DNA of 64,000 nt, from the NCBI RefSeq assembly GCF_014217625.1, contig NZ_CP043642.1, positions 1-64,000 on the forward strand, written 5' to 3'. How positions within the stretch are numbered: the first letter of the stretch is position 1; every line of letters starts with the position of its first letter. A program made the position numbers and the translations under genes. The notes below the pieces were generated by a model. The model made no database searches. It saw nothing but the letters and a program-made list of their open reading frames with translations, and was not told the DNA's origin. Source of the DNA: Leifsonia shinshuensis. GTDB taxonomy: Bacteria > Actinomycetota > Actinomycetes > Actinomycetales > Microbacteriaceae. Of the stretch, positions 1 through 64,000 are shown piece after piece.

Positions 1-3000
1 GTGTTCGACGACGCCAAGACTGCGTGGTCGACCGAGCGCAACCTGCTGCGTGACCTTCTGTCTCAGGAGCAGTGGGACCAGGCACGTCGCACCACGATCA
101 ACGCGCACTACACCGACCCCGCCTACGTGCGGCAGATGTGGTCGACCCTGCAGGAACTGGGATTCGACGGCGGAACCGTGCTCGAGCCGGGCGCCGGCGC
201 GGGAACGTTCATCGGCATGGCACCGGAGTCGGCGGCCATGGTCGGCGTCGAACTCGACGAGACCACCGCGGCGATCGCGGCGGCCGTCTACCCGCACGCG
301 CAGATCCGCGCGGAGTCGTTCGCTGACACGAAGTACCCGGCCGGGCACTTCGACGCCGCGATCGGCAACGTCCCGTTCGGCAACGTCACCCTCCACGACC
401 CGGTGCACAACGCCGGACGGCACTCGCTGCACGACCACTTCATCATCAAGTCGCTCGCTCTGACCCGGCCCGGCGGCATGGTCGCCGTCCTGACCAGCAG
501 GTACACGCTCGACACCCAGAACCCCGCTGCCCGCCGGGAGATGAACAAGATGGCCGACCTGGTCGGCGCGGTCCGCCTCCCCTCGGGCGCACACCGTCGC
601 GCGGCCGGCACCGAGGTCGTCACCGACCTGCTGGTCTTCCGCCGCCGGGAGCCCGGCCGTCCGGCTGCATCCGACGTCTGGGAGACCGTGCACGCCCACC
701 AGGTCGACGGTGAGGTCGTCAAGACCAATGCGTACTTCGACACCCGCCCCGAGAACGTTCTCGGGACCTACACGATCGGGCCGAGCCAGTACGGGCCCAC
801 GCTCTACGTGACCGGCGACCTCGCCGCCGTCGAGACCAACCTGCGCACTGCACTCGACGGGATCGTCGCGGACGCGCGCGAGCGCGGCCAGCTGTTCACC
901 GCGCGCTCCGAAGAGTCCCAGCTGCAGCAGAAGGAGCACCGACCGGAGCTTGCCGAGGTGTTCGACGGAACCCTCCTCGCCGAGGAGGACGGCAGCTTCG
1001 CGCAGGTGCAGGGCGGCCGCGCCGAGCCGGTGAAGGTTCCCAAGTCGGCCGCGGTCGAGCTGCGTGCGCTCCTGAGCCTGCGCGACCAAGCCCGAGTCCT
1101 CCTGGAGATGGAAGCCGCGTCCGCCGACGACACCGACGAACTCGAGCACGCACGCGAGGCGTTGCGCACCGACTACGAGCGTTACTCGACCAAGTACGGC
1201 CCGCTGAACCGCTACACCATGCGCGAGACCGGTCGCGTCGATGACGAGACCGGCACTCCCCGGATGGCTCGGATCACCCCGACCGCCACACGGATCCTCC
1301 GCCAAGACCCGTTCGGATCGCTGGTGATGGCGCTGGAGGTGTTCGACGACGAGAAGCAGGACGCCGTCCCCGCCTCCCTGCTCTCGCGGCGCGTCGTGGT
1401 GCCGCGGCCGGAGGTTCAGGGAGCCGAGACCCCGTCCGAGGCGATCGCGCTCTCCATGGACCGCACCGGAGGCATCGACCTCCCGCTGATCGCTCACCTG
1501 CTCGGCACCGACGAGAGCGAGGCGCGCGCCGCGCTCGGCACCCTCGTCTACGACGACCCCGCCCTCGACCGCCTGGTTCCCGCTGCCGAGTATCTGTCCG
1601 GAGACATCCGGGTCAAGCTCGACGCCGCCCGTGCCGCGGCCGAAGCCGACCCGGACCGCTTTGCACCCAACGTGCCCGCCCTCGAGAGGGTGGTGCCAGA
1701 ACCTCTGACCATGGAGGAGATCGCCGTCCGGATGGGTGCGGTGTGGATCGACCCGGGCACTCACCAGCAGTTCCTGCGCGAGATCCTCCGTGAGCAAGGA
1801 CTCACGGTCGAGAACCCGATGCCCGGCAAGTGGGTGGTCAAGTCGCAGATGCGGCGTTCGATCCTCGCCACCGACGAATGGGGAACCAGCCGCCGTCCCG
1901 CGCAGGACGTGGCCGAGGCGGTCATGGAGCAGCGGGCGCTCACCGTCTACGACGAGCTCGACGACGGCAAGCGCATCCTCAACCCGACCGAGACCCAGGC
2001 CGCGACCGAGAAGGCCGAGAAGCTGCAGGCGCGATTCGCGGAGTGGGTGTGGGAAGACGCCGAGCGCGCCCACCGCCTCACTGAGGAGTACAACCGCCGG
2101 TTCAACTCCATCGTGCTGCGCGACTACACCGACGCCGGCGACTACCTCACCTTCCCCGGCATGGCAGCCAACTTCACCCCGCGGCCGCACCAGCGCGCCG
2201 CCGTCGCCCGCATGATCTCTGAACCGGCGGTGCTGCTCGCCCACGAAGTCGGCGCGGGAAAGACGGCGGAGATGGCGATGGGCGCCACCGAGATGCGTCG
2301 CATGGGACTGATCAACAAGCCCATCGTCGTGGTCCCGAACCACATGCTGGAGCAGTTCGCCCGCGAGTGGCTTCAGATCTACCCGCAGGCGAAGATCCTC
2401 GCGGCCTCCACCGACGACCTCGCCGGCGACAAGCGCCGCCTGTTCGTCGCCCGCGCGGCCGCGAACGACTGGGACGCATCATCGCGACCCGGACGGCGTT
2501 CGAACGCATCCCGGTCTCCCCCGCGTTCGAGGCAGAGTACATCCGCGAACGCGTGCACGAGCTGGAGGCCAACCTCGCGGCCGCGCGGTCGGCTGGATCG
2601 TCGACAGTGAAGATGATCGAGAAGGCCAAGGTCCGCTTCGAGGAGAAGCTCAAGGCCAAGCTCGACAAGCCGGTCGACCCCGGCATCACGTTCGAATCCT
2701 CCGGCGTCGACTATGTGATCGTCGACGAGGCCCACGACTACAAGAACCTCACCACCGAATCCAACATCGACGCCGCCGCTATCCTCCCTGGATCCGGCCG
2801 CGCGACGGACCTCCACCTCAAGATGGAGTACCTGCGCTCCCGGCACGGCCTCCGCGCCGGGACGCTGGCCACCGCGACTCCGCTGGCGAACTCCATCACC
2901 GAGGCGCACGTCATGCAGCGCTACCTGCGCCCGGACCTGCTCCAGGCTGCGGGCGTCCTCACGTTCGACACCTGGGCGGCGACGTTCGGCGAGCTCGTCA

Positions 3001-4841
3001 CCGAAATGGAGATGGGCCCGGCCGGCGGATTCCGGCTGAAGACCCGGTTCTCGAAGTTCCAGAACGTTCCGGAGATGCTGCGTATGTGGCACGTCTTCGC
3101 CGACGTGAAGACCGCCGAGGACCTCGGGCTGCCGGTCCCCCTGCTACGCGCGCGCCCGGACGGGGAGCGTGCACCGCACGTGCACGTCATCCCGCCCACT
3201 CCGGCATTGGAGTCCTACCTCGAGCACATCGGCCAGCGCGCCGAGATGGTCGCCGCGAAGGCGGTCCCGCCCGAGGAGGACAACATGCTCAAGATCGCCG
3301 GGGACGGCCGCAAGGCGGCACTGGACATGCGGATGGTCGGCGCCGAGCACGCTCAGCCCGGCAGCAAGCTCGAAGTCGTCGCCGCCACCATCCTGAACGA
3401 GTGGCAGGCGGGAAAGGATCTCACCTACCTCGACACGGTCACCGGCGAGGTCTCGGAGACCCCGGGCGGCCTGCAGATCGTCTTCAACGACCTCGGCACC
3501 CCGGCCAAGGACCGGTGGGACGCCTACAACGAACTCAAGCGGCTCCTCGTGGCCGGTGGGATGCACCCCGACCGGATCCGGTTCATTCATTCGGCGCGCA
3601 ACGACGCCGAGAAGGGCCGACTGTTCGCCGCCGCGCGCTCCGGCCACGTCGACGTCCTGCTCGGGTCGACCGGCAAGATGGGCACCGGTGTGAACGTGCA
3701 GGCCCGCGCGATCGCCATGCACAACATCGACGTGCCGTGGCGGCCGGCCGACATCCAGCAGCGCAACGGTCGCGGGATCCGGCAGGGAAACCAGAACGCC
3801 GAGATCGCCGTGCACAACTACGTTGTGGAGCGCTCCTTCGACGCGTACATGTGGCAGACCGTCGAGCGGAAGGCCAAGTTCATCGCCCAGGTGATGCGCG
3901 GCAAGCTCGACGTACGCGAGATGGAAGACATCGGCGACTTCGCCCTCTCGGCCGCCGAAGCCAAGGCCCTCTCCAGCGGCAACCCGCTGCTACTCGAGCA
4001 GGCACAAGCCGCCGACCAGGCGGCGAAGCTGGAACGCCTCGAACGCGCGCACGCCCGCTCCCAGCGCAACCTCCACGAAATGCACGCCGTCGCGACCCAG
4101 CGCGCGCAGCTCGCCCAAGACCGCATCGAGATCCTGGAGCAGATGATTCCCTCGGCCGTCCCGACCGACGGCGACCGGTTCCGCGCCGTCATCGACGGGC
4201 GCGCGTACGACAAGCGCGCCGACGCGGCCGCGGCGATCGCCGTCTGGGCGCGAAGCAAGTACCTCGGCTCCCTCCCCGTGTACGCCGAACGCGACCTCGG
4301 CGAGCTTGGCCAGCTCGGCGGGTTCACGATCGACATGCGAACCCGACCCCAGCTCGGCTCGATCCAGATCGTCGCGGAGCTTCGCGGCGTCCCGAATGCC
4401 ACCGTCTCGGTCGGACGAGAAGAGATGGCATCGCCCGGCATCGGCTACGTCACGCGCTTGGAGAACCTCACCGCCTCGCTGCCCAGGCTCCTCGCTGACC
4501 AGCGCGGGGCGCTCCGTGAGGCCGAGTCCACGCTGCAGGACGCACAGGCGCGCATCGGCCGGCCATTCCCCCGCGCTGCCGAACTCACCGAGGCGCAGCA
4601 ACGCCTCACCTCGATCACCGCCGAACTCAACGCACTGGCCGCGGAAGCATCCAAGACCGCTCCGGCGGCCGCACCGACAGTCGACGCGGCCGCGGCTGGC
4701 GCGACCGCCGAGGCCGCCCGGCCCGTTCGTGTGGACGTGGACGCCATCACCAACCGGATCGACGCGCTTACAGCCCCCACGGACCCCCGGCCGACCTGGA
4801 AGCCAGACACCGTCCCGCCGCCCACTCAGCAAATCCGCTGA
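1..4841 (+). pseudogene. DarB-like N6-adenine methylase / SNF2-type helicase, frameshifted and 5'-incomplete
   Basis: A giant methylase-helicase of the plasmid/phage antirestriction (DarB-like) type. The methylase domain shows the SAM loop LEPGAGAGTF at about residues 61-70 and a catalytic NVPFGN (variant of NPPF) near 123-128. The helicase domain shows a Walker A AHEVGAGKT near residue 750. Past a frame change come VDEAH (about nt 2722) and an arginine-finger segment QRNGRGIRQG (about nt 3755-3790), then a coiled-coil tail. The first frame is intact to codon 826 and would run to a stop at 2610; the homologous sequence resumes in the third frame at ATC 2478 (IIATRTAFERIP). One base is therefore missing at 2477/2478. 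It is either a real mutation or a sequencing error. The GTG at base 1 is probably not the start, because family members have more sequence before FDDAKTAWS. The rejoined length is about 1,613 aa. Confidence 0.82.
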
Positions 4842-4860
4842 CGGCCGAGAGACCGTCGGA

Positions 4861-4897
4861 GGGGCGTGCATCCAGGCGATGCGCGCCCCTTCTCGCT
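4861..4897 (+). terminator. Hairpin after the methylase-helicase gene
   Basis: An 11-bp stem (GGGGCGTGCAT against ATGCGCGCCCC, one G-T pair) with a 7-nt loop begins 20 nt after the stop codon and is followed by TTCTC. It looks like a GC-rich actinobacterial terminator with a poor T-tract. Confidence 0.5.
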
Positions 4898-4968
4898 GTG
4901 CATGGATGGGGAACCGGTGTAGAGGTCACGCGCACGCCAGGCGCGGCGAAAGTAGCCGTCCGGGTTGC

Positions 4969-5004
4969 CGCTCTTTTCGTACCGCAAGCGGCACGAAAAG
5001 AGCG
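4969..5004. repeat. Perfect 12-bp inverted repeat in the gap before the repressor gene
   Basis: CGCTCTTTTCGT (4969-4980) and ACGAAAAGAGCG (4993-5004) are perfect reverse complements; the 12-nt loop contains a further CCGC/GCGG pairing. No T-run follows on either strand, so an operator, a cruciform or a shared terminator between the convergent genes are all possible. The rest of the 4842-5125 gap shows nothing recognisable. Confidence 0.5.
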
Positions 5005-5125
5005 CCCTCAGCTGCGCTCTGCCGCAAGGCGCGCACATGGAGCGGAAGCGGCCCCTCTCAGCTTGCCGGTGCCGCTATCGAGCGTGTTGGGCAGCCGACC
5101 ACATTATGCGAGACGTGCGGGAGGT

Positions 5126-5377
5126 TCAGGACTCGCCAGCTGCAGCGGGGGTGAGATCGAGGGGAAGCTCGATGACCTCGCCGCCGACGGTCACCGAGAT
5201 GGTGGCGCTATCGGCCCCGACGGCGACCAGGTAGCTGCGCAAGCTGGTCAGCGTCATCCGGTCCGCTTCACGCTCGAACTTGCTCACCGTCTTGAACGAC
5301 TTCTCCAGCCGCTCCCCTACCTGCCCTTGCGTCAGGCCCGCTGCCTTCCGCACCAGGTCTAGCTCGAATCCGGCCAT
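5126..5377 (-). CDS. Small XRE-type HTH regulator
   Basis: 83 aa, almost entirely a helix-turn-helix domain: LVRKAAGLTQGQVGERLEKS (about residues 8-27) is the Cro/C1-type HTH, followed by KTVSKFEREADRMTLTSLRS. The C-terminal part (SVTVGGEVIELPLDL) may dimerise. The frame stays open upstream, but ATG 5377 is chosen because GGAGG lies just before it and homology begins there. It is divergent from the operon starting at 5516. The shared gap holds the palindromic promoter at 5452-5495, so it probably represses that promoter, and its second copy near 7650, as well as itself. This regulatory role is inferred. Confidence 0.75.
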   Translation of the reverse strand: MAGFELDLVRKAAGLTQGQVGERLEKSFKTVSKFEREADRMTLTSLRSYLVAVGADSATISVTVGGEVIELPLDLTPAAAGES

Positions 5378-5451
5378 CAGGTCCTCCACTCTCCGCCCCC
5401 ATTCTCCCGGACTCGCGCCGAGCAAACTCACTCTACCAAAAAGGCGATTCG

Positions 5452-5495
5452 CCTTGAAAGTAGACTCTACTTTAAAGTAGAATAGAGAGGTAGGC
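5452..5495 (+). promoter_or_regulatory. Palindromic promoter/operator, copy 1 of a 44-bp repeat
   Basis: TTGAAA (5454-5459), an 18-bp spacer and TAGAAT (5478-5483) make a good -35/-10 pair. The spacer and -10 are covered by a perfect 14-bp palindrome CTACTTTAAAGTAG (5467-5480) preceded by a second dyad AGTAGA-C-TCTACT. The same 44 bp recur with one mismatch at 7636-7679. Repressor binding to the palindrome would block polymerase. The likely ligand is the HTH protein encoded just to the left. Confidence 0.72.
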
Positions 5496-5515
5496 AAGCG
5501 ACGAGGAGGAAACCA

Positions 5516-5803
5516 ATGAGCGACTACGCAACCACCTACCGGCTGACCCCTTACGACACCGGCGACCGCCTGGAGCCGCGCGACTGGGTGAAGGGCGAGG
5601 TGGCCTCCCCGTCCGGGCTCCCGCGACAGGCCATGCCGGACGACTTCGGCCGCGTCGACTTCACAGACGACGAGGGCACCACCCTCCTCACCGTCTTCGC
5701 CGAGCCCGACGGACACGGCGGCGTCCGCCTCGTGGTCTACGGCAACGTGCCGGTCACCATCGAGCGCGCCGACGACTCCGAGCGCATCCAGCTCGCCGAC
5801 TAA
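5516..5803 (+). CDS. Hypothetical acidic protein, first gene of operon
   Basis: 95 aa, not recognised. It starts at ATG 5516 behind a strong GAGGAGGAAACC ribosome site, the first gene after the palindromic promoter. The sequence is acidic and soluble (DDFGRVDFTDDEGTTLLTVF, then a predicted beta-rich end), with no signal peptide, membrane segment or cysteine motif. It lies 53 nt before a small membrane-protein gene in the same direction. Confidence 0.7.
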   Translation: MSDYATTYRLTPYDTGDRLEPRDWVKGEVASPSGLPRQAMPDDFGRVDFTDDEGTTLLTVFAEPDGHGGVRLVVYGNVPVTIERADDSERIQLAD

Positions 5804-5856
5804 CCACCCCGGGTGCCGCCCGCGGGCGGCACCCCTCCACACCGAAAGGACATCCC

Positions 5857-6069
5857 ATGCGGTTCTTCCCTCACAGCAAGGCCCTCGTCCTGCTGACCGT
5901 GCTCGGCCTGATCGCCCTCTTCGCCAGCGCCCCCACTGCCATTCCTTCGTGGATCGGCGTCATCGCCGCCATCGTCACCCTGACCTCCTTCGTGACGCTG
6001 ATCGTCGGCATCATTGCCGGGATCTTCGCCACCTTCCAGCGGAGCACCCACCAGGAGGTGCAGCGATGA
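5857..6069 (+). CDS. Small two-TM membrane protein
   Basis: 70 aa. Two hydrophobic segments (about residues 9-25 and 32-58, ALVLLTVLGLIALFA and a long IGVIAAIVTL stretch) leave short ends, the last being FQRSTHQEVQR. AAAGGA precedes the ATG. Its stop codon overlaps the next start as ATGA, so translation is probably coupled. Function unknown. Confidence 0.68.
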   Translation: MRFFPHSKALVLLTVLGLIALFASAPTAIPSWIGVIAAIVTLTSFVTLIVGIIAGIFATFQRSTHQEVQR

Positions 6070-6704
6070 GCCAGCTCACTTTCGACCTGGACGCCATGAT
6101 CCACGAGATGGACGTCGCGGCAGCGCCCGCGTGGACCGGCGCGCCGCTGCACTTCACCACCGGCTACTGGAACCCGGCTGACCTCGATGCCGCCTGGAAC
6201 CGCTACCTCTTCGAGAACGGCCACTTCAACTGCCTCCAGGCCAGCCACATGTGGCACCGCCCCTACATCCAGGAGAAGCCGCTCGCCGTCGGAGCGCACA
6301 CCATGGACCGCTTCGAAGCCGACCTCCGCCACTCCCACCTCTGCCCCGGATCCCGGTACCAGAGCGACACTCCCTGCACCTGCCTCGGGTCCACCCTCTA
6401 CCAGGCCATCTGCACCGCCTGCGGCTGGCACCACATCAGCTCATCCGAGAACGACATGCTCGGAGCCTGGCATGACCACGCGATGCCGGGCTGGCGCACC
6501 CTCCCGGTCGCCCCCGAAGGCTGGCGCAACGACATGTCGGGCAAGCTCAGCAAGAACGGCCGCGAGTTCCTCGACGCCTACCCCACCGAGTGGACATTCG
6601 CAGGCGCACCGATCCTCACGGCCCGCAGCGGCATCGGCACCCGCGCCGTCCCCGGCCGCAGCCCATTCGGCGGCTACGACTTCGCCGCCGAGGTGATCCG
6701 ATGA
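6066..6704 (+). CDS. Plasmid hypothetical protein, resembles DUF6349 family
   Basis: 212 aa, starting at ATG 6066 inside the previous stop (ATGA) and ending in an ATGA overlap with the next gene. A cysteine/histidine-rich middle (CPGSRYQSDTPCTCLG, then CTACGWHHISSSEN) suggests a metal-binding fold. The C-terminus ends with SPFGGYDFAAEVIR. From memory this resembles the DUF6349 family of actinobacterial plasmids; that family name is recall and was not checked. The biochemical role is unknown. Confidence 0.65.
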   Translation: MSQLTFDLDAMIHEMDVAAAPAWTGAPLHFTTGYWNPADLDAAWNRYLFENGHFNCLQASHMWHRPYIQEKPLAVGAHTMDRFEADLRHSHLCPGSRYQSDTPCTCLGSTLYQAICTACGWHHISSSENDMLGAWHDHAMPGWRTLPVAPEGWRNDMSGKLSKNGREFLDAYPTEWTFAGAPILTARSGIGTRAVPGRSPFGGYDFAAEVIR

Positions 6705-7597
6705 TCGCCCACGTCACGGGCGGGGCGATCACCCCGCCCTACCCGGCCCTCCCGGTCGCCGTAGGCGAGGTCGCGCACGTCGACGCAGGGGCACTGAACG
6801 TCCAGTGCCCCTGCGGCAACTCCACCCGCTTCCACGCCGCCGACCGATCCGGACGGCTGGTCAGCGAGAAGCCGGGACCGGCCCCGGAGGGACTGGGCGA
6901 GATGCCCGAGACCTGCCTGGCAATCTGCGCCGACTGCGGCCGCGTCTACGACGACGCCGTGAACGACCTCGCCTCCACCGGCACCGCCACCATCGGCTCC
7001 CCCGTCCTCGCTCGAGTCAACACCACGAGCCCCGAGTGGCGGCGGGCGCTCGCCCTCGCCACCGAGGCCGGGAGGGCCGACGCCGACGCAAGCTCCTGCC
7101 CCCGCTGCGGCAGCGCCGAGAGCTTCCCCGCCCTCGTCTCCCTCCATGGCCAACCCACCTTCGTCACACGCTGCGCCTTCTGCGGCACCACCCGACCCTT
7201 CGCCCCCCACCCTCAGGAGCACACCATGACCGACACCAACGAACGCTTCGACCTCCCGGTCACCTACGGCGACGGCCGCGTCTACATCGCGCACACCGTC
7301 AGCGGCTACCGCTGGAACGGATACCTCTGCCCGGCCTTCACACGCGACGTCGCCGACCAGATCGCCGCCGACCTCGCCCGGGATGAAGCCCAGGCCCCGG
7401 ACGAGTTCCGCACCCTCGTGCGCTGGAACGACGAGCTGCAGGCCTATCTCCTCCAGAGCGCCCAGTACGAAGAAGCGGGAGATCCGCCGGAGATCGTCCG
7501 CGGGCATGACTCCCGGGGCGTCACTGTCTATTCCATCGGCGGAGGCAGCTGGACCTGGAGTGCCGCGGAGACGTCGCCGGCCTCACCCGTCCACTGA
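6701..7597 (+). CDS. Zinc-ribbon hypothetical protein, possible two-domain fusion
   Basis: 298 aa from ATG 6701 (overlaps the preceding TGA). The N-terminal half carries repeated CxxC pairs: CPCGN, CADCGRVY, CPRCGSAES and CAFCGTTR, so one or two zinc ribbons. The C-terminal 120 residues are cysteine-free (SGYRWNGYLCPAFTRDVADQ and a DELQAYLLQ segment). An in-frame ATG at 7226 is preceded by CAGGAG at 5-10 nt spacing and would give the C-terminal domain alone (123 aa). The gene may therefore make two products or be a fusion of two small genes. No function can be assigned. Confidence 0.65.
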   Translation: MIAHVTGGAITPPYPALPVAVGEVAHVDAGALNVQCPCGNSTRFHAADRSGRLVSEKPGPAPEGLGEMPETCLAICADCGRVYDDAVNDLASTGTATIGSPVLARVNTTSPEWRRALALATEAGRADADASSCPRCGSAESFPALVSLHGQPTFVTRCAFCGTTRPFAPHPQEHTMTDTNERFDLPVTYGDGRVYIAHTVSGYRWNGYLCPAFTRDVADQIAADLARDEAQAPDEFRTLVRWNDELQAYLLQSAQYEEAGDPPEIVRGHDSRGVTVYSIGGGSWTWSAAETSPASPVH

Positions 7598-7613
7598 CCA
7601 CCGCCACCCAAAA

Positions 7614-7679
7614 AATCTACTAAAACGTAGATTCCCCTTGAAAGTAGACTCTACTTTAAAGTAGAGTAGAGAGGTAGGC
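7614..7679 (+). promoter_or_regulatory. Palindromic promoter/operator, copy 2, with an extra upstream dyad
   Basis: Bases 7636-7679 repeat the 5452-5495 promoter with a single change, giving -10 TAGAGT rather than TAGAAT. TTGAAA is at 7638-7643 and the 14-bp palindrome at 7651-7664. A second dyad, AATCTAC-6-GTAGATT (7614-7633), exists only here. It drives the membrane protein/methyltransferase/Mom-like operon, placing it under the same repressor as the operon at 5516. Confidence 0.7.
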
Positions 7680-7708
7680 GAGAGACCCCACAACGAAAGG
7701 CATCGACC

Positions 7709-8005
7709 GTGACCACCATCCGAATCACCACCACCGCGGGGGTGCGGGCACCGCGCCCCCGCCGCATCCCGCGGGCCAAGCAGGCGCGGATGTTCACCGC
7801 GGCGTACAGCGTCCTCCTCGGCTTCATCGCTGCCCTCGTGATCGTCGCGGCCGCGGACATCGTCCCCGCCTTCGCCGCCGGTCACATCGGGGCGCGGCCC
7901 GTCGCCAGCAGCAGCCTCGCAGCCGCGCTGGTCATCTTCCTCTTCGTCATCCCGGCCGTCGCGGCCCTGCAGCTCCACGTCGAGCGTGCGGGAGGTAAGC
8001 GCTGA
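7709..8005 (+). CDS. Small two-TM membrane protein, first gene of DNA-modification operon
   Basis: 98 aa, GTG start with CGAAAGG upstream. A basic N-terminus (APRPRRIPRAKQAR) is followed by two hydrophobic segments (about residues 33-55 and 68-88). Its TGA shares a base with the ATG of the methyltransferase gene (TGATG at 8003-8007), so the two are translationally coupled. No family recognised. Confidence 0.65.
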   Translation: MTTIRITTTAGVRAPRPRRIPRAKQARMFTAAYSVLLGFIAALVIVAAADIVPAFAAGHIGARPVASSSLAAALVIFLFVIPAVAALQLHVERAGGKR

Positions 8006-9684
8006 TGCTGGCCACTCTCGAATCCGACGTGACGATGACCGACCTCTTCGCCGGGGCGGGCGGATCATCGACCGGCGCCGGACAGGTGCCCGGGGTCAAG
8101 GTCAAGGTCGCCGCGAACCACTGGGACGTCGCGATCGACATCCACGCGGCGAACCACCAGAGCACCGATCACGCGATCGTCGACCTGCACCAAGAACGGC
8201 CGTCGTTCTTCCCGTCGACCACGATCCTCTGGGCCTCCCCGGAGTGCACGAAGTGGTCGCAGGCCAACGGGTCCAAGCTGCCGGACATCGAGGAGGGCCT
8301 GTTCGAGGACCCGCTCTCCGACGAGGCGAAGACCCGCTCGCGCCTGCTCATGTTCGACGTGCTGCGCTTCATCGAGCACCACCGCTACCGGCTCGTCGTC
8401 GTCGAGAACGTCGTCGACATCGCCATCAACGCGAAGTACCGCACCGCCTGGACCGTGTGGCGGCAGGAGCTGCGGGCGCTCGGCTACAAGTTCCGCGTCG
8501 TCTCTCTCAACGCCATGCACGCGCAGAAGTTCGGCGCTCCCGCTCCCCAGTCCCGCGACCGCATCTACGTCGTCGCCTGGCCCGAGGCCGACAAGGCACC
8601 GGACCTCGACCGCATCCTGCGGCCGCTCGCCTACTGCTGGAAGTGCGGCGAGATGCGTGAGTCGGTCCAGTCCTTCAAGCCCGGCCGCACCGTCGGCCGC
8701 TACCGCCAGGCCTACGTCTACTGCTGCCCCGGCTGCGGCTCCATCGTCGAGCCCGGCTACCTCCCCGCATCGGTCGCGATCGACTGGTCCATCCCGGGCC
8801 GTCCGATCGGCGACCGCCTCAAGCCCAAGACCCGCCTGCGCGTGGCCGCCGGGATTGCCCGCTACTGGGGACCGACGCACCTGGAGGCGGCGGGCAACAC
8901 CTACGACGCGGCCGACCCGCACCACCCGCACCACGGCGAAGCCGACGCCTACTACCGCAGCTGGCCGATGACCGAGCCGCTGAAGGCGCTGCACACGAGC
9001 AACTCCAAGGCACTCGCGATCCCGGTCGACGGCCGTGACGGCAAGAACGCCTACCCCGTGGACGAGGCGCTGCGCACCCAGACCACACGCCTGGAGACCG
9101 CGCTCGCCTACGCGCCCGAGCGCACGCCGTTCATCGCCGAGATGTACGGCACCGGGACCGTCCGCCCGGTGACCGAAGCCGCCGGCACCTTCACCGCCGG
9201 AGGCAACCACCACGCGCTGGTGACCCCCTTCGTCACCCAGTTCCGTGACCGAGTGCGTGACCTCGACCCGTACACCGAGCCGATGCGCACCGTGGTCGCC
9301 GACGGCGCGAACCATGCCCTCATCCACCGAATGAACGGCGGCGGAGCCGAGATGACCACGCCCGCCAGTGAACCGATGCGCACCCTGACCACAGCCGGGC
9401 ACCAGGCGATCATGCAGCAGCCCCGAGGGCAGCGCGCGCCGATCAGCGCCAAGGACCTGGACGCCGCCATGGCGTTGGTCCCCGACACCCTGCTGCGCAT
9501 GTTCCTCCCGACCGAGGTCGCCGCCGGGATGGCCTTCCCCGCCGACTACATGTGGCAGCCCACCAACCGCCTGAAGCCCGTCTCGCAGCGCGACATCACG
9601 AAGGCGGCGGGTAACGCGGTCTGCCCGCCCTGCGCGCGCGACATCGTGGGCATCTGCGTCGAGACGATGGGGCTGGTGGGATGA
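8005..9684 (+). CDS. DNA (cytosine-5) methyltransferase
   Basis: 559 aa, transfers methyl from SAM to C5 of cytosine in DNA. Conserved motifs in order: I DLFAGAGGSS (about 13-22), IV SPECTKWS (catalytic Cys, near 80; PEC instead of the usual PPC), VI VVVENV (near 133), VIII QSRDRIYVV (near 182) and X KAAGNAV (near 535). Between VIII and X it carries an extra zinc ribbon (CWKCGE and CCPGCGS, about 212-255), presumably in the target-recognition region. No restriction endonuclease gene adjoins it, so it looks like a solitary modification enzyme serving self-protection. The next gene is coupled by ATGA. Confidence 0.88.
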   Translation: MLATLESDVTMTDLFAGAGGSSTGAGQVPGVKVKVAANHWDVAIDIHAANHQSTDHAIVDLHQERPSFFPSTTILWASPECTKWSQANGSKLPDIEEGLFEDPLSDEAKTRSRLLMFDVLRFIEHHRYRLVVVENVVDIAINAKYRTAWTVWRQELRALGYKFRVVSLNAMHAQKFGAPAPQSRDRIYVVAWPEADKAPDLDRILRPLAYCWKCGEMRESVQSFKPGRTVGRYRQAYVYCCPGCGSIVEPGYLPASVAIDWSIPGRPIGDRLKPKTRLRVAAGIARYWGPTHLEAAGNTYDAADPHHPHHGEADAYYRSWPMTEPLKALHTSNSKALAIPVDGRDGKNAYPVDEALRTQTTRLETALAYAPERTPFIAEMYGTGTVRPVTEAAGTFTAGGNHHALVTPFVTQFRDRVRDLDPYTEPMRTVVADGANHALIHRMNGGGAEMTTPASEPMRTLTTAGHQAIMQQPRGQRAPISAKDLDAAMALVPDTLLRMFLPTEVAAGMAFPADYMWQPTNRLKPVSQRDITKAAGNAVCPPCARDIVGICVETMGLVG

Positions 9685-10580
9685 ACGCCCCGGCGCCCCT
9701 TCTCTCGCAGCGGTGGGGGTACCGCCAGCACAGCTGGCGGCACCCCGCCGACGGCGGCTTCCACGCCCCGTCCTTCGACGTCGTGCGGCTGCCCGAGCAG
9801 CTCGCCCGCGAGTTCGTCACCCGACATCACTACGCGGCATCCTTCCCCGCCGCCCGGTTCAGCTACGGCCTGACAACCACCGACGACCGCCTCGCCGTCG
9901 ACGGCACCACCGTCGGCGGCCGCGCCCTGGTCGGCGTCGCGGTCCTCAGCGTCCCCATGCGCGCCAGTGTGCTGAGCAACGTCTTCCCGGAACTGCAGCC
10001 GAACATGCAGACGCTCGAGCTCGGTCGGCTCGTCCTCACCGACACCCCGGCGAATGCCGAGTCCTGGTTTCTTCGCCGCGTGTTCGAAGGAGCCGCCAGT
10101 GAGGGCATCCGCGGCGTCGTGTCCTTCTCCGACCCCATGCCGCGCACCCGCACCGTCGTCGACGAGAACGGCCGAGAGCACGTCGACGAATATAAGAACG
10201 GCCACATAGGCGTCTGCTACCAGGCTACGAACGCGCTGGCCCTCGGTCGCTCCACCCGCCGGACCCTCACCTACCTGCCGCGCCACGGCCTCGTGCTCAG
10301 CGACCGCACGCTGCAGAAGATCCGCGCGCAGGAGTCCGGCGCGGACGGCGCAGAACGTCGCCTCGTCGCCCTCGGCGCACCAGCTCGCCGCGCCAACGAG
10401 AACCCCTCCAGCTGGCTCCGTCATGCACTCCAGGAGCTGCACGTCACGCGCGTGAGACACCCGGGCAACTACCGCTACGCATGGGCGATCGGCACCCCCA
10501 GCGAGAGACGTCGCACCCGGATCGGATTGCCCCGCACTCCGTACGCGAAGCCCGACCAGGATCTCCTCGCGCTCCTCTAG
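9681..10580 (+). CDS. Mom-like DNA base-modification protein (GNAT-fold family)
   Basis: 299 aa. The pattern matches Mom-type proteins: RHHYAASFPAARFSYGL at the N-terminus, a strand LVGVAVLSVP, then LELGRLVLTDTPANAESWFL, a VVSFSDPMPRTR segment, and HIGVCYQATNALALGRS near 175-190. Phage Mu Mom converts adenine to a carbamoylmethyl form that blocks restriction. If the same chemistry holds here, the plasmid DNA would be hypermodified. The gene starts within the methyltransferase stop (ATGA). The Arg-rich C-terminus (about 245-299) is specific to this protein. Family membership was judged by motif only. Confidence 0.62.
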   Translation: MNAPAPLLSQRWGYRQHSWRHPADGGFHAPSFDVVRLPEQLAREFVTRHHYAASFPAARFSYGLTTTDDRLAVDGTTVGGRALVGVAVLSVPMRASVLSNVFPELQPNMQTLELGRLVLTDTPANAESWFLRRVFEGAASEGIRGVVSFSDPMPRTRTVVDENGREHVDEYKNGHIGVCYQATNALALGRSTRRTLTYLPRHGLVLSDRTLQKIRAQESGADGAERRLVALGAPARRANENPSSWLRHALQELHVTRVRHPGNYRYAWAIGTPSERRRTRIGLPRTPYAKPDQDLLALL

Positions 10581-10587
10581 CCGCAGG

Positions 10588-10604
10588 GCCGGCCCCGGGC
10601 CGGC
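10588..10604 (+). terminator. Hairpin closing the DNA-modification operon
   Basis: A compact GC dyad GCCGGCCCCGGGCCGGC starts 7 nt after the stop codon. There is no T-tract, so termination efficiency cannot be judged. Confidence 0.4.
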
Positions 10605-10626
10605 GTGAAGGCAGGCTCCGCCGCCC

Positions 10627-10698
10627 TCACACTCCCGTGGCCGAGGCGAGCGCCGCGACGACCAGCTTGACGAGGAACGGGACGGGTAGCCGGAGCAT
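10627..10698 (-). CDS. Possible 23-aa hydrophobic peptide
   Basis: A tiny leftward frame, MLRLPVPFLVKLVVAALASA followed by TGV, would form one membrane helix. TTGACA lies upstream on the same strand at 10834-10839 in the far repeat arm and at 10736-10741 in the near arm. The near box stands 16 bp from TAGTAC, a plausible promoter. No convincing ribosome site precedes the ATG. Offered only because the promoter-plus-hydrophobic-peptide layout resembles type I toxins. Confidence 0.18.
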   Translation of the reverse strand: MLRLPVPFLVKLVVAALASATGV

Positions 10699-10731
10699 CG
10701 AGAGGGGGAATCGTACTAGCGGCCGCTCTCC

Positions 10732-10843
10732 GCCTGTCAAGGGCCGCTCCCTCCCCTGCACCTCCAGATGGTCGGGGAAGGTGCTCCGCACCTGCGATCC
10801 AAGACTCGTCCGCGCTGGGGGTCGGTCGGAACCCTTGACAGGC
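10732..10843. repeat. Perfect 12-bp inverted repeat with an 88-bp spacer
   Basis: GCCTGTCAAGGG (10732-10743) and CCCTTGACAGGC (10832-10843) are exact reverse complements. Both arms contain a TTGACA box, one facing left and one right, so the pair may be two diverging promoters or a protein-binding dyad. The 10581-10926 gap otherwise holds a small hairpin (GGTGC-TCC-GCACC) and the possible 23-aa peptide. Confidence 0.5.
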
Positions 10844-10926
10844 TCCGGCGTCCGCCAAGTCGGTCCCCTTATTCGATGATCCGCCCACCTCTGATTCCGC
10901 GGACACCTAACGAAAGGGAAGAACCG

Positions 10927-11025
10927 ATGAACACGCAGAACACCACCAGCAGCTTCGACCAGATCGGCGGCTACGAGGTCCCCGTCGACCCCATGGACCT
11001 GCTCGGCTGCGACTCCTGCCAGTAA
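10927..11025 (+). CDS. 32-aa CDxCQ-tail mini-protein, copy 1
   Basis: 32 aa starting at ATG 10927 with AAAGGGAAG upstream. The last 18 residues, GYEVPVDPMDLLGCDSCQ, match the tail of a second mini-protein at 35055-35186 (GYQVPVDPMDQLQCDGCQ) at 14 of 18 positions. The upstream parts are unrelated and low-complexity. The conserved tail ends in a CxxC pair directly before the final Gln, which could bind a metal or react as a dithiol. The next gene begins 34 nt later. Two independent copies in one window argue that it is a real gene. Function unknown. Confidence 0.72.
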   Translation: MNTQNTTSSFDQIGGYEVPVDPMDLLGCDSCQ

Positions 11026-11059
11026 GTCCAGCACCAGCTCACCGCGAGAGGAGAAGACG

Positions 11060-11605
11060 ATGACCCGCTACACGCCGACCGAGATCCTGCAAGCCGGGAT
11101 CGACCAGACGCGCGAGACATTCGCCGACCTGTACGTCGCCACCGACCGCGCCCGCAAGGCGATCGACTTCCACTGGCACCGAGTGAACGTGGACGCTGCA
11201 GTCCAGCCGATCGACGGCGAAGAGCGCCTGCCGGAGCACGCCGCCGGCGCTGGCTTCGGCAACGAGCTCGCGCTCCCCGCCCGCCCCGTCGACCTGACTC
11301 GTCTCACCGACGCCGGCCTCGCCCTGTTCGCGATCGGCGCGCGCATCGCCCTCCTCGAGCGCGACGAGCTGACCAAGGAGCACGAGCGACTCACCCAGCA
11401 GCTGCACTGGGCACGTACCTCCCCCGCAAACGACGAGTGGCGTCGCTACGTCGCCGCCCTGATCCGCAACCACGAGGCCTACCTCCACCGCCAGCAGCCT
11501 CGGGTCTCGACCCCCGTTACCCCGTCGGCATGGGCGGTCCGCGTCCCCGGCACCGACACCATCCTCCCCGCGGTCCCCCAGCACACGCTGCCCGCGGCCG
11601 CCTAG
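11060..11605 (+). CDS. Hypothetical helical protein
   Basis: 181 aa, ATG with GAGAGGAG upstream, 34 nt after the mini-protein. Mostly alpha-helical and charged (an ATDRARKAIDFHWHRV segment, then LLERDELTKEHERLTQQLHW), with a Pro-rich tail. No signal peptide, membrane segment or cysteines. It probably shares a transcript with the mini-protein and the next gene. Confidence 0.65.
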   Translation: MTRYTPTEILQAGIDQTRETFADLYVATDRARKAIDFHWHRVNVDAAVQPIDGEERLPEHAAGAGFGNELALPARPVDLTRLTDAGLALFAIGARIALLERDELTKEHERLTQQLHWARTSPANDEWRRYVAALIRNHEAYLHRQQPRVSTPVTPSAWAVRVPGTDTILPAVPQHTLPAAA

Positions 11606-11632
11606 ACCTCACACACCTCGAAAGGAACCCTC

Positions 11633-12268
11633 ATGGCCACCACGAACGACGCAACCTGGCTCCAGCGCAAGCTCACCGAGCTCTGCCCCAACATCACCAT
11701 CACCGTCACCCGCGACGCGCAGAACAACCTCGTCGCCACCGGCAGCAGCACCCTCGGCTCGTTCACCGAACGCAGCGCCGACCACGACGTCGACACCCGC
11801 GACGAGTTCTACAACGCCGTGCGCGGATACTTCCTCGACCTCGACCACGACACCGCCCGCGCCGCCGTCAAGGCGGCCGTCCCGGAACTGCCCTACCCGA
11901 CTGTCCCACTGACCGGCGCGGAGCCCTCAGGCATCACCAGCCCAGACGCCGACAACGGCGTCGACTACATCGGCTGCGGAGCCACCGAGTGCGCCGGCGA
12001 CTGGGACGTCTCATACCTCGCCGCAGACGGCCACCTCTGGGACAGCCGACGAATCGACGAGGCCGAAGAGAACGACGTCCTCGCTGGCTACACGGTCTGC
12101 AACCACTGCGGCCGCGTCTACCCCAACGCGCACCGCTACCAGGGCCCGCTGCCTACCGTCGCCCGCATCGACGTCACCACCGATACCTGGCTCGACGCGC
12201 TCGACCTCTACAACCACCGCACCTTCGCCACGCAGCCCACCCGCCCCGCCAACCAGGAGGAGCAGTGA
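11633..12268 (+). CDS. Hypothetical protein with a four-cysteine cluster
   Basis: 211 aa, ATG with GAAAGGA upstream. The middle has IGCGATECAGDWDVSYLA and then CNHCGRVYPNAHRY, which together could hold a zinc ion. The CNHCGRVY box resembles CADCGRVY in the gene at 6701, so these plasmid proteins may share a zinc-ribbon ancestor. It is the last gene before a strong bidirectional terminator. Confidence 0.65.
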   Translation: MATTNDATWLQRKLTELCPNITITVTRDAQNNLVATGSSTLGSFTERSADHDVDTRDEFYNAVRGYFLDLDHDTARAAVKAAVPELPYPTVPLTGAEPSGITSPDADNGVDYIGCGATECAGDWDVSYLAADGHLWDSRRIDEAEENDVLAGYTVCNHCGRVYPNAHRYQGPLPTVARIDVTTDTWLDALDLYNHRTFATQPTRPANQEEQ

Positions 12269-12290
12269 CCGCAGCCTGACCCAGGCAACG

Positions 12291-12335
12291 ACGAAGCGGC
12301 GGGGAGAACCAAGTCGGTCCTCCCCGCCGCTTCGT
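12291..12335. terminator. Strong bidirectional terminator
   Basis: A perfect 16-bp stem (ACGAAGCGGCGGGGAG against CTCCCCGCCGCTTCGT) with a 13-nt loop lies between convergent genes ending at 12268 and 12355. It can serve both directions. Confidence 0.82.
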
Positions 12336-12354
12336 GGTGAGCGTGGTCCGATGC

Positions 12355-12831
12355 TTACGCGGCGACGTGCTCGCCGTCGCCCTCAGACTCGAACGACTCC
12401 TCCGCAGGAGCCTGCGACGTCACGACATTGGGCCACGACGGCCCCGCAACATCCGACGCCGGCTGTCCCCCCGCTGGCGCTCCCGCGGCCGGCGCCGCGT
12501 CGACCAGCTTCGACAGTCGGGTGACCTCAGCCGTGCTGATGCCCAGCAGGTCCGCGATGGTCGCGACCGTCTCCAACGAGCGCAGCTCCGCGATCACCTT
12601 CCCCTGCTGCAGCTCGAGCGCGCTCTGCTGCGCGTCGAACTCCCGCATGGCCTCCTCGCGCTGCGCCGCGAGCTGATCGAGCTTGTCCAGCGACAGGTAG
12701 TACGCCGTCGCCGCATCCTCGATGCGGGCTTCCTTCTTCTTCTGCTCCTCCAGCTGAGCCGCACGCGCGGCACGCGCGCGCTCCCGAGCGAGGGTGGAGG
12801 CGGACTTGGGCTTCGTGGTCTTTGCCGACAT
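12355..12831 (-). CDS. Coiled-coil/HTH protein divergent from the relaxase
   Basis: 158 aa. A Lys/Arg/Ala-rich N-terminus (ARERARAARAAQLEEQKKKE) leads into a long helical region. A helix-turn-helix-like segment, ATIADLLGISTAEVTRLSKL, follows near residues 95-115, then a Pro/Ala/Gly tail. ATG 12831 is chosen over the GTG six bases upstream because AAGGAG is correctly spaced for it. Facing away from the relaxase across the candidate oriT, it is placed like a relaxosome accessory or DNA-binding factor, but that role is inferred from position only. An inverted repeat TGCTCAA-7-TTGAGCA (12859-12879) upstream may be its operator. Confidence 0.65.
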   Translation of the reverse strand: MSAKTTKPKSASTLARERARAARAAQLEEQKKKEARIEDAATAYYLSLDKLDQLAAQREEAMREFDAQQSALELQQGKVIAELRSLETVATIADLLGISTAEVTRLSKLVDAAPAAGAPAGGQPASDVAGPSWPNVVTSQAPAEESFESEGDGEHVAA

Positions 12832-13194
12832 GGGCACACTCCTTCATCGAGTTGTCCATGCTCAACCTCCACTTGAGCACCTAACGCCGCGATTCTATCC
12901 GCCCGCCGGCCCTCGCCGCAGGCGGCGCACCACTTCCAGCACGAAGGGACCCCGCGTACCGAACAGCCCAGCAACCACCAGCCAGCACCACCAGCAACTC
13001 ACCCTCCAGAGCAGCCACCACCAGAGCAACAGTCAATCGCCGAGTCATGCGATACCCGACCTCAGAGCAGCGACCAACTACACTGAGACACCAGAAACAA
13101 CACACCTCTTGCACTAGCAGTGTGCGGAACGGCCAAGCAGGAGCAAAAGGGCTGATAAGCCCGGGAATCTGATCCGAAAGGAGGGCGGCTGCCG
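12832..13194. other. Candidate oriT / relaxase control region
   Basis: A 363-bp gap between divergent genes. From about 12950 to 13110 the top strand is strikingly C/A-rich and G-poor, with many CCAGCA/CCACCA near-repeats, unlike the surrounding coding DNA. A short hairpin GGGCT-GATA-AGCCC (about 13149-13162) stands just before the relaxase ribosome site. Conjugation origins usually lie beside MobF relaxase genes, so this is the best oriT candidate here; no nic site could be identified by eye. Confidence 0.4.
12881..13048 (-). CDS. Possible 55-aa membrane peptide
   Basis: The leftward frame gives MTRRLTVALVVAALEGELLV followed by more hydrophobic residues and a basic tail, so one membrane segment is possible. 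No clear ribosome site was found, and it covers the candidate oriT. A weak call. Confidence 0.2.
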   Translation of the reverse strand: MTRRLTVALVVAALEGELLVVLAGGCWAVRYAGSLRAGSGAPPAARAGGRIESRR

Positions 13195-16100
13195 ATGATG
13201 ACAGTCCACGTCCTCCACGCCGGAGACGGGTACACCTACCTCACCCGGCAGGTCGCTTCCCATGACCAGACACGCAAGCGCGGCGAAGACCTCACCGATT
13301 ACTACACCGCCGAGGGCAACCCCGCCGGCGTCTGGTTCGGTAAGGGGGCGGCCGCGCTCGGAATGTCGGGAGAGGTCTCCGAGGAGCAGATGAAGGCCCT
13401 GTTCGGTGAGGGGCTGCGCCCGGACGCGGACGAGTTCATCAAGGCGAAGATTGCCGAAGGGATGAGCGCCAAGGAGGCGCACGCGGCCGCCCGGTTGGGG
13501 CGGCGCTTCATGGTGCCGCAGACCGGCACGGACGAGTGGGCGAAGATGGTCGGCGCCGCGTACCGCGAGTTCCGCACCGCCCACGGCCGCGTTCCCGAGC
13601 CGGGCGTCGAGCGCGATCTGATCCGCTGGGACCTCGCCACCAGCCACCTGCAGGAGCAGCTGGGCCGGGCGCCGAAAGATGCCGAGGTCTCCCGGTTCCT
13701 TGCCACGATCGGCAAGCAGGACCGCCAGCCGGTCGCCGGATACGACCTGGTCTTCACCCCTTCCAAGAGCTTTTCCGTGCTCTGGATCCTGGCCGACAAG
13801 GAACGCTCCCAGCAGCTGCACGAGATCCACAACGACGCGGTCCGCATGACGCTCAACTGGATCGAACAGGAGGCCGGTAAGACCCGCGTCGGTGCCGGCG
13901 GGGTCGCCCAGATGGACACCCACGGGCTCACCGTCACCATGTTCGAGCACTTCGATTCCCGATCCGGTGACCCCAACCTGCACACCCACGCAGCCGTCTC
14001 CACCAAGGTCCAAGGCGTCGACGGCAAGTGGCGCAGCTTGGACGGACGCATCCTCCACAACCTCGGTGTCGCGGCCTCCGAGCGGTACAACATGCTCGTC
14101 CAGGTGCTGTCCATGCAGCGCCTCGGGCTGGCCTGGACCGACACCAGCCGCGGCCGCGACAAGCGCCCTGTGCCGGAGATTGCGGGTGTCGATCAGAACC
14201 TCTGCCGGGCGCGCTCCAGCCGCCGCGTCGCCATCGAGGACGAGTACGCCAAGCTCGTCAAGGAGTACGTCACCACGCACGGCCACACTCCCCCGCGCAA
14301 GGCGCAGCAGGCCATGTTGGAGAAGGCGAACCTCGCCACACGCGAAGCCAAGGACCAGCTGCGCAGCCTGGACGAGATTCGCGAGACGGAAGCCCAATTC
14401 GCCGAACAGTACCTCGGCGTCGGCGGTACGCAGGCCATGCTCGACGACGCATTCAGCGCCGCCGACATCGGCGAACGCGCCCGCCTCCTGGAGCCGATGG
14501 ACCTCGACCAGGTCGCCGAGTACGTCCTGCGGAGCGTCGAGAGCTCGCGCACCACCTGGCGCATCGACCACCTTGAAGCCGAAGCCAACCGCGCCGTCGC
14601 CGCCTACTTCACGACTCACCCGGAACTCGACCCACTCGCCTTCCGGGATGCCCTCCTGCAGCGCGCCGTCGACCTCTCAGTACGGCTGACCGCAGATGAT
14701 CCGAACCCGGTCCCTGCGGCGCTGCAGCTCGCCAACGGGTCCTCCATCTACCGCCTCTACCGCGGTGAGACCTACACGTCGCAGCGCATCCTCGATACGG
14801 AAGAACGCCTCGTCCAGGCTGCGCAGACCACCGCCGGATTCCGCGTCCCCGAGGACGTATTCGACGCGACCCTCGCGGAGGTGAACGCCGCCCAGATCGC
14901 CGCAGGCAAGTACGCGCTCGACCCAACCCAGGCCGCACTCGCACGTCACTTCGCTACCAACGGTGGACTGATCGACATCGGAATCGGGCCCGCGGGAACC
15001 GGCAAGACCACCTCCATGCGCGCGTTCGCTCGCGCCGTCGAGGCCGCTGGCGGCCGCGTGCTCGCCGTCGCGCCCTCGGCCGCGGCATCGACAGTCCTGG
15101 CGGAGGAGATCGACGTCGAGGCCGACACTGCTGACAAGCTCATCCAGATCCACACCACCGGAACGCCCGAGCAGCGCGCCAGCGACCGGTACCGGATCGA
15201 CGCCAACACCGTGCTTCTGATCGACGAGGCAGGCATGGCCAGCCTTCCGATGTACGCCAAGCTCCTGGACCTCGCTGAAGCGCACGGAGCCAGCATCAAG
15301 GCGCTCGGCGACTACCAGCAGCTCGCCGCCGTCGAAGCCGGCGGCACCCTGCGGCTCCTCGATAAGACAGTCGGGGCGGTCGCGCTCGAACACGTCTACC
15401 GGTTCGTCGACCAGGACGAAGCCGCCGCGACCCTGCGTCTCCGCGACGGCAAGGAGTCCGCACTCGACTTCTACGTCACCCGCGGCCGCACGCACGGCGG
15501 TCTCCGGATGACGCTGCTGGAGGACATCTACGACGCCTTCCTCCGCGACGAAGCCGAGGGCAAGGAAGCGCTCATGCTGGCGGCCACCAATGAGGAAGTC
15601 GTCGCCCTCTCCGCCCGCGCCCGCATCGACAAGATCGCGGCCGGAACCGTCTCGGCCGAAGGCCCAACCCTGCACGACGGCAACCGCGCCGGCGTCGGCG
15701 ACAGGATCGTCACCCGCGACAACAACCGCCGGTTGCGTGCCAACCAGGGCAAGGACTTCGTCGCCAACGGTGACCTCTGGCATGTCCTCGAAGTCGGCGA
15801 CGACGGCTCGCTGAAGGTCAAGAGCATCCGCCACGACGGCGTGGTGACCCTCCCGGCCTGGTACGTGGCCGAGCACGTCGAGCTGGGCTACGCCACCACC
15901 GTCAACCGCTCCCAAGGCATGACCGTTGACACCACCCACACGATGATCGACCCGGATGGAACCGCCCGCGAACAGCTGTATGTGGCGGCGACGCGCGGCC
16001 GCCAAGGCAACCACCTGTACGTGATCACCGACGACACTCTGGCCGCCGACGGTCACAGCCCTGACCGCGACAAGGACTCCATCCTTCACGGCCTCGAACG

Positions 16101-16965
16101 GGTCCTCGCCCGCGAACAGGCAGAGCTCTCCGCCACCGAGACGCTGGAGCAGGAGCAGGAAGCAGCTAACTCGCTGCAGCGGCTCGTGCCGGTCTATGAG
16201 GACGCCAACGTGCGCGTCCTCGGCGAAATCACCAAGATGAAGATGGAGATCATCGTGCGCAGCGTCCTGGACCGCGACGCGGCCAGCCGCATCACTGACG
16301 ACCCGGCATGGGCGACTCTTGCCGAACGTCTTGCCGCGCACGAAGCACGGGGGTCGGACGTGCGAGCGCTCCTTCGCGACGCCACGGCGACCCGGGAGAT
16401 CGACGGCTTCAACGAAGCTCGTTCGCTGGCTAAGGTGCTCCACTACCGTGTCGGCGACCCCGCCGGCGCACCCACCATCGAACTGCCGTCGTGGATCACC
16501 CCGCCGCCGGGAAGTGTGGGACACGATCCGACGGTGCGTGACTGGGTGAACGAGCAGGCCGACCTGATCGCGAACCGCATTCACACGCTCACTGAACGTG
16601 TGGAAGCTGCGCGGCCTGTGTGGATGGAGTCGCTTGGGTACGCTCCGGAGGACAGCGCACAGCGGGCGCTCTGGCGGCGCAACCTGGCGCGCATCGTCGC
16701 CTACCGCGACTTCCACCACATCACCGTCGACACTCCCATCGGGCCGCCGCCTGCTCATGACGACCCGGCTTACGCGGATGCCGTCGCCGCGCTCCGCGCG
16801 CTCCGCGGCACCGCAGCGACCGCGCCTTCGGACGCGGCACCGACTCCTCCGACGGCTACACCACTCTCCGACCGCGTGGGCGAGATAACAGCTGAGCCCT
16901 CCCGGCAGACGCTTGCCGACGTCGTCGACGAGAACACCCGAGAGCGCCGGGAGCGCCAAATCTGA
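13195..16965 (+). CDS. MobF-family conjugative relaxase-helicase
   Basis: 1,256 aa, the TraA/TrwC-type enzyme that nicks oriT and unwinds the transferred strand. The N-terminal relaxase begins VHVLHAGDGYTYLTRQVA, with candidate catalytic tyrosines Y13 and Y15, and has the metal-binding histidine cluster in NLHTHAAVSTKV (about 260-270). The C-terminal RecD-like helicase has Walker A GPAGTGKTTS (about 598-607), LLIDEAGM (about 674) and TVNRSQGMTVDTTHTM (about 902). Start at ATG 13195 (or 13198), with AAGGAGGG 9 nt upstream. It works with the VirD4 coupling protein at 25535-27223. A coiled tail of about 300 residues follows the helicase. Confidence 0.9.
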   Translation: MMTVHVLHAGDGYTYLTRQVASHDQTRKRGEDLTDYYTAEGNPAGVWFGKGAAALGMSGEVSEEQMKALFGEGLRPDADEFIKAKIAEGMSAKEAHAAARLGRRFMVPQTGTDEWAKMVGAAYREFRTAHGRVPEPGVERDLIRWDLATSHLQEQLGRAPKDAEVSRFLATIGKQDRQPVAGYDLVFTPSKSFSVLWILADKERSQQLHEIHNDAVRMTLNWIEQEAGKTRVGAGGVAQMDTHGLTVTMFEHFDSRSGDPNLHTHAAVSTKVQGVDGKWRSLDGRILHNLGVAASERYNMLVQVLSMQRLGLAWTDTSRGRDKRPVPEIAGVDQNLCRARSSRRVAIEDEYAKLVKEYVTTHGHTPPRKAQQAMLEKANLATREAKDQLRSLDEIRETEAQFAEQYLGVGGTQAMLDDAFSAADIGERARLLEPMDLDQVAEYVLRSVESSRTTWRIDHLEAEANRAVAAYFTTHPELDPLAFRDALLQRAVDLSVRLTADDPNPVPAALQLANGSSIYRLYRGETYTSQRILDTEERLVQAAQTTAGFRVPEDVFDATLAEVNAAQIAAGKYALDPTQAALARHFATNGGLIDIGIGPAGTGKTTSMRAFARAVEAAGGRVLAVAPSAAASTVLAEEIDVEADTADKLIQIHTTGTPEQRASDRYRIDANTVLLIDEAGMASLPMYAKLLDLAEAHGASIKALGDYQQLAAVEAGGTLRLLDKTVGAVALEHVYRFVDQDEAAATLRLRDGKESALDFYVTRGRTHGGLRMTLLEDIYDAFLRDEAEGKEALMLAATNEEVVALSARARIDKIAAGTVSAEGPTLHDGNRAGVGDRIVTRDNNRRLRANQGKDFVANGDLWHVLEVGDDGSLKVKSIRHDGVVTLPAWYVAEHVELGYATTVNRSQGMTVDTTHTMIDPDGTAREQLYVAATRGRQGNHLYVITDDTLAADGHSPDRDKDSILHGLERVLAREQAELSATETLEQEQEAANSLQRLVPVYEDANVRVLGEITKMKMEIIVRSVLDRDAASRITDDPAWATLAERLAAHEARGSDVRALLRDATATREIDGFNEARSLAKVLHYRVGDPAGAPTIELPSWITPPPGSVGHDPTVRDWVNEQADLIANRIHTLTERVEAARPVWMESLGYAPEDSAQRALWRRNLARIVAYRDFHHITVDTPIGPPPAHDDPAYADAVAALRALRGTAATAPSDAAPTPPTATPLSDRVGEITAEPSRQTLADVVDENTRERRERQI

Positions 16966-16983
16966 CTAGTCCGGCGTCGGCTC

Positions 16984-17118
16984 TCAGGCGTCCGTGCGGT
17001 CTGTAGTCTCCCTCGGAGCTGAGTTCACCGTGGAGGCAAGGGTGTCAAACCCCTCGCGCACGAGTTCCTCCGGCGTCGCGTCGAGCGGCAGACGAAAGCG
17101 GTCGGCAATGGTGGGCAT
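16984..17118 (-). CDS. 44-aa hypothetical protein antisense to the relaxase end
   Basis: A short leftward gene starting MPTIADRFRLPLDATPEELV and ending TDRTDA, with GGGAAGG six bases before the ATG. The composition looks like a genuine small protein or the N-terminal piece of a larger one. It ends 19 bp from the relaxase stop (convergent). Function unknown. Confidence 0.4.
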   Translation of the reverse strand: MPTIADRFRLPLDATPEELVREGFDTLASTVNSAPRETTDRTDA

Positions 17119-17237
17119 GAGTAGCCTTCCCAAGGTCATGGCCCCACGAGGTGTGGAGTCCACGCCGGCATTTGCGGCGACGCTCCGACCCGATTCCGGG
17201 GCGCAGGCGCCCCCAACCGAGCCGTGCGCAACAAGAG

Positions 17238-17268
17238 ACGGCCGCTCCCCTAATCAGGGAACGGCCGT
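17238..17268. terminator. Hairpin beside the left IS copy
   Basis: ACGGCCGCTCCC (17238-17249) pairs with GGGAACGGCCGT (17257-17268), one mismatch, loop 7 nt. It stands alone between the small leftward gene and the IS, so it is probably the terminator of something disrupted by the insertion. Confidence 0.45.
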
Positions 17269-17288
17269 CGTCAGTTGAACGGGTACTA

Positions 17289-18227
17289 GAGCGTGTTGAT
17301 CAAGTGGTTTCCGGTTCTGGTTGGCGAGTCTTGAACGGTGACGCGACACGAGGTCTCTGACGAGGTGTGGGCCGTGCTGGAGCCGCTGATGCCGGTGTCG
17401 ACGGGGAGGTCTCGGCCGTGGGCGGATCACCGCTTTGCGGTCGAGTGAATGGCGTGGAAGTACCGAACCGGTGCGCCGTGGCGGGACGTGCCGGAGCGGT
17501 TCGGGAAGTGGAACTCGATCTACAAGCGGTTCAACCGGTGGGCCGAGGATGGCACCTGGGAGAAGTTGCTTGCCGAGGTGCAGTAGCAGTCCGACCCGGC
17601 GGGGAAGATCGACTGGGTCGTGTCGATCGACTCCACGATCACACGCGTGCATCAGCACGGTGCGACTCTCGCACGCACCACAGGGGCTCTGCCGAATCAC
17701 AAGAATCCGTGGTTCGAGCCGCCTGATCACGGGATCGGACGGTCTCGCGGCGGGCTGACGACCAAGGTGCATCTGGTTGCCGACGGCCGAGGCAGGCCGC
17801 TGGGCATGACCGTCACCGGCGGCAACGTTAACGACACCACGATGATGACCGCGGTGCTCGAGGACATTCGTGTCCCACGCGCTGGGCGGGGCCGGCCGAG
17901 GACTCGACCGGACCGGGTGCTCGCCGACAAGGGATACCCGTCGAATGCGAACCGCGCCTGGCTGCGCGAACACGGGATCGCCGCGACCATTCCCGAGCGC
18001 GATGACCAGATCGCCCACGGCGCAAGAGGCCGGGCCGGCCGATCGGGTTCGGTGATCAGCAGCAGGAGCGCTACAAGGGCCGAAATGTCGTCGAGCGCTG
18101 CTTCAACAGGCTCAAACAATGGCGCGGCACCGCGATGCGATCAGACAAGACCGCCCGCAACTACCGTGCCGCCATCAGCCTCGCCGCCACACTGATCTGG
18201 ATCAAGGCCGACTTGATCAACACGCCC
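17289..18227 (+). mobile_element. IS5/IS427-type insertion sequence, complete but decayed
   Basis: 939 bp. Terminal inverted repeats: left GAGCGTGTTGATCAAGT, right (complement) GGGCGTGTTGATCAAGT. They are flanked by TA on both sides (17287-17288 and 18228-18229), fitting the TA/TNA target duplication of the IS427 group. The transposase inside is broken (separate entry). The first 514 bp recur inverted at 23038-23551. Confidence 0.82.
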
Positions 18228-18230
18228 TAG
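17338..18230 (+). pseudogene. IS5-family DDE transposase, two stops and a frameshift
   Basis: Starts at GTG 17338 (TRHEVSDEVWAVLEPLMP) and shows the family signatures YRTGAPWRDVPERFGKWNSI, VVSIDSTITRVHQHGA, GGLTTKVHLVADGRGRPLG and VLADKGYPSNANRAWL. In-frame stops at TGA 17446 (from CGA) and TAG 17584 (from CAG) are both C-to-T type. Near 18020 the frame shifts, the rest being readable as ERYKGRNVVERCFNRLKQWR through to LIWIKADLINTP. It cannot make a normal transposase. IS427-group elements do use a programmed frameshift, so only the stops are decisive. Confidence 0.8.
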
Positions 18231-18388
18231 TGCCCCGGCGGTTTCCGGGGGCGCCGGCTCGCGTGGTCGAGCTTCGCGTGCGCCCGGCGGACGCGCAACG
18301 CGTCGGTGAGCGCCAGCGCCACGGTCAGGCCGGCCACCACGAGTCCGATGGTGAGCGGCACGAGGGCGCGGAGGTCGAGGTCGTTCAT
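18227..18388 (-). CDS. Small single-TM protein, last gene of Mg operon, end altered by IS
   Basis: 53 aa: MNDLDLRALVPLTIGLVVAG starts a membrane helix, followed by a basic tail (RRPRKPPGH). The ATG overlaps the MgtC stop (ATGA), so it is coupled to mgtC. Its TAG stop is formed by the last IS base plus the TA target site, so the original C-terminus was probably longer and was cut by the insertion. Confidence 0.6.
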   Translation of the reverse strand: MNDLDLRALVPLTIGLVVAGLTVALALTDALRVRRAHAKLDHASRRPRKPPGH

Positions 18389-19167
18389 GCGTCACCTCGC
18401 CGTCGTAGGAGCGAACGGAAACCGAGCCGGCTCTGGTCGAGGGGCTGGACGGGAACGGGTTCGGGGTCCTCCGACCGCCAGGAGGCCTCTTTGATGCCGT
18501 CTTCGAGGGAGATCGCCGTGATGACGCTGTCGAGCAGCGCCGGCGCCGCGCCCTCGATGAGGACTTCGGCGTCGAGCCTGGAGAGCTCGTGGCCCTTCTC
18601 CGTGGTGGCGTCGAGGTGGCTGCTCATGGCGTGGACGATGATGTCGGGTTCGCTGAGGAGTTCGCTCAGCCGCGCCCGGACCTCCGGCTCCCGCGCGTCG
18701 TCGACGAGCACGGTGAGGGCGTAGGCGCCGATGGTGTCCGTCTTGGCCACGGGCGCCCGGTCGACCAGCCGGCCCAGCGGACGGAGCAGCAGGTGGATGG
18801 CCAGCACGATGCCGGTGGTGGTGAGCGCGGGGACGACGTGGCCGCCGGCGGCCTGGCAGCCCACGGCGGCGGAGCACCACAGAGTGGCGGCGGTGTTCAG
18901 CCCCTGCACCGTGAACCCCTGCCGCAGGATCACACCACCGCCGAGGAACCCGACACCCGAGACCACGTACGCGGCGATCTGCAACGGCGCCTGGGGCACA
19001 TTGGCCTGGATGCCGAAGAGGACGAACGCGGCCGCGCCGACGGCGACCAGTGATTGGGTGCGGAGTCCAGCGGTGCGGGAGCGGTACTGTCGCTCCAGCC
19101 CGATGAGGAGGCCGCATCCGCCCGCGAGCAGCAGCCGCAGCAGGTAGTCCAGGTCGGTGATGCTCAC
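18385..19167 (-). CDS. mgtC: MgtC/SapB-family membrane protein
   Basis: 260 aa. The membrane domain carries family signatures LLLAGGCGLLIGLERQYRSR, TAGLRTQSLVAVGAAAF, GVGFLGGGVILR and GLNTAATLWCSAAVG. A soluble ACT-like C-terminal domain of about 110 residues follows. MgtC proteins support growth in low Mg and modulate ATPase or transport activity. GTG 19167 is chosen because GAAGGAG lies before it and the upstream extension (Ser/Pro-rich) looks non-coding. It is third in an Mg operon under an M-box. The soluble domain is intact. Confidence 0.85.
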   Translation of the reverse strand: MSITDLDYLLRLLLAGGCGLLIGLERQYRSRTAGLRTQSLVAVGAAAFVLFGIQANVPQAPLQIAAYVVSGVGFLGGGVILRQGFTVQGLNTAATLWCSAAVGCQAAGGHVVPALTTTGIVLAIHLLLRPLGRLVDRAPVAKTDTIGAYALTVLVDDAREPEVRARLSELLSEPDIIVHAMSSHLDATTEKGHELSRLDAEVLIEGAAPALLDSVITAISLEDGIKEASWRSEDPEPVPVQPLDQSRLGFRSLLRRRGDA

Positions 19168-19219
19168 GGGTGATGCTCCTTCAGGCCTCAGGCGGGTCGC
19201 GGGTCGCGTGGTTCCGCGA

Positions 19220-20461
19220 TCAGGGGGCGCGGGTACGCCCGCGTTCGCGCCAGTCGTCGGGGATGGACTCCTCGAGGGCGTCGTCCACGGTGATGATGCC
19301 GACGAGCTCTCCGTCATCCGCGACCACGGGCACCGACAGCAGGTTGAAGTCGGCCATGGTGTTCACGACGGCGACGGCATCGTCCGACGGGGCGACCGCG
19401 ACCGGCTCGGTCTCGGCGATCTCGCTGACGGGTGCTTGCGGGTCGGCGCGGAGGAGCTCGATGAGGCCGACGGCGCCGATCAGGCGGTTCTCGGCGTCGA
19501 CGACGTGAACGGTGGTGAGCGCCTGGTCCTGCATGCTTGCGTCGCGCACCGCCTCCACGGCGTCGCGGGCGGTGGTGTCGGGAGGGACAGCCAGGTACTC
19601 GACGCCCATCATGCCGCCGGCGCTTCGGTGCTGGTAGCGCATCAGCCGCAGCACATCCTCCCGCTGCGGAGCCGGCAGCGCATCCAGGACGTCCGTCCGC
19701 CGATCCTGCGGGAGATCGAGGATGGCGTCGACGACGTCGTCCGCGTGCATGCGGCTCAGGACCGCCGCGATCTCCGCGGTGTCCCTGCTCCTGAGCACGC
19801 GGGCCTGCTCGTCGTCGTCGAGCTCTTCGATGACGTCGGCTTCCAGCTCCGGGTCGCCGTGCAGGTGCTCGAACAGGTCGGCGCGCTCGCTCTGGGTCGC
19901 TGATTCGATGACATCGGCGATCTCGGCGGCACGGAGACCGTCGAGCCGGCGGAAACGCGAACGCAGCGCCGCCGACGGCGCGTGACCGATCAGAGCGTCG
20001 AACGATTTCCAGTCCCGGACCGGATGGTCGCGTCGACCACGCCACAGCGGCGCGCTGACGTCGACCCCCGTGGCCACCCAGCCCTGGCCGTCGTACCGGA
20101 TGGCGATGTCGTAGGCGCGGACCAGCCGGGCGTGCTCGACATCGACCAGACGGTGTCCGAGCACGGCCTCCTTCAACAGCACCTCGCCGGGCCGCCGCTC
20201 GAACGGCCGAAGATCCAGGCGGGCCGTGCCGAGGGTGATCGACCCATCGCCGAGCTCCGTGATGCTCTCGGCCGGGACGAACACGGATCGGCCGCCGACC
20301 CGCGCCACCAGTCCGGTGACGGCAGGGTAGCCTTCGGGTCCGAGGCGGACGATCAGGTCGGCCAGAGCGCCGATCTGGGTGCCGTGCCCGTCGCGGATCG
20401 GGCCGCGCAGCAGGCGGGAGAGCATCACCGTGGTGTCGGCGGTGGTGACTGCGTCGTTCAT
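19220..20461 (-). CDS. MgtE-like cytosolic regulatory protein (PRC-barrel, MgtE-N, CBS pair)
   Basis: 413 aa from ATG 20461. A PRC-barrel-like N-terminus (about 1-130) is followed by an MgtE N domain (alpha-superhelix, AEIADVIESATQSERADLFE, then DAILDLPQDRRTDVLDAL). Two CBS motifs come next (PPDTTARDAVEAVRD, then VVADDGELVGIITVDDALEE at the end). The five-helix channel domain of real MgtE is absent: the chain stops after the CBS pair. It therefore probably senses Mg or nucleotide and controls the adjacent transporter. AAAGGA sits 10 nt upstream of the start. Confidence 0.82.
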   Translation of the reverse strand: MNDAVTTADTTVMLSRLLRGPIRDGHGTQIGALADLIVRLGPEGYPAVTGLVARVGGRSVFVPAESITELGDGSITLGTARLDLRPFERRPGEVLLKEAVLGHRLVDVEHARLVRAYDIAIRYDGQGWVATGVDVSAPLWRGRRDHPVRDWKSFDALIGHAPSAALRSRFRRLDGLRAAEIADVIESATQSERADLFEHLHGDPELEADVIEELDDDEQARVLRSRDTAEIAAVLSRMHADDVVDAILDLPQDRRTDVLDALPAPQREDVLRLMRYQHRSAGGMMGVEYLAVPPDTTARDAVEAVRDASMQDQALTTVHVVDAENRLIGAVGLIELLRADPQAPVSEIAETEPVAVAPSDDAVAVVNTMADFNLLSVPVVADDGELVGIITVDDALEESIPDDWRERGRTRAP

Positions 20462-20502
20462 GACTTCCACGTCCTTTCAGCAGAATTATGCGGGTGAGCG
20501 GG

Positions 20503-22140
20503 TCAGTGGCCGAGGGCCAGTTGCACGACCCGGACGATGACCAGGATCATCGCGATCAGCAGGTACCCACGGAGGACGCTGAGCCCGAGCCGGCGCCCGG
20601 TCGAGAGCTTCGGCGGGTTCAGCAGCGCCAGGGGCGGCATCCGCCAGCCGGCCCGGTCGCTGCGGGCGACCGCCGGCGCGGCCGGGGCGGGGTGCCGCAG
20701 CCGCCAGATGCCGAAGGCGACACCGACCGCCACCGACAGTGCGCCACCCACGGCGAGGATCAGGACGATCTGGCCGCTGGTGATGCTCGGGAAGATCACA
20801 CTCGCCGTCAGGACCAGCGACAGTATCACGAGCACCGCGATCACCGCGGAGGTGAACACGTTGAGCCAGCGCCCGTTCACCCACGGCCCCAGCACTTCCT
20901 TGTCGTTGCACAGCAGAAGCAGGAACACCGTCGCCGACGGCAGCAGCACCCCGGCGAGGACCTGCACACCGACGGTGATCAGCCCGAGCGGGCTGCCCGG
21001 CAGCACCACCACCGCGGCGGCTACAAGGAGCAGTCCGGCGAACACCGCGTAGAACCCCTTCGCATCGCGGACCTTGCGGTGCAGGGAGTGCTTGAGCCCG
21101 AGGGTGTCGCCCAGCGCGTACGACGTGGACAGGCCGACCGCGGCCGCACCGATGATGGACGCGTCGATCAGTGCGATAGCGAACAGGATGCCGGCGACCT
21201 TCCCGACGTACTTTCCGATCCCGGCGGCGACTCCGGCCGCGTCGGTGAAGTTGCCGAACTCGGGCTGCCCGGCGAAGACCGCGGCCGGGACGGCCATGAG
21301 GATCGCGCCACCGATGACCACGATGACGATCCCCACCCACAGGTCGACCTTCTCGTAGGGGATGAACCGGGGAGTGATGCGCTTGTCGATGATGTAGGAC
21401 TGCTGGAAGAACAGTTGCCACGGCGCCACGGTGGTGCCGACGATGCCGATGATCAGCAGCATCACCGTCGACAGCTCCGCCCCGGCCGGGAGCCCGGGCA
21501 CGAAGAACCCGCGCGCCACCTCGGTGAGCGACGGGTGCGCGAGGAACGCCAGCGGGACCAAGATCAGCGACCCGAAGATCAGGAACATGCACAGCCGTTC
21601 GAACCGCCGGAACGATCCCGTGGACGCCGCAGCGATGATCACCACCGCGGCGATGATGACGCCGGGGATCTGTGGCAGCCCCAGGTAGCTCAGCCCCAGG
21701 CTGATCCCGATGAACTCGGTGACGATGGTCAAGGCGTTCAGCAGGAACAGGTCGATGACGCTGAACGCGCCCCAGAACTTCCCGAACCGCTCCAGGATCA
21801 ACCGGGCGTGCCCCACCCCCGTCACCGCCCCGAGCCGCAGCACCATCTCCTGGTTCACGTAGAGCACCGGCACCAGCAGCAGCAGCGTCCACAGCAGGCT
21901 GTACCCGTAGTTCTGACCGGCCTGCGTGTAAGTGCCGAAGGCACCCGCGTCGTTGTCGCCCACCATCACGATCAGGCCGGGACCCACGATCGCCAGAAGC
22001 GTCTTCAGCTTCGCGGACAGTTTGGTCCGTGCGGCGTCGTCTCCGACGGGGATGGTGCCGAAGGCACCCTGGATATCGCCGACGTGCGCCGAATCGAGGA
22101 CGGCGTTCTGTGGGGGCGGGGTCTGCATGGTCGAGGGCAT
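20503..22140 (-). CDS. NRAMP-related Mg2+ transporter (NRMT type)
   Basis: 545 aa, 11-12 membrane helices. TM1 holds VGDNDAGAFGTYTQAG (about 60-75) in place of the classical DPGN, and TM6 has APWQLFFQQS (about 237-246), where the transition-metal-selective methionine of NRAMP proteins is alanine. Both changes are those described for NRAMP-related magnesium transporters. The M-box in its leader and the MgtE-like and MgtC genes downstream agree with Mg2+ uptake rather than Mn2+. Soluble N-terminus of about 45 residues. Substrate is inferred, not shown. Confidence 0.82.
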   Translation of the reverse strand: MPSTMQTPPPQNAVLDSAHVGDIQGAFGTIPVGDDAARTKLSAKLKTLLAIVGPGLIVMVGDNDAGAFGTYTQAGQNYGYSLLWTLLLLVPVLYVNQEMVLRLGAVTGVGHARLILERFGKFWGAFSVIDLFLLNALTIVTEFIGISLGLSYLGLPQIPGVIIAAVVIIAAASTGSFRRFERLCMFLIFGSLILVPLAFLAHPSLTEVARGFFVPGLPAGAELSTVMLLIIGIVGTTVAPWQLFFQQSYIIDKRITPRFIPYEKVDLWVGIVIVVIGGAILMAVPAAVFAGQPEFGNFTDAAGVAAGIGKYVGKVAGILFAIALIDASIIGAAAVGLSTSYALGDTLGLKHSLHRKVRDAKGFYAVFAGLLLVAAAVVVLPGSPLGLITVGVQVLAGVLLPSATVFLLLLCNDKEVLGPWVNGRWLNVFTSAVIAVLVILSLVLTASVIFPSITSGQIVLILAVGGALSVAVGVAFGIWRLRHPAPAAPAVARSDRAGWRMPPLALLNPPKLSTGRRLGLSVLRGYLLIAMILVIVRVVQLALGH

Positions 22141-22362
22141 GGCGAATCGCTTTCTCTTCGGCGGCGCGCGGGGAATCGGCGCGCGCCGTCGCGGGCACGA
22201 GCAGGAAAGGTGGCCGCGTTCGGCGGCCGGAACGGGTCGGAAGGACGCGTTCAGAGCAGGGAGGAGGGAGCGATCGGCTCCCGTCTATCGCACTCGCTCA
22301 TCGCTCACCTCCCGTTTCGGATCCCGCGTGCCTCCAGGACCGCCGAACCCGGCGGCGCCTCT

Positions 22363-22520
22363 CCACGTAAGACCTTTGGCACTCCGCGACGTCACCCGGG
22401 AACCGGGAGCCAATCGGGGCCACCCCTTAAGCCGGGGAGACCTGTCCTGACCCATGGCGTCTCTCGACATTTGGGGTCGCTGGCATGTGTTCGCGAAGGA
22501 GCCTCAGCTAACGATCGGCA
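22363..22520 (-). promoter_or_regulatory. M-box (ykoK) magnesium riboswitch
   Basis: Read leftward, the sequence follows the M-box consensus in order: CGTTAGCTGAGGCTCC at the 5' side (22498-22513), then CCCCAAATGTCGAGAGACGC followed by CATGGGTCAGGACAGG. A variable GC-rich arm comes next, and then the 3' core GTGCCAAAGGTCTTACG. The 5' CGTTAG and 3' CTTACG close the P1 helix with one mismatch. It precedes the Mg transporter by 220 nt of GC-rich leader with strong hairpins (for example CCGCCGGGTTCGGCGG near 22340-22355), a likely expression platform. High Mg should switch the operon off. Confidence 0.85.
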
Positions 22521-22721
22521 CCTACAAACGTGATGGTACACCGAAAATCGCTTATCTGCATATATACGCAGATGAAGATTTTCGCAGCCATCGGCGGAGC
22601 TTCCACCCCGTCGATTTCACGGCGTCAGGTCGATGGTAGGGCGGACTTCAGACGGCCGCCAGCAAGCTGAGCCACGCCTAACCTGGCGGGCCCGTTCAGT
22701 CACGTAGGCCTCGCGCCGATC

Positions 22722-22750
22722 TTCATAGCCAGTTCATCGGCATCGTTCAC
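22722..22750 (+). promoter_or_regulatory. Tandem 11-bp direct repeats, OmpR/PhoP-type operator
   Basis: TTCATAGCCAG, TTCATCGGCAT and then CGTTCAC follow at 11-bp period, the arrangement bound by OmpR/PhoB-family response regulators. It lies 118 bp before the truncated secreted-protein gene. Elsewhere in the 22521-22867 gap there is an AT-rich stretch around CTGCATATATACGCAG (22556-22571), where the M-box promoter must lie, and no other gene was found. Confidence 0.45.
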
Positions 22751-22867
22751 CCGCGTGCCACTTTCGGAGGGTGCTGCGTTCAGTGCGCGCCAAGAGCGTG
22801 TGTTCGTCTGGGGCGCGGTTCCCTGTGAGCTCTCCGGCGTCGATCAGGTCTTATCGAAGGAGAAGTG

Positions 22868-23113
22868 ATGTCGTCGAAATCTCGTGGGCTGCGTCGCGGC
22901 CTCGTCGCTGTCGGCCTGGCCGGCGTCGCCGCGCTCGCGGTCGCCGCTCCCGCGCTGGCGCAGCCGACCGACGGTCACGGTGAGCGCAGTAACGCTGAGC
23001 ACAGCGTGCACCTCGCCAAGGGCGACCTGCTGGTCAGCAGCGGCCTGCCTCGGCCGTCGGCAACCAGATGCACCTTGGTCGTCAGCCCGCCGCGAGACCG
23101 TCCGATCCCGTGA
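22868..23113 (+). pseudogene. Secreted protein gene truncated by the second IS copy
   Basis: ATG with GAAGGAGAAG upstream. The protein begins with a clear signal peptide (SRGLRRGLVAVGLAGVAALA, then VAAPALA before QPTDGHGE). After about 57 genuine residues (ending LAKGDLLV) the frame runs into inverted IS sequence and stops at 23113. The original C-terminal part is missing. Identity of the intact protein unknown. Confidence 0.65.
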
Positions 23114-23551
23114 TCAGGCGGCTCGAACCACGGATTCTTGTGATTCGGCAGAGCCCCTGTGGTGCGTGCGAGAGTCGCACCGTGCTGATGCACGCGTGTG
23201 ATCGTGGAGTCGATCGACACGACCCAGTCGATCTTCCCCGCCGGGTCGGACTGCTACTGCACCTCGGCAAGCAACTTCTCCCAGGTGCCATCCTCGGCCC
23301 ACCGGTTGAACCGCTTGTAGATCGAGTTCCACTTCCCGAACCGCTCCGGCACGTCCCGCCACGGCGCACCGGTTCGGTACTTCCACGCCATTCACTCGAC
23401 CGCAAAGCGGTGATCCGCCCACGGCCGAGACCTCCCCGTCGACACCGGCATCAGCGGCTCCAGCACGGCCCACACCTCGTCAGAGACCTCGTGTCGCGTC
23501 ACCGTTCAAGACTCGCCAACCAGAACCGGAAACCACTTGATCAACACGCTC
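23038..23551 (-). mobile_element. Truncated inverted copy of the IS5/IS427 element
   Basis: 514 bp identical by eye to 17289-17802, in opposite orientation. It has the left terminal repeat (GAGCGTGTTGATCAAGT, complement at 23535-23551) with TA beyond it at 23552-23553. It ends abruptly inside the transposase at ...GGCAGGCCGCTG. It shares both nonsense codons of the other copy, so it arose after those mutations or they were copied with it. With the full copy it brackets the magnesium operon. Confidence 0.85.
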
Positions 23552-24585
23552 TAGGTGCCGAGCGTCGTCGTCGGAGCGTCGGAGCGTCGGAGCGTCGGAG
23601 CGTCGGGGCGCGAGTCGATCGCCGAGGTCTGTTCCGGATCCACCAGCGCGTTTACTCGTGCGTCGAGCTGGCCCAATGGCGTGCCCATCACTTGCTCTAG
23701 AGTGCGATTTCCCGTTGAACCGAAGATGGCCAGGGACGAGGCGATCGGCCGCACTACAGCGGCTGCCGCTGCCGCGTCGTCGACATCGAAGAAGCTCCCG
23801 ACCGCACTCACGACGGCCGAGGCCGCACCTGGTGCGATCGCCGAGACGACGCCTATCGTGACGGCCGCGGAACCGAGGTCGGCCGCGATGCTGCTCTCCC
23901 GCTCTCGTGCGTCATCGAGTTGCCGTTCGTAGACCACGCGGCGATCGAACGTGTCCTCGTCCACGGGCCCGTAGTCCAGGGACTCGACCTCCTCGCGGAA
24001 CCGAGCGCTCGACTCGATGTTCTCCGGGGTGTTCTGCGCCCACCAGGCTTGCGCCTCACGTCGTGCCGCTTCAGCGGCGTACAGCTGCTCCGCAGCCGAA
24101 CGTTCCGCGACACGTGCCGCCTTCAGACCACCGTCAGTGGACTCGGTCACCCACCGATCCCACTCCTGTGCGACGGCGTTCCGCCCAGGCAGCGCAAGAG
24201 CGCTACGGCTGGCGACGTCGGAGCGCAACCGATCAGCCGTCCGCTGACGCAACCTCCGGAAGAGGATCGAGGCCGCCGCCAGGCGCCGATCCGCGCGCAT
24301 GATCCGCGCCGCGTCGGCGCCGAGCTGCGCGCGAAGCGGCGCCACGTAGGCTCGACGGCTCGTGAGTGCTGCGTCGGCCGCGCTGTGGCGGTTCGTCGCT
24401 GCAACCTCGCGGGAACGCGCTTCCCACGGGGCGGCGAGACCTTCTTCGGCCATCCGAAGTGCCGCCTGCAGAACTGCAACGTCGGTGCGTGCCTCCCGGT
24501 GAAGTTCACGCAACGCATCCACAGATCCGGTCGTCGGCGGGCTCTCCTCGCCTTCCCACCCTGCGTCGATAGTGCGATCGCTCAT
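23551..24585 (-). CDS. Hypothetical conjugation-operon protein, C-terminus at IS junction
   Basis: 344 aa with GGGAAGG before ATG 24585. Long helical, Ala/Arg-rich N-terminal region to about residue 200. A hydrophobic segment follows (SAAVTIGVVSAIAPGAASAV, then VSAVGSFF; about 240-268), suggesting a membrane-associated or pore-forming helix pair. The TAG stop uses the last IS base, so the natural end may be lost. Its last codons include the 8-bp tandem repeat at 23571-23610. It is the most downstream gene of the T4SS operon. Function unknown; a surface-exclusion or effector role is conceivable but unsupported. Confidence 0.6.
   Translation of the reverse strand: MSDRTIDAGWEGEESPPTTGSVDALRELHREARTDVAVLQAALRMAEEGLAAPWEARSREVAATNRHSAADAALTSRRAYVAPLRAQLGADAARIMRADRRLAAASILFRRLRQRTADRLRSDVASRSALALPGRNAVAQEWDRWVTESTDGGLKAARVAERSAAEQLYAAEAARREAQAWWAQNTPENIESSARFREEVESLDYGPVDEDTFDRRVVYERQLDDARERESSIAADLGSAAVTIGVVSAIAPGAASAVVSAVGSFFDVDDAAAAAAVVRPIASSLAIFGSTGNRTLEQVMGTPLGQLDARVNALVDPEQTSAIDSRPDAPTLRRSDAPTTTLGT
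23571..23610. repeat. 8-bp tandem repeat TCGGAGCG, four perfect plus one variant unit
   Basis: Four exact TCGGAGCG units (23571-23602) and one TCGGGGCG (23603-23610), 19 bp from the IS end. Because 8 is not a multiple of 3, gain or loss of a unit would shift the reading frame of the leftward gene near its end. Confidence 0.75.
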
Positions 24586-24654
24586 CTCGGCCTTCCCTTC
24601 GATTGCCTGGCACGCGTCCAGGGGTGATGACCGCCCGGACGGGCGGCCAGCTCG

Positions 24655-24927
24655 TTAACTCGCGACCAGGTGAAGCCCCGACGCCGCTACCGCGGGCGAG
24701 GGCTCGCCTACCTTCCGTGTGAGCGCGGATGGTCGGATCAGAGTGTCGACGATGGTGATCGCGCCGTTGGCGTCGACCGCGGTGGTGGTGAGGAGCGTCC
24801 AACCGCGCAGGATCAGACCGGCAAGGTTTGTCTCGCGCTCACCGATTCGCCGCGCCTGTTCCGTGTTGGAGTTTGGTCGGAAGCTGGTGACAACGGTGGT
24901 CACCGTCGCATCATCGGCGGGGCTCAA
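24655..24927 (-). CDS. Hypothetical 90-aa protein
   Basis: A TTG start at 24927 overlaps the upstream stop (TTGA), and the frame continues to 24655; GTG 24903 is an alternative start without a ribosome site. The sequence (RIGERETNLAGLILRGWTLL, then DANGAITIVDTLIRP) looks like a small alpha/beta protein, with no membrane segment. It sits between two operon genes of unknown role. No family recognised. Confidence 0.55.
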   Translation of the reverse strand: MSPADDATVTTVVTSFRPNSNTEQARRIGERETNLAGLILRGWTLLTTTAVDANGAITIVDTLIRPSALTRKVGEPSPAVAASGLHLVAS

Positions 24928-25538
24928 CTCGCGCCGCCCCCGCCGGGCGCTGGCTCCGGACGCCCTTCGAGGTCGCTGACAAGGAAATCCGCGAAGTTGC
25001 CCGAGTCATCGACTCGTTTGAGAGGTGCTTCTGGTGTCCAGGGCTCGTCCGTGCGGTGGTTCGCCGGGAACAATCCGAGGCTGCGCATGCGGGCGAAGGT
25101 GGGCCAGAGGCAGCGCTCATGCCACTCGACGAGGTCAAAGGATGGCGCGGCCCTAGTGCGTCGATACACGTACTGGTGCGAGACCATGAGAGCAGTGAGC
25201 AGCTCGACGGCGACCGGGTGCTTGTACCAGTCGTTGATGAGCCGGTGGGTTTCATCGGTCAAGGCGACGAGGTAGCGGTCGCGCAGCCAATTCACCCAGT
25301 CGTAGAGCTCCATCCAGAGCTCTTTCGCAGCCTCCCGATCGAGCGTCCGCCAGGACCAGGGACCGCCGGGCCGTGTCTCAAGCCAGTCGACGATCTTGGT
25401 GACCTGTCCACCGATAGACCCGACCGCACCGCTGAGGTACTCGATCTCCTCGCCATGCGCGCCCAAACGGTGCTCGTGCTCGGCGACCGTGCCTGGCAGG
25501 GTGAGGGGTCCGAGCGGGGTCTTCTCGCGACCGCTCAT
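24924..25538 (-). CDS. Hypothetical coupling-protein-associated protein
   Basis: 204 aa; the ATG overlaps the stop of the VirD4 gene (ATGA). An N-terminal coiled segment (GTVAEHEHRLGAHGEEIEYL) is followed by a Trp-rich helical core (KELWMELYDWVNWLRDRYLV). Next comes WYKHPVAVELLTALMVSHQY, then a Gly/Pro tail (EPAPGGGGAS). Conserved position directly behind the T4CP suggests a coupling-protein accessory; this is an inference. Confidence 0.6.
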   Translation of the reverse strand: MSGREKTPLGPLTLPGTVAEHEHRLGAHGEEIEYLSGAVGSIGGQVTKIVDWLETRPGGPWSWRTLDREAAKELWMELYDWVNWLRDRYLVALTDETHRLINDWYKHPVAVELLTALMVSHQYVYRRTRAAPSFDLVEWHERCLWPTFARMRSLGLFPANHRTDEPWTPEAPLKRVDDSGNFADFLVSDLEGRPEPAPGGGGAS

Positions 25539-27223
25539 GCTGCCAGCCCCAGCTCGTCACGGGTGTGTGCCTGGCTTGCTTCGTAATCGGCAGCGTCGTT
25601 GCCTTCCCACCAGGCCGGCAAGCGTACGACTGCCGCGGGCAGGTTGCGGTAGAACATGACAGCCATCCCATCCTCGAGCGCGTGGAGACGTCCCACGGTG
25701 AAGACGTCCTGTTCCTGGGTAGACGCGGAGGTCGACGTGCCGTTGGGGCCGTCGGTGGTGGACTCCCGGGTGATCTCGCGCTTGTCGGCGAGGTTGGAGA
25801 GCTCGCGGAGGAAGTCGTAGTCACGCGAACCGCCGAAGAACAGCAAGCATGAGGAGAGCCGGATGATGGTGTCAGCGCCCTCGGCTCCGAATCGCTGCTC
25901 GCACTGCTTGCGGCCCTGCAGGATCGCGGCCACCTGAATTCCATGCCCGCGGCCATCGGTCATCAGCGAAGGCGCAGACGGCAGCGGGCACACGTTCGCC
26001 AGCTCATCCAGAACGATCGTGAGCACCGGGTTGAGAGGCTTCTGCTCGCCAGCGTCCATCGCCACCGACTGCAGCGACTCCACGAGCGCTGTGATGACGG
26101 GGGCGGCCAGGCCCTTTTTCTTGCTCATCAGGTAGAGGGTGTCCGTGGACGCGACGAACTGCTCCAGGTCGAGCATGATGACACCCTCGGCCGGGCACAC
26201 GGCGTCGAGGATCTCGTCGATCGCCAGCGCCTTGAGCAGGATGGTGATGGTCTGCTGCATGTTGTTGCGGGTCTCCACCGCTTCTCCACGCGCGAACGTT
26301 TTGAGGTCGCCGAACCAGCGGTGGTTGGCCTGCGGGTGCTCGCGGAGGATCGTGAACGGCGTGTTGATGCTGAGGTCCTGCATCCAGTCAATGACGTCGC
26401 GGAACGTGTACCTCTTGTCGCTACCCGGCATGCCGAGCGCGGCCGCGTGCATCATGCAGCGCAGGATCAACGAGGCCGATTCCTTGAAGAACCCCGAGTT
26501 CTTGGAGTCGCCGGACAGCGGCATGGCGTTGGCGATCGCATCCGCACGCTCCATCGCGACAGCAGGCTTCTCGCAGCCCGCAACGATGTCCCAATGGACG
26601 CGCCACTTCCAGGGAAGAAGTGTCCGGTACTCCGGGCCGAAGGTCAGCGCCCGACCGACCCGTCCACGGATCCACGCCGTCAGGAGAAACACATCCAGGC
26701 GCGTCGACGTCGTGACGCACGCGCCCGCGGCGCGGGCGACCATCTGCACGACGAAGCGGGTGGTCTTACCAGCACCGGAGGAGGCGACCACACAGAACGA
26801 GTCCTCGCTGGTGGCGTGGAAGGGCTTGCGACCAAGAAAGGCGAACGGATGCGGGAGGGCGAGGTCCCGGGCGTTCTGCTTGCGTCGGTGCCTGCCTGTC
26901 ATCAGTCCCTGGTCCTTCGCCGGCCGGCCGGGCCGACCGCGACGGGCCGCTCGAACAATCAGCCACCACGCCAGAGCGAACACTCCAAGGAACACCGCGA
27001 GCACGGCGAGGAAGAGCGGGAGCGGGGCAAGCACGACGCCGGCGGGAACGGACGCCCCAAATAGAGGACCGAGGACAACGGCCAGCAGAATCCTGACGTC
27101 ATCAGACGGGTCGAACATCGGCACACCTGAGGCGGTGATGGCCAGAGCAAGATGGGCGCCGACAGCTGCCAGCGCCAGGGCGATTCCCACCTGCAGGCGG
27201 AACTTCCATGTAGTGGAGGACAT
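25535..27223 (-). CDS. VirD4/TraG-type coupling protein (T4CP)
   Basis: 562 aa, the ATPase that hands the relaxase-DNA complex to the T4SS channel. Start ATG 27223 (GGGAAGG upstream). Two or three N-terminal membrane helices (about 8-90) precede Walker A VASSGAGKTTRF (about 144-155), Walker B LTIVLDELANVCPL (about 398-411) and GIQVAAILQGRKQCEQRFG, typical of VirD4/TraD. A Thr/Ser-rich linker and a short C-terminus follow. It pairs with the MobF relaxase at 13195. The frame is open upstream of the chosen start but is non-homologous there. Confidence 0.88.
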   Translation of the reverse strand: MSSTTWKFRLQVGIALALAAVGAHLALAITASGVPMFDPSDDVRILLAVVLGPLFGASVPAGVVLAPLPLFLAVLAVFLGVFALAWWLIVRAARRGRPGRPAKDQGLMTGRHRRKQNARDLALPHPFAFLGRKPFHATSEDSFCVVASSGAGKTTRFVVQMVARAAGACVTTSTRLDVFLLTAWIRGRVGRALTFGPEYRTLLPWKWRVHWDIVAGCEKPAVAMERADAIANAMPLSGDSKNSGFFKESASLILRCMMHAAALGMPGSDKRYTFRDVIDWMQDLSINTPFTILREHPQANHRWFGDLKTFARGEAVETRNNMQQTITILLKALAIDEILDAVCPAEGVIMLDLEQFVASTDTLYLMSKKKGLAAPVITALVESLQSVAMDAGEQKPLNPVLTIVLDELANVCPLPSAPSLMTDGRGHGIQVAAILQGRKQCEQRFGAEGADTIIRLSSCLLFFGGSRDYDFLRELSNLADKREITRESTTDGPNGTSTSASTQEQDVFTVGRLHALEDGMAVMFYRNLPAAVVRLPAWWEGNDAADYEASQAHTRDELGLAA

Positions 27224-27234
27224 GCGAACCTTCC

Positions 27235-27669
27235 CTAGCTGTGTGCGGCGACGAGACCGCTCCAGGCGGGCGTCGAAGCGATCAAAACCATGCCGATGGC
27301 GAAGACGACTGCCGAACCGGCCGACCAGAGGATCGCGTAGCGAAGCGTGACGCCCCTGAACTTGCGGCCACCGAGTATGCGGAAGATGACCGACGCGATC
27401 GTGACGATGATGGCGATCGCGAACCCTCCAGCGAGGGTGTACGTCAGCGCCTGCATATCCGTGGCCGCCTTCGCCAGCAGCGCCCACATGAACGCTGAGA
27501 TCGACCACACGGCCGCCGCTCGCGCAACACGGCGAGCCTTTTGGGGCAGCGGCCCCTTGTTCGCAAGTAGCGCGATCGCCAGTGCGACAAGAAAGGTGAG
27601 CGATCCGGCGCTCCCTACGGCCACGGCGGGCCAAGAGGTCCATTGGATCAAGGATGCGAATGTGAGCAT
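27235..27669 (-). CDS. Four-TM membrane protein of the T4SS operon
   Basis: 144 aa with GGAAGG before the ATG. Four hydrophobic stretches (roughly 12-37, 50-70, 78-97 and 112-132) with a basic loop PQKARRVARA. It lies between the VirB4 and coupling-protein genes. Size and topology suit a small channel subunit; no family recognised. Confidence 0.62.
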   Translation of the reverse strand: MLTFASLIQWTSWPAVAVGSAGSLTFLVALAIALLANKGPLPQKARRVARAAAVWSISAFMWALLAKAATDMQALTYTLAGGFAIAIIVTIASVIFRILGGRKFRGVTLRYAILWSAGSAVVFAIGMVLIASTPAWSGLVAAHS

Positions 27670-27690
27670 GGTGGCCTTCCGTTGGGGGGT

Positions 27691-29544
27691 TCAGCTAGCG
27701 ATGAGCGCTTCGTCGGGACGGAACACTCCGCACTGAGTGCAGAAGGCACCCGACGTCGTCTGTGAGTGGATTTCAGGAGAAATGCAGTTGGTGGCGAGCT
27801 GCAGGAAGCTGTCGTCGGTGAGGTCGGCGTGCTTCGCGCGGTTCGCCGCCGCGATGATCTCGGACCGGCGGCCGGTCAGCTCGATCTCGCGATACTCCTC
27901 GGCCGCCGACACTTCGTCTGCAGCGGCCTCCCAACCGGTGGCCGGCTTCAGCAGCGGCGGTGCGACGAACGGGCGAGGAGCTGCGGCGGTCGGCGTCTCG
28001 ATGCGGTGCCGGCCCGTTGCCTCAATGTCCCAGTTCGGCTCTTCCTCGACCGGGTCGGCGGTCCAACCGGTGGTGTCTGTCGGATCGGCGGCCGCGGGCG
28101 TGACGGAGCCGATTTCCTCGAACCGGTCGGAGGTCTTGAAGGTCTCCAACTCGTCCTCGGTCAAGTAGTTGCGCACGATGAAGGGCCGCTTGCCGATCTT
28201 CCACAAGCCGACACCCTGCGCGAGGCTGCGAACCTCGCGCACCTCCGCGTCGGTGAGCCCCAGAGCTTCCTTGGTCGCTGGGAGTACGTCTTCCTCCTGG
28301 CGGTACACGATGCGGATCTCCGCGTCGGTAAGGAGGCCCTGCGCGAGCGCGCGTGTTGCCGATCCTGCGTTCCCCACCATGTCGAGGTCGGTGATCCGAT
28401 GCATGATCAGCAAGTTGCACAGGCCATATTGACGGGCCAGCTTCCACTGCTCGCTCATCCGTAGCAGCATCTGCTCGTCGCGCAGCATCCGCCAGCCCTC
28501 GTCGTAGATGACGATGCGCTTGCCAGCGGCCGGATCCATGACCGCCGCCTCGAGCCACGCGGCCACGCAGGTTGTCGCCACCGAAAGCAGCGTCGCGGAG
28601 GCCCCCATGAACCCGCTGGTGTCCATGACCACGAACGGCGAATCGGCGTCAAACTTCACGGTCGACTCGCCGTCGAAAACCCCGGAGAGGTCGCCGTGGA
28701 CCAGGCGGCGAAGTCCGTGCGCGATGTCGGCGCCGTCCTCACGAGCCTGGTCGTCCTTCGTGTCGGTCAGCTGCTTGTAGACGTCGGTGATCGTCACCGT
28801 CTCGCCGGCGGGCGCCGCGATCGCCGCGACCAGCGCGACATCGAGCGCGGTGTGCTCACGCGGGCTGATGTCCCGGTGGATCAGAGACGGGATGATCGCT
28901 GTCAGCGTCAGCCGTCGGCGGGAGAGCACCAACGCGACCCACTCATCGTCGGACAGACGGCTATCCCGTGGTCCCTCGTCGAGCGGGTTGAGACGGTTCG
29001 CGCCGGACGGCGCGAGTGAGATGACGGTGCCGCCCATGGCCAGGGCAGGCGCAACCCACTCTCCCTTCGGGTCCGACGCGACCGCGACCTTGACCCCGAG
29101 GGTGCACATCCGGCAGGCGAAGGCTTTCGCGCCCGCGCTCTTGCCGGTGCCGACGGTGCCGATCCAGACCATGGAGGTGCCGGTGACCAGCTTCTGACGG
29201 TACAGCTCGTACGGGTCGAAGACGAAGTCGCCACCGCCCGAGAGCGAGCCGAGTTTGCCCATCCACGCGCCGCGGTGGCCGAGACCGACTTCGTTCAGGA
29301 ACGGGTACGCCGTCGACGCGGTCAGAGCGGTGGCCCGATGAGTCATCGGGTTTACACAGGTTGGTCCCCACCAGGAGTGCGCGGCTCGGACCCCCCATGC
29401 TGGAGGGACCGGATCGGTCGGGCCAGCCGCGGCTTTCTTCACGACCTCCGGCGCCATGAGCTCACGCACGAGCTTTTCTCTGGCCTTCCGCTGCTTCCGA
29501 GTCTCTCGGGGCGGGACGACAACGCCAACGAACTTGCGCTCCAT
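27691..29544 (-). CDS. VirB4-type conjugation ATPase
   Basis: 617 aa, the ATPase powering pilus or channel assembly. Walker A WIGTVGTGKSAGAKAF (about 127-142), SDPKGEW, Walker B region KRIVIYDEGWRML (about 345-357) and the VirB4-like LIMHRITDLDMVGNAG follow in order. A C-terminal extension of about 110 residues ends in a CxxC (CTQCGVF). Its start overlaps the stop of the SCO6880-like gene (TGATG). The N-terminal VirB4 domain is short because part of it seems to be carried by the upstream SCO6880-like protein. Confidence 0.85.
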   Translation of the reverse strand: MERKFVGVVVPPRETRKQRKAREKLVRELMAPEVVKKAAAGPTDPVPPAWGVRAAHSWWGPTCVNPMTHRATALTASTAYPFLNEVGLGHRGAWMGKLGSLSGGGDFVFDPYELYRQKLVTGTSMVWIGTVGTGKSAGAKAFACRMCTLGVKVAVASDPKGEWVAPALAMGGTVISLAPSGANRLNPLDEGPRDSRLSDDEWVALVLSRRRLTLTAIIPSLIHRDISPREHTALDVALVAAIAAPAGETVTITDVYKQLTDTKDDQAREDGADIAHGLRRLVHGDLSGVFDGESTVKFDADSPFVVMDTSGFMGASATLLSVATTCVAAWLEAAVMDPAAGKRIVIYDEGWRMLRDEQMLLRMSEQWKLARQYGLCNLLIMHRITDLDMVGNAGSATRALAQGLLTDAEIRIVYRQEEDVLPATKEALGLTDAEVREVRSLAQGVGLWKIGKRPFIVRNYLTEDELETFKTSDRFEEIGSVTPAAADPTDTTGWTADPVEEEPNWDIEATGRHRIETPTAAAPRPFVAPPLLKPATGWEAAADEVSAAEEYREIELTGRRSEIIAAANRAKHADLTDDSFLQLATNCISPEIHSQTTSGAFCTQCGVFRPDEALIAS

Positions 29545-31055
29545 CAGCTGGCCTTCCGTCGAAGGGAGGAGGTCGCCGAGGGGGCCAGTGCCAGCGGGAG
29601 CGACGCGCTGTTGAAGGCCGCTAACTGCTGCCCGTACATCAGGCGGACCTCCATGCCCTGGCCCTCGGCGGCGGTGGTGAATGCGGAGCAGTTCGCGTCC
29701 AGCTCCTCTTTGCTCAATCCCGTCACGGTGACCAGGCCGAGGAACTCGAGGTCGCCAAAACCGTGAACCAGCTCCTGCTCCCGCCGGGTGATGTCGACCT
29801 GCTCCTGGATCTCGAACTCGTCATCCGCTCGGTCGTTGCCCCGGCGCTGCCGTTCGAGCCGGTTGGCGTTGATCTTGCGCCGCTCAGCGCGGATGCGTCG
29901 GCGGGAGGTCTTCAGTGGAACCGGTGTGAAGTAGAGCGAGGCCGAGTGCTGGAACGGGAGGGTGGTGACGGCGCGGAGGAAGTCCGGAAGTGTGGGGATG
30001 CGTGGCCATTCGGTGACCTCGTACGTGGCGTGGAATGCGCCGTCGGTGCGCAGGTGGTCGACGAGCTCCTTCCCCCAGATCGGGCCCGCGCTGGCCGGGG
30101 CCACGCCGGCACGGGCGTCTGTTCGGTTCTCGATCGCGTCGGCAGCCTGTGGGTCGTACGCTTTCCGCATGACGGCGGCGCCCTCGCGCGCGCCCAGCCA
30201 GGACCGGACGGTGATGCCGCAATCGCGGAGGGATCCAGTGGTGGTGTCCACTTCGCGGGCCATGACGTTCGCGAGGCCGACTCGGCCTCCGCCCTGGGCT
30301 TTGACGTCGCGAGCCAGACGGTCTTTGTCAAGCACAACGACGATGAACTGCTCGTGCTGCGGGGAATTTGCGACGGCGTTGTCGAGGAGGACTTCGTACT
30401 GTTGACGCGCCCACCCGCTGACCGCCTGCGACGCACGCGGCTCGTAGTAGTCCCGAATCGCCGTCGGCGAAGACACCCGAGAGGTGAGGAGAACCTGGAT
30501 GCGCGCCAGACCCGGGTGCTTTACCAAAGAGGACTGGAACAGAGCCCAGGAATCCACGCGCTCCCGCTTCTGCGGATCATCCAGCAACGCATATCCCGGG
30601 GTGGTGACAGCGAGGACGGCGATGAAGGTGCCATGCACCCGGTCCTCGAAGATCGCCTCTCCCAGTTCGGTCTCGAATGCGGTAATCGAGCCGAGACCTC
30701 CCGGAAGCTGGAAGGTGCTCGACTTCTCCACATGGGTGACGACCGGTCGACGCCATTCGGTCTGTCCGAGCAGAGTACGCATCGTGTGTCCAATCTGTGC
30801 GATGAATCGGTTGATGAGGGGGTGTCCGTGCTCGTCCGACCACAGCCCGACGCCCACGAGCGCTGAGCCCGGGAGGAGCGCCACAGTGAGCGCGCCGATC
30901 GGGTCGTCGAGGTGGAACATGATCCACACGACGACGAGCACGACGCCGGATGCGGCAACTCCCACCTGTAGGTTGCTGAAGTTGCCGATGAAGCCGGCTC
31001 GGCGTCGTGCCGGGAACGAGACCTCCCGGGGCTTGTCAATCTGTTCGGCACTCAT
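29544..31055 (-). CDS. SCO6880-family (PrgI/VirB3-like) T4SS protein
   Basis: 503 aa. Two membrane helices near the N-terminus (about 30-66, VGVAASGVVLVVVWIMF and a second segment) are PrgI/VirB3-like. A large cytoplasmic part (RPVVTHVEKSSTFQLPGGLG, YALLDDPQKRERVDSWALFQ) resembles the N-terminal domain of VirB4, as in the actinobacterial SCO6880 family. No Walker motifs, so it is not an ATPase itself. Overlaps neighbours on both sides, consistent with a tightly coupled core complex. Confidence 0.8.
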   Translation of the reverse strand: MSAEQIDKPREVSFPARRRAGFIGNFSNLQVGVAASGVVLVVVWIMFHLDDPIGALTVALLPGSALVGVGLWSDEHGHPLINRFIAQIGHTMRTLLGQTEWRRPVVTHVEKSSTFQLPGGLGSITAFETELGEAIFEDRVHGTFIAVLAVTTPGYALLDDPQKRERVDSWALFQSSLVKHPGLARIQVLLTSRVSSPTAIRDYYEPRASQAVSGWARQQYEVLLDNAVANSPQHEQFIVVVLDKDRLARDVKAQGGGRVGLANVMAREVDTTTGSLRDCGITVRSWLGAREGAAVMRKAYDPQAADAIENRTDARAGVAPASAGPIWGKELVDHLRTDGAFHATYEVTEWPRIPTLPDFLRAVTTLPFQHSASLYFTPVPLKTSRRRIRAERRKINANRLERQRRGNDRADDEFEIQEQVDITRREQELVHGFGDLEFLGLVTVTGLSKEELDANCSAFTTAAEGQGMEVRLMYGQQLAAFNSASLPLALAPSATSSLRRKAS

Positions 31056-32374
31056 AGGCCTGCTCCTTCTTCTGGACGGTGGCGGGCGAGGCGGGGCGCG
31101 GTCCCCATCCCGTTACCCGCAGCATCGGCGGCTCCCTCGAAGCCTTCGCGCGCCTTGGTCGCCCCGGCCTTGACGACCTGGGCGGCTCCAGCCGCGATGC
31201 CGACTGGGCCGGCCGCGGCCGCGGCACCGCCCGCGGCGCCGCCAGCGGCCGCGCCCCCAGCCGATCCGGCGGCGCCCGCCTTCGCCCCGGTGGACGCGGC
31301 AACGGGCGCGGGGGATCCAGTCGACGTGGGGCCGCCTGCGCTCTTGATGGGCTTCACCGGGTCGCTGGAGCCGCCTCCGTCCGAACCGGACTTGCGCGGC
31401 ATCCACTGGCGGGCCTGTCCGGCGGTCTGTGCAGCTTGGCTGGCCCCTTGCCGGAGGGCACCTTCGCCTGCGGCTTGCGCGTAAGCGTGGCCGATCTCCA
31501 CGCCGAGAAAGCCGAAGAACTTCATCGCGATTAGCGGTGAGGCGGCCGCGACGAGGAAGGAGATCACCGCCACGCTGAACATGAGCAGGTTCATCTGGCC
31601 GCTGGCAGCCAGCATCTTCGCGCAGGTCGCGATGATGATCGCCGCGAGGGGCTTGGCGACCAGCAGCGAAACGGCGATCTGTAGCCACTTCAACGGCACG
31701 GATCGCCCCGCCTTCTCGGTGGGGAGGAACATGAAGGCGAGAGGGCCGAGGCCGATCATGACGATTAGCGCCCACCGGCGGAAGCCGAGCATCGCCATCA
31801 GCAGGAAGCCGCCCAGCGCGAGGCAACCAACGGCGATGAGCGGAATGATCGGGATGACCATCGTTGAGACGGCGCCGCCGACCATCCAGGACGGCGCGTT
31901 CCAGACGCCTCCTCCGGTGGTTTCCCACTGACCGTTCGAGGTGTTGTAGGTGAAATTGAGCGACTGCATCAGCGAGTCGGTGATCCCGCCCGCTGACTGA
32001 TTGAAGTAGTCGATGAGCGCTGTGGTGGTTTCGTCGAACCCGTGAATCGCGTACGGCCCGTACCAGAAGAGCACACGGGTGAGGACGACGAACCCCACAC
32101 CGCCGACTAGTGCGCGAAGGACGCCGTCGAGGCGTCCTCCGGCCGCTGACCGCATGAGCTGCCACACCATGGCCGCGACGGTGATGGGGGCGGCCAGCCA
32201 GAGGATGAGGTTTCCGACGTCCGTGCCGACGGCAAGGTCAGCCGTTGCGACGGTTCCGTCGAGATTGGTGGAGTCCATGTTGAACGTGTTCTTCACCACG
32301 TCGGCCGCGAAGTTCGCCAAGCCGACGATCATCCCGCCCATCAGGTTGTTGATCCAACCGAAGAGCCAATCCAT
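31052..32374 (-). CDS. VirB6/TrbL-like polytopic channel protein
   Basis: 440 aa from ATG 32374 (MDWLFGWINNLMGGMIVGLA). About six membrane helices with short loops (IILWLAAPITVAAM-type start, VIPIIPLIAVGCLALGGFLL and LLMFSVAVISFLVAAASPLI) precede a Gly/Ala/Ser-rich disordered tail of about 130 residues. This is the usual layout of the VirB6-like channel subunit in Gram-positive T4SS. Upstream in-frame codons are Pro/Arg-rich and rejected. Confidence 0.8.
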   Translation of the reverse strand: MDWLFGWINNLMGGMIVGLANFAADVVKNTFNMDSTNLDGTVATADLAVGTDVGNLILWLAAPITVAAMVWQLMRSAAGGRLDGVLRALVGGVGFVVLTRVLFWYGPYAIHGFDETTTALIDYFNQSAGGITDSLMQSLNFTYNTSNGQWETTGGGVWNAPSWMVGGAVSTMVIPIIPLIAVGCLALGGFLLMAMLGFRRWALIVMIGLGPLAFMFLPTEKAGRSVPLKWLQIAVSLLVAKPLAAIIIATCAKMLAASGQMNLLMFSVAVISFLVAAASPLIAMKFFGFLGVEIGHAYAQAAGEGALRQGASQAAQTAGQARQWMPRKSGSDGGGSSDPVKPIKSAGGPTSTGSPAPVAASTGAKAGAAGSAGGAAAGGAAGGAAAAAGPVGIAAGAAQVVKAGATKAREGFEGAADAAGNGMGTAPRLARHRPEEGAGL

Positions 32375-32393
32375 TGCTGTCCGCCCCCGCTGC

Positions 32394-32699
32394 TTAGGAG
32401 ATCGGGTTCTGGTGGCTGGACCAGTTGATGATCTGGGGGGCGGCGGCGATTGCGACCGCTCCGGCAATCGACCCGAAGACCATCCACTTGCCGCCGACCA
32501 CCTTGCGGTGATTGTCGGAACTCGAGCCGCCGACCCAGTTGATGATTCCCCACGTCAGGAAGATGACCATGACGATGAAGCCCAAGGTCATCAGGTTGCC
32601 GGCCTGCTCGCCGACCCAGTTGAAGAACGGCCACGTGTTCGACGGCTTCACGTTGACGTCGTCGCGAACGATGACCTCGGAGACTGCGGTGCTTGACAT
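32394..32699 (-). CDS. Small two-TM T4SS protein (VirB2/TrbC-position)
   Basis: 101 aa from ATG 32699, AAAGGA upstream. Two membrane segments (MTLGFIVMVIFLTWGIINWV and WMVFGSIAGAVAIAAAPQII) are joined by a short charged loop. A cleavable signal peptide is not evident. Size, topology and place before the VirB6-like gene suit a VirB2/TrbC-like pilin or channel subunit. Confidence 0.6.
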   Translation of the reverse strand: MSSTAVSEVIVRDDVNVKPSNTWPFFNWVGEQAGNLMTLGFIVMVIFLTWGIINWVGGSSSDNHRKVVGGKWMVFGSIAGAVAIAAAPQIINWSSHQNPIS

Positions 32700-32746
32700 T
32701 TGCTTTCCTTTGCTGAGGGTGATGAGCGGAGCCCCGCCCGGGGTGG

Positions 32747-33895
32747 TCAGAGGTTCGAGCGACCGACGTCCACGTGGACGTGGTTGCAGGTGTCGTTGAA
32801 GTCGACGAAGTGCGTGAACGTGATCTGCGTGTGAGCGGCCATCCGGCACTGGCGCTGGCCAAGCCCCATCGCTTCGGCAGGCGCCGCCTTGTCGAGCGCT
32901 CGAATCAGCTCGAGCGAGGGCGGGTTCGCCCCAGTGAGCGTCTGCCCGTTGATGGAGAAGAAGTCGATCGCGTGCCCGCCGCCGTCCTTGTAATGGAGGC
33001 TGTCGGTGCCGGCTCCTTCCACCTGGCCGGTGCACCTTCGGTTGATATCCGAGACGCCGACCTTGTCAAAGGCGCGGACCGCGGCGACAGCAATCTGCAG
33101 GATGCGGGTATCGATCTGGCAGTTGGCGACCGTCTTTCCTTCCGCAACCCACCGGATCTCCTTCAGGTGGTCCGGGGTGCTGCCGTAGAGCTTGCCCGCG
33201 TCGATCGCCTTCACGAGTTCGCCTGCGAGTGCGCGCGCGTCCCCGGATACCGGGCATTGCACGCCGCCGCCAGTCCCTCCACCGGCATCCTGGCTTCCGC
33301 CGGTCCATCCGACCTCGGCCGGGATCGCGATCGGCTGGATCGTCGGGGCCACGTCGTTGATCACCGCGGTGGCCTTCGGAATCCACTTGGCGTAGGCATC
33401 GGGGAACGCCGACACCTCTACCGCCTGTGCAGCCTTCCCCGGTTCCATTCCCTGCCACCCCGACACGGCGTTCAGGTGACGGAAGAACATCCCGGCTGCG
33501 TACGCCGGGTTCATGATCTGCTCGGCAGTGCCCCAGCCCATGGAGGGGCGCATCTGGAACAGGCCAAGCGAATCGCGATCGCCGTGGTTGAGGTTGCGCA
33601 GCCCAGATTCCTGCAGAGCGGCGATAAGGGCGACGATCTGCGCTTTCTGTTGAACGCTGGGATCGGTGAAAGCCGATTTGGAGACGCCGAGAATCGTCGC
33701 CGCATTCTGTGACTGTTCGGCGCTCAACTCCGAGGTGGACGGCGCCGACCCGCCCGGCTGGCAGGCCTGCGCGCCTCCCGCGACGACCAAGACGATGAAA
33801 GCGATCAGGCCCAGCGGGGAGAGCGCCATGACGATGGTCAGCACGATGCCGCCCCAGATCAGGGGCTTGCTGCCGTTGTCGTTACTGGAGGCCAT
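32747..33895 (-). CDS. Membrane-anchored cell-wall hydrolase (lysozyme-like plus M15-like domains)
   Basis: 382 aa. An N-terminal membrane helix (about 14-41) ends at a cysteine-containing segment. A lysozyme-like/SLT segment follows: IAALQESGLRNLNHGDRDSL with likely catalytic Glu96, then GLFQMRPSMGWG. The C-terminal domain has GGGHAIDFF and CNHVHVDVG, the zinc-binding pattern of M15 (VanY/D,D-peptidase-like) enzymes. It would open peptidoglycan for the conjugation channel (VirB1 role). It overlaps the upstream VirB8-like gene by 14 bp. Confidence 0.78.
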   Translation of the reverse strand: MASSNDNGSKPLIWGGIVLTIVMALSPLGLIAFIVLVVAGGAQACQPGGSAPSTSELSAEQSQNAATILGVSKSAFTDPSVQQKAQIVALIAALQESGLRNLNHGDRDSLGLFQMRPSMGWGTAEQIMNPAYAAGMFFRHLNAVSGWQGMEPGKAAQAVEVSAFPDAYAKWIPKATAVINDVAPTIQPIAIPAEVGWTGGSQDAGGGTGGGVQCPVSGDARALAGELVKAIDAGKLYGSTPDHLKEIRWVAEGKTVANCQIDTRILQIAVAAVRAFDKVGVSDINRRCTGQVEGAGTDSLHYKDGGGHAIDFFSINGQTLTGANPPSLELIRALDKAAPAEAMGLGQRQCRMAAHTQITFTHFVDFNDTCNHVHVDVGRSNL

Positions 33896-34841
33896 CGCCC
33901 ACCCGCCCGAAGTCGCCCATCTGAAGGGAGGTCAGCTTGTCCCGGAACGCCGGAGGAACGACGTACTCGGCCGAGCACGGAGCGACCATGACCACGAAGA
34001 TCGTCTGTTGCTCCGACTGGGGCTCCATGCCGGGCACGCTGCGGGTGATCGTGACGTCGTATGTCAGCCGGGTTTCGTATGAGGTGGTCGCCGGCCGGGC
34101 GCCGTTGCCCGCCGTCGTTGTGACCGCATTGATACGCACTTCGCTGGTCATTCCTCGGTTTGCCCACTGCTGCCACTGCTGCTCCGAGTACCCCAGCGAG
34201 GAGATGCGGTTGTCCCAGCTGCTGCCGGGTGTCTCCTTCTGATCGGGACCGTTGCCGTACCCGCCGACCGTCTCGTTCCAGGTGTCATGCAACGGGGTCA
34301 CGAAGTCGGACCAGTCGGCGCGACCAGTGTCGAAGGTGAACAGGTAGCCGATGAGCTGATTCGCGTAAGCGCGCGCCTCCGGGACGCGTGAGGAGGCGCA
34401 CTGCTGGACAGTCCAACGCTGCTCCAGCGGCACCGTCAGCTTCGAGTGCGGGACCGGCGCGGGGAAGGCCGCCAGTCCGGTCGACGGATCGGGGGTGGTC
34501 TCCGGGGCATCTGGATTGACCAGGGTGTTCGTGTTAGCGGGGATGCCTGGTCCGCCGATGTCCACAGTTCCATCCGCGGACGGCTGGGGGCTGCCCGTTC
34601 GTGTCGGACCCGACGTCGCGAACAGGTCGGAGCTTCCCGTGCCGGGGTCACTCGGATTCGCGGCGTGGCCGGGTGTGCGCGACGCTGCGTGCCCCGCGGG
34701 AGCATGCCGAGAGTTGACCAGCGCTCCCCCGACTACGAGGACGGTCAGCGCCACAACCAGGAAGGCTGCCAGGAAGATCGCTGCCTTGCCCTTCTTCGTC
34801 GACCAGAGCGCCTTCAGGGTTCTCGTGATCTTGTTCGTCAT
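33882..34841 (-). CDS. VirB8/TcpC-like bitopic T4SS protein
   Basis: 319 aa from ATG 34841 (AGGAG upstream; an in-frame GTG at 34856 is disfavoured). One membrane helix (AAIFLAAFLVVALTVLVVGG, about 22-41), a Ser/Pro/Gly-rich linker to about 140, and an extracellular NTF2-like domain (VTTTAGNGARPATTSYETRL, PGMEPQSEQQTIFVVMVAPC). This is the layout of VirB8/TrbF/TcpC proteins. First gene of the T4SS operon, 69 nt after the shared promoter-like element. Confidence 0.68.
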   Translation of the reverse strand: MTNKITRTLKALWSTKKGKAAIFLAAFLVVALTVLVVGGALVNSRHAPAGHAASRTPGHAANPSDPGTGSSDLFATSGPTRTGSPQPSADGTVDIGGPGIPANTNTLVNPDAPETTPDPSTGLAAFPAPVPHSKLTVPLEQRWTVQQCASSRVPEARAYANQLIGYLFTFDTGRADWSDFVTPLHDTWNETVGGYGNGPDQKETPGSSWDNRISSLGYSEQQWQQWANRGMTSEVRINAVTTTAGNGARPATTSYETRLTYDVTITRSVPGMEPQSEQQTIFVVMVAPCSAEYVVPPAFRDKLTSLQMGDFGRVGDGLQ

Positions 34842-34872
34842 TCCGGTCTCCTCCACAGGTCGGTGTCGAGGT

Positions 34873-34907
34873 CAGCTGGGCCGGGGGTGGAGGCCCCAGC
34901 CCAGCTG
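34873..34907 (-). promoter_or_regulatory. Hairpin in the T4SS operon leader
   Basis: CAGCTGGGC and GCCCAGCTG make a perfect 9-bp outer stem between the shared element and the first T4SS gene. A similar hairpin (GGCCGGA / TCCGGCC) occupies the same place in front of the pilus operon, so leader structure may be part of the control. Confidence 0.4.
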
Positions 34908-34910
34908 CCC

Positions 34911-34942
34911 TCATTACCTAGATGGCGGAAGTGCGCAGCGAG
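34911..34942 (-). promoter_or_regulatory. Shared regulatory element, copy A (T4SS operon)
   Basis: Read leftward: CTGCGCACTTCC then GCCATCTAGGTAATGA. The same 28 nt occur at 34989-35016 (rightward) and 52364-52391 (leftward) with one variable base. All three point toward the downstream operon, here with 69 nt to the VirB8-like start. Probably a promoter or activator site for a special sigma factor; no standard -35/-10 pair is obvious. Confidence 0.65.
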
Positions 34943-34986
34943 TTCGCCCGGGGGCATCCGCCCCGCAGAAAACGGGCCGTGAGGAT

Positions 34987-35018
34987 CACTGCGCACTTCC
35001 GCCATCTAGGTAGTGAGC
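34987..35018 (+). promoter_or_regulatory. Shared regulatory element, copy B (accessory operon)
   Basis: Rightward copy CTGCGCACTTCC-GCCATCTAGGTAGTGA at 34989-35016, arranged back-to-back with copy A so the two form a large inverted repeat about 46 bp apart. It lies 36 nt before the CDxCQ mini-protein start. Divergent identical signals imply that both operons are fired together. Confidence 0.65.
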
Positions 35019-35054
35019 AAGACTTCGCTCTCTCTGCACCTCGGAAGGACGATC

Positions 35055-35186
35055 GTGGAAGAAGACCCCCGCACGTCGGCGCCCCCCAGCCCGACACTCA
35101 GCCCTGCCAACCAGACCGACGTGGTCGACGGCTACCAAGTCCCCGTCGACCCGATGGACCAGCTGCAGTGCGACGGATGCCAATGA
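35055..35186 (+). CDS. 43-aa CDxCQ-tail mini-protein, copy 2
   Basis: GTG start with GGAAGGA upstream. An N-terminal Pro/Ser-rich part is followed by the conserved tail GYQVPVDPMDQLQCDGCQ and the stop. Compared with the 32-aa copy at 10927 only the tail is shared (Y, VPVDPMD, L, CD, CQ identical). The stop overlaps the next ATG (AATGA), so the 80-aa protein is coupled to it. First gene of an operon carrying the shared element. Function unknown; the dithiol tail suggests metal binding or a modification substrate. Confidence 0.72.
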   Translation: MEEDPRTSAPPSPTLSPANQTDVVDGYQVPVDPMDQLQCDGCQ

Positions 35187-35425
35187 CGGCACGGCGGGGC
35201 GAGGTCGAGCGACTCGCACGCTGCACAGACCCCATGCCGCTGTCCCCCGTCGACGCAGAAGACCAGAAAGCGGAGGCATCCGCCCTTGCTCGGATGAACG
35301 CCGAACTGGCTGAGCTCGCCGATCAGGGCTGGCGCGTCAAACGAGAGAACCGCATGACCAATCTCGACGAAAGCACTTACATGATCCAGCACATGCTCGA
35401 GCGGTGGATCGAGGACCCATGCTGA
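35183..35425 (+). CDS. 80-aa hypothetical protein coupled to the mini-protein
   Basis: ATG 35183 lies within the mini-protein stop; an ATG two codons earlier is possible. Helical, charged, with AEASALARMNAELAELADQG and [17 protein letters not shown]. Ends in a 7-nt overlap with the next start. Not recognised; its coupling suggests that it acts together with the CDxCQ peptide. Confidence 0.6.
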   Translation: MTARRGEVERLARCTDPMPLSPVDAEDQKAEASALARMNAELAELADQGWRVKRENRMTNLDESTYMIQHMLERWIEDPC

Positions 35426-35811
35426 CCTGGGTAGTCGCGACGACCAGGCGGCTTGTCTTCGTCGGCGCGGGGATTTGGGTTGTTTCCGCGGCGATCGCGC
35501 TACTGAATCCCCTGACCCCGCAGGCTATCGCCACGCCAGCAGCTACATGGCCGTTGTGGTTGAGCGTCCCCCTGGCCGTCGTCGTCGTGGCGGTGCAATT
35601 CGGCAGCTGGGCGGTCGCGATCACGCTCCCGATCATCGGGTACGCGCTGATCGTTCACGGGCGTCCCTGGCGGGACACCACCCGCGCTCCAGGCCGCCCA
35701 GAGCGGACTCGCCGAGCTACCTCGGCGACCAACACCGATAGCGCTGTCGACGACACCGTCATCGACCACACACGAATCACCGCACGATCCCGTCGCATCA
35801 TCGGCGCTTAA
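35419..35811 (+). CDS. Three-TM membrane protein
   Basis: 130 aa from ATG 35419. Three hydrophobic segments (about 9-30, 43-63 and 66-82) and a basic, Thr/Arg-rich cytoplasmic tail. Overlaps the preceding gene by 7 nt and is followed at once by the small basic peptide gene. No family recognised. Confidence 0.6.
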
Positions 35812-35826
35812 CCGAAAGGACAACAC

Positions 35827-35907
35827 ATGCCGAAACCCTCCAACCACAAGATTCGCCTGTCTCGGCGAAATACCCGCGGCCTCGCCACCCGCAAGGCGAT
35901 GCGCTGA
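35827..35907 (+). CDS. 26-aa basic peptide coupled to ssb
   Basis: [20 protein letters not shown] then TRKAMR, starting at ATG 35827 behind CGAAAGGAC. Its TGA overlaps the ssb ATG (TGATG). Ten of 26 residues are Lys/Arg/His, so it may bind nucleic acid or may only be a translated leader that couples ssb to the upstream genes. Confidence 0.55.
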
Positions 35908-36365
35908 TGGCCGGAGAGATGGTCATCACCGTGGTGGGGAACCTCACCGCCGATCCCGAGCTGCGCTACACGCAGAACGGGCTCGCTGTCGCGAACTTCA
36001 CCATCGCGTCCACCCCCCGCACGTTCGACCGTCAGGCGAACGAGTGGAAGGACGGTGAGGCCCTGTTCCTCCGCGCCAGCGTCTGGCGCGAGTTCGCCGA
36101 GCACGTCGCCGGTTCGCTGACCAAGGGGTCGCGCGTCATCGCGCAGGGCCGCCTGAAGCAGCGCTCCTACGAGACGAAGGAAGGCGAGAAGCGCACCAGC
36201 ATCGAGCTCGAGATCGACGAGATCGGCCCGTCGCTGCGCTACGCCACCGCTCAGATCACCCGCACGCAGGGCTCGACCAACGCTCCAGAAGATAACGCGC
36301 CCACCGATGAAGAACCGTGGGACCGCTGGAATCTACCCTCGTCCGGCGAACCGCTTCCGTACTAA
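35907..36365 (+). CDS. ssb: Single-stranded DNA-binding protein
   Basis: 152 aa OB-fold [63 protein letters not shown] and [15 protein letters not shown] are all canonical. The tail [18 protein letters not shown] lacks the usual acidic DDDIPF end, so interaction with host replication proteins may differ. Plasmid SSBs protect the transferred strand after conjugation. TGATG coupling to the 26-aa peptide gene. Confidence 0.9.
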
Positions 36366-36438
36366 ACGACACCGACCGCCGCGGACGGATGCCATTCCCG
36401 TTCCGAAGACCAGACCTCCAATTGAAAGGGTCAAGACA

Positions 36439-36798
36439 ATGTTCACCATCGAAAAGACTGACGACGCCACTGGTGTGCTGCGCAACGACGTCACCGGCGA
36501 GAGCATCGAGGGCTCCCTGCAGAACCTGGACGCTTACCTGAAGATGTTCGGCCAACTAGACGGCACCATCGAACTCATCCGCCGGTCCCAGAACCTGCCG
36601 GAAGCGCGCGCCGCACTCAAGGATGCGCTGGGCGTCGACGACGCGCAGGCAGACGCGATCCTCGGGTTGCGCCTGCAGAAGATCGTGGATGTCACTCGAG
36701 ACCACGTCCTCACCGACGACGAACGTGCCCAGCTGGACGCCGAGCGGGATGCGCGGCGACGCTACCCCAGAGGGGCAGAGGACATTCGGGAGCGCTAG
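36439..36798 (+). CDS. Stand-alone protein resembling the gyrase A C-gate segment
   Basis: 119 aa, GAAAGGG before ATG 36439. Residues about 30-95 (LDGTIELIRRSQNLPEARAA, then LGVDDAQADAILGLRLQKIV) follow the pattern of the GyrA/ParC coiled-coil that ends in the C-gate (LDEVIxLIRxSxTxxEAR...IDExQAxAILxLxLRRL). Nothing else of GyrA is present: no winged helix, catalytic Tyr or beta-propeller. It could interact with host gyrase or be a repurposed dimerisation helix pair. The short N-terminus (FTIEKTDDATGVLRNDVTGE) is unrelated. Confidence 0.6.
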   Translation: MFTIEKTDDATGVLRNDVTGESIEGSLQNLDAYLKMFGQLDGTIELIRRSQNLPEARAALKDALGVDDAQADAILGLRLQKIVDVTRDHVLTDDERAQLDAERDARRRYPRGAEDIRER

Positions 36799-36846
36799 CC
36801 ACGCCACGGTTACTCCCGAGGCGCCCGGTGTCGATGGCACCGGGCG

Positions 36847-37074
36847 TCATTTCGTGCCCGCGCCTGGATGTGCCGCGACGTAGCGCTCATAGTCCTGCCG
36901 AGCGCGCTCCGCGGAGACCCCGAGCATGCGGCCAATCTCCGCGAAGGTGTATCGCTCCTCGTAGGCATCGAACACCGCCTGGCGGCGACGAGTGGTCAGG
37001 TCCTCTTGCTCAGCCCGCACCCGGGCGCCGTCCGCGGCCAACGCGGCCAGACGCTCGGGGATCGGAGTGGTCAT
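36847..37074 (-). CDS. Small HTH protein (sigma-region-4-like fold)
   Basis: 75 aa from ATG 37074. A helical N-terminus (LAALAADGARVRAEQEDLTT) is followed by an HTH (AVFDAYEERYTFAEIGRMLG, then VSAERARQDYERY) like those of sigma region 4 or transposon regulators. Divergent from 37211 across a gap with palindromic operators, which it probably binds. Ribosome site weak. Confidence 0.65.
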   Translation of the reverse strand: MTTPIPERLAALAADGARVRAEQEDLTTRRRQAVFDAYEERYTFAEIGRMLGVSAERARQDYERYVAAHPGAGTK

Positions 37075-37114
37075 GCCGGCCAGCCTAACGCATCCCAATA
37101 GCCCTTGCCGAAAT

Positions 37115-37173
37115 CCAATAGCTATTGGTGAAACCCAATGGGTCTTGTGAAAACACAAGACCTCTTGTATGTT
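37115..37173 (+). promoter_or_regulatory. Promoter with nested palindromic operators
   Basis: A perfect 14-bp palindrome CCAATAGCTATTGG (37115-37128) and a second dyad GGTCTTGTG-AAAA-CACAAGACC (37141-37162) overlap the promoter TTGTGA (37145-37150), 17 bp, TATGTT (37168-37173). A partial half-site CCCAATAG lies at 37094. The region separates the HTH gene from the 37211 gene, so autoregulation is likely. Confidence 0.65.
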
Positions 37174-37210
37174 CGTGACCATCGACCAAGCGAAAGGAAA
37201 GGAGCCGCCG

Positions 37211-37681
37211 ATGACTGGACACACGAAGATTGCCGACCCGCTCCCCGGCCGAGGCGGAGCCATTCAGCTGGTCCGCTACTTCCCGACCCGGGATGGCTGG
37301 GCCTCCGAGATCATCGAGGGGAAGTACCTCTCCGCTACGAGGTCCACGATCAAGATCCGAGGAGATGACCAGACCGTCGAACTGGACCGGGAGAAATGGG
37401 CGGTCTGTATGGCCGACCCATCGTGGGAAGCCGCGCCCGCGCCCGTATGCGCGGCTATCCGTACCTTCGCCGTCGACGACCCCGAGGTCAGGGATATCCG
37501 GCCGGTGGGGTCCGGTGGCAAGCAGCAGGCGGGGACCCGCGAGTGCTCGCAATGCGGCGCGGAGGTGACGGTCACGCAACGACTCAATCGGGGCGTGCCG
37601 ACCTCTGCGTGGCTCTACGAAGAGCACACCGTCCCTGAACCGGGAGCAGCGGCCGAGGAGGCAACCTCCGACGTCGCCTGA
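37211..37681 (+). CDS. Hypothetical protein with CxxC motif
   Basis: 156 aa, AAAGGAG upstream of ATG 37211. A beta-rich N-terminal half (GWASEIIEGKYLSATRSTIK, DQTVELDREKWAVCM) and a single CSQCGAEVTVTQRLNRGVPT motif near 113-132. Expressed from the palindromic promoter above. Not recognised. Confidence 0.62.
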   Translation: MTGHTKIADPLPGRGGAIQLVRYFPTRDGWASEIIEGKYLSATRSTIKIRGDDQTVELDREKWAVCMADPSWEAAPAPVCAAIRTFAVDDPEVRDIRPVGSGGKQQAGTRECSQCGAEVTVTQRLNRGVPTSAWLYEEHTVPEPGAAAEEATSDVA

Positions 37682-37797
37682 ACCTTACCGACCCCGGACC
37701 CGCGGCCGAGAGTGAGAACAGAACACCTCGGCCTCACGACCTCAACCTGTCCATCCGTGAGCGCCGAGCGCTCTAACCTAACCAAGGGGGAATCACC

Positions 37798-39060
37798 TTG
37801 AGCACCGAGAACAGCACCGACGTCGCACCTCCGCGCGGCCAGAACCGCCTGTGGACGTGGACGTGGGCGCGGTCGCATCGTGGGACGGCGATCGCCGCGG
37901 CCGCCGGCGCGGCCCTCGTGATCGCCGCGGCGGCCGTCGGCATCCCGGCGGCGGCGGCCACCGCGCAGCACTCTGACGCAGACGCGGCCTACCAGGCGGC
38001 ACGGATCAAGGCCGTCACCCAGTACCGCCAGGACGTGAAGGCGCAGAAGGACTTCGCGGCCGCGATCGCGGCCGCCGGTGAGCTGCAGAAGCAGCTCACG
38101 CAGATCCACGACGAGGCGAAGGCTGGCCAGTACCTGCCGGATGCCCAGGTCAAGGCGCTGGCCGCGCAACTGACCCAGCTGAAGATGTACGCCGGTTTCA
38201 AGGCCGGGGCTCCCGTGCAGGATCCGCGGCCAGCGGGCAAGCCGTCCTCCACCACGGAGCAGCTGCAGAAGGAGACGGCCCGACTGACCGCCCTGGTCGA
38301 ACGGCAGGCGGGTGCTGCGGGGAACACCGTGAAGGGCGCTCCCGGCATCGCCGCACAGGTGAAGACAGCGAACCGCGCCCTTGCGCAGATCGTCACCGGC
38401 CTCGCCAAGTCGGGCAACGTCGCCGCGATCCCCGCGCTCGACGTCGACGCGAACGGCGTCATCACAGCCCTCGCTAAGGCGGGCCAGGGCGAGAAGGACG
38501 CGCTGACCAATGCCGCGGCCGCCGCCAAGAAGGCTGTGCAGGAGGGCAAGAACCCGGCCCCGCTGCTCCTGGACTTCTTGGCCAAGGCCAAGGCCGTGCA
38601 CGACTCTCATGACGCCACCGTGAAAGCGGAGGCGGACGCGGCAGCAAAGGCCGCAGCAGAAGCGGCGGCGCGGGCAGGACAGGCCACCTACACCGACCCC
38701 GGGACGGGACAGGTTCGTCAGACCCCGCGCGGCAGCGGCGGAGGCAGCCGTGGTGGCGGCGGCTCGAGCGGCGGTGGCGGCTCCACGGGTGGCGGCGGCT
38801 CCACGGGTGGCGGCGGCTCCAGCGGCGGCGGCGGCTCGTCGGGCGGCGGCGGAGGTGGCGGCTACACTCCCCCGCCGGTCAACCACACGCCGCACGTCAA
38901 CGCCAACGGTGCGTACACGCCAGGTTGCGACGGAGCGTTCAAGTACTCGCAGACCACATCCAGCGGCGGCGCGATCAGCATCAATGTCGGCTACCCGTAC
39001 ACCTACAGCACGTTCTCTACCGACGATGGGTGGGGCCTCTCGGTCTACGCTTGCATCTAG
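37798..39060 (+). CDS. Surface-exposed coiled-coil protein with natural (G4S)n linker
   Basis: 420 aa, TTG start behind AGGGGGAATCACC. One membrane helix (about 30-54, TAIAAAAGAALVIAAAAVGI) anchors a helical stalk of about 250 residues (GELQKQLTQIHDEAKAGQYL; ALAKAGQGEKDALTNAAAAA). A Gly/Ser linker follows (about 312-358, units GGGGS repeated about seven times), then a small C-terminal domain with two Cys (YTPGCDGAF and VYAC), perhaps a disulfide-closed head. Its repetitive DNA could vary in length. Likely a cell-surface protein; role unknown. A strong terminator follows. Confidence 0.68.
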   Translation: MSTENSTDVAPPRGQNRLWTWTWARSHRGTAIAAAAGAALVIAAAAVGIPAAAATAQHSDADAAYQAARIKAVTQYRQDVKAQKDFAAAIAAAGELQKQLTQIHDEAKAGQYLPDAQVKALAAQLTQLKMYAGFKAGAPVQDPRPAGKPSSTTEQLQKETARLTALVERQAGAAGNTVKGAPGIAAQVKTANRALAQIVTGLAKSGNVAAIPALDVDANGVITALAKAGQGEKDALTNAAAAAKKAVQEGKNPAPLLLDFLAKAKAVHDSHDATVKAEADAAAKAAAEAAARAGQATYTDPGTGQVRQTPRGSGGGSRGGGGSSGGGGSTGGGGSTGGGGSSGGGGSSGGGGGGGYTPPPVNHTPHVNANGAYTPGCDGAFKYSQTTSSGGAISINVGYPYTYSTFSTDDGWGLSVYACI

Positions 39061-39091
39061 GCCGCATCCCTCCCCCCTTTGGGATGCTCTC

Positions 39092-39130
39092 GGCGCCCCG
39101 CCCCTCCCCCGGGCGGGGCGCCGCTCTTTT
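39092..39130 (+). terminator. Intrinsic terminator
   Basis: A perfect 12-bp stem GGCGCCCCGCCC / GGGCGGGGCGCC with a 7-nt loop, then GCTCTTTT. Ends the rightward operon 32 nt after the stop codon. Confidence 0.85.
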
Positions 39131-39173
39131 GCATCACCCTTTCGGTCTGGTCGCTGAGGATCCTCGTTCGCGG

Positions 39174-39677
39174 CTAACTCTTCGGTTGAGGATCTTCAGT
39201 TCGCTCAGCAACGTCGCCATCGACAGTGCGAATGAATGGTCGCCAGTCAGCGTCCCGCCAGGTAGCGGTAAACGGGGTGAATTGCGGGCTCGCGGTCGGT
39301 GGGCCGTTCGGCTCGGACCTCACCCAACGGAAGATCTCTTTGGTGCCGGCCGCGATCGCGGGGTATGACGCGCCGGTTGGGAACTCGCATAGCCATGTCC
39401 CGTCTTCGCCATCGGAGGCGTTCTCTGGGACGACGGCCACGTCTAAGACCGCAGCACCCGTCTGGTTCAGCACCGTGTACGTGACCTCGCTCGAGGAGCG
39501 TCCTCCTCCTCCGCGAATGTTTCCCTCGGCTGTGATGACCAAGCCCCGCGCTCGTGCTCGTGCTCGCTCAGCCGACTCGCGCCGCTGTCGCTCTTGTTCG
39601 CGCCTACGTAGCCAGTTGTCTCTGAGGACGCCGAGCACCGCGATCGCGACGGCCACCACGGAGGCGAGCACCTGCAC
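39174..39677 (-). CDS. Membrane-anchored hypothetical protein
   Basis: 167 aa from GTG 39677. A short hydrophobic N-terminus (VQVLASVVAVAIAVLGVL) is followed by an Arg/Glu-rich segment and a beta-rich domain (SSSEVTYTVLNQTGAAVLDV; GTKEIFRWVRSEPNG). The region before the GTG could also be coding but has no good start. A lone gene between two terminators; function unknown. Confidence 0.55.
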   Translation of the reverse strand: MQVLASVVAVAIAVLGVLRDNWLRRREQERQRRESAERARARARGLVITAEGNIRGGGGRSSSEVTYTVLNQTGAAVLDVAVVPENASDGEDGTWLCEFPTGASYPAIAAGTKEIFRWVRSEPNGPPTASPQFTPFTATWRDADWRPFIRTVDGDVAERTEDPQPKS

Positions 39678-39775
39678 GACGATCGACCACGGGTCGGATG
39701 CCTGCTCGACGACGACGATCAGCTGGTCGTTTATGGCCGGATACTAGCGAGTGTCGAAGGTCTCGGCTGCGCGCA

Positions 39776-39810
39776 AGAACCCCGCCCGCTCGATGAGCGC
39801 GCGGGGTTCT
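39776..39810. terminator. Bidirectional terminator of the pilus operon
   Basis: AGAACCCCGC and GCGGGGTTCT pair perfectly around a 15-nt loop; the top strand continues with CTCTGCGG. It lies 50 nt past the last gene of the leftward pilus operon. Confidence 0.7.
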
Positions 39811-39861
39811 CTGCGGTTGCAGGCGAAAGTGCCTACGAAGCGCTGTGCGCCGTGGTGAAGC

Positions 39862-40533
39862 TCACTTGCTCGGGTAGTGGGCGAACCCGGGCGGGGCGGT
39901 GTTGATCACTCGTGTCCCGTCGGTGGCGCTGCTGGCGTCCGGAAGCACGGCGACGGCAATCAGCTGCGCTGCACCATTCGCCGAGCGCACCGCCGCAACG
40001 GCGACCTGTGCGCTGCGGGACTCGGCGATGAGCTGCTTCATCCGTTCCGGCGCGGATCCCTCGATGGCAGCGTAGGCAAGGACTTTGCCGTCTGCGCCGG
40101 CGGCTCCGGCGAGCACGGCCGTCGGCCGGCCGCAGACGTCGACGACCTCGTACGCGCCCGTACCGGCCAGGGCGGACAGGTTCTCCTTCCCCCACTCGAC
40201 GAGGCACGGGTCGGGAACCAGCTGAGGTGGCGACACCTGCTCTCCTTGGTAACGGCTGCGCACGTTGCCCAGATCGCCTGCGAGAGTGGCCGTGAGCTCA
40301 CTGGTCGCATCAGTTGCCTGGGCGAGCTTCGCCGTCGCCGGTGCTGGCGCGATGGGGGCATTCGCGGCGACCTGCTGAGGCCCGGTCTTGATGGTCACCG
40401 TCGCTAGGTCGACGCGGTGAGGTTGGGACGCGAACATGACGATCGCGGCGATAGCTCCGCCGACGAGAACGGTTGCTGCGGCCGTCAGCCACCACAGCCT
40501 CTGACGGGTGGCCTTGCCGTGGCGGCCGCTCAT
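39862..40533 (-). CDS. Membrane-anchored extracytoplasmic protein, last gene of pilus operon
   Basis: 223 aa. One N-terminal helix (LWWLTAAATVLVGGAIAAIV), then an Ala-rich extracytoplasmic domain with two Cys (VPDPCLVEWG and VDVCGRPT) that may form a disulfide. Its ATG overlaps the stop of the upstream pilin-like gene (ATGA). Possibly a pilus-anchoring or assembly factor; no family recognised. Confidence 0.6.
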   Translation of the reverse strand: MSGRHGKATRQRLWWLTAAATVLVGGAIAAIVMFASQPHRVDLATVTIKTGPQQVAANAPIAPAPATAKLAQATDATSELTATLAGDLGNVRSRYQGEQVSPPQLVPDPCLVEWGKENLSALAGTGAYEVVDVCGRPTAVLAGAAGADGKVLAYAAIEGSAPERMKQLIAESRSAQVAVAAVRSANGAAQLIAVAVLPDASSATDGTRVINTAPPGFAHYPSK

Positions 40534-42539
40534 CGCAGCACCGACACGTTGACGCCGCCGGTGGCGGGGCTGTACGGGCTATTAGCCCACGGGCTGGAGC
40601 AGTAATACTGCGCGCCGTAATAGGTGACGACGGAGCTGTTCACGCCGCTCGGCAGGCCCCAGTTGTCCTGGTAGCCGTAGGGGTGTGTGAAGACGTTCCC
40701 GGTCCACGAGCGGGAGTACCAGTTCGACCAGCCAACCCAGGTGCCGGCCGGGCAGGCGGTCCCCCAGTCGACCTGGATGGACTTCTCGCAGTTGCTCGCG
40801 GCACACGTGCTGTAGGTCCATCCGGTGCCACGGACCCGCTCCCGGAAGTTGAAGGCCTGCCAGCTGGACTGCGCGGGCGTCGCGAACGGCGTGATCCAGT
40901 TGTTCGACTGCACCTGGATGACCGGGCTGTAGAGGCCGTTGGGGGACGCGCAGCGAGTCTGCAGGCCCATGCCGTAGAGGTAGCCCTGAGTGGCGTAGGA
41001 GGGCGACCAAGACACCTTGGTGAGGTTGTTCTGGAAGGGGCCCTGGTAGTTGACGGTGTTCGACACGGTGCCGTTGGACTGGCCGGTTCGGTTCTCGAGT
41101 TGAGATGCCTGGATGGTGGTGCCGGCCGGGCAGGTTCCGGTGAAGCTCCACGTCACCTGTCCGGAGACGAAATTGCCAGAGTAGCCGGTGCGCGTGTAGA
41201 CCATGTTGGCCCCAGCGGGTGTGGCCGGCCAGGCGGTGGCGATCGCGGCCGGCGCCGACTTCGTCGAATCGTCGCCAACACGTGCGGTCACCCAGAAGGT
41301 GATCGTGGCCCCGTAGGTGGTCCCGGTGGTGAACGCCTTCGTCGCGGTCAGTCCGGTCGTCTCAGGCATCTGGTCGTCCGTGCCGAAGCTCGTCGCCCAC
41401 GACGGCTCGTAGGACGTGGTGAGGCTTGACACCGCCGTCCAGGTGAGGGCGTACTGCTCGGCCGAGCTGCCCTGCTTCACCGTCAGAGCGGGCGCCGGGA
41501 GCTCCTGGTGGTAGTTCGCGACAGCCTGCTTGACCTCGCTGCCGACGCCGCAGGCGGCCGTGAGTGTGATCGCCCCGCCGCTTCCGTTGGCGACGCCTGC
41601 AAGCTCCAGGGTCGACGCTGCATCGGTGAGCGTGCGCTGGGTGACGACGTTGACGGGTGCGATTCCGTCGGGTGAGCTCGCCGCGTACGAGAGGTTCAGG
41701 GTCGTGGGCATCGCAGGGCACGTGCCGCCCGTGAAGGTGACTGTGACCCCCTCCCGGGCGCCGGAGTATGCGGTGCCGGTGGACTGGGATCGGACGACGC
41801 TGGTGATTCGCAGCTCGGAGGGCGTGGGAAGGGGGTTGGTCGCGGGAACGTAGTGGACCTCGCTGGCGGCGGGGGCGTTGACGATCGCTGTGGTGCCGGT
41901 GAACACGCCCTGGCGGGAGAACTTCGCGATCTGCTGGTCGGCGCTCTTGACGTCGATGCGGATCATGTATGGCCGGACATCGTTCCAGTCCGCATCGGCG
42001 ACGTCGGCGGGTCGAGATCCCGCGGCGAGGGACGCGTTGCCGGTGGTGTCGAACGTGATCGTGCGGCCGCCGAGGTTTTCGTAGGCGATGGTTGCGGCCT
42101 GGAGGTCGTCGACGCGCAGCGCGGAGTTGGTCGCCGGTGCGGGGACTGTCGTGTCGGTCGTGCAGGCGCCGGCGGCCGTCGTTGTGCTCGAGCGGAGGGA
42201 TGGTGTTCCCCCGTCCGTCTTCGTGAACCACTGCTTGATCGTGCACTGGCTGCCGGTGGTCGTCAGGAGCGCGATCCGGTCGTCGCCGTATGCGTGCACC
42301 AGGGTCGCGCCGCGGACGTCCTGCTTGAACTCGATGTCTCCGACATTCAGGCGGGACGATGCGGTGGCCGAGTTGCCGAGGGTCGAGTTGAGGGTCACCA
42401 CGAGGATTGCGGCCGCGAGTGCGGCCGCGACGATGGCCGACCGGATCGGTGCGGTAACGACGAGTTCCTTGATGCTGCCTGGGGCGTCTCCGCGGGATCC
42501 AGCCAGCAGGTGGAGACGACGTGAGATGAAGTTGCGCAT
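40530..42539 (-). CDS. Large prepilin-like adhesin
   Basis: 669 aa from ATG 42539 (AAGGAAG upstream). A class III-type leader, with processing expected after G21 of GDAPG|SIKELVV, is followed by a hydrophobic helix (IRSAIVAAALAAAILVVTLN). The mature protein is Thr/Ser/Gly/Tyr-rich with Ig-like strands and paired Cys (SQCTIKQWFTK, ACGVGSEVK, TRCASPNG, TCAASNCEKS). Its leader matches that of the major pilin (G|SIKEF), so it should be processed by the peptidase at 45461 and placed in the same fibre, probably as tip or minor pilin. Confidence 0.72.
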   Translation of the reverse strand: MRNFISRRLHLLAGSRGDAPGSIKELVVTAPIRSAIVAAALAAAILVVTLNSTLGNSATASSRLNVGDIEFKQDVRGATLVHAYGDDRIALLTTTGSQCTIKQWFTKTDGGTPSLRSSTTTAAGACTTDTTVPAPATNSALRVDDLQAATIAYENLGGRTITFDTTGNASLAAGSRPADVADADWNDVRPYMIRIDVKSADQQIAKFSRQGVFTGTTAIVNAPAASEVHYVPATNPLPTPSELRITSVVRSQSTGTAYSGAREGVTVTFTGGTCPAMPTTLNLSYAASSPDGIAPVNVVTQRTLTDAASTLELAGVANGSGGAITLTAACGVGSEVKQAVANYHQELPAPALTVKQGSSAEQYALTWTAVSSLTTSYEPSWATSFGTDDQMPETTGLTATKAFTTGTTYGATITFWVTARVGDDSTKSAPAAIATAWPATPAGANMVYTRTGYSGNFVSGQVTWSFTGTCPAGTTIQASQLENRTGQSNGTVSNTVNYQGPFQNNLTKVSWSPSYATQGYLYGMGLQTRCASPNGLYSPVIQVQSNNWITPFATPAQSSWQAFNFRERVRGTGWTYSTCAASNCEKSIQVDWGTACPAGTWVGWSNWYSRSWTGNVFTHPYGYQDNWGLPSGVNSSVVTYYGAQYYCSSPWANSPYSPATGGVNVSVLR

Positions 42540-42549
42540 GGTGACTTCC

Positions 42550-44130
42550 TTACTGCCAGCTAGGGGCGACGAACCCGGTCGGGCGGGGCATTTGCTGCGC
42601 GCTCGCGCGGTTGCCGGTGAGGGTCGCGGGCCACAGGCCGTTTCCGTTGGTGCCGATGGCCCACAGCCCTCCATCGGTGTCGATCGCCGCGGTGTAGTTC
42701 ATGTTCGGCGAGGTCTGGACGCTCCGGAATCGAGCAGGGGCGTCGACCGGGGTGGGTGTGGTCCTGTCGGCGCTGTCGCCGGTGCCCAGGGCGCCGGAGC
42801 TGCCAGCTCCCCAGCTGAAGAGGCGGCCTGAGTTGTCGATCGCGAACGCACGGTAGGAGCCGGCGGTGACTTGCACGAACGCGGCGCCGGGCGCGACCTT
42901 GACGGGCGTGGACTTACTGGTCAGGGTGCCATCCCCCAGCTGCCCGTTGGCGCCGTATCCGACGGCCCAGAGCTGGCCGGTGACGTCGATGGCGTAGAAG
43001 GCGGTCACGCCGGCGCTGATCTGGGTGAAGACCGTGGTCGCCGGGATTGGGGTAGCCGTGCTGACCGCCGTGGTGGTGCCGTTCCCGAGCAGGCCGTAGG
43101 CGTTGAATCCCCAACTCCATGCGCGGCCCTTGTCGTCGAGTGCCCAGGTGGCGCCGTTGCCGGTCGAGACTGCGGTGAACCGGGTGGTGGGCGCGATCGC
43201 GGTCGGCGTGTTGTAGCTGAGCTTCTTCCCGTCGCCGAGCTGCCCGTTGGTGCCGGCGCCCCAGGCCCACAGCCTGTGAGCCGTGTCAATGGCGAACGTC
43301 GACCCGGCGGCGCTGCTGATGGCGATGAACTTGTGGTCCGGGATCGACGTCGGCGTGCACACCGTGTCTCCTGCATGGCCGAGGCCGAGCTGTCCCTGGT
43401 CGTTGTTCCCGTATCCGTAGGCGGTGCCAGCGGCGTCGAGGAAGAACCCGAGGTCTCCGCTCGAGAAGGCAATCCGCACGTCGGTTGGGGTATCGAAGCC
43501 CTTGGGCGATGCGTCGAGGGTGCAGGGGGAGGTGGGGCGGAAGATCCACGGCTTGCCGGCGCTGTCGACGCCGCTGCGGGGTCCGGCAGTGACCCAGGTG
43601 GTCCCGGCCTTCGGCCCCTTCATCTGGTCCTCGGTGACCTTGGTTGGTGTCCCGGCGGCCACGCCCCAGATGGTGAACGAGTTTGCGCCGTCGACGCTGA
43701 CCCAGCTCGGTCGGCCCTTCGCGTCGAGCGAGCTTACGTGCGTGGCCTTCGTGGCTTTGAGGACGACGTCGCGGGTCATGACCAGGCCGCCATCGACCTG
43801 GTCGGCTTGGATCCGCAGAGTGCGGGAGAGACCATCTCCGCTTGGGGTGTCCGAGACCACCGTGGTGCAGACCGCTGGGTTCAATCCGCACGCTCGAGCG
43901 GTGGAAGGGACGGTGGTGCCGGTGAGGTCGCTGTCGAGAATGGACGCGTACGTTTGTGCGCGGTTCTCGACAGCTTGACCCAGCTGGACGGTGAGGGCGG
44001 TTTGCTCTGTCAGGTTGGCGTTGTTGGTGACGATCGTGTTCATGAGGTAGAGCCCGGTGATCGCGGCGACCCCGAGGGTGACCGTGATGCGGAGGTCTCC
44101 CCGCTTGCCAGAGAGGTGCCGGCGGATCAT
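42550..44130 (-). CDS. Prepilin-like protein with RCC1 beta-propeller
   Basis: 526 aa. The N-terminus MIRRHLSGKRG|DLRITVTLG has a prepilin-type site and hydrophobic helix. From about residue 225 to 500 come RCC1-type repeats: YGYGNNDQGQLGLGH, LWAWGAGTNGQLGDG, WSWGFNAYGLLGNG, LWAVGYGANGQLGDG and LFSWGAGSSGALGTG. This predicts a seven-bladed or smaller propeller displayed on a pilus. RCC1 propellers usually bind proteins, so it is a plausible tip adhesin for recipient recognition. Overlaps the upstream gene (ATGA) and precedes the 669-aa gene by 10 bp. Confidence 0.78.
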   Translation of the reverse strand: MIRRHLSGKRGDLRITVTLGVAAITGLYLMNTIVTNNANLTEQTALTVQLGQAVENRAQTYASILDSDLTGTTVPSTARACGLNPAVCTTVVSDTPSGDGLSRTLRIQADQVDGGLVMTRDVVLKATKATHVSSLDAKGRPSWVSVDGANSFTIWGVAAGTPTKVTEDQMKGPKAGTTWVTAGPRSGVDSAGKPWIFRPTSPCTLDASPKGFDTPTDVRIAFSSGDLGFFLDAAGTAYGYGNNDQGQLGLGHAGDTVCTPTSIPDHKFIAISSAAGSTFAIDTAHRLWAWGAGTNGQLGDGKKLSYNTPTAIAPTTRFTAVSTGNGATWALDDKGRAWSWGFNAYGLLGNGTTTAVSTATPIPATTVFTQISAGVTAFYAIDVTGQLWAVGYGANGQLGDGTLTSKSTPVKVAPGAAFVQVTAGSYRAFAIDNSGRLFSWGAGSSGALGTGDSADRTTPTPVDAPARFRSVQTSPNMNYTAAIDTDGGLWAIGTNGNGLWPATLTGNRASAQQMPRPTGFVAPSWQ

Positions 44131-44939
44131 GAGGCTGCTCCTGCGTCGTAGATGAGGATCGTGTCGGTGGCGGCGCTCCCGTCGACGACGGTGAGGGTTA
44201 CGGGTCCGGAAGCGGCGACGGCGATGGTGCCGATGTAGTTCGACGGGGCCGGGAGGATCGGCATCGTGGCGAGCGTCGAGCCGTTCTGCTGGAAGCGCAG
44301 CGTCGCGCTCGTCGTGAGGGACTTGGCGTGGATGAGGTACCGCCAGGTGCGTGAGCTGGTCGGAGTTGCCTGAGCCAGGGCGGTGCCGGCGGGAGTGGCG
44401 TCGGGGCTGCCCTTCACTGCCGGGTTCACGGTACCGACCGGTGCGTTGAGGCTTGGGTCCATGCGGACGATGGGGTTCGGGACGAGGGTGGTGATGTCGT
44501 TGGCGCGGAACAATTCGGCGTGGAGGCAGCGCCGGTCTGCAGCGTTCGCCGGGGTGAGGCAGGTGCTGGTGGAGTCCGCGCGATCCCGAGGGATGAGCGC
44601 TTCGTAGGTGGACCCTCCGTCCCCGGCTGTCGTCCAGGCGGCGACCTTTGCGATCGTCCCCGAGGGGAGGGTGAGTGTGCGGATCGCCGGGTCATCCGGG
44701 GTGCCCCAGGTGACGGTGGCTCGTTTGTCGTCGACGAGGGCGGAGATCGTGGAGAGGCGTTCGGAGATACTGCCGGTGGTTGTGACCACGGCTGCCGCGC
44801 TCGGGGTGCTGGTTGCCACCGCCGTCGCGATGACGGCCAGCACGATCACCGAGGCGAGAGAGTCGCGGATGCTTCCTCGCTGTCCGTGCAGCAGGCCGCG
44901 CCTGGGGCGAGTGGTTGTGCGGATCTGGTTTGCGGTCAC
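44127..44939 (-). CDS. Minor prepilin-like protein
   Basis: 270 aa, GTG 44939 with GGAGG upstream. A long basic leader (MTANQIRTTTRPRRG and on to GQRG|SIRDSL) is followed by a hydrophobic helix (ASVIVLAVIATAVATS). The mature part is beta-rich with two Cys (STCLTPANAADRRC). Same leader pattern as the other pilins of the operon, so a minor pilin or priming subunit. Confidence 0.7.
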   Translation of the reverse strand: MTANQIRTTTRPRRGLLHGQRGSIRDSLASVIVLAVIATAVATSTPSAAAVVTTTGSISERLSTISALVDDKRATVTWGTPDDPAIRTLTLPSGTIAKVAAWTTAGDGGSTYEALIPRDRADSTSTCLTPANAADRRCLHAELFRANDITTLVPNPIVRMDPSLNAPVGTVNPAVKGSPDATPAGTALAQATPTSSRTWRYLIHAKSLTTSATLRFQQNGSTLATMPILPAPSNYIGTIAVAASGPVTLTVVDGSAATDTILIYDAGAAS

Positions 44940-44994
44940 GAGGTCCTCCGGGTGGTGGGGCCGGCCACGAGGGCCGGCCCCTGGTCGGGTCTGG

Positions 44995-45384
44995 TCAGGG
45001 AGCCGTCGGGCAGGCGACGCCTGCGACGGTGGGGGCGGTGTCAGAGCTCCGGCTGCCCTCGGACGACGACCACATGGGCTTTCCGCCGTCCGCCTGGCTG
45101 ACGGCGCAGAACGCGGAGCCGTCGCTGCTGACGTTGATCGTGACCTTCGTCTTGGCATCGGGCAGCGTGAGGTTTCCTGCGGCCTGCAGCTGGTCCGCGG
45201 TGCCGTAGCTGCCGTGGTTGAGCTTGTAGACCGTCTGGGCGCTCTGAATGGTGCTGCCGACGTTGCCCGAGCTGCTGGTGTTGATGCCGACCAGAACGCC
45301 GGCGAGTACGATCAGGCCGACGGCCGTCGTGGCGATCCATGCGCCGTTCGCTGCGAGGAACTCTTTGATGGAACCGGGATTCAT
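44995..45384 (-). CDS. Major type IV pilin-like protein
   Basis: 129 aa. A very short leader MNPG|SIKEFLAANG with Glu at +4, followed by the hydrophobic stem WIATTAVGLIVLAGVLVGIN. A small globular head has two Cys (SAFCAVSQAD and VAGVACPTAP) in the positions of the pilin disulfide loop. Its place directly after the prepilin peptidase gene and its small size point to the major subunit. Confidence 0.8.
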   Translation of the reverse strand: MNPGSIKEFLAANGAWIATTAVGLIVLAGVLVGINTSSSGNVGSTIQSAQTVYKLNHGSYGTADQLQAAGNLTLPDAKTKVTINVSSDGSAFCAVSQADGGKPMWSSSEGSRSSDTAPTVAGVACPTAP

Positions 45385-45460
45385 TGCTTCTCCTTGTGGT
45401 GAGTGGTGTTGGAACTGAGGAAGGTTGGCTGCTGGCAGGTTTCGTGCGGATTGGGCACCG

Positions 45461-45958
45461 TTACGTCACCTCCCCTGTGGTGTGAGTCAGGACGGCGAGT
45501 CCGACCATGGCGGCGACGGCCAGGGCCGGTCCGTGCGCCGTGTTCTCCTCGGATCCGCGGCTGGCGCTGCGGCCGAGTAGACCGAAGAGGGAGTGGAAGA
45601 CCACGCCCAGGAAGAGGACGCCGGCGGCCAGAAGAGGGCTGGCCAGTCCGAAGACTCCGACGGGAACGCCGATGAGCTTGATGTCGCCCGCGCCTACGGG
45701 GAGGCGTCCCGCTGCATCGTCAGCGACCGCGCGCTCGAGGTAGATCACGAACGCGACGAGGCCGCAGGCGATGCCGGTGGCCCACTGGGTCAGGCTCAGC
45801 TGATCGATGCTGCCCGCCGCGACGGACGCGGCACCCAGGGCGAGGATGCTCGCGTTGTGGATGGTGTGGGTGCGCGCGTCGACGAAGGCGATGGCGATCA
45901 GGCCAACGGTGAGGGTTGCGGCCGCAGCGACAGGCTGGCCCGGGATCAGATTAAACAT
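45461..45958 (-). CDS. Prepilin peptidase (A24 family)
   Basis: 165 aa with about six membrane helices. The two catalytic aspartates of A24 aspartyl proteases are in FVDARTHTIHN and GAGDIKLIG (GxGDxK motif). No N-terminal methyltransferase/cysteine domain, as in TadV/CpaA-type enzymes. Start overlaps the platform-protein stop. It should cleave the four leaders of this operon. Confidence 0.88.
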   Translation of the reverse strand: MFNLIPGQPVAAAATLTVGLIAIAFVDARTHTIHNASILALGAASVAAGSIDQLSLTQWATGIACGLVAFVIYLERAVADDAAGRLPVGAGDIKLIGVPVGVFGLASPLLAAGVLFLGVVFHSLFGLLGRSASRGSEENTAHGPALAVAAMVGLAVLTHTTGEVT

Positions 45959-47159
45959 GGTTGAGGGCGTTCCCCATGTCTTGGAGCGAGATCATCATCG
46001 GAGTGAGCAGCAGGAAGACCGTGGTGACGCCGAACATGAGGGTGAGGTCGTCTACTCGGCGAGCAAGACGGTTGGCCAGCGAGGTGGACGCGTTCTCGGC
46101 CTTCTTGCCGTAGGTGGCGCTCAGGTCGCGGAGAACGTCGATGCGTTCGCTTGCCCCCGGCTGGAGGGCGAGCCTGTGGCTGAGGGTGGGGGGAAAGTAC
46201 GGTGAGCGCGCGACGCCGGCGAGGTCTTCGGTTCCGTCGTAGATGCGCTGGATGTGCTCCTCGACGTGGAGGATGATGGCCGCGTTTCCGGTTGCGCGCG
46301 CGGCGGTGCGCAGCGACTGGGATTCGTCCATGCCTGCGTCGAGGCTGGAAGCGAGCACCTCGGTGAACTTGGCCCCGGCGTCATGAGTGGTGACCTTCCT
46401 CAGTTCCCGGCGCATCCTTTTGCCCCGCTTACCCTTCGGGGCGGTCAGGAGGTATCGGTCGATTCGGAGCCGGAACTTCGGGTTTTTCTTGCCCGCGGTG
46501 TTGTACCAGATCATGGCGATGATGCCGCCGACGAGGGCGACGATAGCGACGGCTCCGACCACCCGAGTCGCGTTCAGGATCAGCGTCGCTACGACCGCGG
46601 CGCTCGGACCCAGCGTGTCGGGGTTGCCGAACGCGAGGTTCACGGATGCGACGATGACGATCACGGTGAGGATCGCGAGGCTGATCGGGTTGGCGAGCTT
46701 GACTCGGAGTTCGGCGGTCAGGTCGGAGCTCTTCCGGATGAGTTCGGCCGATCGTCGCAGGTTCCGCCAGAGGATCTGCTGGTTCACGCCGGCGCTGATC
46801 AGGTCGCGTGCGACCCGGGGGAAGACACTCTCCTCGTCGTTGATGGCGTCGGAGAGGCTGGTGCCGTCGATCAGCTTGTCGGCGATTCGGCCGTATGCGG
46901 CACCGACGCTGGTTCCCTCGTAGATCGATGCGATGGCCGTTACCGCGTGGTGCTCGGACGCTCCCGCCTTGAGAAGGGCTTCGAGGTCCTCGAGGGTTTC
47001 AGCAATCTCCTCCCGCGTCGACTTCTGCGCCGTCACGGTCTTGCGCGAGGCGCCCTGGTCAGTGGCGCTGGCGGTCTCCAGCTTCGCTGGGGCGACCGGT
47101 TCGCGGGCGACGGTGGATGACGCCGACGAGGTCTCATCCAGGAAGTTGATGTCGGACAT
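45951..47159 (-). CDS. PilC/GspF-type pilus platform protein
   Basis: 402 aa. Two helical GspF-type domains (LEDLEALLKAGASEHHAVTA; EVLASSLDAGMDESQSLRTA) alternate with three membrane segments (LAILTVIVIVASVNLAF, VGAVAIVALVGGIIAMIWY, MFGVTTVFLLLTPMMISL). A disordered, Ser/Thr-rich N-terminus of about 45 residues. Forms the inner-membrane base on which the ATPases act. Confidence 0.82.
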   Translation of the reverse strand: MSDINFLDETSSASSTVAREPVAPAKLETASATDQGASRKTVTAQKSTREEIAETLEDLEALLKAGASEHHAVTAIASIYEGTSVGAAYGRIADKLIDGTSLSDAINDEESVFPRVARDLISAGVNQQILWRNLRRSAELIRKSSDLTAELRVKLANPISLAILTVIVIVASVNLAFGNPDTLGPSAAVVATLILNATRVVGAVAIVALVGGIIAMIWYNTAGKKNPKFRLRIDRYLLTAPKGKRGKRMRRELRKVTTHDAGAKFTEVLASSLDAGMDESQSLRTAARATGNAAIILHVEEHIQRIYDGTEDLAGVARSPYFPPTLSHRLALQPGASERIDVLRDLSATYGKKAENASTSLANRLARRVDDLTLMFGVTTVFLLLTPMMISLQDMGNALNHV

Positions 47160-48295
47160 TAGGCCTCCAGGTCAGGGCGGACGGGCATGTTGAGTGCTTC
47201 GGTGAGGGTCTGGGGCTCGCGGAGCATGGCGGCTGCGGTCTCGTGCTTGACCTTGTTGTTGCGGACGAGGTGAGCCAGCGAGTCCTCGAAGGGCACGTTG
47301 CCGGCGCGGCGGCCCGCGCCGCGCAGATAGCTGCGCACGTGGTGCAGGGAGCCGCCCCCGACGTCGGCGCGAATCGTTGCCTCCATCTCGCGGTCGTTGA
47401 TCGCGACTTCCTGGACGAGCGCCATTTGGGGTTCGTCGGCGGTGACGTTCTCGCCGTCCTTGCGAACGAGGGACTGCACGACCATGGCTTGAAGCGCCTG
47501 CGCGAGCTGTGCGCGGGCCAGGTGCTGCTTGTCGGCCGGGTAGAACGCGATCATCGCCGCAATCGCGTCTTCCACCGAGCTGGCGTGGAGGGTGCTGATG
47601 ACCAGGTGGCCGGAGAGGGCGGCGTCGAGGGCGGCCTGGGCCACTTCGCCGTCGCGGATCTCGCCGACGACGATCACCCGAGGGTGGGATCCCTTCGCAT
47701 CCTTGATGCCGTCTTCGTAGCTGCGGAAGTGGGTGCCGAGCTCGCGCTGCGTCACGAGGCTGCGCTTCGGCTGATGGATGAACTCGGTCGGGTCTTCGAG
47801 CATGTAGACGTGGGAGTCGATCGAGTCCATGAGGGCGGCGATGCAGGCCGCCAGGGTGCTGCTCTTGCCGGAGCCGGTCGGACCGGCGATGCCGATGAAG
47901 CCTGAACCTCGTCCAGCGAGATTGACCACCTTCTTGGTGAGCCCCAGCTGCTGCCAGGTGGGAATCTCGCGAGGGATGATGCGCAGCGTCGCGGTGGTCC
48001 CGTGGACCGTCCGCCGCAGCGTCACCCGGGCGCGATAGCGGCGGGACTGGTCGTTGGAAGCGAACGCCTGCCAGGTGCCAGCGGTCCATCCGCCCTCCCG
48101 GTGGTGCAGGAAGAGCGACGTCGCGAAGTCGTCGATACTGGCCGCGTCGAGCGCGGGCACGTCCGGAACCGCCCTGGTCTCCTTGTACTTGACCGTCAGG
48201 AGCCCGCGGTGGGGCGTCAGGTGAAGGTCGGAGCAGTTGTCGTCGCCGAAGTGGTCGACCCAGTCGGCCACGTCTTGTGCTGTGAATCGAGTCAT
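47159..48295 (-). CDS. PilT/GspE-family ATPase
   Basis: 378 aa. Walker A GIAGPTGSGKSSTL (about 136-149), Asp box HVYMLEDPTEFIHQ, Walker B PRVIVVGEIRDGEVAQAALD and His box LVISTLHASSVEDAI follow in order. Size and sequence are nearest to PilT retraction ATPases, suggesting a pilus that can retract. It lies directly before the platform gene, sharing a base with it. Confidence 0.85.
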   Translation of the reverse strand: MTRFTAQDVADWVDHFGDDNCSDLHLTPHRGLLTVKYKETRAVPDVPALDAASIDDFATSLFLHHREGGWTAGTWQAFASNDQSRRYRARVTLRRTVHGTTATLRIIPREIPTWQQLGLTKKVVNLAGRGSGFIGIAGPTGSGKSSTLAACIAALMDSIDSHVYMLEDPTEFIHQPKRSLVTQRELGTHFRSYEDGIKDAKGSHPRVIVVGEIRDGEVAQAALDAALSGHLVISTLHASSVEDAIAAMIAFYPADKQHLARAQLAQALQAMVVQSLVRKDGENVTADEPQMALVQEVAINDREMEATIRADVGGGSLHHVRSYLRGAGRRAGNVPFEDSLAHLVRNNKVKHETAAAMLREPQTLTEALNMPVRPDLEA

Positions 48296-48302
48296 ATGCC
48301 GA

Positions 48303-49478
48303 CTACTCCTGCCCGAGGATGCGGATAGCCTCGGCGCGGTCGGTGATGCCCGCGGCGATCAGAGCGTCCAGGTTCGTCGAGAAGCGTGTGGAGTTGGCGT
48401 CGGCGATCGCGTGAAGCTGGGTGCTGGAGCGGCCCTCGATCATCGCGTCGATGAAGTCATCCGTCTTGGTGAGGATCTCGTGCACGGAACGCATGCCTGC
48501 GTACCGGTTCTCACCGGTTCGAGCGAGCGTGCGCACGAGACGCTGCGAAACAACCCCGCGCACACCGTCCAGCATGGAAAGCGGCTCGGCCTCGGCGAGT
48601 TTCACGAACCTTCGGAGGGCGGCGACGCCGTCCGTCGCGTGGATGGTCGAGAGGACCAGCTTCCCCATGTCGGCGAGCTGGGCGGCGAGTCGGGCGGTGT
48701 CTCGGTCGCGCACCTCGCCGATAATCAGCAGGTCGGGGTCGGCCCGGACGATCTTCTCGAGGATGGCGGCGTAGCCGGCCTGGGCACCGTTGGTCTCGTT
48801 GACCTCGATCTGCTCGACACCGTCGATCAGCTGCTCGACGGGATCTTCGATCGACATGATCGTGCCGAACTCTCGCCGGAGCTCCATCACAATCGCACGC
48901 AGCAGCGAGGACTTGCCCTCGTTGGTCGGACCTGCAGCGAACACGATCCCGCTTCGCCGCGTCAGCATCCGCCCCAGTGCGCGAGAGTTCTCGTCGGTGA
49001 GGCCGAACTCGACAAGCGGGCGAGCTCGGCCCAGCTGCGGAAGTCGGAGCACGACCTTCTCGCCGTCGTCGACGAGGAGGAAGCGGACGGCTCGGGCTCG
49101 GTAGTTGTAGCCGTCGACGGGCAGCATGATCCGGCCGTCAGCGGGCTCTGAGGCCTGGTGCTGACTTCCCAGACGTGCATGCGCCTTGACGGCGTTGAAG
49201 ATGGTTCGAGCTTCGTCCGGGCCGTACTCGACCAGGTCGTGACGCTCACGCTCGAACTTCGTGTAGATGCGCAGCGACTTCGTGACGCTGTCGATCACCA
49301 TGTGGACATCGCTCGCGCCGGCACGGGCGAGCGCAACCAGCGCCCCGTGCTTCCAGTCAGCGATCTCGCCGGTGCCGATCTTGTTCGCGACGTCCGCGAA
49401 GGTGCCCGGCTCGGCCGAGGGAGCGGTCTCGGCGTCCAGGCTTGCGACCGAAGTGGTGGACGGGTAGGTGAGGGTCAT
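48303..49478 (-). CDS. Second pilus secretion ATPase (GspE/PilT family)
   Basis: 391 aa from ATG 49478 (AAAGGA upstream). Walker A is unusual (AAGPTNEGKSSLL, about 189-201), then TIMSIEDPVEQLI, Walker B DLLIIGEVRDRDTA and LVLSTIHATDGVAAL. A serine-rich N-terminal leader of about 30 residues. Two ATPases in one operon fit an extension/retraction pair; which is which cannot be told from sequence. Confidence 0.8.
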   Translation of the reverse strand: MTLTYPSTTSVASLDAETAPSAEPGTFADVANKIGTGEIADWKHGALVALARAGASDVHMVIDSVTKSLRIYTKFERERHDLVEYGPDEARTIFNAVKAHARLGSQHQASEPADGRIMLPVDGYNYRARAVRFLLVDDGEKVVLRLPQLGRARPLVEFGLTDENSRALGRMLTRRSGIVFAAGPTNEGKSSLLRAIVMELRREFGTIMSIEDPVEQLIDGVEQIEVNETNGAQAGYAAILEKIVRADPDLLIIGEVRDRDTARLAAQLADMGKLVLSTIHATDGVAALRRFVKLAEAEPLSMLDGVRGVVSQRLVRTLARTGENRYAGMRSVHEILTKTDDFIDAMIEGRSSTQLHAIADANSTRFSTNLDALIAAGITDRAEAIRILGQE

Positions 49479-49555
49479 GCTCGTTCCTTTGCTGGAGGTA
49501 TGAATGAGGAGGGGGGCGCGGGCGGGTGTGAGGGGAACCCGCGCCCCCGGTCTGG

Positions 49556-52294
49556 TTACTTCGTGGACGTGCGCTTGCTGCGCCGAGAGGCGACGATGAG
49601 GACGACCCCAGCCGCGGCGAGGATGCTGACCAGCGCCAGGCCGATGGGCAGGTAGGCCGCCTCGTCGGAGCCGGTCTTGGCGAGCGCGTCGACGATGGTG
49701 GTCTCGCCGTCGGCGCCGCACTTGCCCTGATGGGTGACCTCACCGCGGGCGTTGCGGACGATCTCCACCCAGAAGTAGGTGCCGACCTCGGTGAACGTGT
49801 AGTCGTCGGAGACGTACTCGCCGGTCGCAGGGAGCGGCTGCGACTTGCCCACCTTCACCTCGTTCGCCGTGGTGCAGACGGGGGTAGTTCCCTGCTGCTT
49901 GTAGACGGCGAACTCGATCGTGGCGTTCTTGGGGATGACCCCGGTCACGATGGCGGTGTCGTGGCCCTTCTGGCCGAGGCCAACGCGCGGGGTGGCCTTC
50001 GTCACCACGTCGTCCTCCGCAACGACCGTCTTCTCCTTCTGGTCGCCGCACTCCCCTGTGTTGATGACGGTGCCGTCACCGGTGCGGAAGGTGGCGACCC
50101 AGTAGTAGACGCCGACCTTCTTGAAGATCACGTCGGCGGACGGGAATCGTCCTGCCTCGCTGACAGGCACCGGCTTGTTGTAGAAGTACGCCGGGTCGCG
50201 CTCGAGTGGAGCGGTGGGCGAAGGTGACGGCGTGCCCGCCCCGGCCGCGTTCGGAGCCGGGGTGGGGGCTGCCTCGGCAACGTATCCGGTGTTGAAGACC
50301 TCGTTGGTCGGTTCGCACACCGGCTGGTCGCCGAGGTCCTGCTGCAGGTAGGCAGCGAAAGTCACCGTGTTCGGGCAGCTCGTCGCACCATCGGCCGGCT
50401 GGCTGGTGCCGCAGTACGGCGCCGGGATCTGACCGTCGACGATCGCGGTGTCGTTCGTCTCGTCGCCGAGAGCGACCGAAGCGACCGCCTCGGTCGACAC
50501 TGCGGGCGGGGATACCTTGGTGACCTCGCCCTCGGTGGCCCAGCCGTCGGTCCAGTCGGTGAAGTATCCCGCTCCGGGTCCGTCCTGGATGAGGGTCCAG
50601 ACGTTCACCAGGTAGCCGTCCGCGGTCGGCGGGGCGGTGATCTCGTCCGAGTCGTAGCCGCCCGGGGCCGTCACGCTGACATCGGTCGTGTGGAACAGCT
50701 TCGCGTCAGACGGGACGGTGTCGCCCGGGGTGGGAGCCGTGTCGCCTTCGACCCAGTAGGTCTTGTTCTGGAAGTGTGCCGGGATGGGCTCTCCGCCGAT
50801 GGTCGGCCACGGTCCCTCGTCGAGCGAGACCGTCAGGGTGTCGGAGACGGTGTGCCCGAACCCGACCTCGCCGGCGGATGCCTTCGAAACGCCGGAGAGC
50901 TTGGCGGCGACGACGTGCGCTTCCGCCTGCAGACCGAACTGGTCGGCCCACCGGTATCCCTCCGGCATGAAGGTCTGAGCTCCGACAGAGGAGTCGGCGG
51001 CGTCGATGTGCCAGACCCACTGGTAGAAGCCGGGTGCGTGGTTGGCCGCGAGCACCGAGGGTGCCGTGTACTTGCCAGGACCGTTGAGGGTCACCGTGGC
51101 GTTGCCCGCCACGGGCGCGCCGGCCGGGGCCGTGGCGGAGGGCGAGGGCTGGTCGACGAACGGGCCGTACAGCGTGCCCTGGGTCACGATGGGGATGTAG
51201 CGGCCTGAGGTCGTCTGCCGCCAAGGCTGCGACCCTGCGGCGACGTCGGCCTGGAGCGTGTCGGTGAAGCTGCTGCCCTGATCGACGAAACGGCTCTGCA
51301 CGCTGGAGGTCACGACTGGCGAGAACAGCGTCGAGCGCTCGACCGGGTCGCTAGCGGTCATGGTGTAGCTGAAGCGCTGCTGGGTGGTCGATCCGCCCTT
51401 GATCACCCGCTGCTGACCGCCGGTGGAGTAAATCGTGACGTTGCCGTCGTAGGTCCATCCGGCGGGAGCGTTGACGTTGCCGGTGGCGCTGATCTTGTAG
51501 AACGGCGTGCCGTCCGCTGGGACACCCTTGACCGAATACGTGCCATTGCCGACACCGTTTCGGGCAGAACTGCCGGTGTCGGTGAATATGCCGTTCGTCA
51601 GCTGCAGGTTGACGGTCGCACCGGCGGGCAGGTTCACCACCCGAAGAGATCCGGTGTAGTTGTTGTTGTCGACGCTGAAGCTCATGGACCCGGTGAACGC
51701 CGGAGCGCCCTGCGGTTGGTTGTACTGGGCTTCGGTCTCGTTCCAGATCGTGTTGAACGCACCGAGCACCGTCTGGTTGCCGTCGATGTAGTGCACGCCG
51801 GTCGCGTAGCCCTGGCCGTTGTAGTGGGCCCACGTCGACGTATATGCGTACACATAGGCGTTCACCGCTGCCGCCTGGGTCGGGTCAGCGGTCTGGCCCC
51901 ATTTCGAGAGCGCGTAATTGAGTCTCTGCAGAACCGACCCGTTGAGCGCATCTCCCATCTCGGTGGTCAAGGCGCCGACAAGAGAGCCGCCTCCGGTGGC
52001 GCCGCTCGGCCAATCCCTCGAGGAGTCCATGCAGTATGCGCGGGAGTTGTCGGGGACGATGTAGTTGCCGAGGTAGCCGCCGTCAGGAGTTATTCCTGAG
52101 TAGCCAGCGCCCGTCTGTGCGGCTTCTGCCGTCGTTGGCGACGTGCCAAACTCGACCGTTGTCCCCACGACGCCCAACGCCAGAGACGTGGCGACGAAAA
52201 CTGCGGCGACCTTGGCCTTGTACCGGGGCTTCATCGTGCCCCGGTGGCTGGTCAACCTTGCGGGTGTGCCCCGTCGTTTCGGGTGGTGGTGCAT
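49556..52294 (-). CDS. LAxTG-anchored surface protein
   Basis: 912 aa. A signal peptide (VAAVFVATSLALGVVGTTV) is followed by a thioester- or Ig-type adhesin N-terminus (AYCMDSSRDWPSG; HYIDGNQTVLGAFNTIWNE) and several beta-sandwich repeats. Among these are related blocks AVASVALGDETNDTAIVDGQ and RVGLGQKGHDTAIVTGVIPK, about 180 residues apart. The end is a sortase signal: LAKTGSDEAAYLPIGLALVS and the rest of a helix, then RRSKRTSTK. LAxTG is the class E sortase motif; no sortase gene is in the window, so a host enzyme must act. First gene of the pilus operon, 66 nt after the shared element. The ATG at 52294 is used because AGGAGAGGA precedes it. Confidence 0.8.
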   Translation of the reverse strand: MHHHPKRRGTPARLTSHRGTMKPRYKAKVAAVFVATSLALGVVGTTVEFGTSPTTAEAAQTGAGYSGITPDGGYLGNYIVPDNSRAYCMDSSRDWPSGATGGGSLVGALTTEMGDALNGSVLQRLNYALSKWGQTADPTQAAAVNAYVYAYTSTWAHYNGQGYATGVHYIDGNQTVLGAFNTIWNETEAQYNQPQGAPAFTGSMSFSVDNNNYTGSLRVVNLPAGATVNLQLTNGIFTDTGSSARNGVGNGTYSVKGVPADGTPFYKISATGNVNAPAGWTYDGNVTIYSTGGQQRVIKGGSTTQQRFSYTMTASDPVERSTLFSPVVTSSVQSRFVDQGSSFTDTLQADVAAGSQPWRQTTSGRYIPIVTQGTLYGPFVDQPSPSATAPAGAPVAGNATVTLNGPGKYTAPSVLAANHAPGFYQWVWHIDAADSSVGAQTFMPEGYRWADQFGLQAEAHVVAAKLSGVSKASAGEVGFGHTVSDTLTVSLDEGPWPTIGGEPIPAHFQNKTYWVEGDTAPTPGDTVPSDAKLFHTTDVSVTAPGGYDSDEITAPPTADGYLVNVWTLIQDGPGAGYFTDWTDGWATEGEVTKVSPPAVSTEAVASVALGDETNDTAIVDGQIPAPYCGTSQPADGATSCPNTVTFAAYLQQDLGDQPVCEPTNEVFNTGYVAEAAPTPAPNAAGAGTPSPSPTAPLERDPAYFYNKPVPVSEAGRFPSADVIFKKVGVYYWVATFRTGDGTVINTGECGDQKEKTVVAEDDVVTKATPRVGLGQKGHDTAIVTGVIPKNATIEFAVYKQQGTTPVCTTANEVKVGKSQPLPATGEYVSDDYTFTEVGTYFWVEIVRNARGEVTHQGKCGADGETTIVDALAKTGSDEAAYLPIGLALVSILAAAGVVLIVASRRSKRTSTK

Positions 52295-52360
52295 CTGCGC
52301 TGGTCCTCTCCTGCCGACTGAGAATGACGGCGGTCAGGGCCGGAGCGGGTTCATCCGGCC

Positions 52361-52393
52361 TTCACTACCTAGATGGCGGAAGTGCGCAGTGAG
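52361..52393 (-). promoter_or_regulatory. Shared regulatory element, copy C (pilus operon)
   Basis: Leftward CTGCGCACTTCC-GCCATCTAGGTAGTGA at 52364-52391, identical to copy B and one base from copy A. It lies 66 nt before the LAxTG-protein start, nearly the same distance as copy A to its gene (69 nt). A hairpin GGCCGGA/TCCGGCC follows it in the leader, as behind copy A. Confidence 0.65.
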
Positions 52394-52406
52394 CTCCGCG
52401 AGCAGG

Positions 52407-53231
52407 TCAGAACACCAGGTCGGACACGCCAGCGAGGACCGCCTCTTGCCGCACCCGTGCCTGGTATGTGCGGAGGGCGGCCAAATGCGTTTCGGACGAA
52501 CGCGGGTTGAACTCGGCGTCGAGCAGGAATGCGCCGAGCAAGGATGTCTCGCGTTCGTTGGGACGACCGCCCCATGTGATGCTCGCGATAGCGCGCAGCT
52601 CCACGGCACTTACAGGGGCGAAGATGGTCGCCGCTTCCGCGATGCGTTCCCCCTCATGCCCATGGCGCGCAGGTGGGTTGTCGGCCATCCACCCGACGAT
52701 GTTTGAAAGCTGATTCGCGAGCCGCGCCGGTGTCCGGGGCAGGAGCGCCGCCACGGTCAGGTCGATCGCCTGGTCCACAGTCGCTCCGGTGTGGGTGCCG
52801 TAGGCGGCCGGGTCGGGAAGCGTCGAGTGAGGCACGCGGATCGCGGGGTTGTCGAAGTGGTCGATCTCCGCTTGGATGCGTCGGCCCTTGGATGAGTCGG
52901 CGTAGGTGCGGAAGACGGTGCGCCCAGTTTCGACGCTAATCCAGTCACGGACCAGTGTGCTCGCGTAAGCGAGGGGCGAGGCCGCATTCTCGACCAGAGC
53001 ACGGCACTGCTCGGGGTTCGTCGCAAACGACACCAGGATGAGGTTCACCAGGTCGTCTTCGTCGCGCGCCTGGTAGGGGTGACCTACGTTCTGCGAGAAG
53101 GCGATGGCGTTGGGGACGAGGTGGCGCCTGATGTCCTCCATGAACTCGAACACCAGCGGTGAGTTCATGAAGGTCTTGGAGTTCTCCGTGAGCAATTCGA
53201 CGGCGGCTCGGAACCGCTCTTCGATGCTCAT
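52407..53231 (-). CDS. Hypothetical helical protein, faint sigma-factor-like features
   Basis: 274 aa. Almost all alpha-helical (FRAAVELLTENSKTFMNSPL; DEDDLVNLILVSFATNPEQC). A stretch (NAIAFSQNVGHPYQARDEDD, then PLAYASTLVRDWISVETGR) has the spacing of sigma region 2 of ECF factors, but no clear region 4 was found. Its position just upstream of the element-driven pilus operon makes a regulator plausible. Overlaps the next upstream gene by 4 bp. Function uncertain. Confidence 0.5.
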   Translation of the reverse strand: MSIEERFRAAVELLTENSKTFMNSPLVFEFMEDIRRHLVPNAIAFSQNVGHPYQARDEDDLVNLILVSFATNPEQCRALVENAASPLAYASTLVRDWISVETGRTVFRTYADSSKGRRIQAEIDHFDNPAIRVPHSTLPDPAAYGTHTGATVDQAIDLTVAALLPRTPARLANQLSNIVGWMADNPPARHGHEGERIAEAATIFAPVSAVELRAIASITWGGRPNERETSLLGAFLLDAEFNPRSSETHLAALRTYQARVRQEAVLAGVSDLVF

Positions 53232-53749
53232 GACGCGAAGGCAGTCCGACGACCACTGACAAGCTCGGCGATGGTGTCGACCGTCTCCAGAACGTCGTAT
53301 GCGACCTTGGCCGCAGCGAGGAAGTCTTCAACGCTGGTGGGGTCGGCCTTGATGGCCGCGGCGACGTCGGCGACGTCGAGGCCCTTGTACGTGCTCCCGC
53401 ACTTCAGGAGCGGGTCGAGCACTCGGTTGACCAGGAGCGTTGTTCGACGCTCGACGGTGTCGGATTCCGAGAGAACAGCCTTGGAGTAGATGTCGCGCGC
53501 GCGCCGCATACCACGCTCCCCGTTTGAGGGATCGTCAAGGTTCGGTATTTCCGACAGAATCTTCCTGCGCTCTGTCGCGCTAACACGGGGGTCATCAGCC
53601 CACGCGTGCACCTGTCGATGGCGAGGAGAAATCTCCTCAGAATCGTCGATCTCACGAGGATCGGCGACCAGGTTAAAGCCCTCGATGTCCGTAAATAGGT
53701 CCGGCTGACGTCCCCTCACGGGGACGATAATAGCTGGAGCTGGGGACAT
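53228..53749 (-). CDS. Hypothetical protein upstream of the sigma-like gene
   Basis: 173 aa. An acidic N-terminus (EGFNLVADPREIDDSEEISP) and a helical remainder (RRTTLLVNRVLDPLLKCGST; DVAAAIKADPTSVEDFLAAA). The stop overlaps the next start (ATGA). Divergent from the XRE gene at 53806. Not recognised; may form a pair with the downstream protein. Confidence 0.5.
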   Translation of the reverse strand: MSPAPAIIVPVRGRQPDLFTDIEGFNLVADPREIDDSEEISPRHRQVHAWADDPRVSATERRKILSEIPNLDDPSNGERGMRRARDIYSKAVLSESDTVERRTTLLVNRVLDPLLKCGSTYKGLDVADVAAAIKADPTSVEDFLAAAKVAYDVLETVDTIAELVSGRRTAFAS

Positions 53750-53758
53750 TTGGACGCC

Positions 53759-53789
53759 AATAGGGACTTTCTGCCGGTGAGGCCCTATT
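53759..53789. promoter_or_regulatory. Inverted-repeat operator before the XRE gene
   Basis: AATAGGGAC (53759-53767) and GGCCCTATT (53781-53789) form a dyad over the XRE promoter region. A very similar dyad, TATAGGGAC ... GCCCCTATA, occurs at 57112-57136 before another gene. The XRE protein may bind both. A second dyad CGTCCCC-TCA-CGGGGACG sits at 53709-53726. Confidence 0.5.
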
Positions 53790-53805
53790 TCGGTACCCTC
53801 CAGGG

Positions 53806-54465
53806 ATGGGCAGAGGGAGCGCCGCGCCGTCGACAGAATTCTCGATGCGCGTTGTCTCCAACATCGAGCATCGGCGCCAGGAAGTGGGCCGAACCCACCA
53901 GCAGCTGTTCACCGAGGCCGGCCTCAGCAAGAACTACTACTGGAAGCGGCTCAATCATGAGCTGCCTTTCAACACCAACGACATCGACGCCCTCGCGCGC
54001 GTGCTCGGCGTCGAGCCCGAGGACCTCACCTCCAAGCGGATGGTCGGCAACCGAGCACTTCGGCTCAGCGGTCCAGAGCTCGCCCGCCGGCTTCAGCTGC
54101 TTGCCGAGACGCCGACCGCGCACGGCGATGATTTCCGCATCTCCGATCTTGTGGACTTCCTGCGATCGCAAGAGGTCGAATTCACTCCCGAGCGTTGGGC
54201 CTCCTTGATGGAGGAGACCGCCTCCGTGACGAGCCAGAGCGAGAAGCTGCTGGTCGAGATAGCGACGTTCTTCGACGTCGATAGGGTCTATCTCACCAAC
54301 TTCGCCCAGGAAGATGTCACCGAGCACGTCGAGGCACAGCTCGTCCTCCGTAGAACGCTGAAACAGATCGGGGGCGCGACCGTCTCGGCGCGCGCGCTCG
54401 GCAATGTTCCCGCCAGCGCACTCCTTCAGATAGCGAAAGACATTTCAGCAACAGACCAGAAGTAG
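53806..54465 (+). CDS. XRE-family transcriptional regulator
   Basis: 219 aa. The HTH at about 18-75 (VVSNIEHRRQEVGRTHQQLF, then EAGLSKNYYWKRLNHELPFN) is followed by a helical sensor or protease-target domain. It precedes an ImmA/IrrE-type protease by 8 bp, the usual regulator/protease pairing in which the protease cuts the repressor after a signal. Divergent from 53228-53749. Confidence 0.75.
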   Translation: MGRGSAAPSTEFSMRVVSNIEHRRQEVGRTHQQLFTEAGLSKNYYWKRLNHELPFNTNDIDALARVLGVEPEDLTSKRMVGNRALRLSGPELARRLQLLAETPTAHGDDFRISDLVDFLRSQEVEFTPERWASLMEETASVTSQSEKLLVEIATFFDVDRVYLTNFAQEDVTEHVEAQLVLRRTLKQIGGATVSARALGNVPASALLQIAKDISATDQK

Positions 54466-54473
54466 AGCCATAA

Positions 54474-54995
54474 ATGAGCGTCAATTCGGGGACGCCCCAT
54501 GGTCGAACGCCTGCAGACATTGCCAAGAACGCTCAGCGCAAGTTCGACAGCCTCAATCTCAACAGCAACACCTCCACTCTCATCGACGTCGTCGGTCTCG
54601 TCGTGGACCGGTCCGGGAAACCGATCGCGATTGAACCCATCGGTGACAAGAGTTGGGCCACCGTTACCGGACTCTGGGTCGACACCGCCGAACGGCACCG
54701 CATCCTGATCCGCAAGACGGACACGCCGCTCTACCAGATGCACGTGGTCTTGCACGAACTCGCACACATCCTCTTCGAGCACCCCGGCTGCAAGACCGCG
54801 CGAGCCACCGCGCCGGGAGTGGCGATCGACGCCACCTCGGCCGAGGTCCGTGCCCGCAAAGTCATCGCGTCCACCTCCAGCCCCAGCGCGGTCTCAGACG
54901 CCGTTATGGAAGGGGAAGCCGAACACCTGGCTTTCCTGCTGTCGCGGATCCTGCTGCGGCCCAAGAACGACTCCGACGAGCGAGTTTTCGGCTGA
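54474..54995 (+). CDS. ImmA/IrrE-type metallopeptidase
   Basis: 173 aa. The zinc motif HELAHILFEHPG (about 97-108) with a downstream EGEAEHLAFLLSR (about 145-157) giving the third ligand is typical of ImmA/IrrE proteases. Likely substrate: the XRE protein encoded just before. Its stop overlaps the next start (TGATG). Confidence 0.82.
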   Translation: MSVNSGTPHGRTPADIAKNAQRKFDSLNLNSNTSTLIDVVGLVVDRSGKPIAIEPIGDKSWATVTGLWVDTAERHRILIRKTDTPLYQMHVVLHELAHILFEHPGCKTARATAPGVAIDATSAEVRARKVIASTSSPSAVSDAVMEGEAEHLAFLLSRILLRPKNDSDERVFG

Positions 54996-55960
54996 TGCAC
55001 GAACTGAAAACAGCAGCGACCATCATCCTGGCCCTCGTCTTCGTGCTCCGCACACCCTCCGCGATCCGGGAACCGCGCAGTCGCCTGTCCTGGCTCGCGT
55101 CCGGTGTCGGTACGCTCGCGCTGCTTACCCTCGGCACCGTGATCCCTCAGCGGGTCGTCGACGGCTGGCTCGGGGGCGAAAACTGGATCAACCTCGCCCA
55201 GAATCTTCTCTGCACCATCGCCTTCTGGCTGGTGACCCAGGCCGCCATCTCGCAAGACGGACAACGCCGGCGGCTGCGCTGGTGGCCGCTCGCGCTGGCG
55301 CTCATCGCGTTCACCATCCCGTTCCTCTTCATCACCGATCGCGGTACGACGGACTACTACTTCATCCCACACCGCACGGGACAGACCGCGATGTGGCTCT
55401 ACGCCTCGATCTACATGGCAACGATCGCGTCCATCTCGTTCGAACTGCTCCGGGGGGTAAACCGCCGTGAAGCCCGCTCCTACTGGTTCTTCCGTGCTGG
55501 AGCTGCACTGGTCATCCTCGCCAGCCTCGACGAGATCGTCTACCTGACCTTCGCGCGCTTCCAGATGGCCCCAGCCTCGGTGATCGAACTGCTCAAGAAC
55601 GGGTTCGACCCGTTCTTCTACGTGGGAGTCATCCTGATCGTCGCGGGTATCGCGTCGTTCACCGCGACCCGCTCCTTCCGCGAACTGCGCCTCCAAGCCA
55701 AGCTGTTCCTGCTGGGGCGCGTCCTCGCCCGCCGCGGTCTCCCCCGCCCTCAATCCGTGCCCTCAACGGACACGATCGGCCGGGTCTACGACCACGTGAT
55801 CACCATCCGCGACCAGGAAACCATGGCCGAAATCACACTCAGCCGTGGTGAAGCGATCCTCGTGGCCGGATCCGAACGCTTCGTCGCCCGGAGCCTGCCC
55901 AACGCACCAAGCGAACCGATGGTCCAATCGCTCACCATCACGAACGGAGCTACCGCATGA
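54995..55960 (+). CDS. Polytopic membrane protein of the XRE/ImmA cassette
   Basis: 321 aa with about seven membrane helices in the first 220 residues (TIILALVFVL; LALIAFTIPFLFIT; YASIYMATIASISFELL; YVGVILIVAGIASF) and a soluble C-terminus of about 100 residues. From memory it resembles the MAB_1171c-type membrane proteins that occur next to XRE/ImmA pairs in actinobacteria (unchecked recall). Coupled on both sides (TGATG, ATGA). Possibly the signal source or target of the cassette. Confidence 0.65.
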   Translation: MHELKTAATIILALVFVLRTPSAIREPRSRLSWLASGVGTLALLTLGTVIPQRVVDGWLGGENWINLAQNLLCTIAFWLVTQAAISQDGQRRRLRWWPLALALIAFTIPFLFITDRGTTDYYFIPHRTGQTAMWLYASIYMATIASISFELLRGVNRREARSYWFFRAGAALVILASLDEIVYLTFARFQMAPASVIELLKNGFDPFFYVGVILIVAGIASFTATRSFRELRLQAKLFLLGRVLARRGLPRPQSVPSTDTIGRVYDHVITIRDQETMAEITLSRGEAILVAGSERFVARSLPNAPSEPMVQSLTITNGATA

Positions 55961-57100
55961 TCTGGGCTGTCGTCATCGTCGCAGTCCTCGTCGTTGCCGC
56001 AATCGGCATCGGCGCCCTGGCCGTCGTCCTCGCCCGCCGTGTCGTAATGCCGCGGCCACCGAAACTCACCGCGATCCGCGACATCGACCTGGAATCCGAG
56101 ACGATCACCCTCGACGCCGACCGCAAGACCCTGCACGCCGGCACCTTCGGACTCTGGGCAGGTGACAACGGCTACGCCCTAGTAGGCGACATCGTGCGCC
56201 ACGACACCTCCGACGACTCGATCACCCGCAAGCTGCTCGAAGTCGACGGTACGGGCCTGTCAGAGGCCACAGAAGGGCGGTGGACCGGCCACGTGCTCCG
56301 CTCACCCGCCGTCCTGCACCGCAACGATCGCGAAGTCCTCATCCCCGTCGACGGCGGAACGGCTCCGGCTTGGCTCATCGAGCCCGACGGCACCCCCACC
56401 ACGACCTGGGCCATTCACATCCACGGCGTGCGCACGACACGAATCACAGCGCTACGCACCGTCCCCGCGGCCGACCAGCTCGGCATGACCTCACTCGTCG
56501 TCTCCTTCCGGGGCGACACCGAAGGCCCGGAGGTGCGGAACGGCGCCTCAGGCCTCGGAACCACGGAATGGCCCGACGTCGACGCGGCGATCGCCTACGC
56601 GCTCGAGCACGGCGCCGAACGCGTCTTCCTCTTCGCTTGGTCCATGGGCGCCAGCATCGCCCTACTACTCACCGAGCGCTCCCCGCACCGTGAGGCGATC
56701 GGGGGGCTGGTCCTTGTCGCGCCGTCGACCGACTGGCGGACCGTCATCCGCTATGGCGCGCACAAGGCACACCTCCCTGCATTCCTGGCCGCTGCTGCAG
56801 CAGGAGCCCTCGCCGGCCGCCTCAGCAGCCGAATTGTCGGCCTCGTCTCCCCCATCGACCTAGACGGTAGACGCCCTGGACTGGACCCGCGGCTCCCGCC
56901 TGCAGGTGCCGGCCCTGGTCATCCACTCCGACGGCGATACCGAGATCCCCGTGGTCCTCAGCCGAAAGTTCGCGGCCGCCAATCCTCACCAGGTCACCCT
57001 CGTTGAAATCGACGGCGCAGAGCACGCCTGGGAGTACAACCTCGACCCCGAGCGGTTTAACGCGGTCATCGCGGACTGGGTAAGTTCCACGACACGCTAA
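55957..57100 (+). pseudogene. Alpha/beta hydrolase split by a one-base insertion
   Basis: A membrane-anchored hydrolase (N-terminal helix WAVVIVAVLVVAAIGIGALA). The nucleophile elbow FAWSMGAS is at about 228-235 in the first frame. At 56866 one extra base shifts the frame (first frame reads LDGRRPGLD and ends at 57006). The remaining domain continues in the second frame: VDALDWTRGSRLQVPALVIH, then SDGDTEIP (Asp) and GAEHAWEY (His) to the stop at 57100. The catalytic Ser is thus separated from Asp and His, so no active enzyme forms unless the insertion is a sequencing error or is bypassed. Confidence 0.8.
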
Positions 57101-57111
57101 CGGGGGTCGCA

Positions 57112-57136
57112 TATAGGGACGGCTAATGCCCCTATA
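57112..57136. promoter_or_regulatory. Inverted-repeat operator resembling that at 53759
   Basis: TATAGGGAC (57112-57120) and GCCCCTATA (57128-57136) flank GGCTAAT; the dyad shares ATAGGGAC and GCCCTAT with the one before the XRE gene. It precedes the small gene at 57155 by 18 bp. Confidence 0.5.
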
Positions 57137-57154
57137 CCGGGTAGTCTGCTGCTC

Positions 57155-57511
57155 GTGCATAAATCCGGAGCTAGTGAGACGGCTGATTCGGCCGACTCTG
57201 CAAACACGCCCGCGAGCCTGCCGTTAATCCCGGGATTAACGCGACAAGATGAGCGCATGGCAGGCAGGAACGCTGGTAAGAAGCGCAACTACTTCGTCCG
57301 AGGCAACAAGGACGCATGGAGAGCGGACCTTCTGCTCTCGCCCTTCATCGAAGAAGCCATCGACAGTGCCGCCGCCGAGTCAGGAAACTACTCGCCGGCG
57401 CTCTACCTCGAGCTGTTCATCCGCGAGTATGTCGCGGAGCACGGCCACTTGCCTGCCGTCCCGGTCGCACTGATGGAGTCATCGGAGGTGTCCTCTACGG
57501 CAGCCGCTTAA
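57155..57511 (+). CDS. Small plasmid DNA-binding candidate
   Basis: 118 aa if GTG 57155 is used; an in-frame ATG at 57257 gives 84 aa (MAGRNAGKKRNYFVRGNKDA). The core (LLLSPFIEEAIDSAAAESGN, then YSPALYLELFIREYVAEHG) resembles ribbon-helix-helix-like plasmid proteins. A perfect 16-bp palindrome TTAATCCCGGGATTAA (57224-57239) lies between the two starts and is more natural as an operator in a leader, which favours the shorter form. Could control copy number or partition; unproven. Confidence 0.6.
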   Translation: MHKSGASETADSADSANTPASLPLIPGLTRQDERMAGRNAGKKRNYFVRGNKDAWRADLLLSPFIEEAIDSAAAESGNYSPALYLELFIREYVAEHGHLPAVPVALMESSEVSSTAAA

Positions 57512-57518
57512 AGAGAAA

Positions 57519-57545
57519 GGGCCGCCTTACGGCGGCCCGTCCCAG
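57519..57545 (+). terminator. Intrinsic terminator
   Basis: GGGCCGCC-TTAC-GGCGGCCC, a perfect 8-bp stem with tetraloop 8 nt after the stop, followed by GTCCC and later TTTT. Confidence 0.78.
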
Positions 57546-58109
57546 GTTTTCACTCTGGAGCTCAAGTCCCTCACTCGCCAAAGTTTCGGCTTGAGCTTCT
57601 TCCCAAATAAATCCGGAATGGCCCGGAGGCTTTTCCGTACCCTCTGAGAGGAGTTGGCAGCATCGTAACCCAGATTTCGGGTTCCTGCACGTGCGCACGC
57701 GTCCCGCGTGTCGGCGTGTCGGCCACAGATCGCTCCGTCGCCCGTCTCGTCGACGTCGAGCTTCCGCTGTCCCTCTCCCCCACTACTTCCCCGTCCCGCC
57801 CCGCTACGACGACGTGCGCGGCCGCTGACGGGTCGCATCCTGCACGCCCGATCGACCTGGTCGACGGCGCGTGCGCGCAGCTCCTCACGGTGAGGAGGAC
57901 GGTCACCTGATCTAGCGCAGAGACCGCGGCCGGCGCCTGACGCCCGCCCTCACCCCGCACCGGTCGGACCCGCAACAGCGGCCCCGACGCATCGCATCGA
58001 AGGAACGCCGAGTCACAGTCGGCGACCTTTGTGCGCCCAAAAACAGAGCCGAGCACATACCGGCAGCTTTGCTGCGCCCATTTTCAGGCCGGAGAGGTCA
58101 CCAGAAGCC
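57546..58109. other. Upstream region of the replication gene
   Basis: 564 bp without a convincing gene. It contains a dyad AGCTCAAG ... CTTGAGCT (about 57558-57599), a stretch rich in CGTGCGC, GTCGGCGTGTCGG and GTCGTCGACGTCG motifs, and the hairpin GCAGCTTTGCTGC (58062-58074) not far before the start. It probably carries the rep promoter and may hold the origin. An in-frame start at 58029 exists but lacks a ribosome site. Confidence 0.4.
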
Positions 58110-59744
58110 ATGAGAACACACGTCGCCCCGATGCGCGGCCGCCGTAGCGCGGCCGACGCCGGCGACCGCTCATGGCTCCCCACCCCCGGCGAGGTCGCCG
58201 AAGCCCTCCATGCCCACGAAGCGAGCGACACGTTCCGACCGCCGAGGCAGCGGGGTGAGCCCGCACCGCGCAGTTGGGCGATCCACGTCCCAGCCGAGGA
58301 ATGGGCCAAGATCCCCGCCTGGTGGTCCGGCGCCCACTGGTTCGACTGCGTCATCGACTGGCTGCACTCCCCCGAGCGAGAGAAAGCCCGGCAGCGGTGG
58401 CACGTCGCCGATGCCACCCTGCTGGCGATCGCGCACGTGCTCCGTTACGCCGCCGAACCGGCTACCGGCCGCCACGTCACTCTCTCCTACGCGACGATCC
58501 GCGCCCGCGTCCTGGCCAACACCGAGGCCGCCGAGGGACGCACGATCCGGCTCAAGGCCGACGAGAGCGTGCGCCTGGCCATCCGCACCCTCGAGGCCGG
58601 CGGTTTCGTGCACGTCCACGCCACGGGCCGGAACCTGCTCTCCCGGGAGGAGAAAGCCGAGGCGTTCGAAACGCACGGCGGCCACCAGGAGCAGGCCGCC
58701 AACGTCATGGCGCTCACGCTCCCCGCCCTCAAGGCTGTGGATAACTCCGCGTCTCTAGATCCCGTTTTGGGCCTAACCGCTTCCGTCCCGTCAAAACCTT
58801 CTTCTTCGGTAGATCTAGAACAACAATCCCCAAGGGGAATGGAGCGCGCTACGCGCGCCAGGCCGAATAGGAACAAGGGTTTTTCTGACGATCCGTCAGC
58901 AAACGTCCCCGAGAGGGTACGATCCCTCGACAGACTGCGACTTCTCGCGCACCTGGACCGGCACTACGGCGGCTCTCTCGCCGGTCCCCGACTCGGCAAG
59001 ACCGGGAAGCTCCTCACGCGCCACATCGGCCAGCTCGACCACGCCCTCACCGCCGCAGGCGTCGACCTCGACGCCTGGACCTGGTGGCAGATCGCCGACC
59101 TGGTCGACGCCCGCCACTCCGGCGACAAGAGCACCGCCCAACAGAAGATCACCGCGGCCGCCGACCCACTGCGCTACTTCATCTGGATGGTCAAACAGGT
59201 CATCACCCCCGGCGAGAAGCCCCGCACCATCATCCGCACCAGCCCCGTCAAGCACGCCACTCCCTCCCCCGCCCGAGACGACGGAAGGCTGCCCCTGGCG
59301 CCGACCTCCGCGGAACGCCAGGCGATCGACACCACGATCCGCGAGATCCATCGGCAGCGGGCCGACGAACTCCAGGCGCAGCGCACCCGGCGCGCCACCG
59401 AACGTCGGCGCATCACCGACGTCCTCCTCGGCGAAGGCATGCACCCCGCCGACTTCCCCGCCGTCGTCCGCAAGCTCCACACCGAGGTGCAGCAGGTACA
59501 CGAACTCCTCACCACCCGAGGCTGGCAGCTCGACCACGTCGAGCTCGGCCACGGCGACATCGTCTGGATCAACCCGAAGCAAAAGGCCGACATCCCAGAC
59601 GACGCTGACCTGAACACCGTGACCACGATCCGCTTCGCTCCCCCGGCGACGGCCGATGACCACAACACGTACGTCGTAAACAAGGCCGGATCTGCTCACA
59701 GCGACCGAGCCGTCACCCTCGGCGAGCTGTTCCGCGAGTTGTAG
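58110..59744 (+). CDS. Plasmid replication initiator-like protein
   Basis: 544 aa from ATG 58110 (GGAGAGG upstream). It resembles the Rep proteins of Microbacteriaceae plasmids: a winged-helix region (HVTLSYATIRARVLANTEAA; DESVRLAIRTLEAGGFVHVH) for DNA binding and a helical middle (LARHLDRHYGGS-type segment, then AWTWWQIADLVDARHSGD). A basic C-terminal part follows. A low-complexity linker near 230-270 has different base composition (AT-richer, Ser/Pro-rich). Its stop is the first base of a repeat-rich segment, followed by parA/parB-like genes. No catalytic Tyr motif of rolling-circle Reps was found, so theta-type initiation is the likely mode. Confidence 0.72.
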   Translation: MRTHVAPMRGRRSAADAGDRSWLPTPGEVAEALHAHEASDTFRPPRQRGEPAPRSWAIHVPAEEWAKIPAWWSGAHWFDCVIDWLHSPEREKARQRWHVADATLLAIAHVLRYAAEPATGRHVTLSYATIRARVLANTEAAEGRTIRLKADESVRLAIRTLEAGGFVHVHATGRNLLSREEKAEAFETHGGHQEQAANVMALTLPALKAVDNSASLDPVLGLTASVPSKPSSSVDLEQQSPRGMERATRARPNRNKGFSDDPSANVPERVRSLDRLRLLAHLDRHYGGSLAGPRLGKTGKLLTRHIGQLDHALTAAGVDLDAWTWWQIADLVDARHSGDKSTAQQKITAAADPLRYFIWMVKQVITPGEKPRTIIRTSPVKHATPSPARDDGRLPLAPTSAERQAIDTTIREIHRQRADELQAQRTRRATERRRITDVLLGEGMHPADFPAVVRKLHTEVQQVHELLTTRGWQLDHVELGHGDIVWINPKQKADIPDDADLNTVTTIRFAPPATADDHNTYVVNKAGSAHSDRAVTLGELFREL

Positions 59745-59800
59745 TTACAGACTCTGTAAGTCACGAAGTCACGAAGTCACGAAGTCACGAAGTCTGTAAC
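59744..59800. repeat. Four 8-bp repeats TCACGAAG inside a 10-bp inverted repeat
   Basis: Exact TCACGAAG units at 59761-59792, enclosed by GTTACAGACT (59744-59753) and AGTCTGTAAC (59791-59800), perfect reverse complements. The unit differs from the downstream array, so it may be a separate binding site, for example iterons for the initiator just upstream. Confidence 0.75.
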
Positions 59801-59847
59801 TTGGGCGGCCGTGTGCTATCGTACTCACGGAGTTACAGAGTTCCGAA

Positions 59848-59967
59848 CTACGGAACTACGGAACTACGGAAGTACGGAACTACGGAAGTACGGAAGTACG
59901 GAAGTACGGAAGTACGGAAGTACGGAAGTACGGAAGTACGGAAGTACGGAAGTACGGAAGTACGGAA
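59848..59967. repeat. Centromere-like array, fifteen perfect 8-bp units
   Basis: Fifteen consecutive units of [C/G]TACGGAA: CTACGGAA x3, GTACGGAA, CTACGGAA, then GTACGGAA x10. Degenerate relatives (CTTACAGA, TCACGAA, TTCCGAA) continue to about 60135. It sits directly before parA, the position of a parS/parC centromere; short contiguous 7-8-bp repeats are bound cooperatively by ribbon-helix-helix partition proteins such as omega of pSM19035. The whole array stays open in two frames, which is incidental. Confidence 0.82.
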
Positions 59968-60084
59968 GTACCAGACTTTGGAACTTACAGAGCAAAAACG
60001 GAGCGATGGACCTGAAACTTACAAAGTCACGAACTCCCGAAGTCTGTTAGTCACGAACTCGCAGACTTCCAAAATCACGAACAT

Positions 60085-60118
60085 ACAGAGTTGCGAAACG
60101 CCGCGGGCGCAACTCTGT
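60085..60118. promoter_or_regulatory. 11-bp inverted repeat before parA
   Basis: ACAGAGTTGCG (60085-60095) and CGCAACTCTGT (60108-60118), perfect, 30 nt before the parA start. Likely the par operon operator or a leader hairpin; its ACAGAG motif also occurs at 59833 and 59987. Confidence 0.6.
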
Positions 60119-60148
60119 AACTTCCGAACCTACAGATTGGATAGGACC

Positions 60149-60811
60149 ATGAGAATCGTTGCTGTAGCAGGCCAGAAGGGCGGGATCGGCAAGACGACGT
60201 CGGTGATGAACCTGTCGGCCGTACTAGCCAAAGGCGGGAATCGCGTCCTCGTGGTGGATGCCGACGGTCAGCGATCAACGACGTGGTGGGCTGGCAATGG
60301 GGGAGAGGATCTACCGTTCGACTTCGCCCCGGACGTTGATCCCAAGAACCTCGCTCGCTTGCGAGAGCTGCCCTACGACCTCATCTTTGTCGACACTCCG
60401 GGCAACCTCGAAGCTACATCGACGCTGTCTGCCGTGCTCGATTCCGCGGATTTCGTGATTCTGCCCCTGGTGCTCGACCCTCTCGCAGTGCAGCCGCTCG
60501 TTCGAACCGTTAAGTCTCTTGTGGAGCCTCGACACCTCGACTACCGCGTGCTTCTCAATAACATCGACCGCCGGCGAGGCGACGCACACCTCCAGGATTG
60601 GGAGGGGATCGTCGACAATCTGGGCCTTGCGCGATTCAAGAACCACGTCCGCAAGTCGGCGAGCGTGACCGACGCTCCTCTGACTGGCCGGGTCGTCACC
60701 GACTACACGGATACGCGACAGAACCGGGCCGCGATCTTCGACTACAACTCAGTCGCGCTCGAGCTTCAATCCATCTGGGCAAACGCCCCCGTTCAGGCAG
60801 GAGCAATCTGA
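60149..60811 (+). CDS. parA: ParA-type partition ATPase
   Basis: 220 aa from ATG 60149 (GGATAGGA upstream). Deviant Walker A KGGIGKTTSVMNLSAVLA (about 9-26), VVDADGQRSTTWWA, and Walker B LIFVDTPGNLEA. Small ParA of the type Ib class without an N-terminal HTH, so autoregulation is left to the partner protein. The frame stays open far upstream through the 8-bp array, but that segment is not protein. TGATG coupling to the next gene. Confidence 0.9.
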   Translation: MRIVAVAGQKGGIGKTTSVMNLSAVLAKGGNRVLVVDADGQRSTTWWAGNGGEDLPFDFAPDVDPKNLARLRELPYDLIFVDTPGNLEATSTLSAVLDSADFVILPLVLDPLAVQPLVRTVKSLVEPRHLDYRVLLNNIDRRRGDAHLQDWEGIVDNLGLARFKNHVRKSASVTDAPLTGRVVTDYTDTRQNRAAIFDYNSVALELQSIWANAPVQAGAI

Positions 60812-61299
60812 TGAGCCGCAAGGACCTCTCGACGCTGCTCGACAAGATCAACACTGACGACGTCGAGCCGCTGCAGCAACAAGGCGACTCTTCGCCAGCC
60901 TCTGACCCTGTCGTGGCCCCGCAGGCGCTAGCCGCTCCGGATGCCGAAACGCCGCTGGTGAAGTCAGCGTCGCCTCGAAAGCGGCAGCCTGCCCAGGCCA
61001 AGAAGGCTGCTGAACCCGCCGCGGCCGCGGCGCCGGCCGCTGTCGTCCCGGCGCCGGCCGGGGGAGAGCCCCTGTATCTGCGGTTCGTTCGCAAGGAGAC
61101 CCGTCTTCGCGAGGAGCAGTACGAGACGCTCACGGAGTACGCGCGCAAGCTGAATCGAGCAAAGGCGCCTGGGGCAGGGGAGCGGATCACCGAGAACACC
61201 CTTATCCGGATCGCGATCGACCTCCTGATCCCGCACCTCAACGAGCTCAATGGAAACGACGAGGCACAACTCCGGGACTCTGTAACTAACAGAGTTTAG
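60811..61299 (+). CDS. Centromere-binding ParB-like partner
   Basis: 162 aa, start overlapping the parA stop. An N-terminal flexible part (SRKDLSTLLDKINTDDVEPL; Ala/Pro-rich linker) ends in a compact domain of about 75 residues. That domain (LRFVRKETRLREEQYETLTE, then NTLIRIAIDLLIPHLNEL) fits a ribbon-helix-helix fold. It probably binds the 8-bp array and stimulates ParA. No ParB/Spo0J nuclease-type domain. Confidence 0.72.
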   Translation: MSRKDLSTLLDKINTDDVEPLQQQGDSSPASDPVVAPQALAAPDAETPLVKSASPRKRQPAQAKKAAEPAAAAAPAAVVPAPAGGEPLYLRFVRKETRLREEQYETLTEYARKLNRAKAPGAGERITENTLIRIAIDLLIPHLNELNGNDEAQLRDSVTNRV

Positions 61300-61850
61300 G
61301 GGCGAGGCCAGCTCACGTCGCCGGGAGATACCTCTGGGCGAGCCCTGACGAAACGTGCCGCATGACGAATTGTGCCGCCAATGATCGAAGTGTCCGCAGA
61401 GATTTCGACAGTGAGTGGCTCGATAAGCGTGAGCTTGGTCTCGCGTTTCGGCTGGAAGCGGTCGTACGTGCGAGACGAGATGACGTCGGGCCACGGATGA
61501 TCCGCTGATGCGGGTCGGACTAGGGGAGTGAGCGCGCGGGCGGCCGTAGGCCGCACGGGTGTCGTGCGGCCAATGATTCGTAGCTCGCCGCCCTCATACC
61601 GGCCGAGAATCAGCTCGCCCGGCTGGGTCAACGTACCGGTCACCGCGCCCGCAACGACCTCGAAGGTGTCGCGATGCTTCACCTTGATCCTTATCTGCAC
61701 TTGAACCGATCGTCCAGCCCTGCCATTTGTTCGATCACCCGAAGTTGACGACGGCTCGTGCTTTTGTGGGGCGTAGTCGATCAGCTGACATCTGAGCAAG
61801 TCCGCAAAAGTGACGACACAGGAATCTGCGTCTCGGCCCGATAGGTTCAA
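61296..61850 (-). pseudogene. Remnant of an ATP-dependent DNA ligase (C-terminal OB domain)
   Basis: From about 61695 leftward the frame reads IKVKHRDTFEVVAGAVTGTL, then ELRIIGRTTPVRPTAARALT, HPWPDVISSR and IRHAARFVRARPEVSPGDV. These are characteristic of the OB-fold end of actinobacterial ATP-dependent ligases. The adenylation domain with KxDG is absent, and the first 50 codons of the open frame look non-homologous. A degraded host-derived or older plasmid gene. It converges with the ParB-like gene, overlapping it by 4 bp. Confidence 0.7.
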
Positions 61851-61961
61851 ACAAGGGCGCTATTGGGGATAGCGGTTGAGAATTCCTGGGGGTGCTTCGA
61901 GGCGGCAATAGCCGCGATTGGATGATGGCGTCCGCGGGCGCCTGAAATTAGGGGTATTCAA

Positions 61962-62378
61962 ATGATCAAAGGGAAAGTTGCTTCACTCATTGCTGCGGCG
62001 GCATTGGTTGCCGGGTCCGTCGCGGTTGCGGCGCCGGCCATGGCAGACAATTCGAACAGCGGGAACGGCTGTACGGCGACCGTAAAGACGCCGTCAAAGT
62101 CGGGGAACTACATCCATGTCGCCGGGAGCGCCTCGTGCAGCGCAAGCAGCTACCGATCGATGAACGTCCAGCTGTGGCACTACTACGATCTGCTTCCGGC
62201 CGCGCTGGTGACGACCGCCTACGACTCGGGAACGAAGACGAGCTACAACGTCAGCAAGAACGTCTGCGACAACGGTGGCACGACGACCTACTACACCAAC
62301 GGCGCGCTGGAGAACTCTGGTGGTGGCATTCTCGTGAACGTCGGCGGTTCGGGCACGATCACCCTTAGCCATTGCTGA
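61962..62378 (+). CDS. Small secreted cysteine-containing protein beside an ABC exporter
   Basis: 138 aa. A signal peptide (MIKGKVASLIAAAALVAGSV, then AVAAPAMA before DNSNS) and a mature Ser/Thr/Gly/Tyr-rich beta protein with four Cys (GCTATV, ASCSASS, NVCDNGG, LSHC), so two disulfides are possible. With an ABC ATPase and permease right behind it in the same operon, the setting resembles lactococcin-972-type bacteriocin clusters, but the sequence does not clearly match that family. Confidence 0.65.
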   Translation: MIKGKVASLIAAAALVAGSVAVAAPAMADNSNSGNGCTATVKTPSKSGNYIHVAGSASCSASSYRSMNVQLWHYYDLLPAALVTTAYDSGTKTSYNVSKNVCDNGGTTTYYTNGALENSGGGILVNVGGSGTITLSHC

Positions 62379-62389
62379 CTCAAGAACGC

Positions 62390-63136
62390 ATGACTGTATC
62401 CGCTTCCTCCCTCATTCTCAAGCGGGGGAGGAAGCGGGTGCTGTCTGACATCGCCTTTGAGTTCCGGCCAGGACTGAACATCGTTCTAGGACGTAACGGC
62501 GCTGGAAAGACGACACTATTGGAAGCCCTCGCGCTCCTGAAGGAGCCCGTGCTCGAGAGAGTAGCTTTCGGCCAAGATTCCTCCCGTGCCATGGATCGCA
62601 AGTCTCTTCTGGCGCGCATCGGATTCATCGCCCAGTCGGCCGACGCCTTCCCGTCGTTTACCGCAACCGAATCTGTCGAGTACGCGGCGTGGTTAAAGGG
62701 AGTCCCGAGCCGGGAGCTGACAGTGCGAGCAGCAGAAGCGCTTGATCGCGTGGGGATGACCGAGCATGCACGGACGAAATACCGAAAGCTTTCTGGGGGC
62801 ATGAAACAGCGCGTCAACATCGCCGCGTCTTTGGTTCACGATCCAGCGCTGTGGATTCTTGATGAGCCGACTGTGGGACTCGATCCTGAGCAGCGCACTT
62901 ACTTCCGAGGGGTGATTGCCGAGCAGGTGGCGACGTCCACCGTCATTCTGAGCACGCATCTGATCGATGATGTGGAGGACATGATGGCAAACGTGCTGGT
63001 GATCGGTGGTGGAGGCGTGATCTTTTCAGGGTCGGCCGCCCAGCTCGTCGCATGGGACGACGGCTCAAGCCCCGGCACAACGGCGTTGGAGCGCGGCTAC
63101 GCCAGGTTGTCGAAGACGAAGCTTGATGCTGCGTGA
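62390..63136 (+). CDS. ABC transporter ATP-binding protein
   Basis: 248 aa from ATG 62390; a TTG at 62372 overlapping the preceding stop would add six residues and would couple the genes. Walker A VLGRNGAGKTTLLEAL (about 30-45), Q-loop IGFIAQSADAFPS, signature YRKLSGGMKQRVNIAASL, Walker B LWILDEPTVGLDP and H-loop ILSTHLIDDVED are intact. Partner of the permease encoded next. Confidence 0.88.
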   Translation: MTVSASSLILKRGRKRVLSDIAFEFRPGLNIVLGRNGAGKTTLLEALALLKEPVLERVAFGQDSSRAMDRKSLLARIGFIAQSADAFPSFTATESVEYAAWLKGVPSRELTVRAAEALDRVGMTEHARTKYRKLSGGMKQRVNIAASLVHDPALWILDEPTVGLDPEQRTYFRGVIAEQVATSTVILSTHLIDDVEDMMANVLVIGGGGVIFSGSAAQLVAWDDGSSPGTTALERGYARLSKTKLDAA

Positions 63137-64000
63137 AACACGTACTGCTTGAGGCCACGCATTCGCCTGGACGGTTCTTCTGCGGCGCGTATGCGGTGCT
63201 GGTGCTGCTGGCTGTTCTGGGGTTGCACAAACCCGGATTGTGGGAATGGGCAACCACCACTCAATCGTTGACGGCGTCGATCGCTATCTTAGGTCCGGCC
63301 GCTGTGGGCGCCGTCGCCCTTGAAGCGGGGCTACGCATGCGGCACAGTCATCGACTCGAGCTGAGGCAATCCGTCATCGGGGTGCTCCGGCCCGTGCTTA
63401 GCCACTACCTCGCGAGCCTCATTTGGCCCTTGCTCGGATTCGCTGCGGGCATCGTCGTTACTGGTGCGATCATGGTGCTCCAGAACGGGTACGGGACTCC
63501 GGTGTGGCTGTGGCTCCTCGCGACTGCGGCCGGGCTCATATTCGCCAGCACCTGTGGCTTCGCAGTGGGGATCTTCGCCACGTTTCGCTGGTTCGTCCCT
63601 CCGATCGCAGCCTTAGTCGCGTACTTCCTATTCATCCCGTTTAGCCAGTTCCTTCCAAACGAGGCTAGGTGGGTTTCTCACCTATATTTCATTACGGGTG
63701 ACGCAACAGAGCTGTTCTCAGGCTATCGGTGGTCGACACTGGCCGGAGAAGCGATCTGGTACGTAGCGATTAGCGCGGTGGTCTTCCTCGTGTGCGTAGC
63801 TCGAATCGGGACTCGAGTCAGTCGGCTGTTCGTCGTTGCGCTTCCCGCCACTGCGGCAGTCGCTGTGGTTGGGATCTTGCTTGTTGCCAGCGGCAAAGGT
63901 GTGATCACCGAAGGCTACGTGCGGCCGGTTTACGCCTGCGCCGACGGGCGCCCGCAGGTATGCGTCGCGGAGCCATACAAGGCAGCCATTCCAGCTCTCG
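63133..64000 (+). CDS. ABC-2-like permease, cut by the window end
   Basis: GTG 63133 overlaps the ATPase stop (GTGA) and the frame is open to the last base (289 codons, no stop). Six or more membrane helices are visible (VLVLLAVLGLH-type first helix; YLASLIWPLLGFAAGIVVTG; WLWLLATAAGLIFAS; ATAAVAVVGILLVASG). Together with the ATPase it should form an exporter for, or immunity pump against, the secreted protein at 61962. Classification is by context and topology. Confidence 0.7.
   Translation, partial: MKHVLLEATHSPGRFFCGAYAVLVLLAVLGLHKPGLWEWATTTQSLTASIAILGPAAVGAVALEAGLRMRHSHRLELRQSVIGVLRPVLSHYLASLIWPLLGFAAGIVVTGAIMVLQNGYGTPVWLWLLATAAGLIFASTCGFAVGIFATFRWFVPPIAALVAYFLFIPFSQFLPNEARWVSHLYFITGDATELFSGYRWSTLAGEAIWYVAISAVVFLVCVARIGTRVSRLFVVALPATAAVAVVGILLVASGKGVITEGYVRPVYACADGRPQVCVAEPYKAAIPAL

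Follow-up and report, generated by a model that had tools for sequence, protein, structure and literature searches.

Positions 1 to 64,000 of contig NZ_CP043642.1 of Leifsonia shinshuensis (the window, 64,000 nucleotides) carry an operon that, judged from its sequence, would encode a small self-contained type IV pilus, with its own predicted means of assembly and retraction. These genes form a module that stands apart as a clade of its own, made up of plasmid-borne type IV pili from Micrococcales; in this Leifsonia-group plasmid, the pilus seems to belong to the conjugation regulon.

The pilus operon and its products

The operon occupies 52294-39862 on the minus strand. The gene of a LAKTG surface protein comes first, followed by those of a GspE-like ATPase, a PilT-like ATPase, PilC, the prepilin peptidase and a small pilin, and then by those of the large proteins:

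49556..52294, minus: first gene; 912-aa surface protein anchored to the wall by LAKTG, probably a thioester (TED-like) adhesin whose stalk is Ig-like
48303..49478, minus: ATPase 1, GspE/PilB-like, probable extension motor (Pfam T2SSE, PF00437, 6.7e-46)
47159..48295, minus: ATPase 2, PilT-like, probable retraction motor (T2SSE, PF00437, 2.7e-32; pilT_fam 3.5e-68, below the model's cut-off)
45951..47159, minus: PilC/GspF-type platform protein (T2SSF, PF00482, two stretches, 6.7e-16)
45461..45958, minus: A24 prepilin peptidase, short form (Peptidase_A24, PF01478, 1.2e-06)
44995..45384, minus: small (major) pilin, leader MNPG↓SIKEF (leader test)
44127..45158, minus: large pilin-like protein (343 aa), leader RG↓SIRDS (leader test)
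42550..44130, minus: RCC1 beta-propeller protein, 526 aa, prepilin-like leader KRG↓DLRIT (RCC1 repeats, PF00415, 2.8e-43)
40530..42674, minus: large pilin-like protein (714-aa ORF; about 671 aa from 42545), leader APG↓SIKEL, proposed tip adhesin (mosaic pattern; structure model)
39862..40533, minus: last gene; 223-aa protein with hydrophobic N-terminus, the least conserved of the module

The start of ATPase 1 was judged by alignment to lie near 49478, correcting an earlier placement at 49721, from which the ORF is open; the ORF of the 343-aa protein is open to 45158, its true start lying further in, at about residue 70-75. Pfam matches and the reading of the ORFs thus confirm the original prediction of one operon with a prepilin peptidase, PilC, two GspE/PilT ATPases, a major pilin and, at its head, an LAxTG surface protein. 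The LAKTG protein, the small pilin and the 343-, 714- and 223-aa proteins gave no Pfam match at 0.1. Matching leaders had also been predicted for the pilin and three large proteins, and all four were recovered when G[SD][IL][KR] was sought within the first 120 residues with a hydrophobic stretch after it: five of the 58 window ORFs tested have it, the fifth being the prepilin peptidase, where GAGDIK is presumably the catalytic motif of the enzyme itself rather than a leader. The 223-aa protein, as corrected here, has no G↓SIK leader despite its hydrophobic N-terminus, and is 32% identical to that of a sister plasmid over 136 residues. Upon alignment, the small pilin shares 22-32% identity with eight proteins encoded at the same gene position on seven other plasmids, and the RCC1 protein 25-41% with five relatives; counterparts of the 343-aa protein stand at the same position on five other plasmids (18-34% identity).

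The three large pilin-like proteins probably sit at the pilus tip as adhesins. The model of the 714-aa protein (pLDDT 76.3, pTM 0.49) displays stacked beta-sandwich domains with FnIII-like matches in Foldseek, a generic multi-Ig/FnIII class, and between plasmids the protein is a mosaic with exchanged C-termini, a pattern that would fit, as expected, a recognition surface. In the IncI2 plasmid TP114, C-terminal variants of PilV can alter the affinity for recipients, according to the part of that report consulted (PMC9045228). No shufflon of invertible C-terminal cassettes was seen at the tip gene, the region 39600-42800 holding only nine short inverted pairs (14-26 nt, 74-94% complementary) that read as no family of recombination sites, and the variation lies between plasmids instead.

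The 912-aa ORF closes with LAKTG, followed by a hydrophobic stretch and basic residues (LAKTG...RRSKRTSTK), the signature of a sortase-anchored protein; NCBIfam sorting-signal models each match only one or two of 22 family members, and the window protein matches none of them. Residues C69, Q115 and Q276 are invariant in 25 of 25 aligned members, which gives the N-terminal domain a conserved Cys and, in either Gln, a candidate partner for a thioester. The source record of one relative calls it a "Cys-Gln thioester bond-forming surface protein", while the TED profile PF08341 matches one of the 22 members, the window protein lying below that model's reach. Its structure model shows beta domains (pLDDT 82.7, pTM 0.50). 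Profile searching of the PDB returned a single unrelated chain (E 0.27) and no TED structure, and none was recognised among the 50 Foldseek matches listed, of which the best were other multi-domain proteins, with the stalk of a clostridial adhesin (Cpe0147 repeats) at rank 12. A thioester (TED-like) adhesin is the probable identity of the LAKTG protein.

Conjugation genes, shared control element and distribution

The replicon is a plasmid-sized contig of 118,178 bp, and the window contains the following conjugation genes and element copies:

13195..16965, plus: MobF/TrwC relaxase-helicase (PF08751, 1.4e-81)
25535..27643, minus: TraG/VirD4-like coupling protein (PF12696, 8.6e-22)
27691..29544, minus: VirB4-like ATPase, C-terminal half type (NF045971, 3.1e-18, below cut-off)
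29544..31055, minus: SCO6880-family T4SS protein (NF042935, 5.3e-78, over cut-off)
34911..34941, plus: control element copy, 69 bp upstream of the first start codon of the T4SS operon here and in the sister plasmid; oriented like the 52362 copy
34986..35016, minus: control element copy beside that at 34911, opposite orientation
52362..52392, plus: control element copy, 67 bp upstream of the start codon of the LAKTG gene, as it is in the sister plasmid

SCO6880, the VirB4-like protein (below cut-off), the VirD4-like protein and MobF thus occur together on the contig, as in actinobacterial T4SSs of the SCO6880 type. The "full T4SS" once claimed for this replicon is supported by these four, but is not proved part by part, since four further ORFs of the region (23554-24585, 31055-32467, 32750-33895 and 33885-34856) show no Pfam or NCBIfam match at 0.01 and a fifth (24927-25538) only one to DUF4913, below the cut-off in Pfam.

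As originally predicted, the pilus operon shares a control element with the T4SS, this 31-bp element occurring three times in the window against 0.00 expected from shuffles. The T4SS operon is preceded by an inverted pair and the LAKTG-pilus operon by one copy. In the sister plasmid of Leifsonia TF02-11 none of the three sites is lost, and each differs at the same four core positions, while five mononucleotide shuffles of that contig yielded no site within 8 mismatches; in the other loci compared, outside the two Leifsonia-group plasmids, it was not found within 8 mismatches of 31. Because the element accompanies both operons and has changed in concert in TF02-11, its predicted regulatory role suggests, for these two related plasmids, a pilus that forms part of the conjugation regulon. 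TF02-11 also keeps MobF (95% identity), the coupling protein (84%), the LAKTG protein (83%) and the module genes (32-86%) together, its ATPase 2 being split over two frames in the assembly, so that this copy is either dead or read wrong.

In the tree ATPase 1 forms its own clade (12 rows, support 100/99). Ten rows of ATPase 2 come together with 99/94 support, in a group that also takes in another Curtobacterium ATPase, and are placed beside PilT (91/84). An order-level survey at E 1e-75 found the module in the window's own genome only (1/396). Among 13 carrier replicons, for which the families searched differ, relaxase, VirD4-like and VirB4-like proteins are recognised together on two, most carriers being plasmids or contigs of 149-701 kb in which MobF relaxase, SCO6880 or VirB4, where searched, went unrecognised. 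The module is therefore not generally a conjugation pilus, and the original idea of a dedicated one is rejected as a general rule; the survey for a T4SS plus this operon, proposed as its check, went against it within the families searched. What stands of that idea concerns the window's own family, and rests on the co-varying element, on MobF and the coupling protein kept with the module in TF02-11, and on the LAKTG protein, whose three best plasmid relatives (30-35% identity) are on plasmids with conjugation genes. Those three plasmids gave no match for the module's PilC or 714-aa protein, and LAKTG relatives also occur on contigs of ~1-3 Mb, probably chromosomes.

Relation to known pili and adhesins

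A comparison with Tad, Com and IncI loci, likewise proposed at the outset, indicates that the module belongs to none of them. It resembles the IncI thin pilus (R64/TP114, type IVb, PilL-PilV) in being plasmid-borne, in having a prepilin peptidase, a platform protein, a major pilin and a large minor pilin whose C-terminus varies, and in adjoining conjugation genes. The R64 pil genes include PilL, the secretin PilN, PilO, PilP, a lytic transglycosylase and one ATPase, whereas the window operon has two ATPases and, among its ten proteins at E 0.1, no Pfam family for a secretin PilN, PilO/PilP or lytic transglycosylase. Monoderms would not be expected to have a secretin. In the tree PilQ and TraJ fall outside the module clades, R64 PilQ lying on a long branch outside both the ATPase 1 clade (100/99) and the group of ATPase 1, PilB and GspE (98/94); this placement, together with profile scores, rejects IncI type IVb membership.

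Tad/Flp membership is rejected by the low scores of the two ATPases on the TadA-type model (27.8 and 30.3 bits, versus 169 on GspE, the best-scoring model for ATPase 1, and 230 on PilT) and by the lack of a Flp family in the operon (Pfam), and Com membership by 141.5 and 108.5 bits against a ComGA-type cut-off of 300. Type IVa pili, present on actinobacterial chromosomes and Arthrobacter megaplasmids, share PilB/PilT motors, PilC and a prepilin peptidase with the module, its scores staying below equivalog/subfamily cut-offs. The same genome has a chromosomal type IVa set, whose PilC reaches 358 bits on GspF versus 73 for that of the module. The module ATPases also form separate groups in the tree, its leaders read G↓SI(K/R) or G↓DLR rather than as the N-methylation-type pilin motif, and no PilM is recognised; PilM-PilN-PilO gave no Pfam family among the ten operon proteins and no NCBIfam family among eight, and chromosomal copies could act in trans. 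Profile scores and tree together reject ordinary T4aP membership.

Precedent exists, in part, for a type IV filament encoded by a conjugative actinobacterial plasmid. In the portions consulted, PMC5696575 describes a C. acnes plasmid that bears conjugation signatures and encodes a Tad (Flp) pilus, its pilin detected by mass spectrometry and appendages by microscopy. No published description of the module was found in titles and abstract openings among the matches listed, a search mostly outside subscription journals from which absence from print is not claimed.

Regarding the LAKTG protein, the closest parallel is the TIE adhesin of Bacillus pLS20, also a predicted thioester surface adhesin with Ig-like stalk on a conjugative plasmid, and with a YC-hydrophobic-polar motif (YCID, against YCMD in the window). 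According to the sections of PMC8092201 consulted, the pLS20 adhesin is needed for efficient conjugation and is not sortase-coupled to the wall, unlike the window protein, which ends in a LAKTG sorting signal and is paired with a pilus.

Possible role in mating and rival explanations

Gram-positive donors are held to lack conjugative pili, and how they find and hold recipients is poorly known. We lean, with some reserve, towards a pilus that helps mating pairs adhere; it would parallel the IncI thin pilus in a Gram-positive setting without being a member of that group. In this plasmid family, pilus, T4SS and a wall-anchored, probably thioester-forming adhesin would be expressed together; the pilus, extended by the GspE/PilB-like motor and retracted by the PilT-like one, would reach out and draw in candidate recipients, the LAKTG adhesin would then hold them, and the T4SS would transfer DNA. 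More tentatively, the system may be an independent counterpart of the IncI thin pilus, in which a retractable pilus selects recipients through exchangeable tip cassettes; the pair would then be locked by a covalent thioester adhesin, subject to the same regulator, ahead of DNA transfer by the T4SS.

Alternatively, the operon might be plasmid cargo encoding a pilus for adhesion or biofilm formation in general, which helps the host to colonise surfaces; its place beside the conjugation genes, under the promoter of the latter, would be due to chance or to aggregation being useful for both. That most carriers, at 149-701 kb, have no recognised relaxase or VirB4 where searched agrees with this, as does the colonisation role proposed for the C. 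acnes plasmid Flp pili (PMC5696575, in part); but it predicts neither that the element should change in concert before the two operons nor that MobF and the coupling protein should persist alongside the module, and is rather unlikely for this plasmid. It is improbable that the megaplasmid pilus works in a so far unrecognised machine for DNA transfer, together with a large FtsK/SpoIIIE translocase and a TraG-like ATPase, from which Leifsonia plasmids borrowed the pilus only. Strong FtsK-type matches do occur on nine of the 11 other carriers searched, in pieces in some, and a Glaciihabitans and a Pseudarthrobacter plasmid have both ATPases in common (36% identity); however, FtsK/TraG-like genes also occur without the module (W09; G233, G263 and G280, the latter three without a module-level ATPase 1 score), could serve partition or another secretion system, and are accompanied on the megaplasmids by no relaxase of the single family searched. 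A type II-secretion-like pseudopilus or DNA-uptake pilus, instead of a surface pilus, would suit the GspE score of ATPase 1, but is very improbable considering the position of ATPase 2 beside PilT, the very large adhesin-like pilins, and the ten operon proteins, in which Pfam recognised nothing more, an uptake channel for example.

If the mating-pair reading is true, this plasmid would add a second, independent example of partner choice by a type IV pilus. The wider module marks a lineage of Micrococcales plasmid pili that has been little described. A pilus under a conjugation regulator, with a modular tip adhesin, would open the question of partner finding to single-gene tests. In a scan for terminators and promoters both counts fell below the shuffle means. 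The role of regulator could be assigned to none of three candidates, an HTH protein (53806-54465), a 274-aa protein (52407-53231) and a small protein (36847-37263) with weak similarity to sigma region 4.

Pilus genes and putative control element of the window plasmid

The gene content and order of the pilus operon proved to be those of the original prediction, with the start of ATPase 1 revised to about 49478 and that of the 343-aa ORF shifted inward. The motif G[SD][IL][KR], placed among residues 1-120 and followed by a hydrophobic stretch, was found in 5 of 58 window ORFs. The small pilin and all three large proteins account for four of these, confirming the matching prepilin-like leaders predicted for them, while the fifth is the prepilin peptidase, whose copy near residue 90 we take, by its appearance, to be its own active-site motif. 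The genome (G000; 4.61 Mb, 3 contigs, of which C2, with 118,178 bp, contains the window as its bases 1-64000) also contains a chromosomal type IVa-type pilus locus with PilB and PilC profile matches, directly preceded by genes read as, presumably, rpoB and rpoC; thus, the plasmid pilus system is an additional one.

Among plasmids, the nearest relative detected was a 47,660-bp contig from Leifsonia sp. TF02-11, retrieved by a contig pattern scan in which 121 stretches fitted the pattern and 2 coded for a relative. Identities between both amount to 95% for the MobF relaxase, 84% for the coupling protein, 83% for the LAKTG surface protein and 48-97% for the remaining flanking ORFs. Within the module they are 79% for ATPase 1, 77-86% for ATPase 2 (across two frames), 70% for PilC, 72% for the peptidase, 65% for the small pilin, 66% for the 343-aa protein and 68% for the RCC1 protein, the fastest-changing being the 714-aa (60%) and 223-aa (32%, over part of its length) proteins. 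The T4SS core from coupling protein to SSB is dissimilar in the two plasmids. In TF02-11 the PilT-like ATPase gene (locus L082, 8773-9911) is broken into two overlapping frames, by either a real break or an assembly error.

The pilus operon and the T4SS do share a putative control element, as had been proposed: the window holds three copies, two identical across 31 bases. An inverted pair stands ahead of the T4SS operon's first gene and a single copy ahead of the LAKTG gene; the gene-facing copies lie 69 and 67 bp, respectively, upstream of the start codons. TF02-11 has three copies at the same three places, with gaps likewise of 69 and 67 bp, while five mononucleotide shuffles of its contig yielded no site at up to 8 mismatches. 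The core reads GCGCACTTCCGCCATCTAGGTA in all three window copies and GCGCGCT(C/T)GGCCCATCTAGGTA in all three from TF02-11, the same four positions being changed in 3/3 copies and a fifth in 2/3. This concerted change is most simply explained by a single reader common to the sites, gene conversion being another possible cause; we infer that the element is regulatory. An additional, less similar copy lies at C2:74123. Window positions 36847-37263 encode a 138-aa protein that weakly resembles sigma-70 region 4 (9.7e-05, below cut-off) and is possibly linked to the shared element.

Distribution and ancestry of the module

Searching the plasmid collection with PilC gave 7 records, 4 of which covered at least 80% of the query. 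The 714-aa protein had hits there on four plasmids, one from Glaciihabitans and three from Curtobacterium, the third of the latter (pCPAA3) being unannotated and counted via protein matches. The same general order (two ATPases, PilC, peptidase, pilin, large proteins) appears in annotated regions of plasmids from Arthrobacter zg-Y1110, A. caoxuetaonis, Pseudarthrobacter (pACHL01) and Paenarthrobacter YJN-5, small genes intervening at times. On these four Arthrobacter-group plasmids a fuller T4aP set with PilM adjoins the module; the stretch examined of Pseudarthrobacter BIM B-2242 holds the T4aP set alone, without the module.

Across 299 Microbacteriaceae genomes, with at most 4 candidates scored per genome, the ATPase 1 profile gave 474-702 bits at 6 places in 5 genomes (G000, G050, G076, G198 and, twice, G212), none on a contig numbered C1. 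The other places among the matches listed reached 233 bits or less, which is where chromosomal PilB scores. G076 corresponds to the Glaciihabitans record, their coordinates agreeing. In an order-level sample of 396 genomes, overlapping the family set, G000 alone passed E 1e-75. The two G212 copies lie ~200 kb apart on a 701-kb contig (L099; G212:C5:679983-681365). The plasmid-like, module-carrying contig G050:C6 encodes an 1860-aa protein (L097:4278-9860) with short Rpb1 and Rpb2 RNA polymerase domain matches in one chain.

In a tree of 40 hand-chosen ATPases, with few references and with Tad and Com rows left out, the 12 rows of module ATPase 1 cluster together (support 100/99). Those of module ATPase 2, ten in all, group at 99/94, disregarding one further Curtobacterium ATPase inside, and holding these ten alone was not rejected (p-AU 0.21). 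Both groups are separate from T4aP PilB and PilT, the PilB rows themselves being loosely united (78/24). PilQ and TraJ of IncI R64 fall outside the module groups, on very long branches, and the module is not a member of the IncI thin pilus family. It represents a lineage of plasmid-borne type IV pili, whose uses need not be conjugation.

Transfer genes among the carriers

Dedication of the pilus to conjugation, as originally predicted, stood in part. The 13 carrier replicons comprise those of the window, TF02-11, Glaciihabitans, Curtobacterium (three) and the Arthrobacter group (four), together with G050:C6, G212:C5 and G198:C61, a 15-kb fragment. Taken per class, the searches place relaxase, VirB4-like and TraG/VirD4 proteins together on 2/13, for TF02-11 with a weak VirB4, whereas the other carriers lack a full recognised set at the sensitivity of the profiles used. 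TrwC/MobF, the only relaxase family searched, was looked for in the window genome, 8 other carriers and four non-carrier records (G050, G198 and G212 lying outside that search); of the carriers, the window genome alone had it, to which a separate search added TF02-11. SCO6880 matched 0/11 other carriers by profile, nor the TF02-11 module contig, though other contigs of that genome were positive. VirB4-like NF045971 matched in the window and weakly (15-20 bits) in two Curtobacterium plasmids, and on none of the remaining carriers searched, including the TF02-11 contig, one protein of which, scanned singly, reached E 4.5e-5 and 22 bits. TraG/VirD4 was clear in the window, TF02-11, two Curtobacterium plasmids (51 bits) and G050 (53 bits), about at cut-off in three Arthrobacter-group carriers and below it in one, and not found in Glaciihabitans, Curtobacterium D40, G198 or G212. 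G050:C6, which also carries a topoisomerase, may hold an unrecognised system.

A large FtsK/SpoIIIE protein is common to the Glaciihabitans plasmid and pACHL01 (36% identity). Strong matches to it, fragmented in some, were obtained in 9 of the 11 carriers searched besides the window's (TF02-11 left out), and also in BIM B-2242; they were weak and partial in G050, and G000 and G198 gave none. The TraG-like ATPase of the same two plasmids was found in 5/299 family genomes, which include two carriers of the module but not G000. The two proteins occur together on Glaciihabitans and Arthrobacter-group megaplasmids (L066:10419-22399; L064:15624-25258), possibly as a transfer or secretion system of a new kind.

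Surface proteins and a proposed role in mating

The LAKTG family comprises 63 proteins, C69, Q115 and Q276 being kept in 25/25 of those aligned. Its YCMD motif resembles the YCID of the pLS20 thioester adhesin (PMC8092201). Pfam support for a thioester adhesin is weak (1/22 members). The nearest plasmid relatives, from Leifsonia ZF2019, Curtobacterium G54a and Microbacterium hominis, all come with conjugation genes; a fourth match, from Cellulomonas, covers 29%. In three cases LAKTG and 714-aa relatives lie on contigs of equal size (28,105; 106,520; 19,530), which suggests that the two genes are linked there too.

The structure model of the 714-aa protein, the proposed tip adhesin, predicts a chain of beta-sandwich domains behind an N-terminal helix of low confidence. 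Among 190 non-independent pairs from 20 sequences (fragment P0067 left out), at thresholds set after first inspection, 11 have C-terminal parts >80% and N-terminal parts <60% identical, and 2 the reverse. N- and C-terminal identities are 49% and 96% for the window protein with P0050, 78% and 51% with P0051, and 87% and 51% for P0050 with P0061. Over the whole set, N- and C-terminal identities correlate less well (rho 0.55) than do those of the two halves of the N-terminal part (0.78). Since the discordance runs in both directions, beyond what rate alone would give, these comparisons point to an exchange of C-terminal cassettes.

In the window plasmid family, the module is tied to conjugation via (i) the control element and (ii) the steady company of MobF, the coupling protein and the probable thioester adhesin. 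Pilus and adhesin would capture the recipient and then stabilise the mating pair, this being the best-supported mechanism. In its way of working the module would resemble the IncI thin pilus of TP114 (PMC9045228).

Further repeats mark the window. Perfect 517-bp inverted repeats (17286-17802 and 23038-23554), 5.2 kb apart, surround MgtC, MgtE/CBS and Nramp metal-transport genes, in what looks like a composite transposon. A 71-bp repeat (5432-5502 and 7616-7686; 89% identity between copies), dissimilar to the shared element, is possibly another control element. At 59807-60006, shortly upstream of an ORF read as ParA-like, a tandem 8-bp repeat of AGTACGGA type possibly represents an iteron or partition site.
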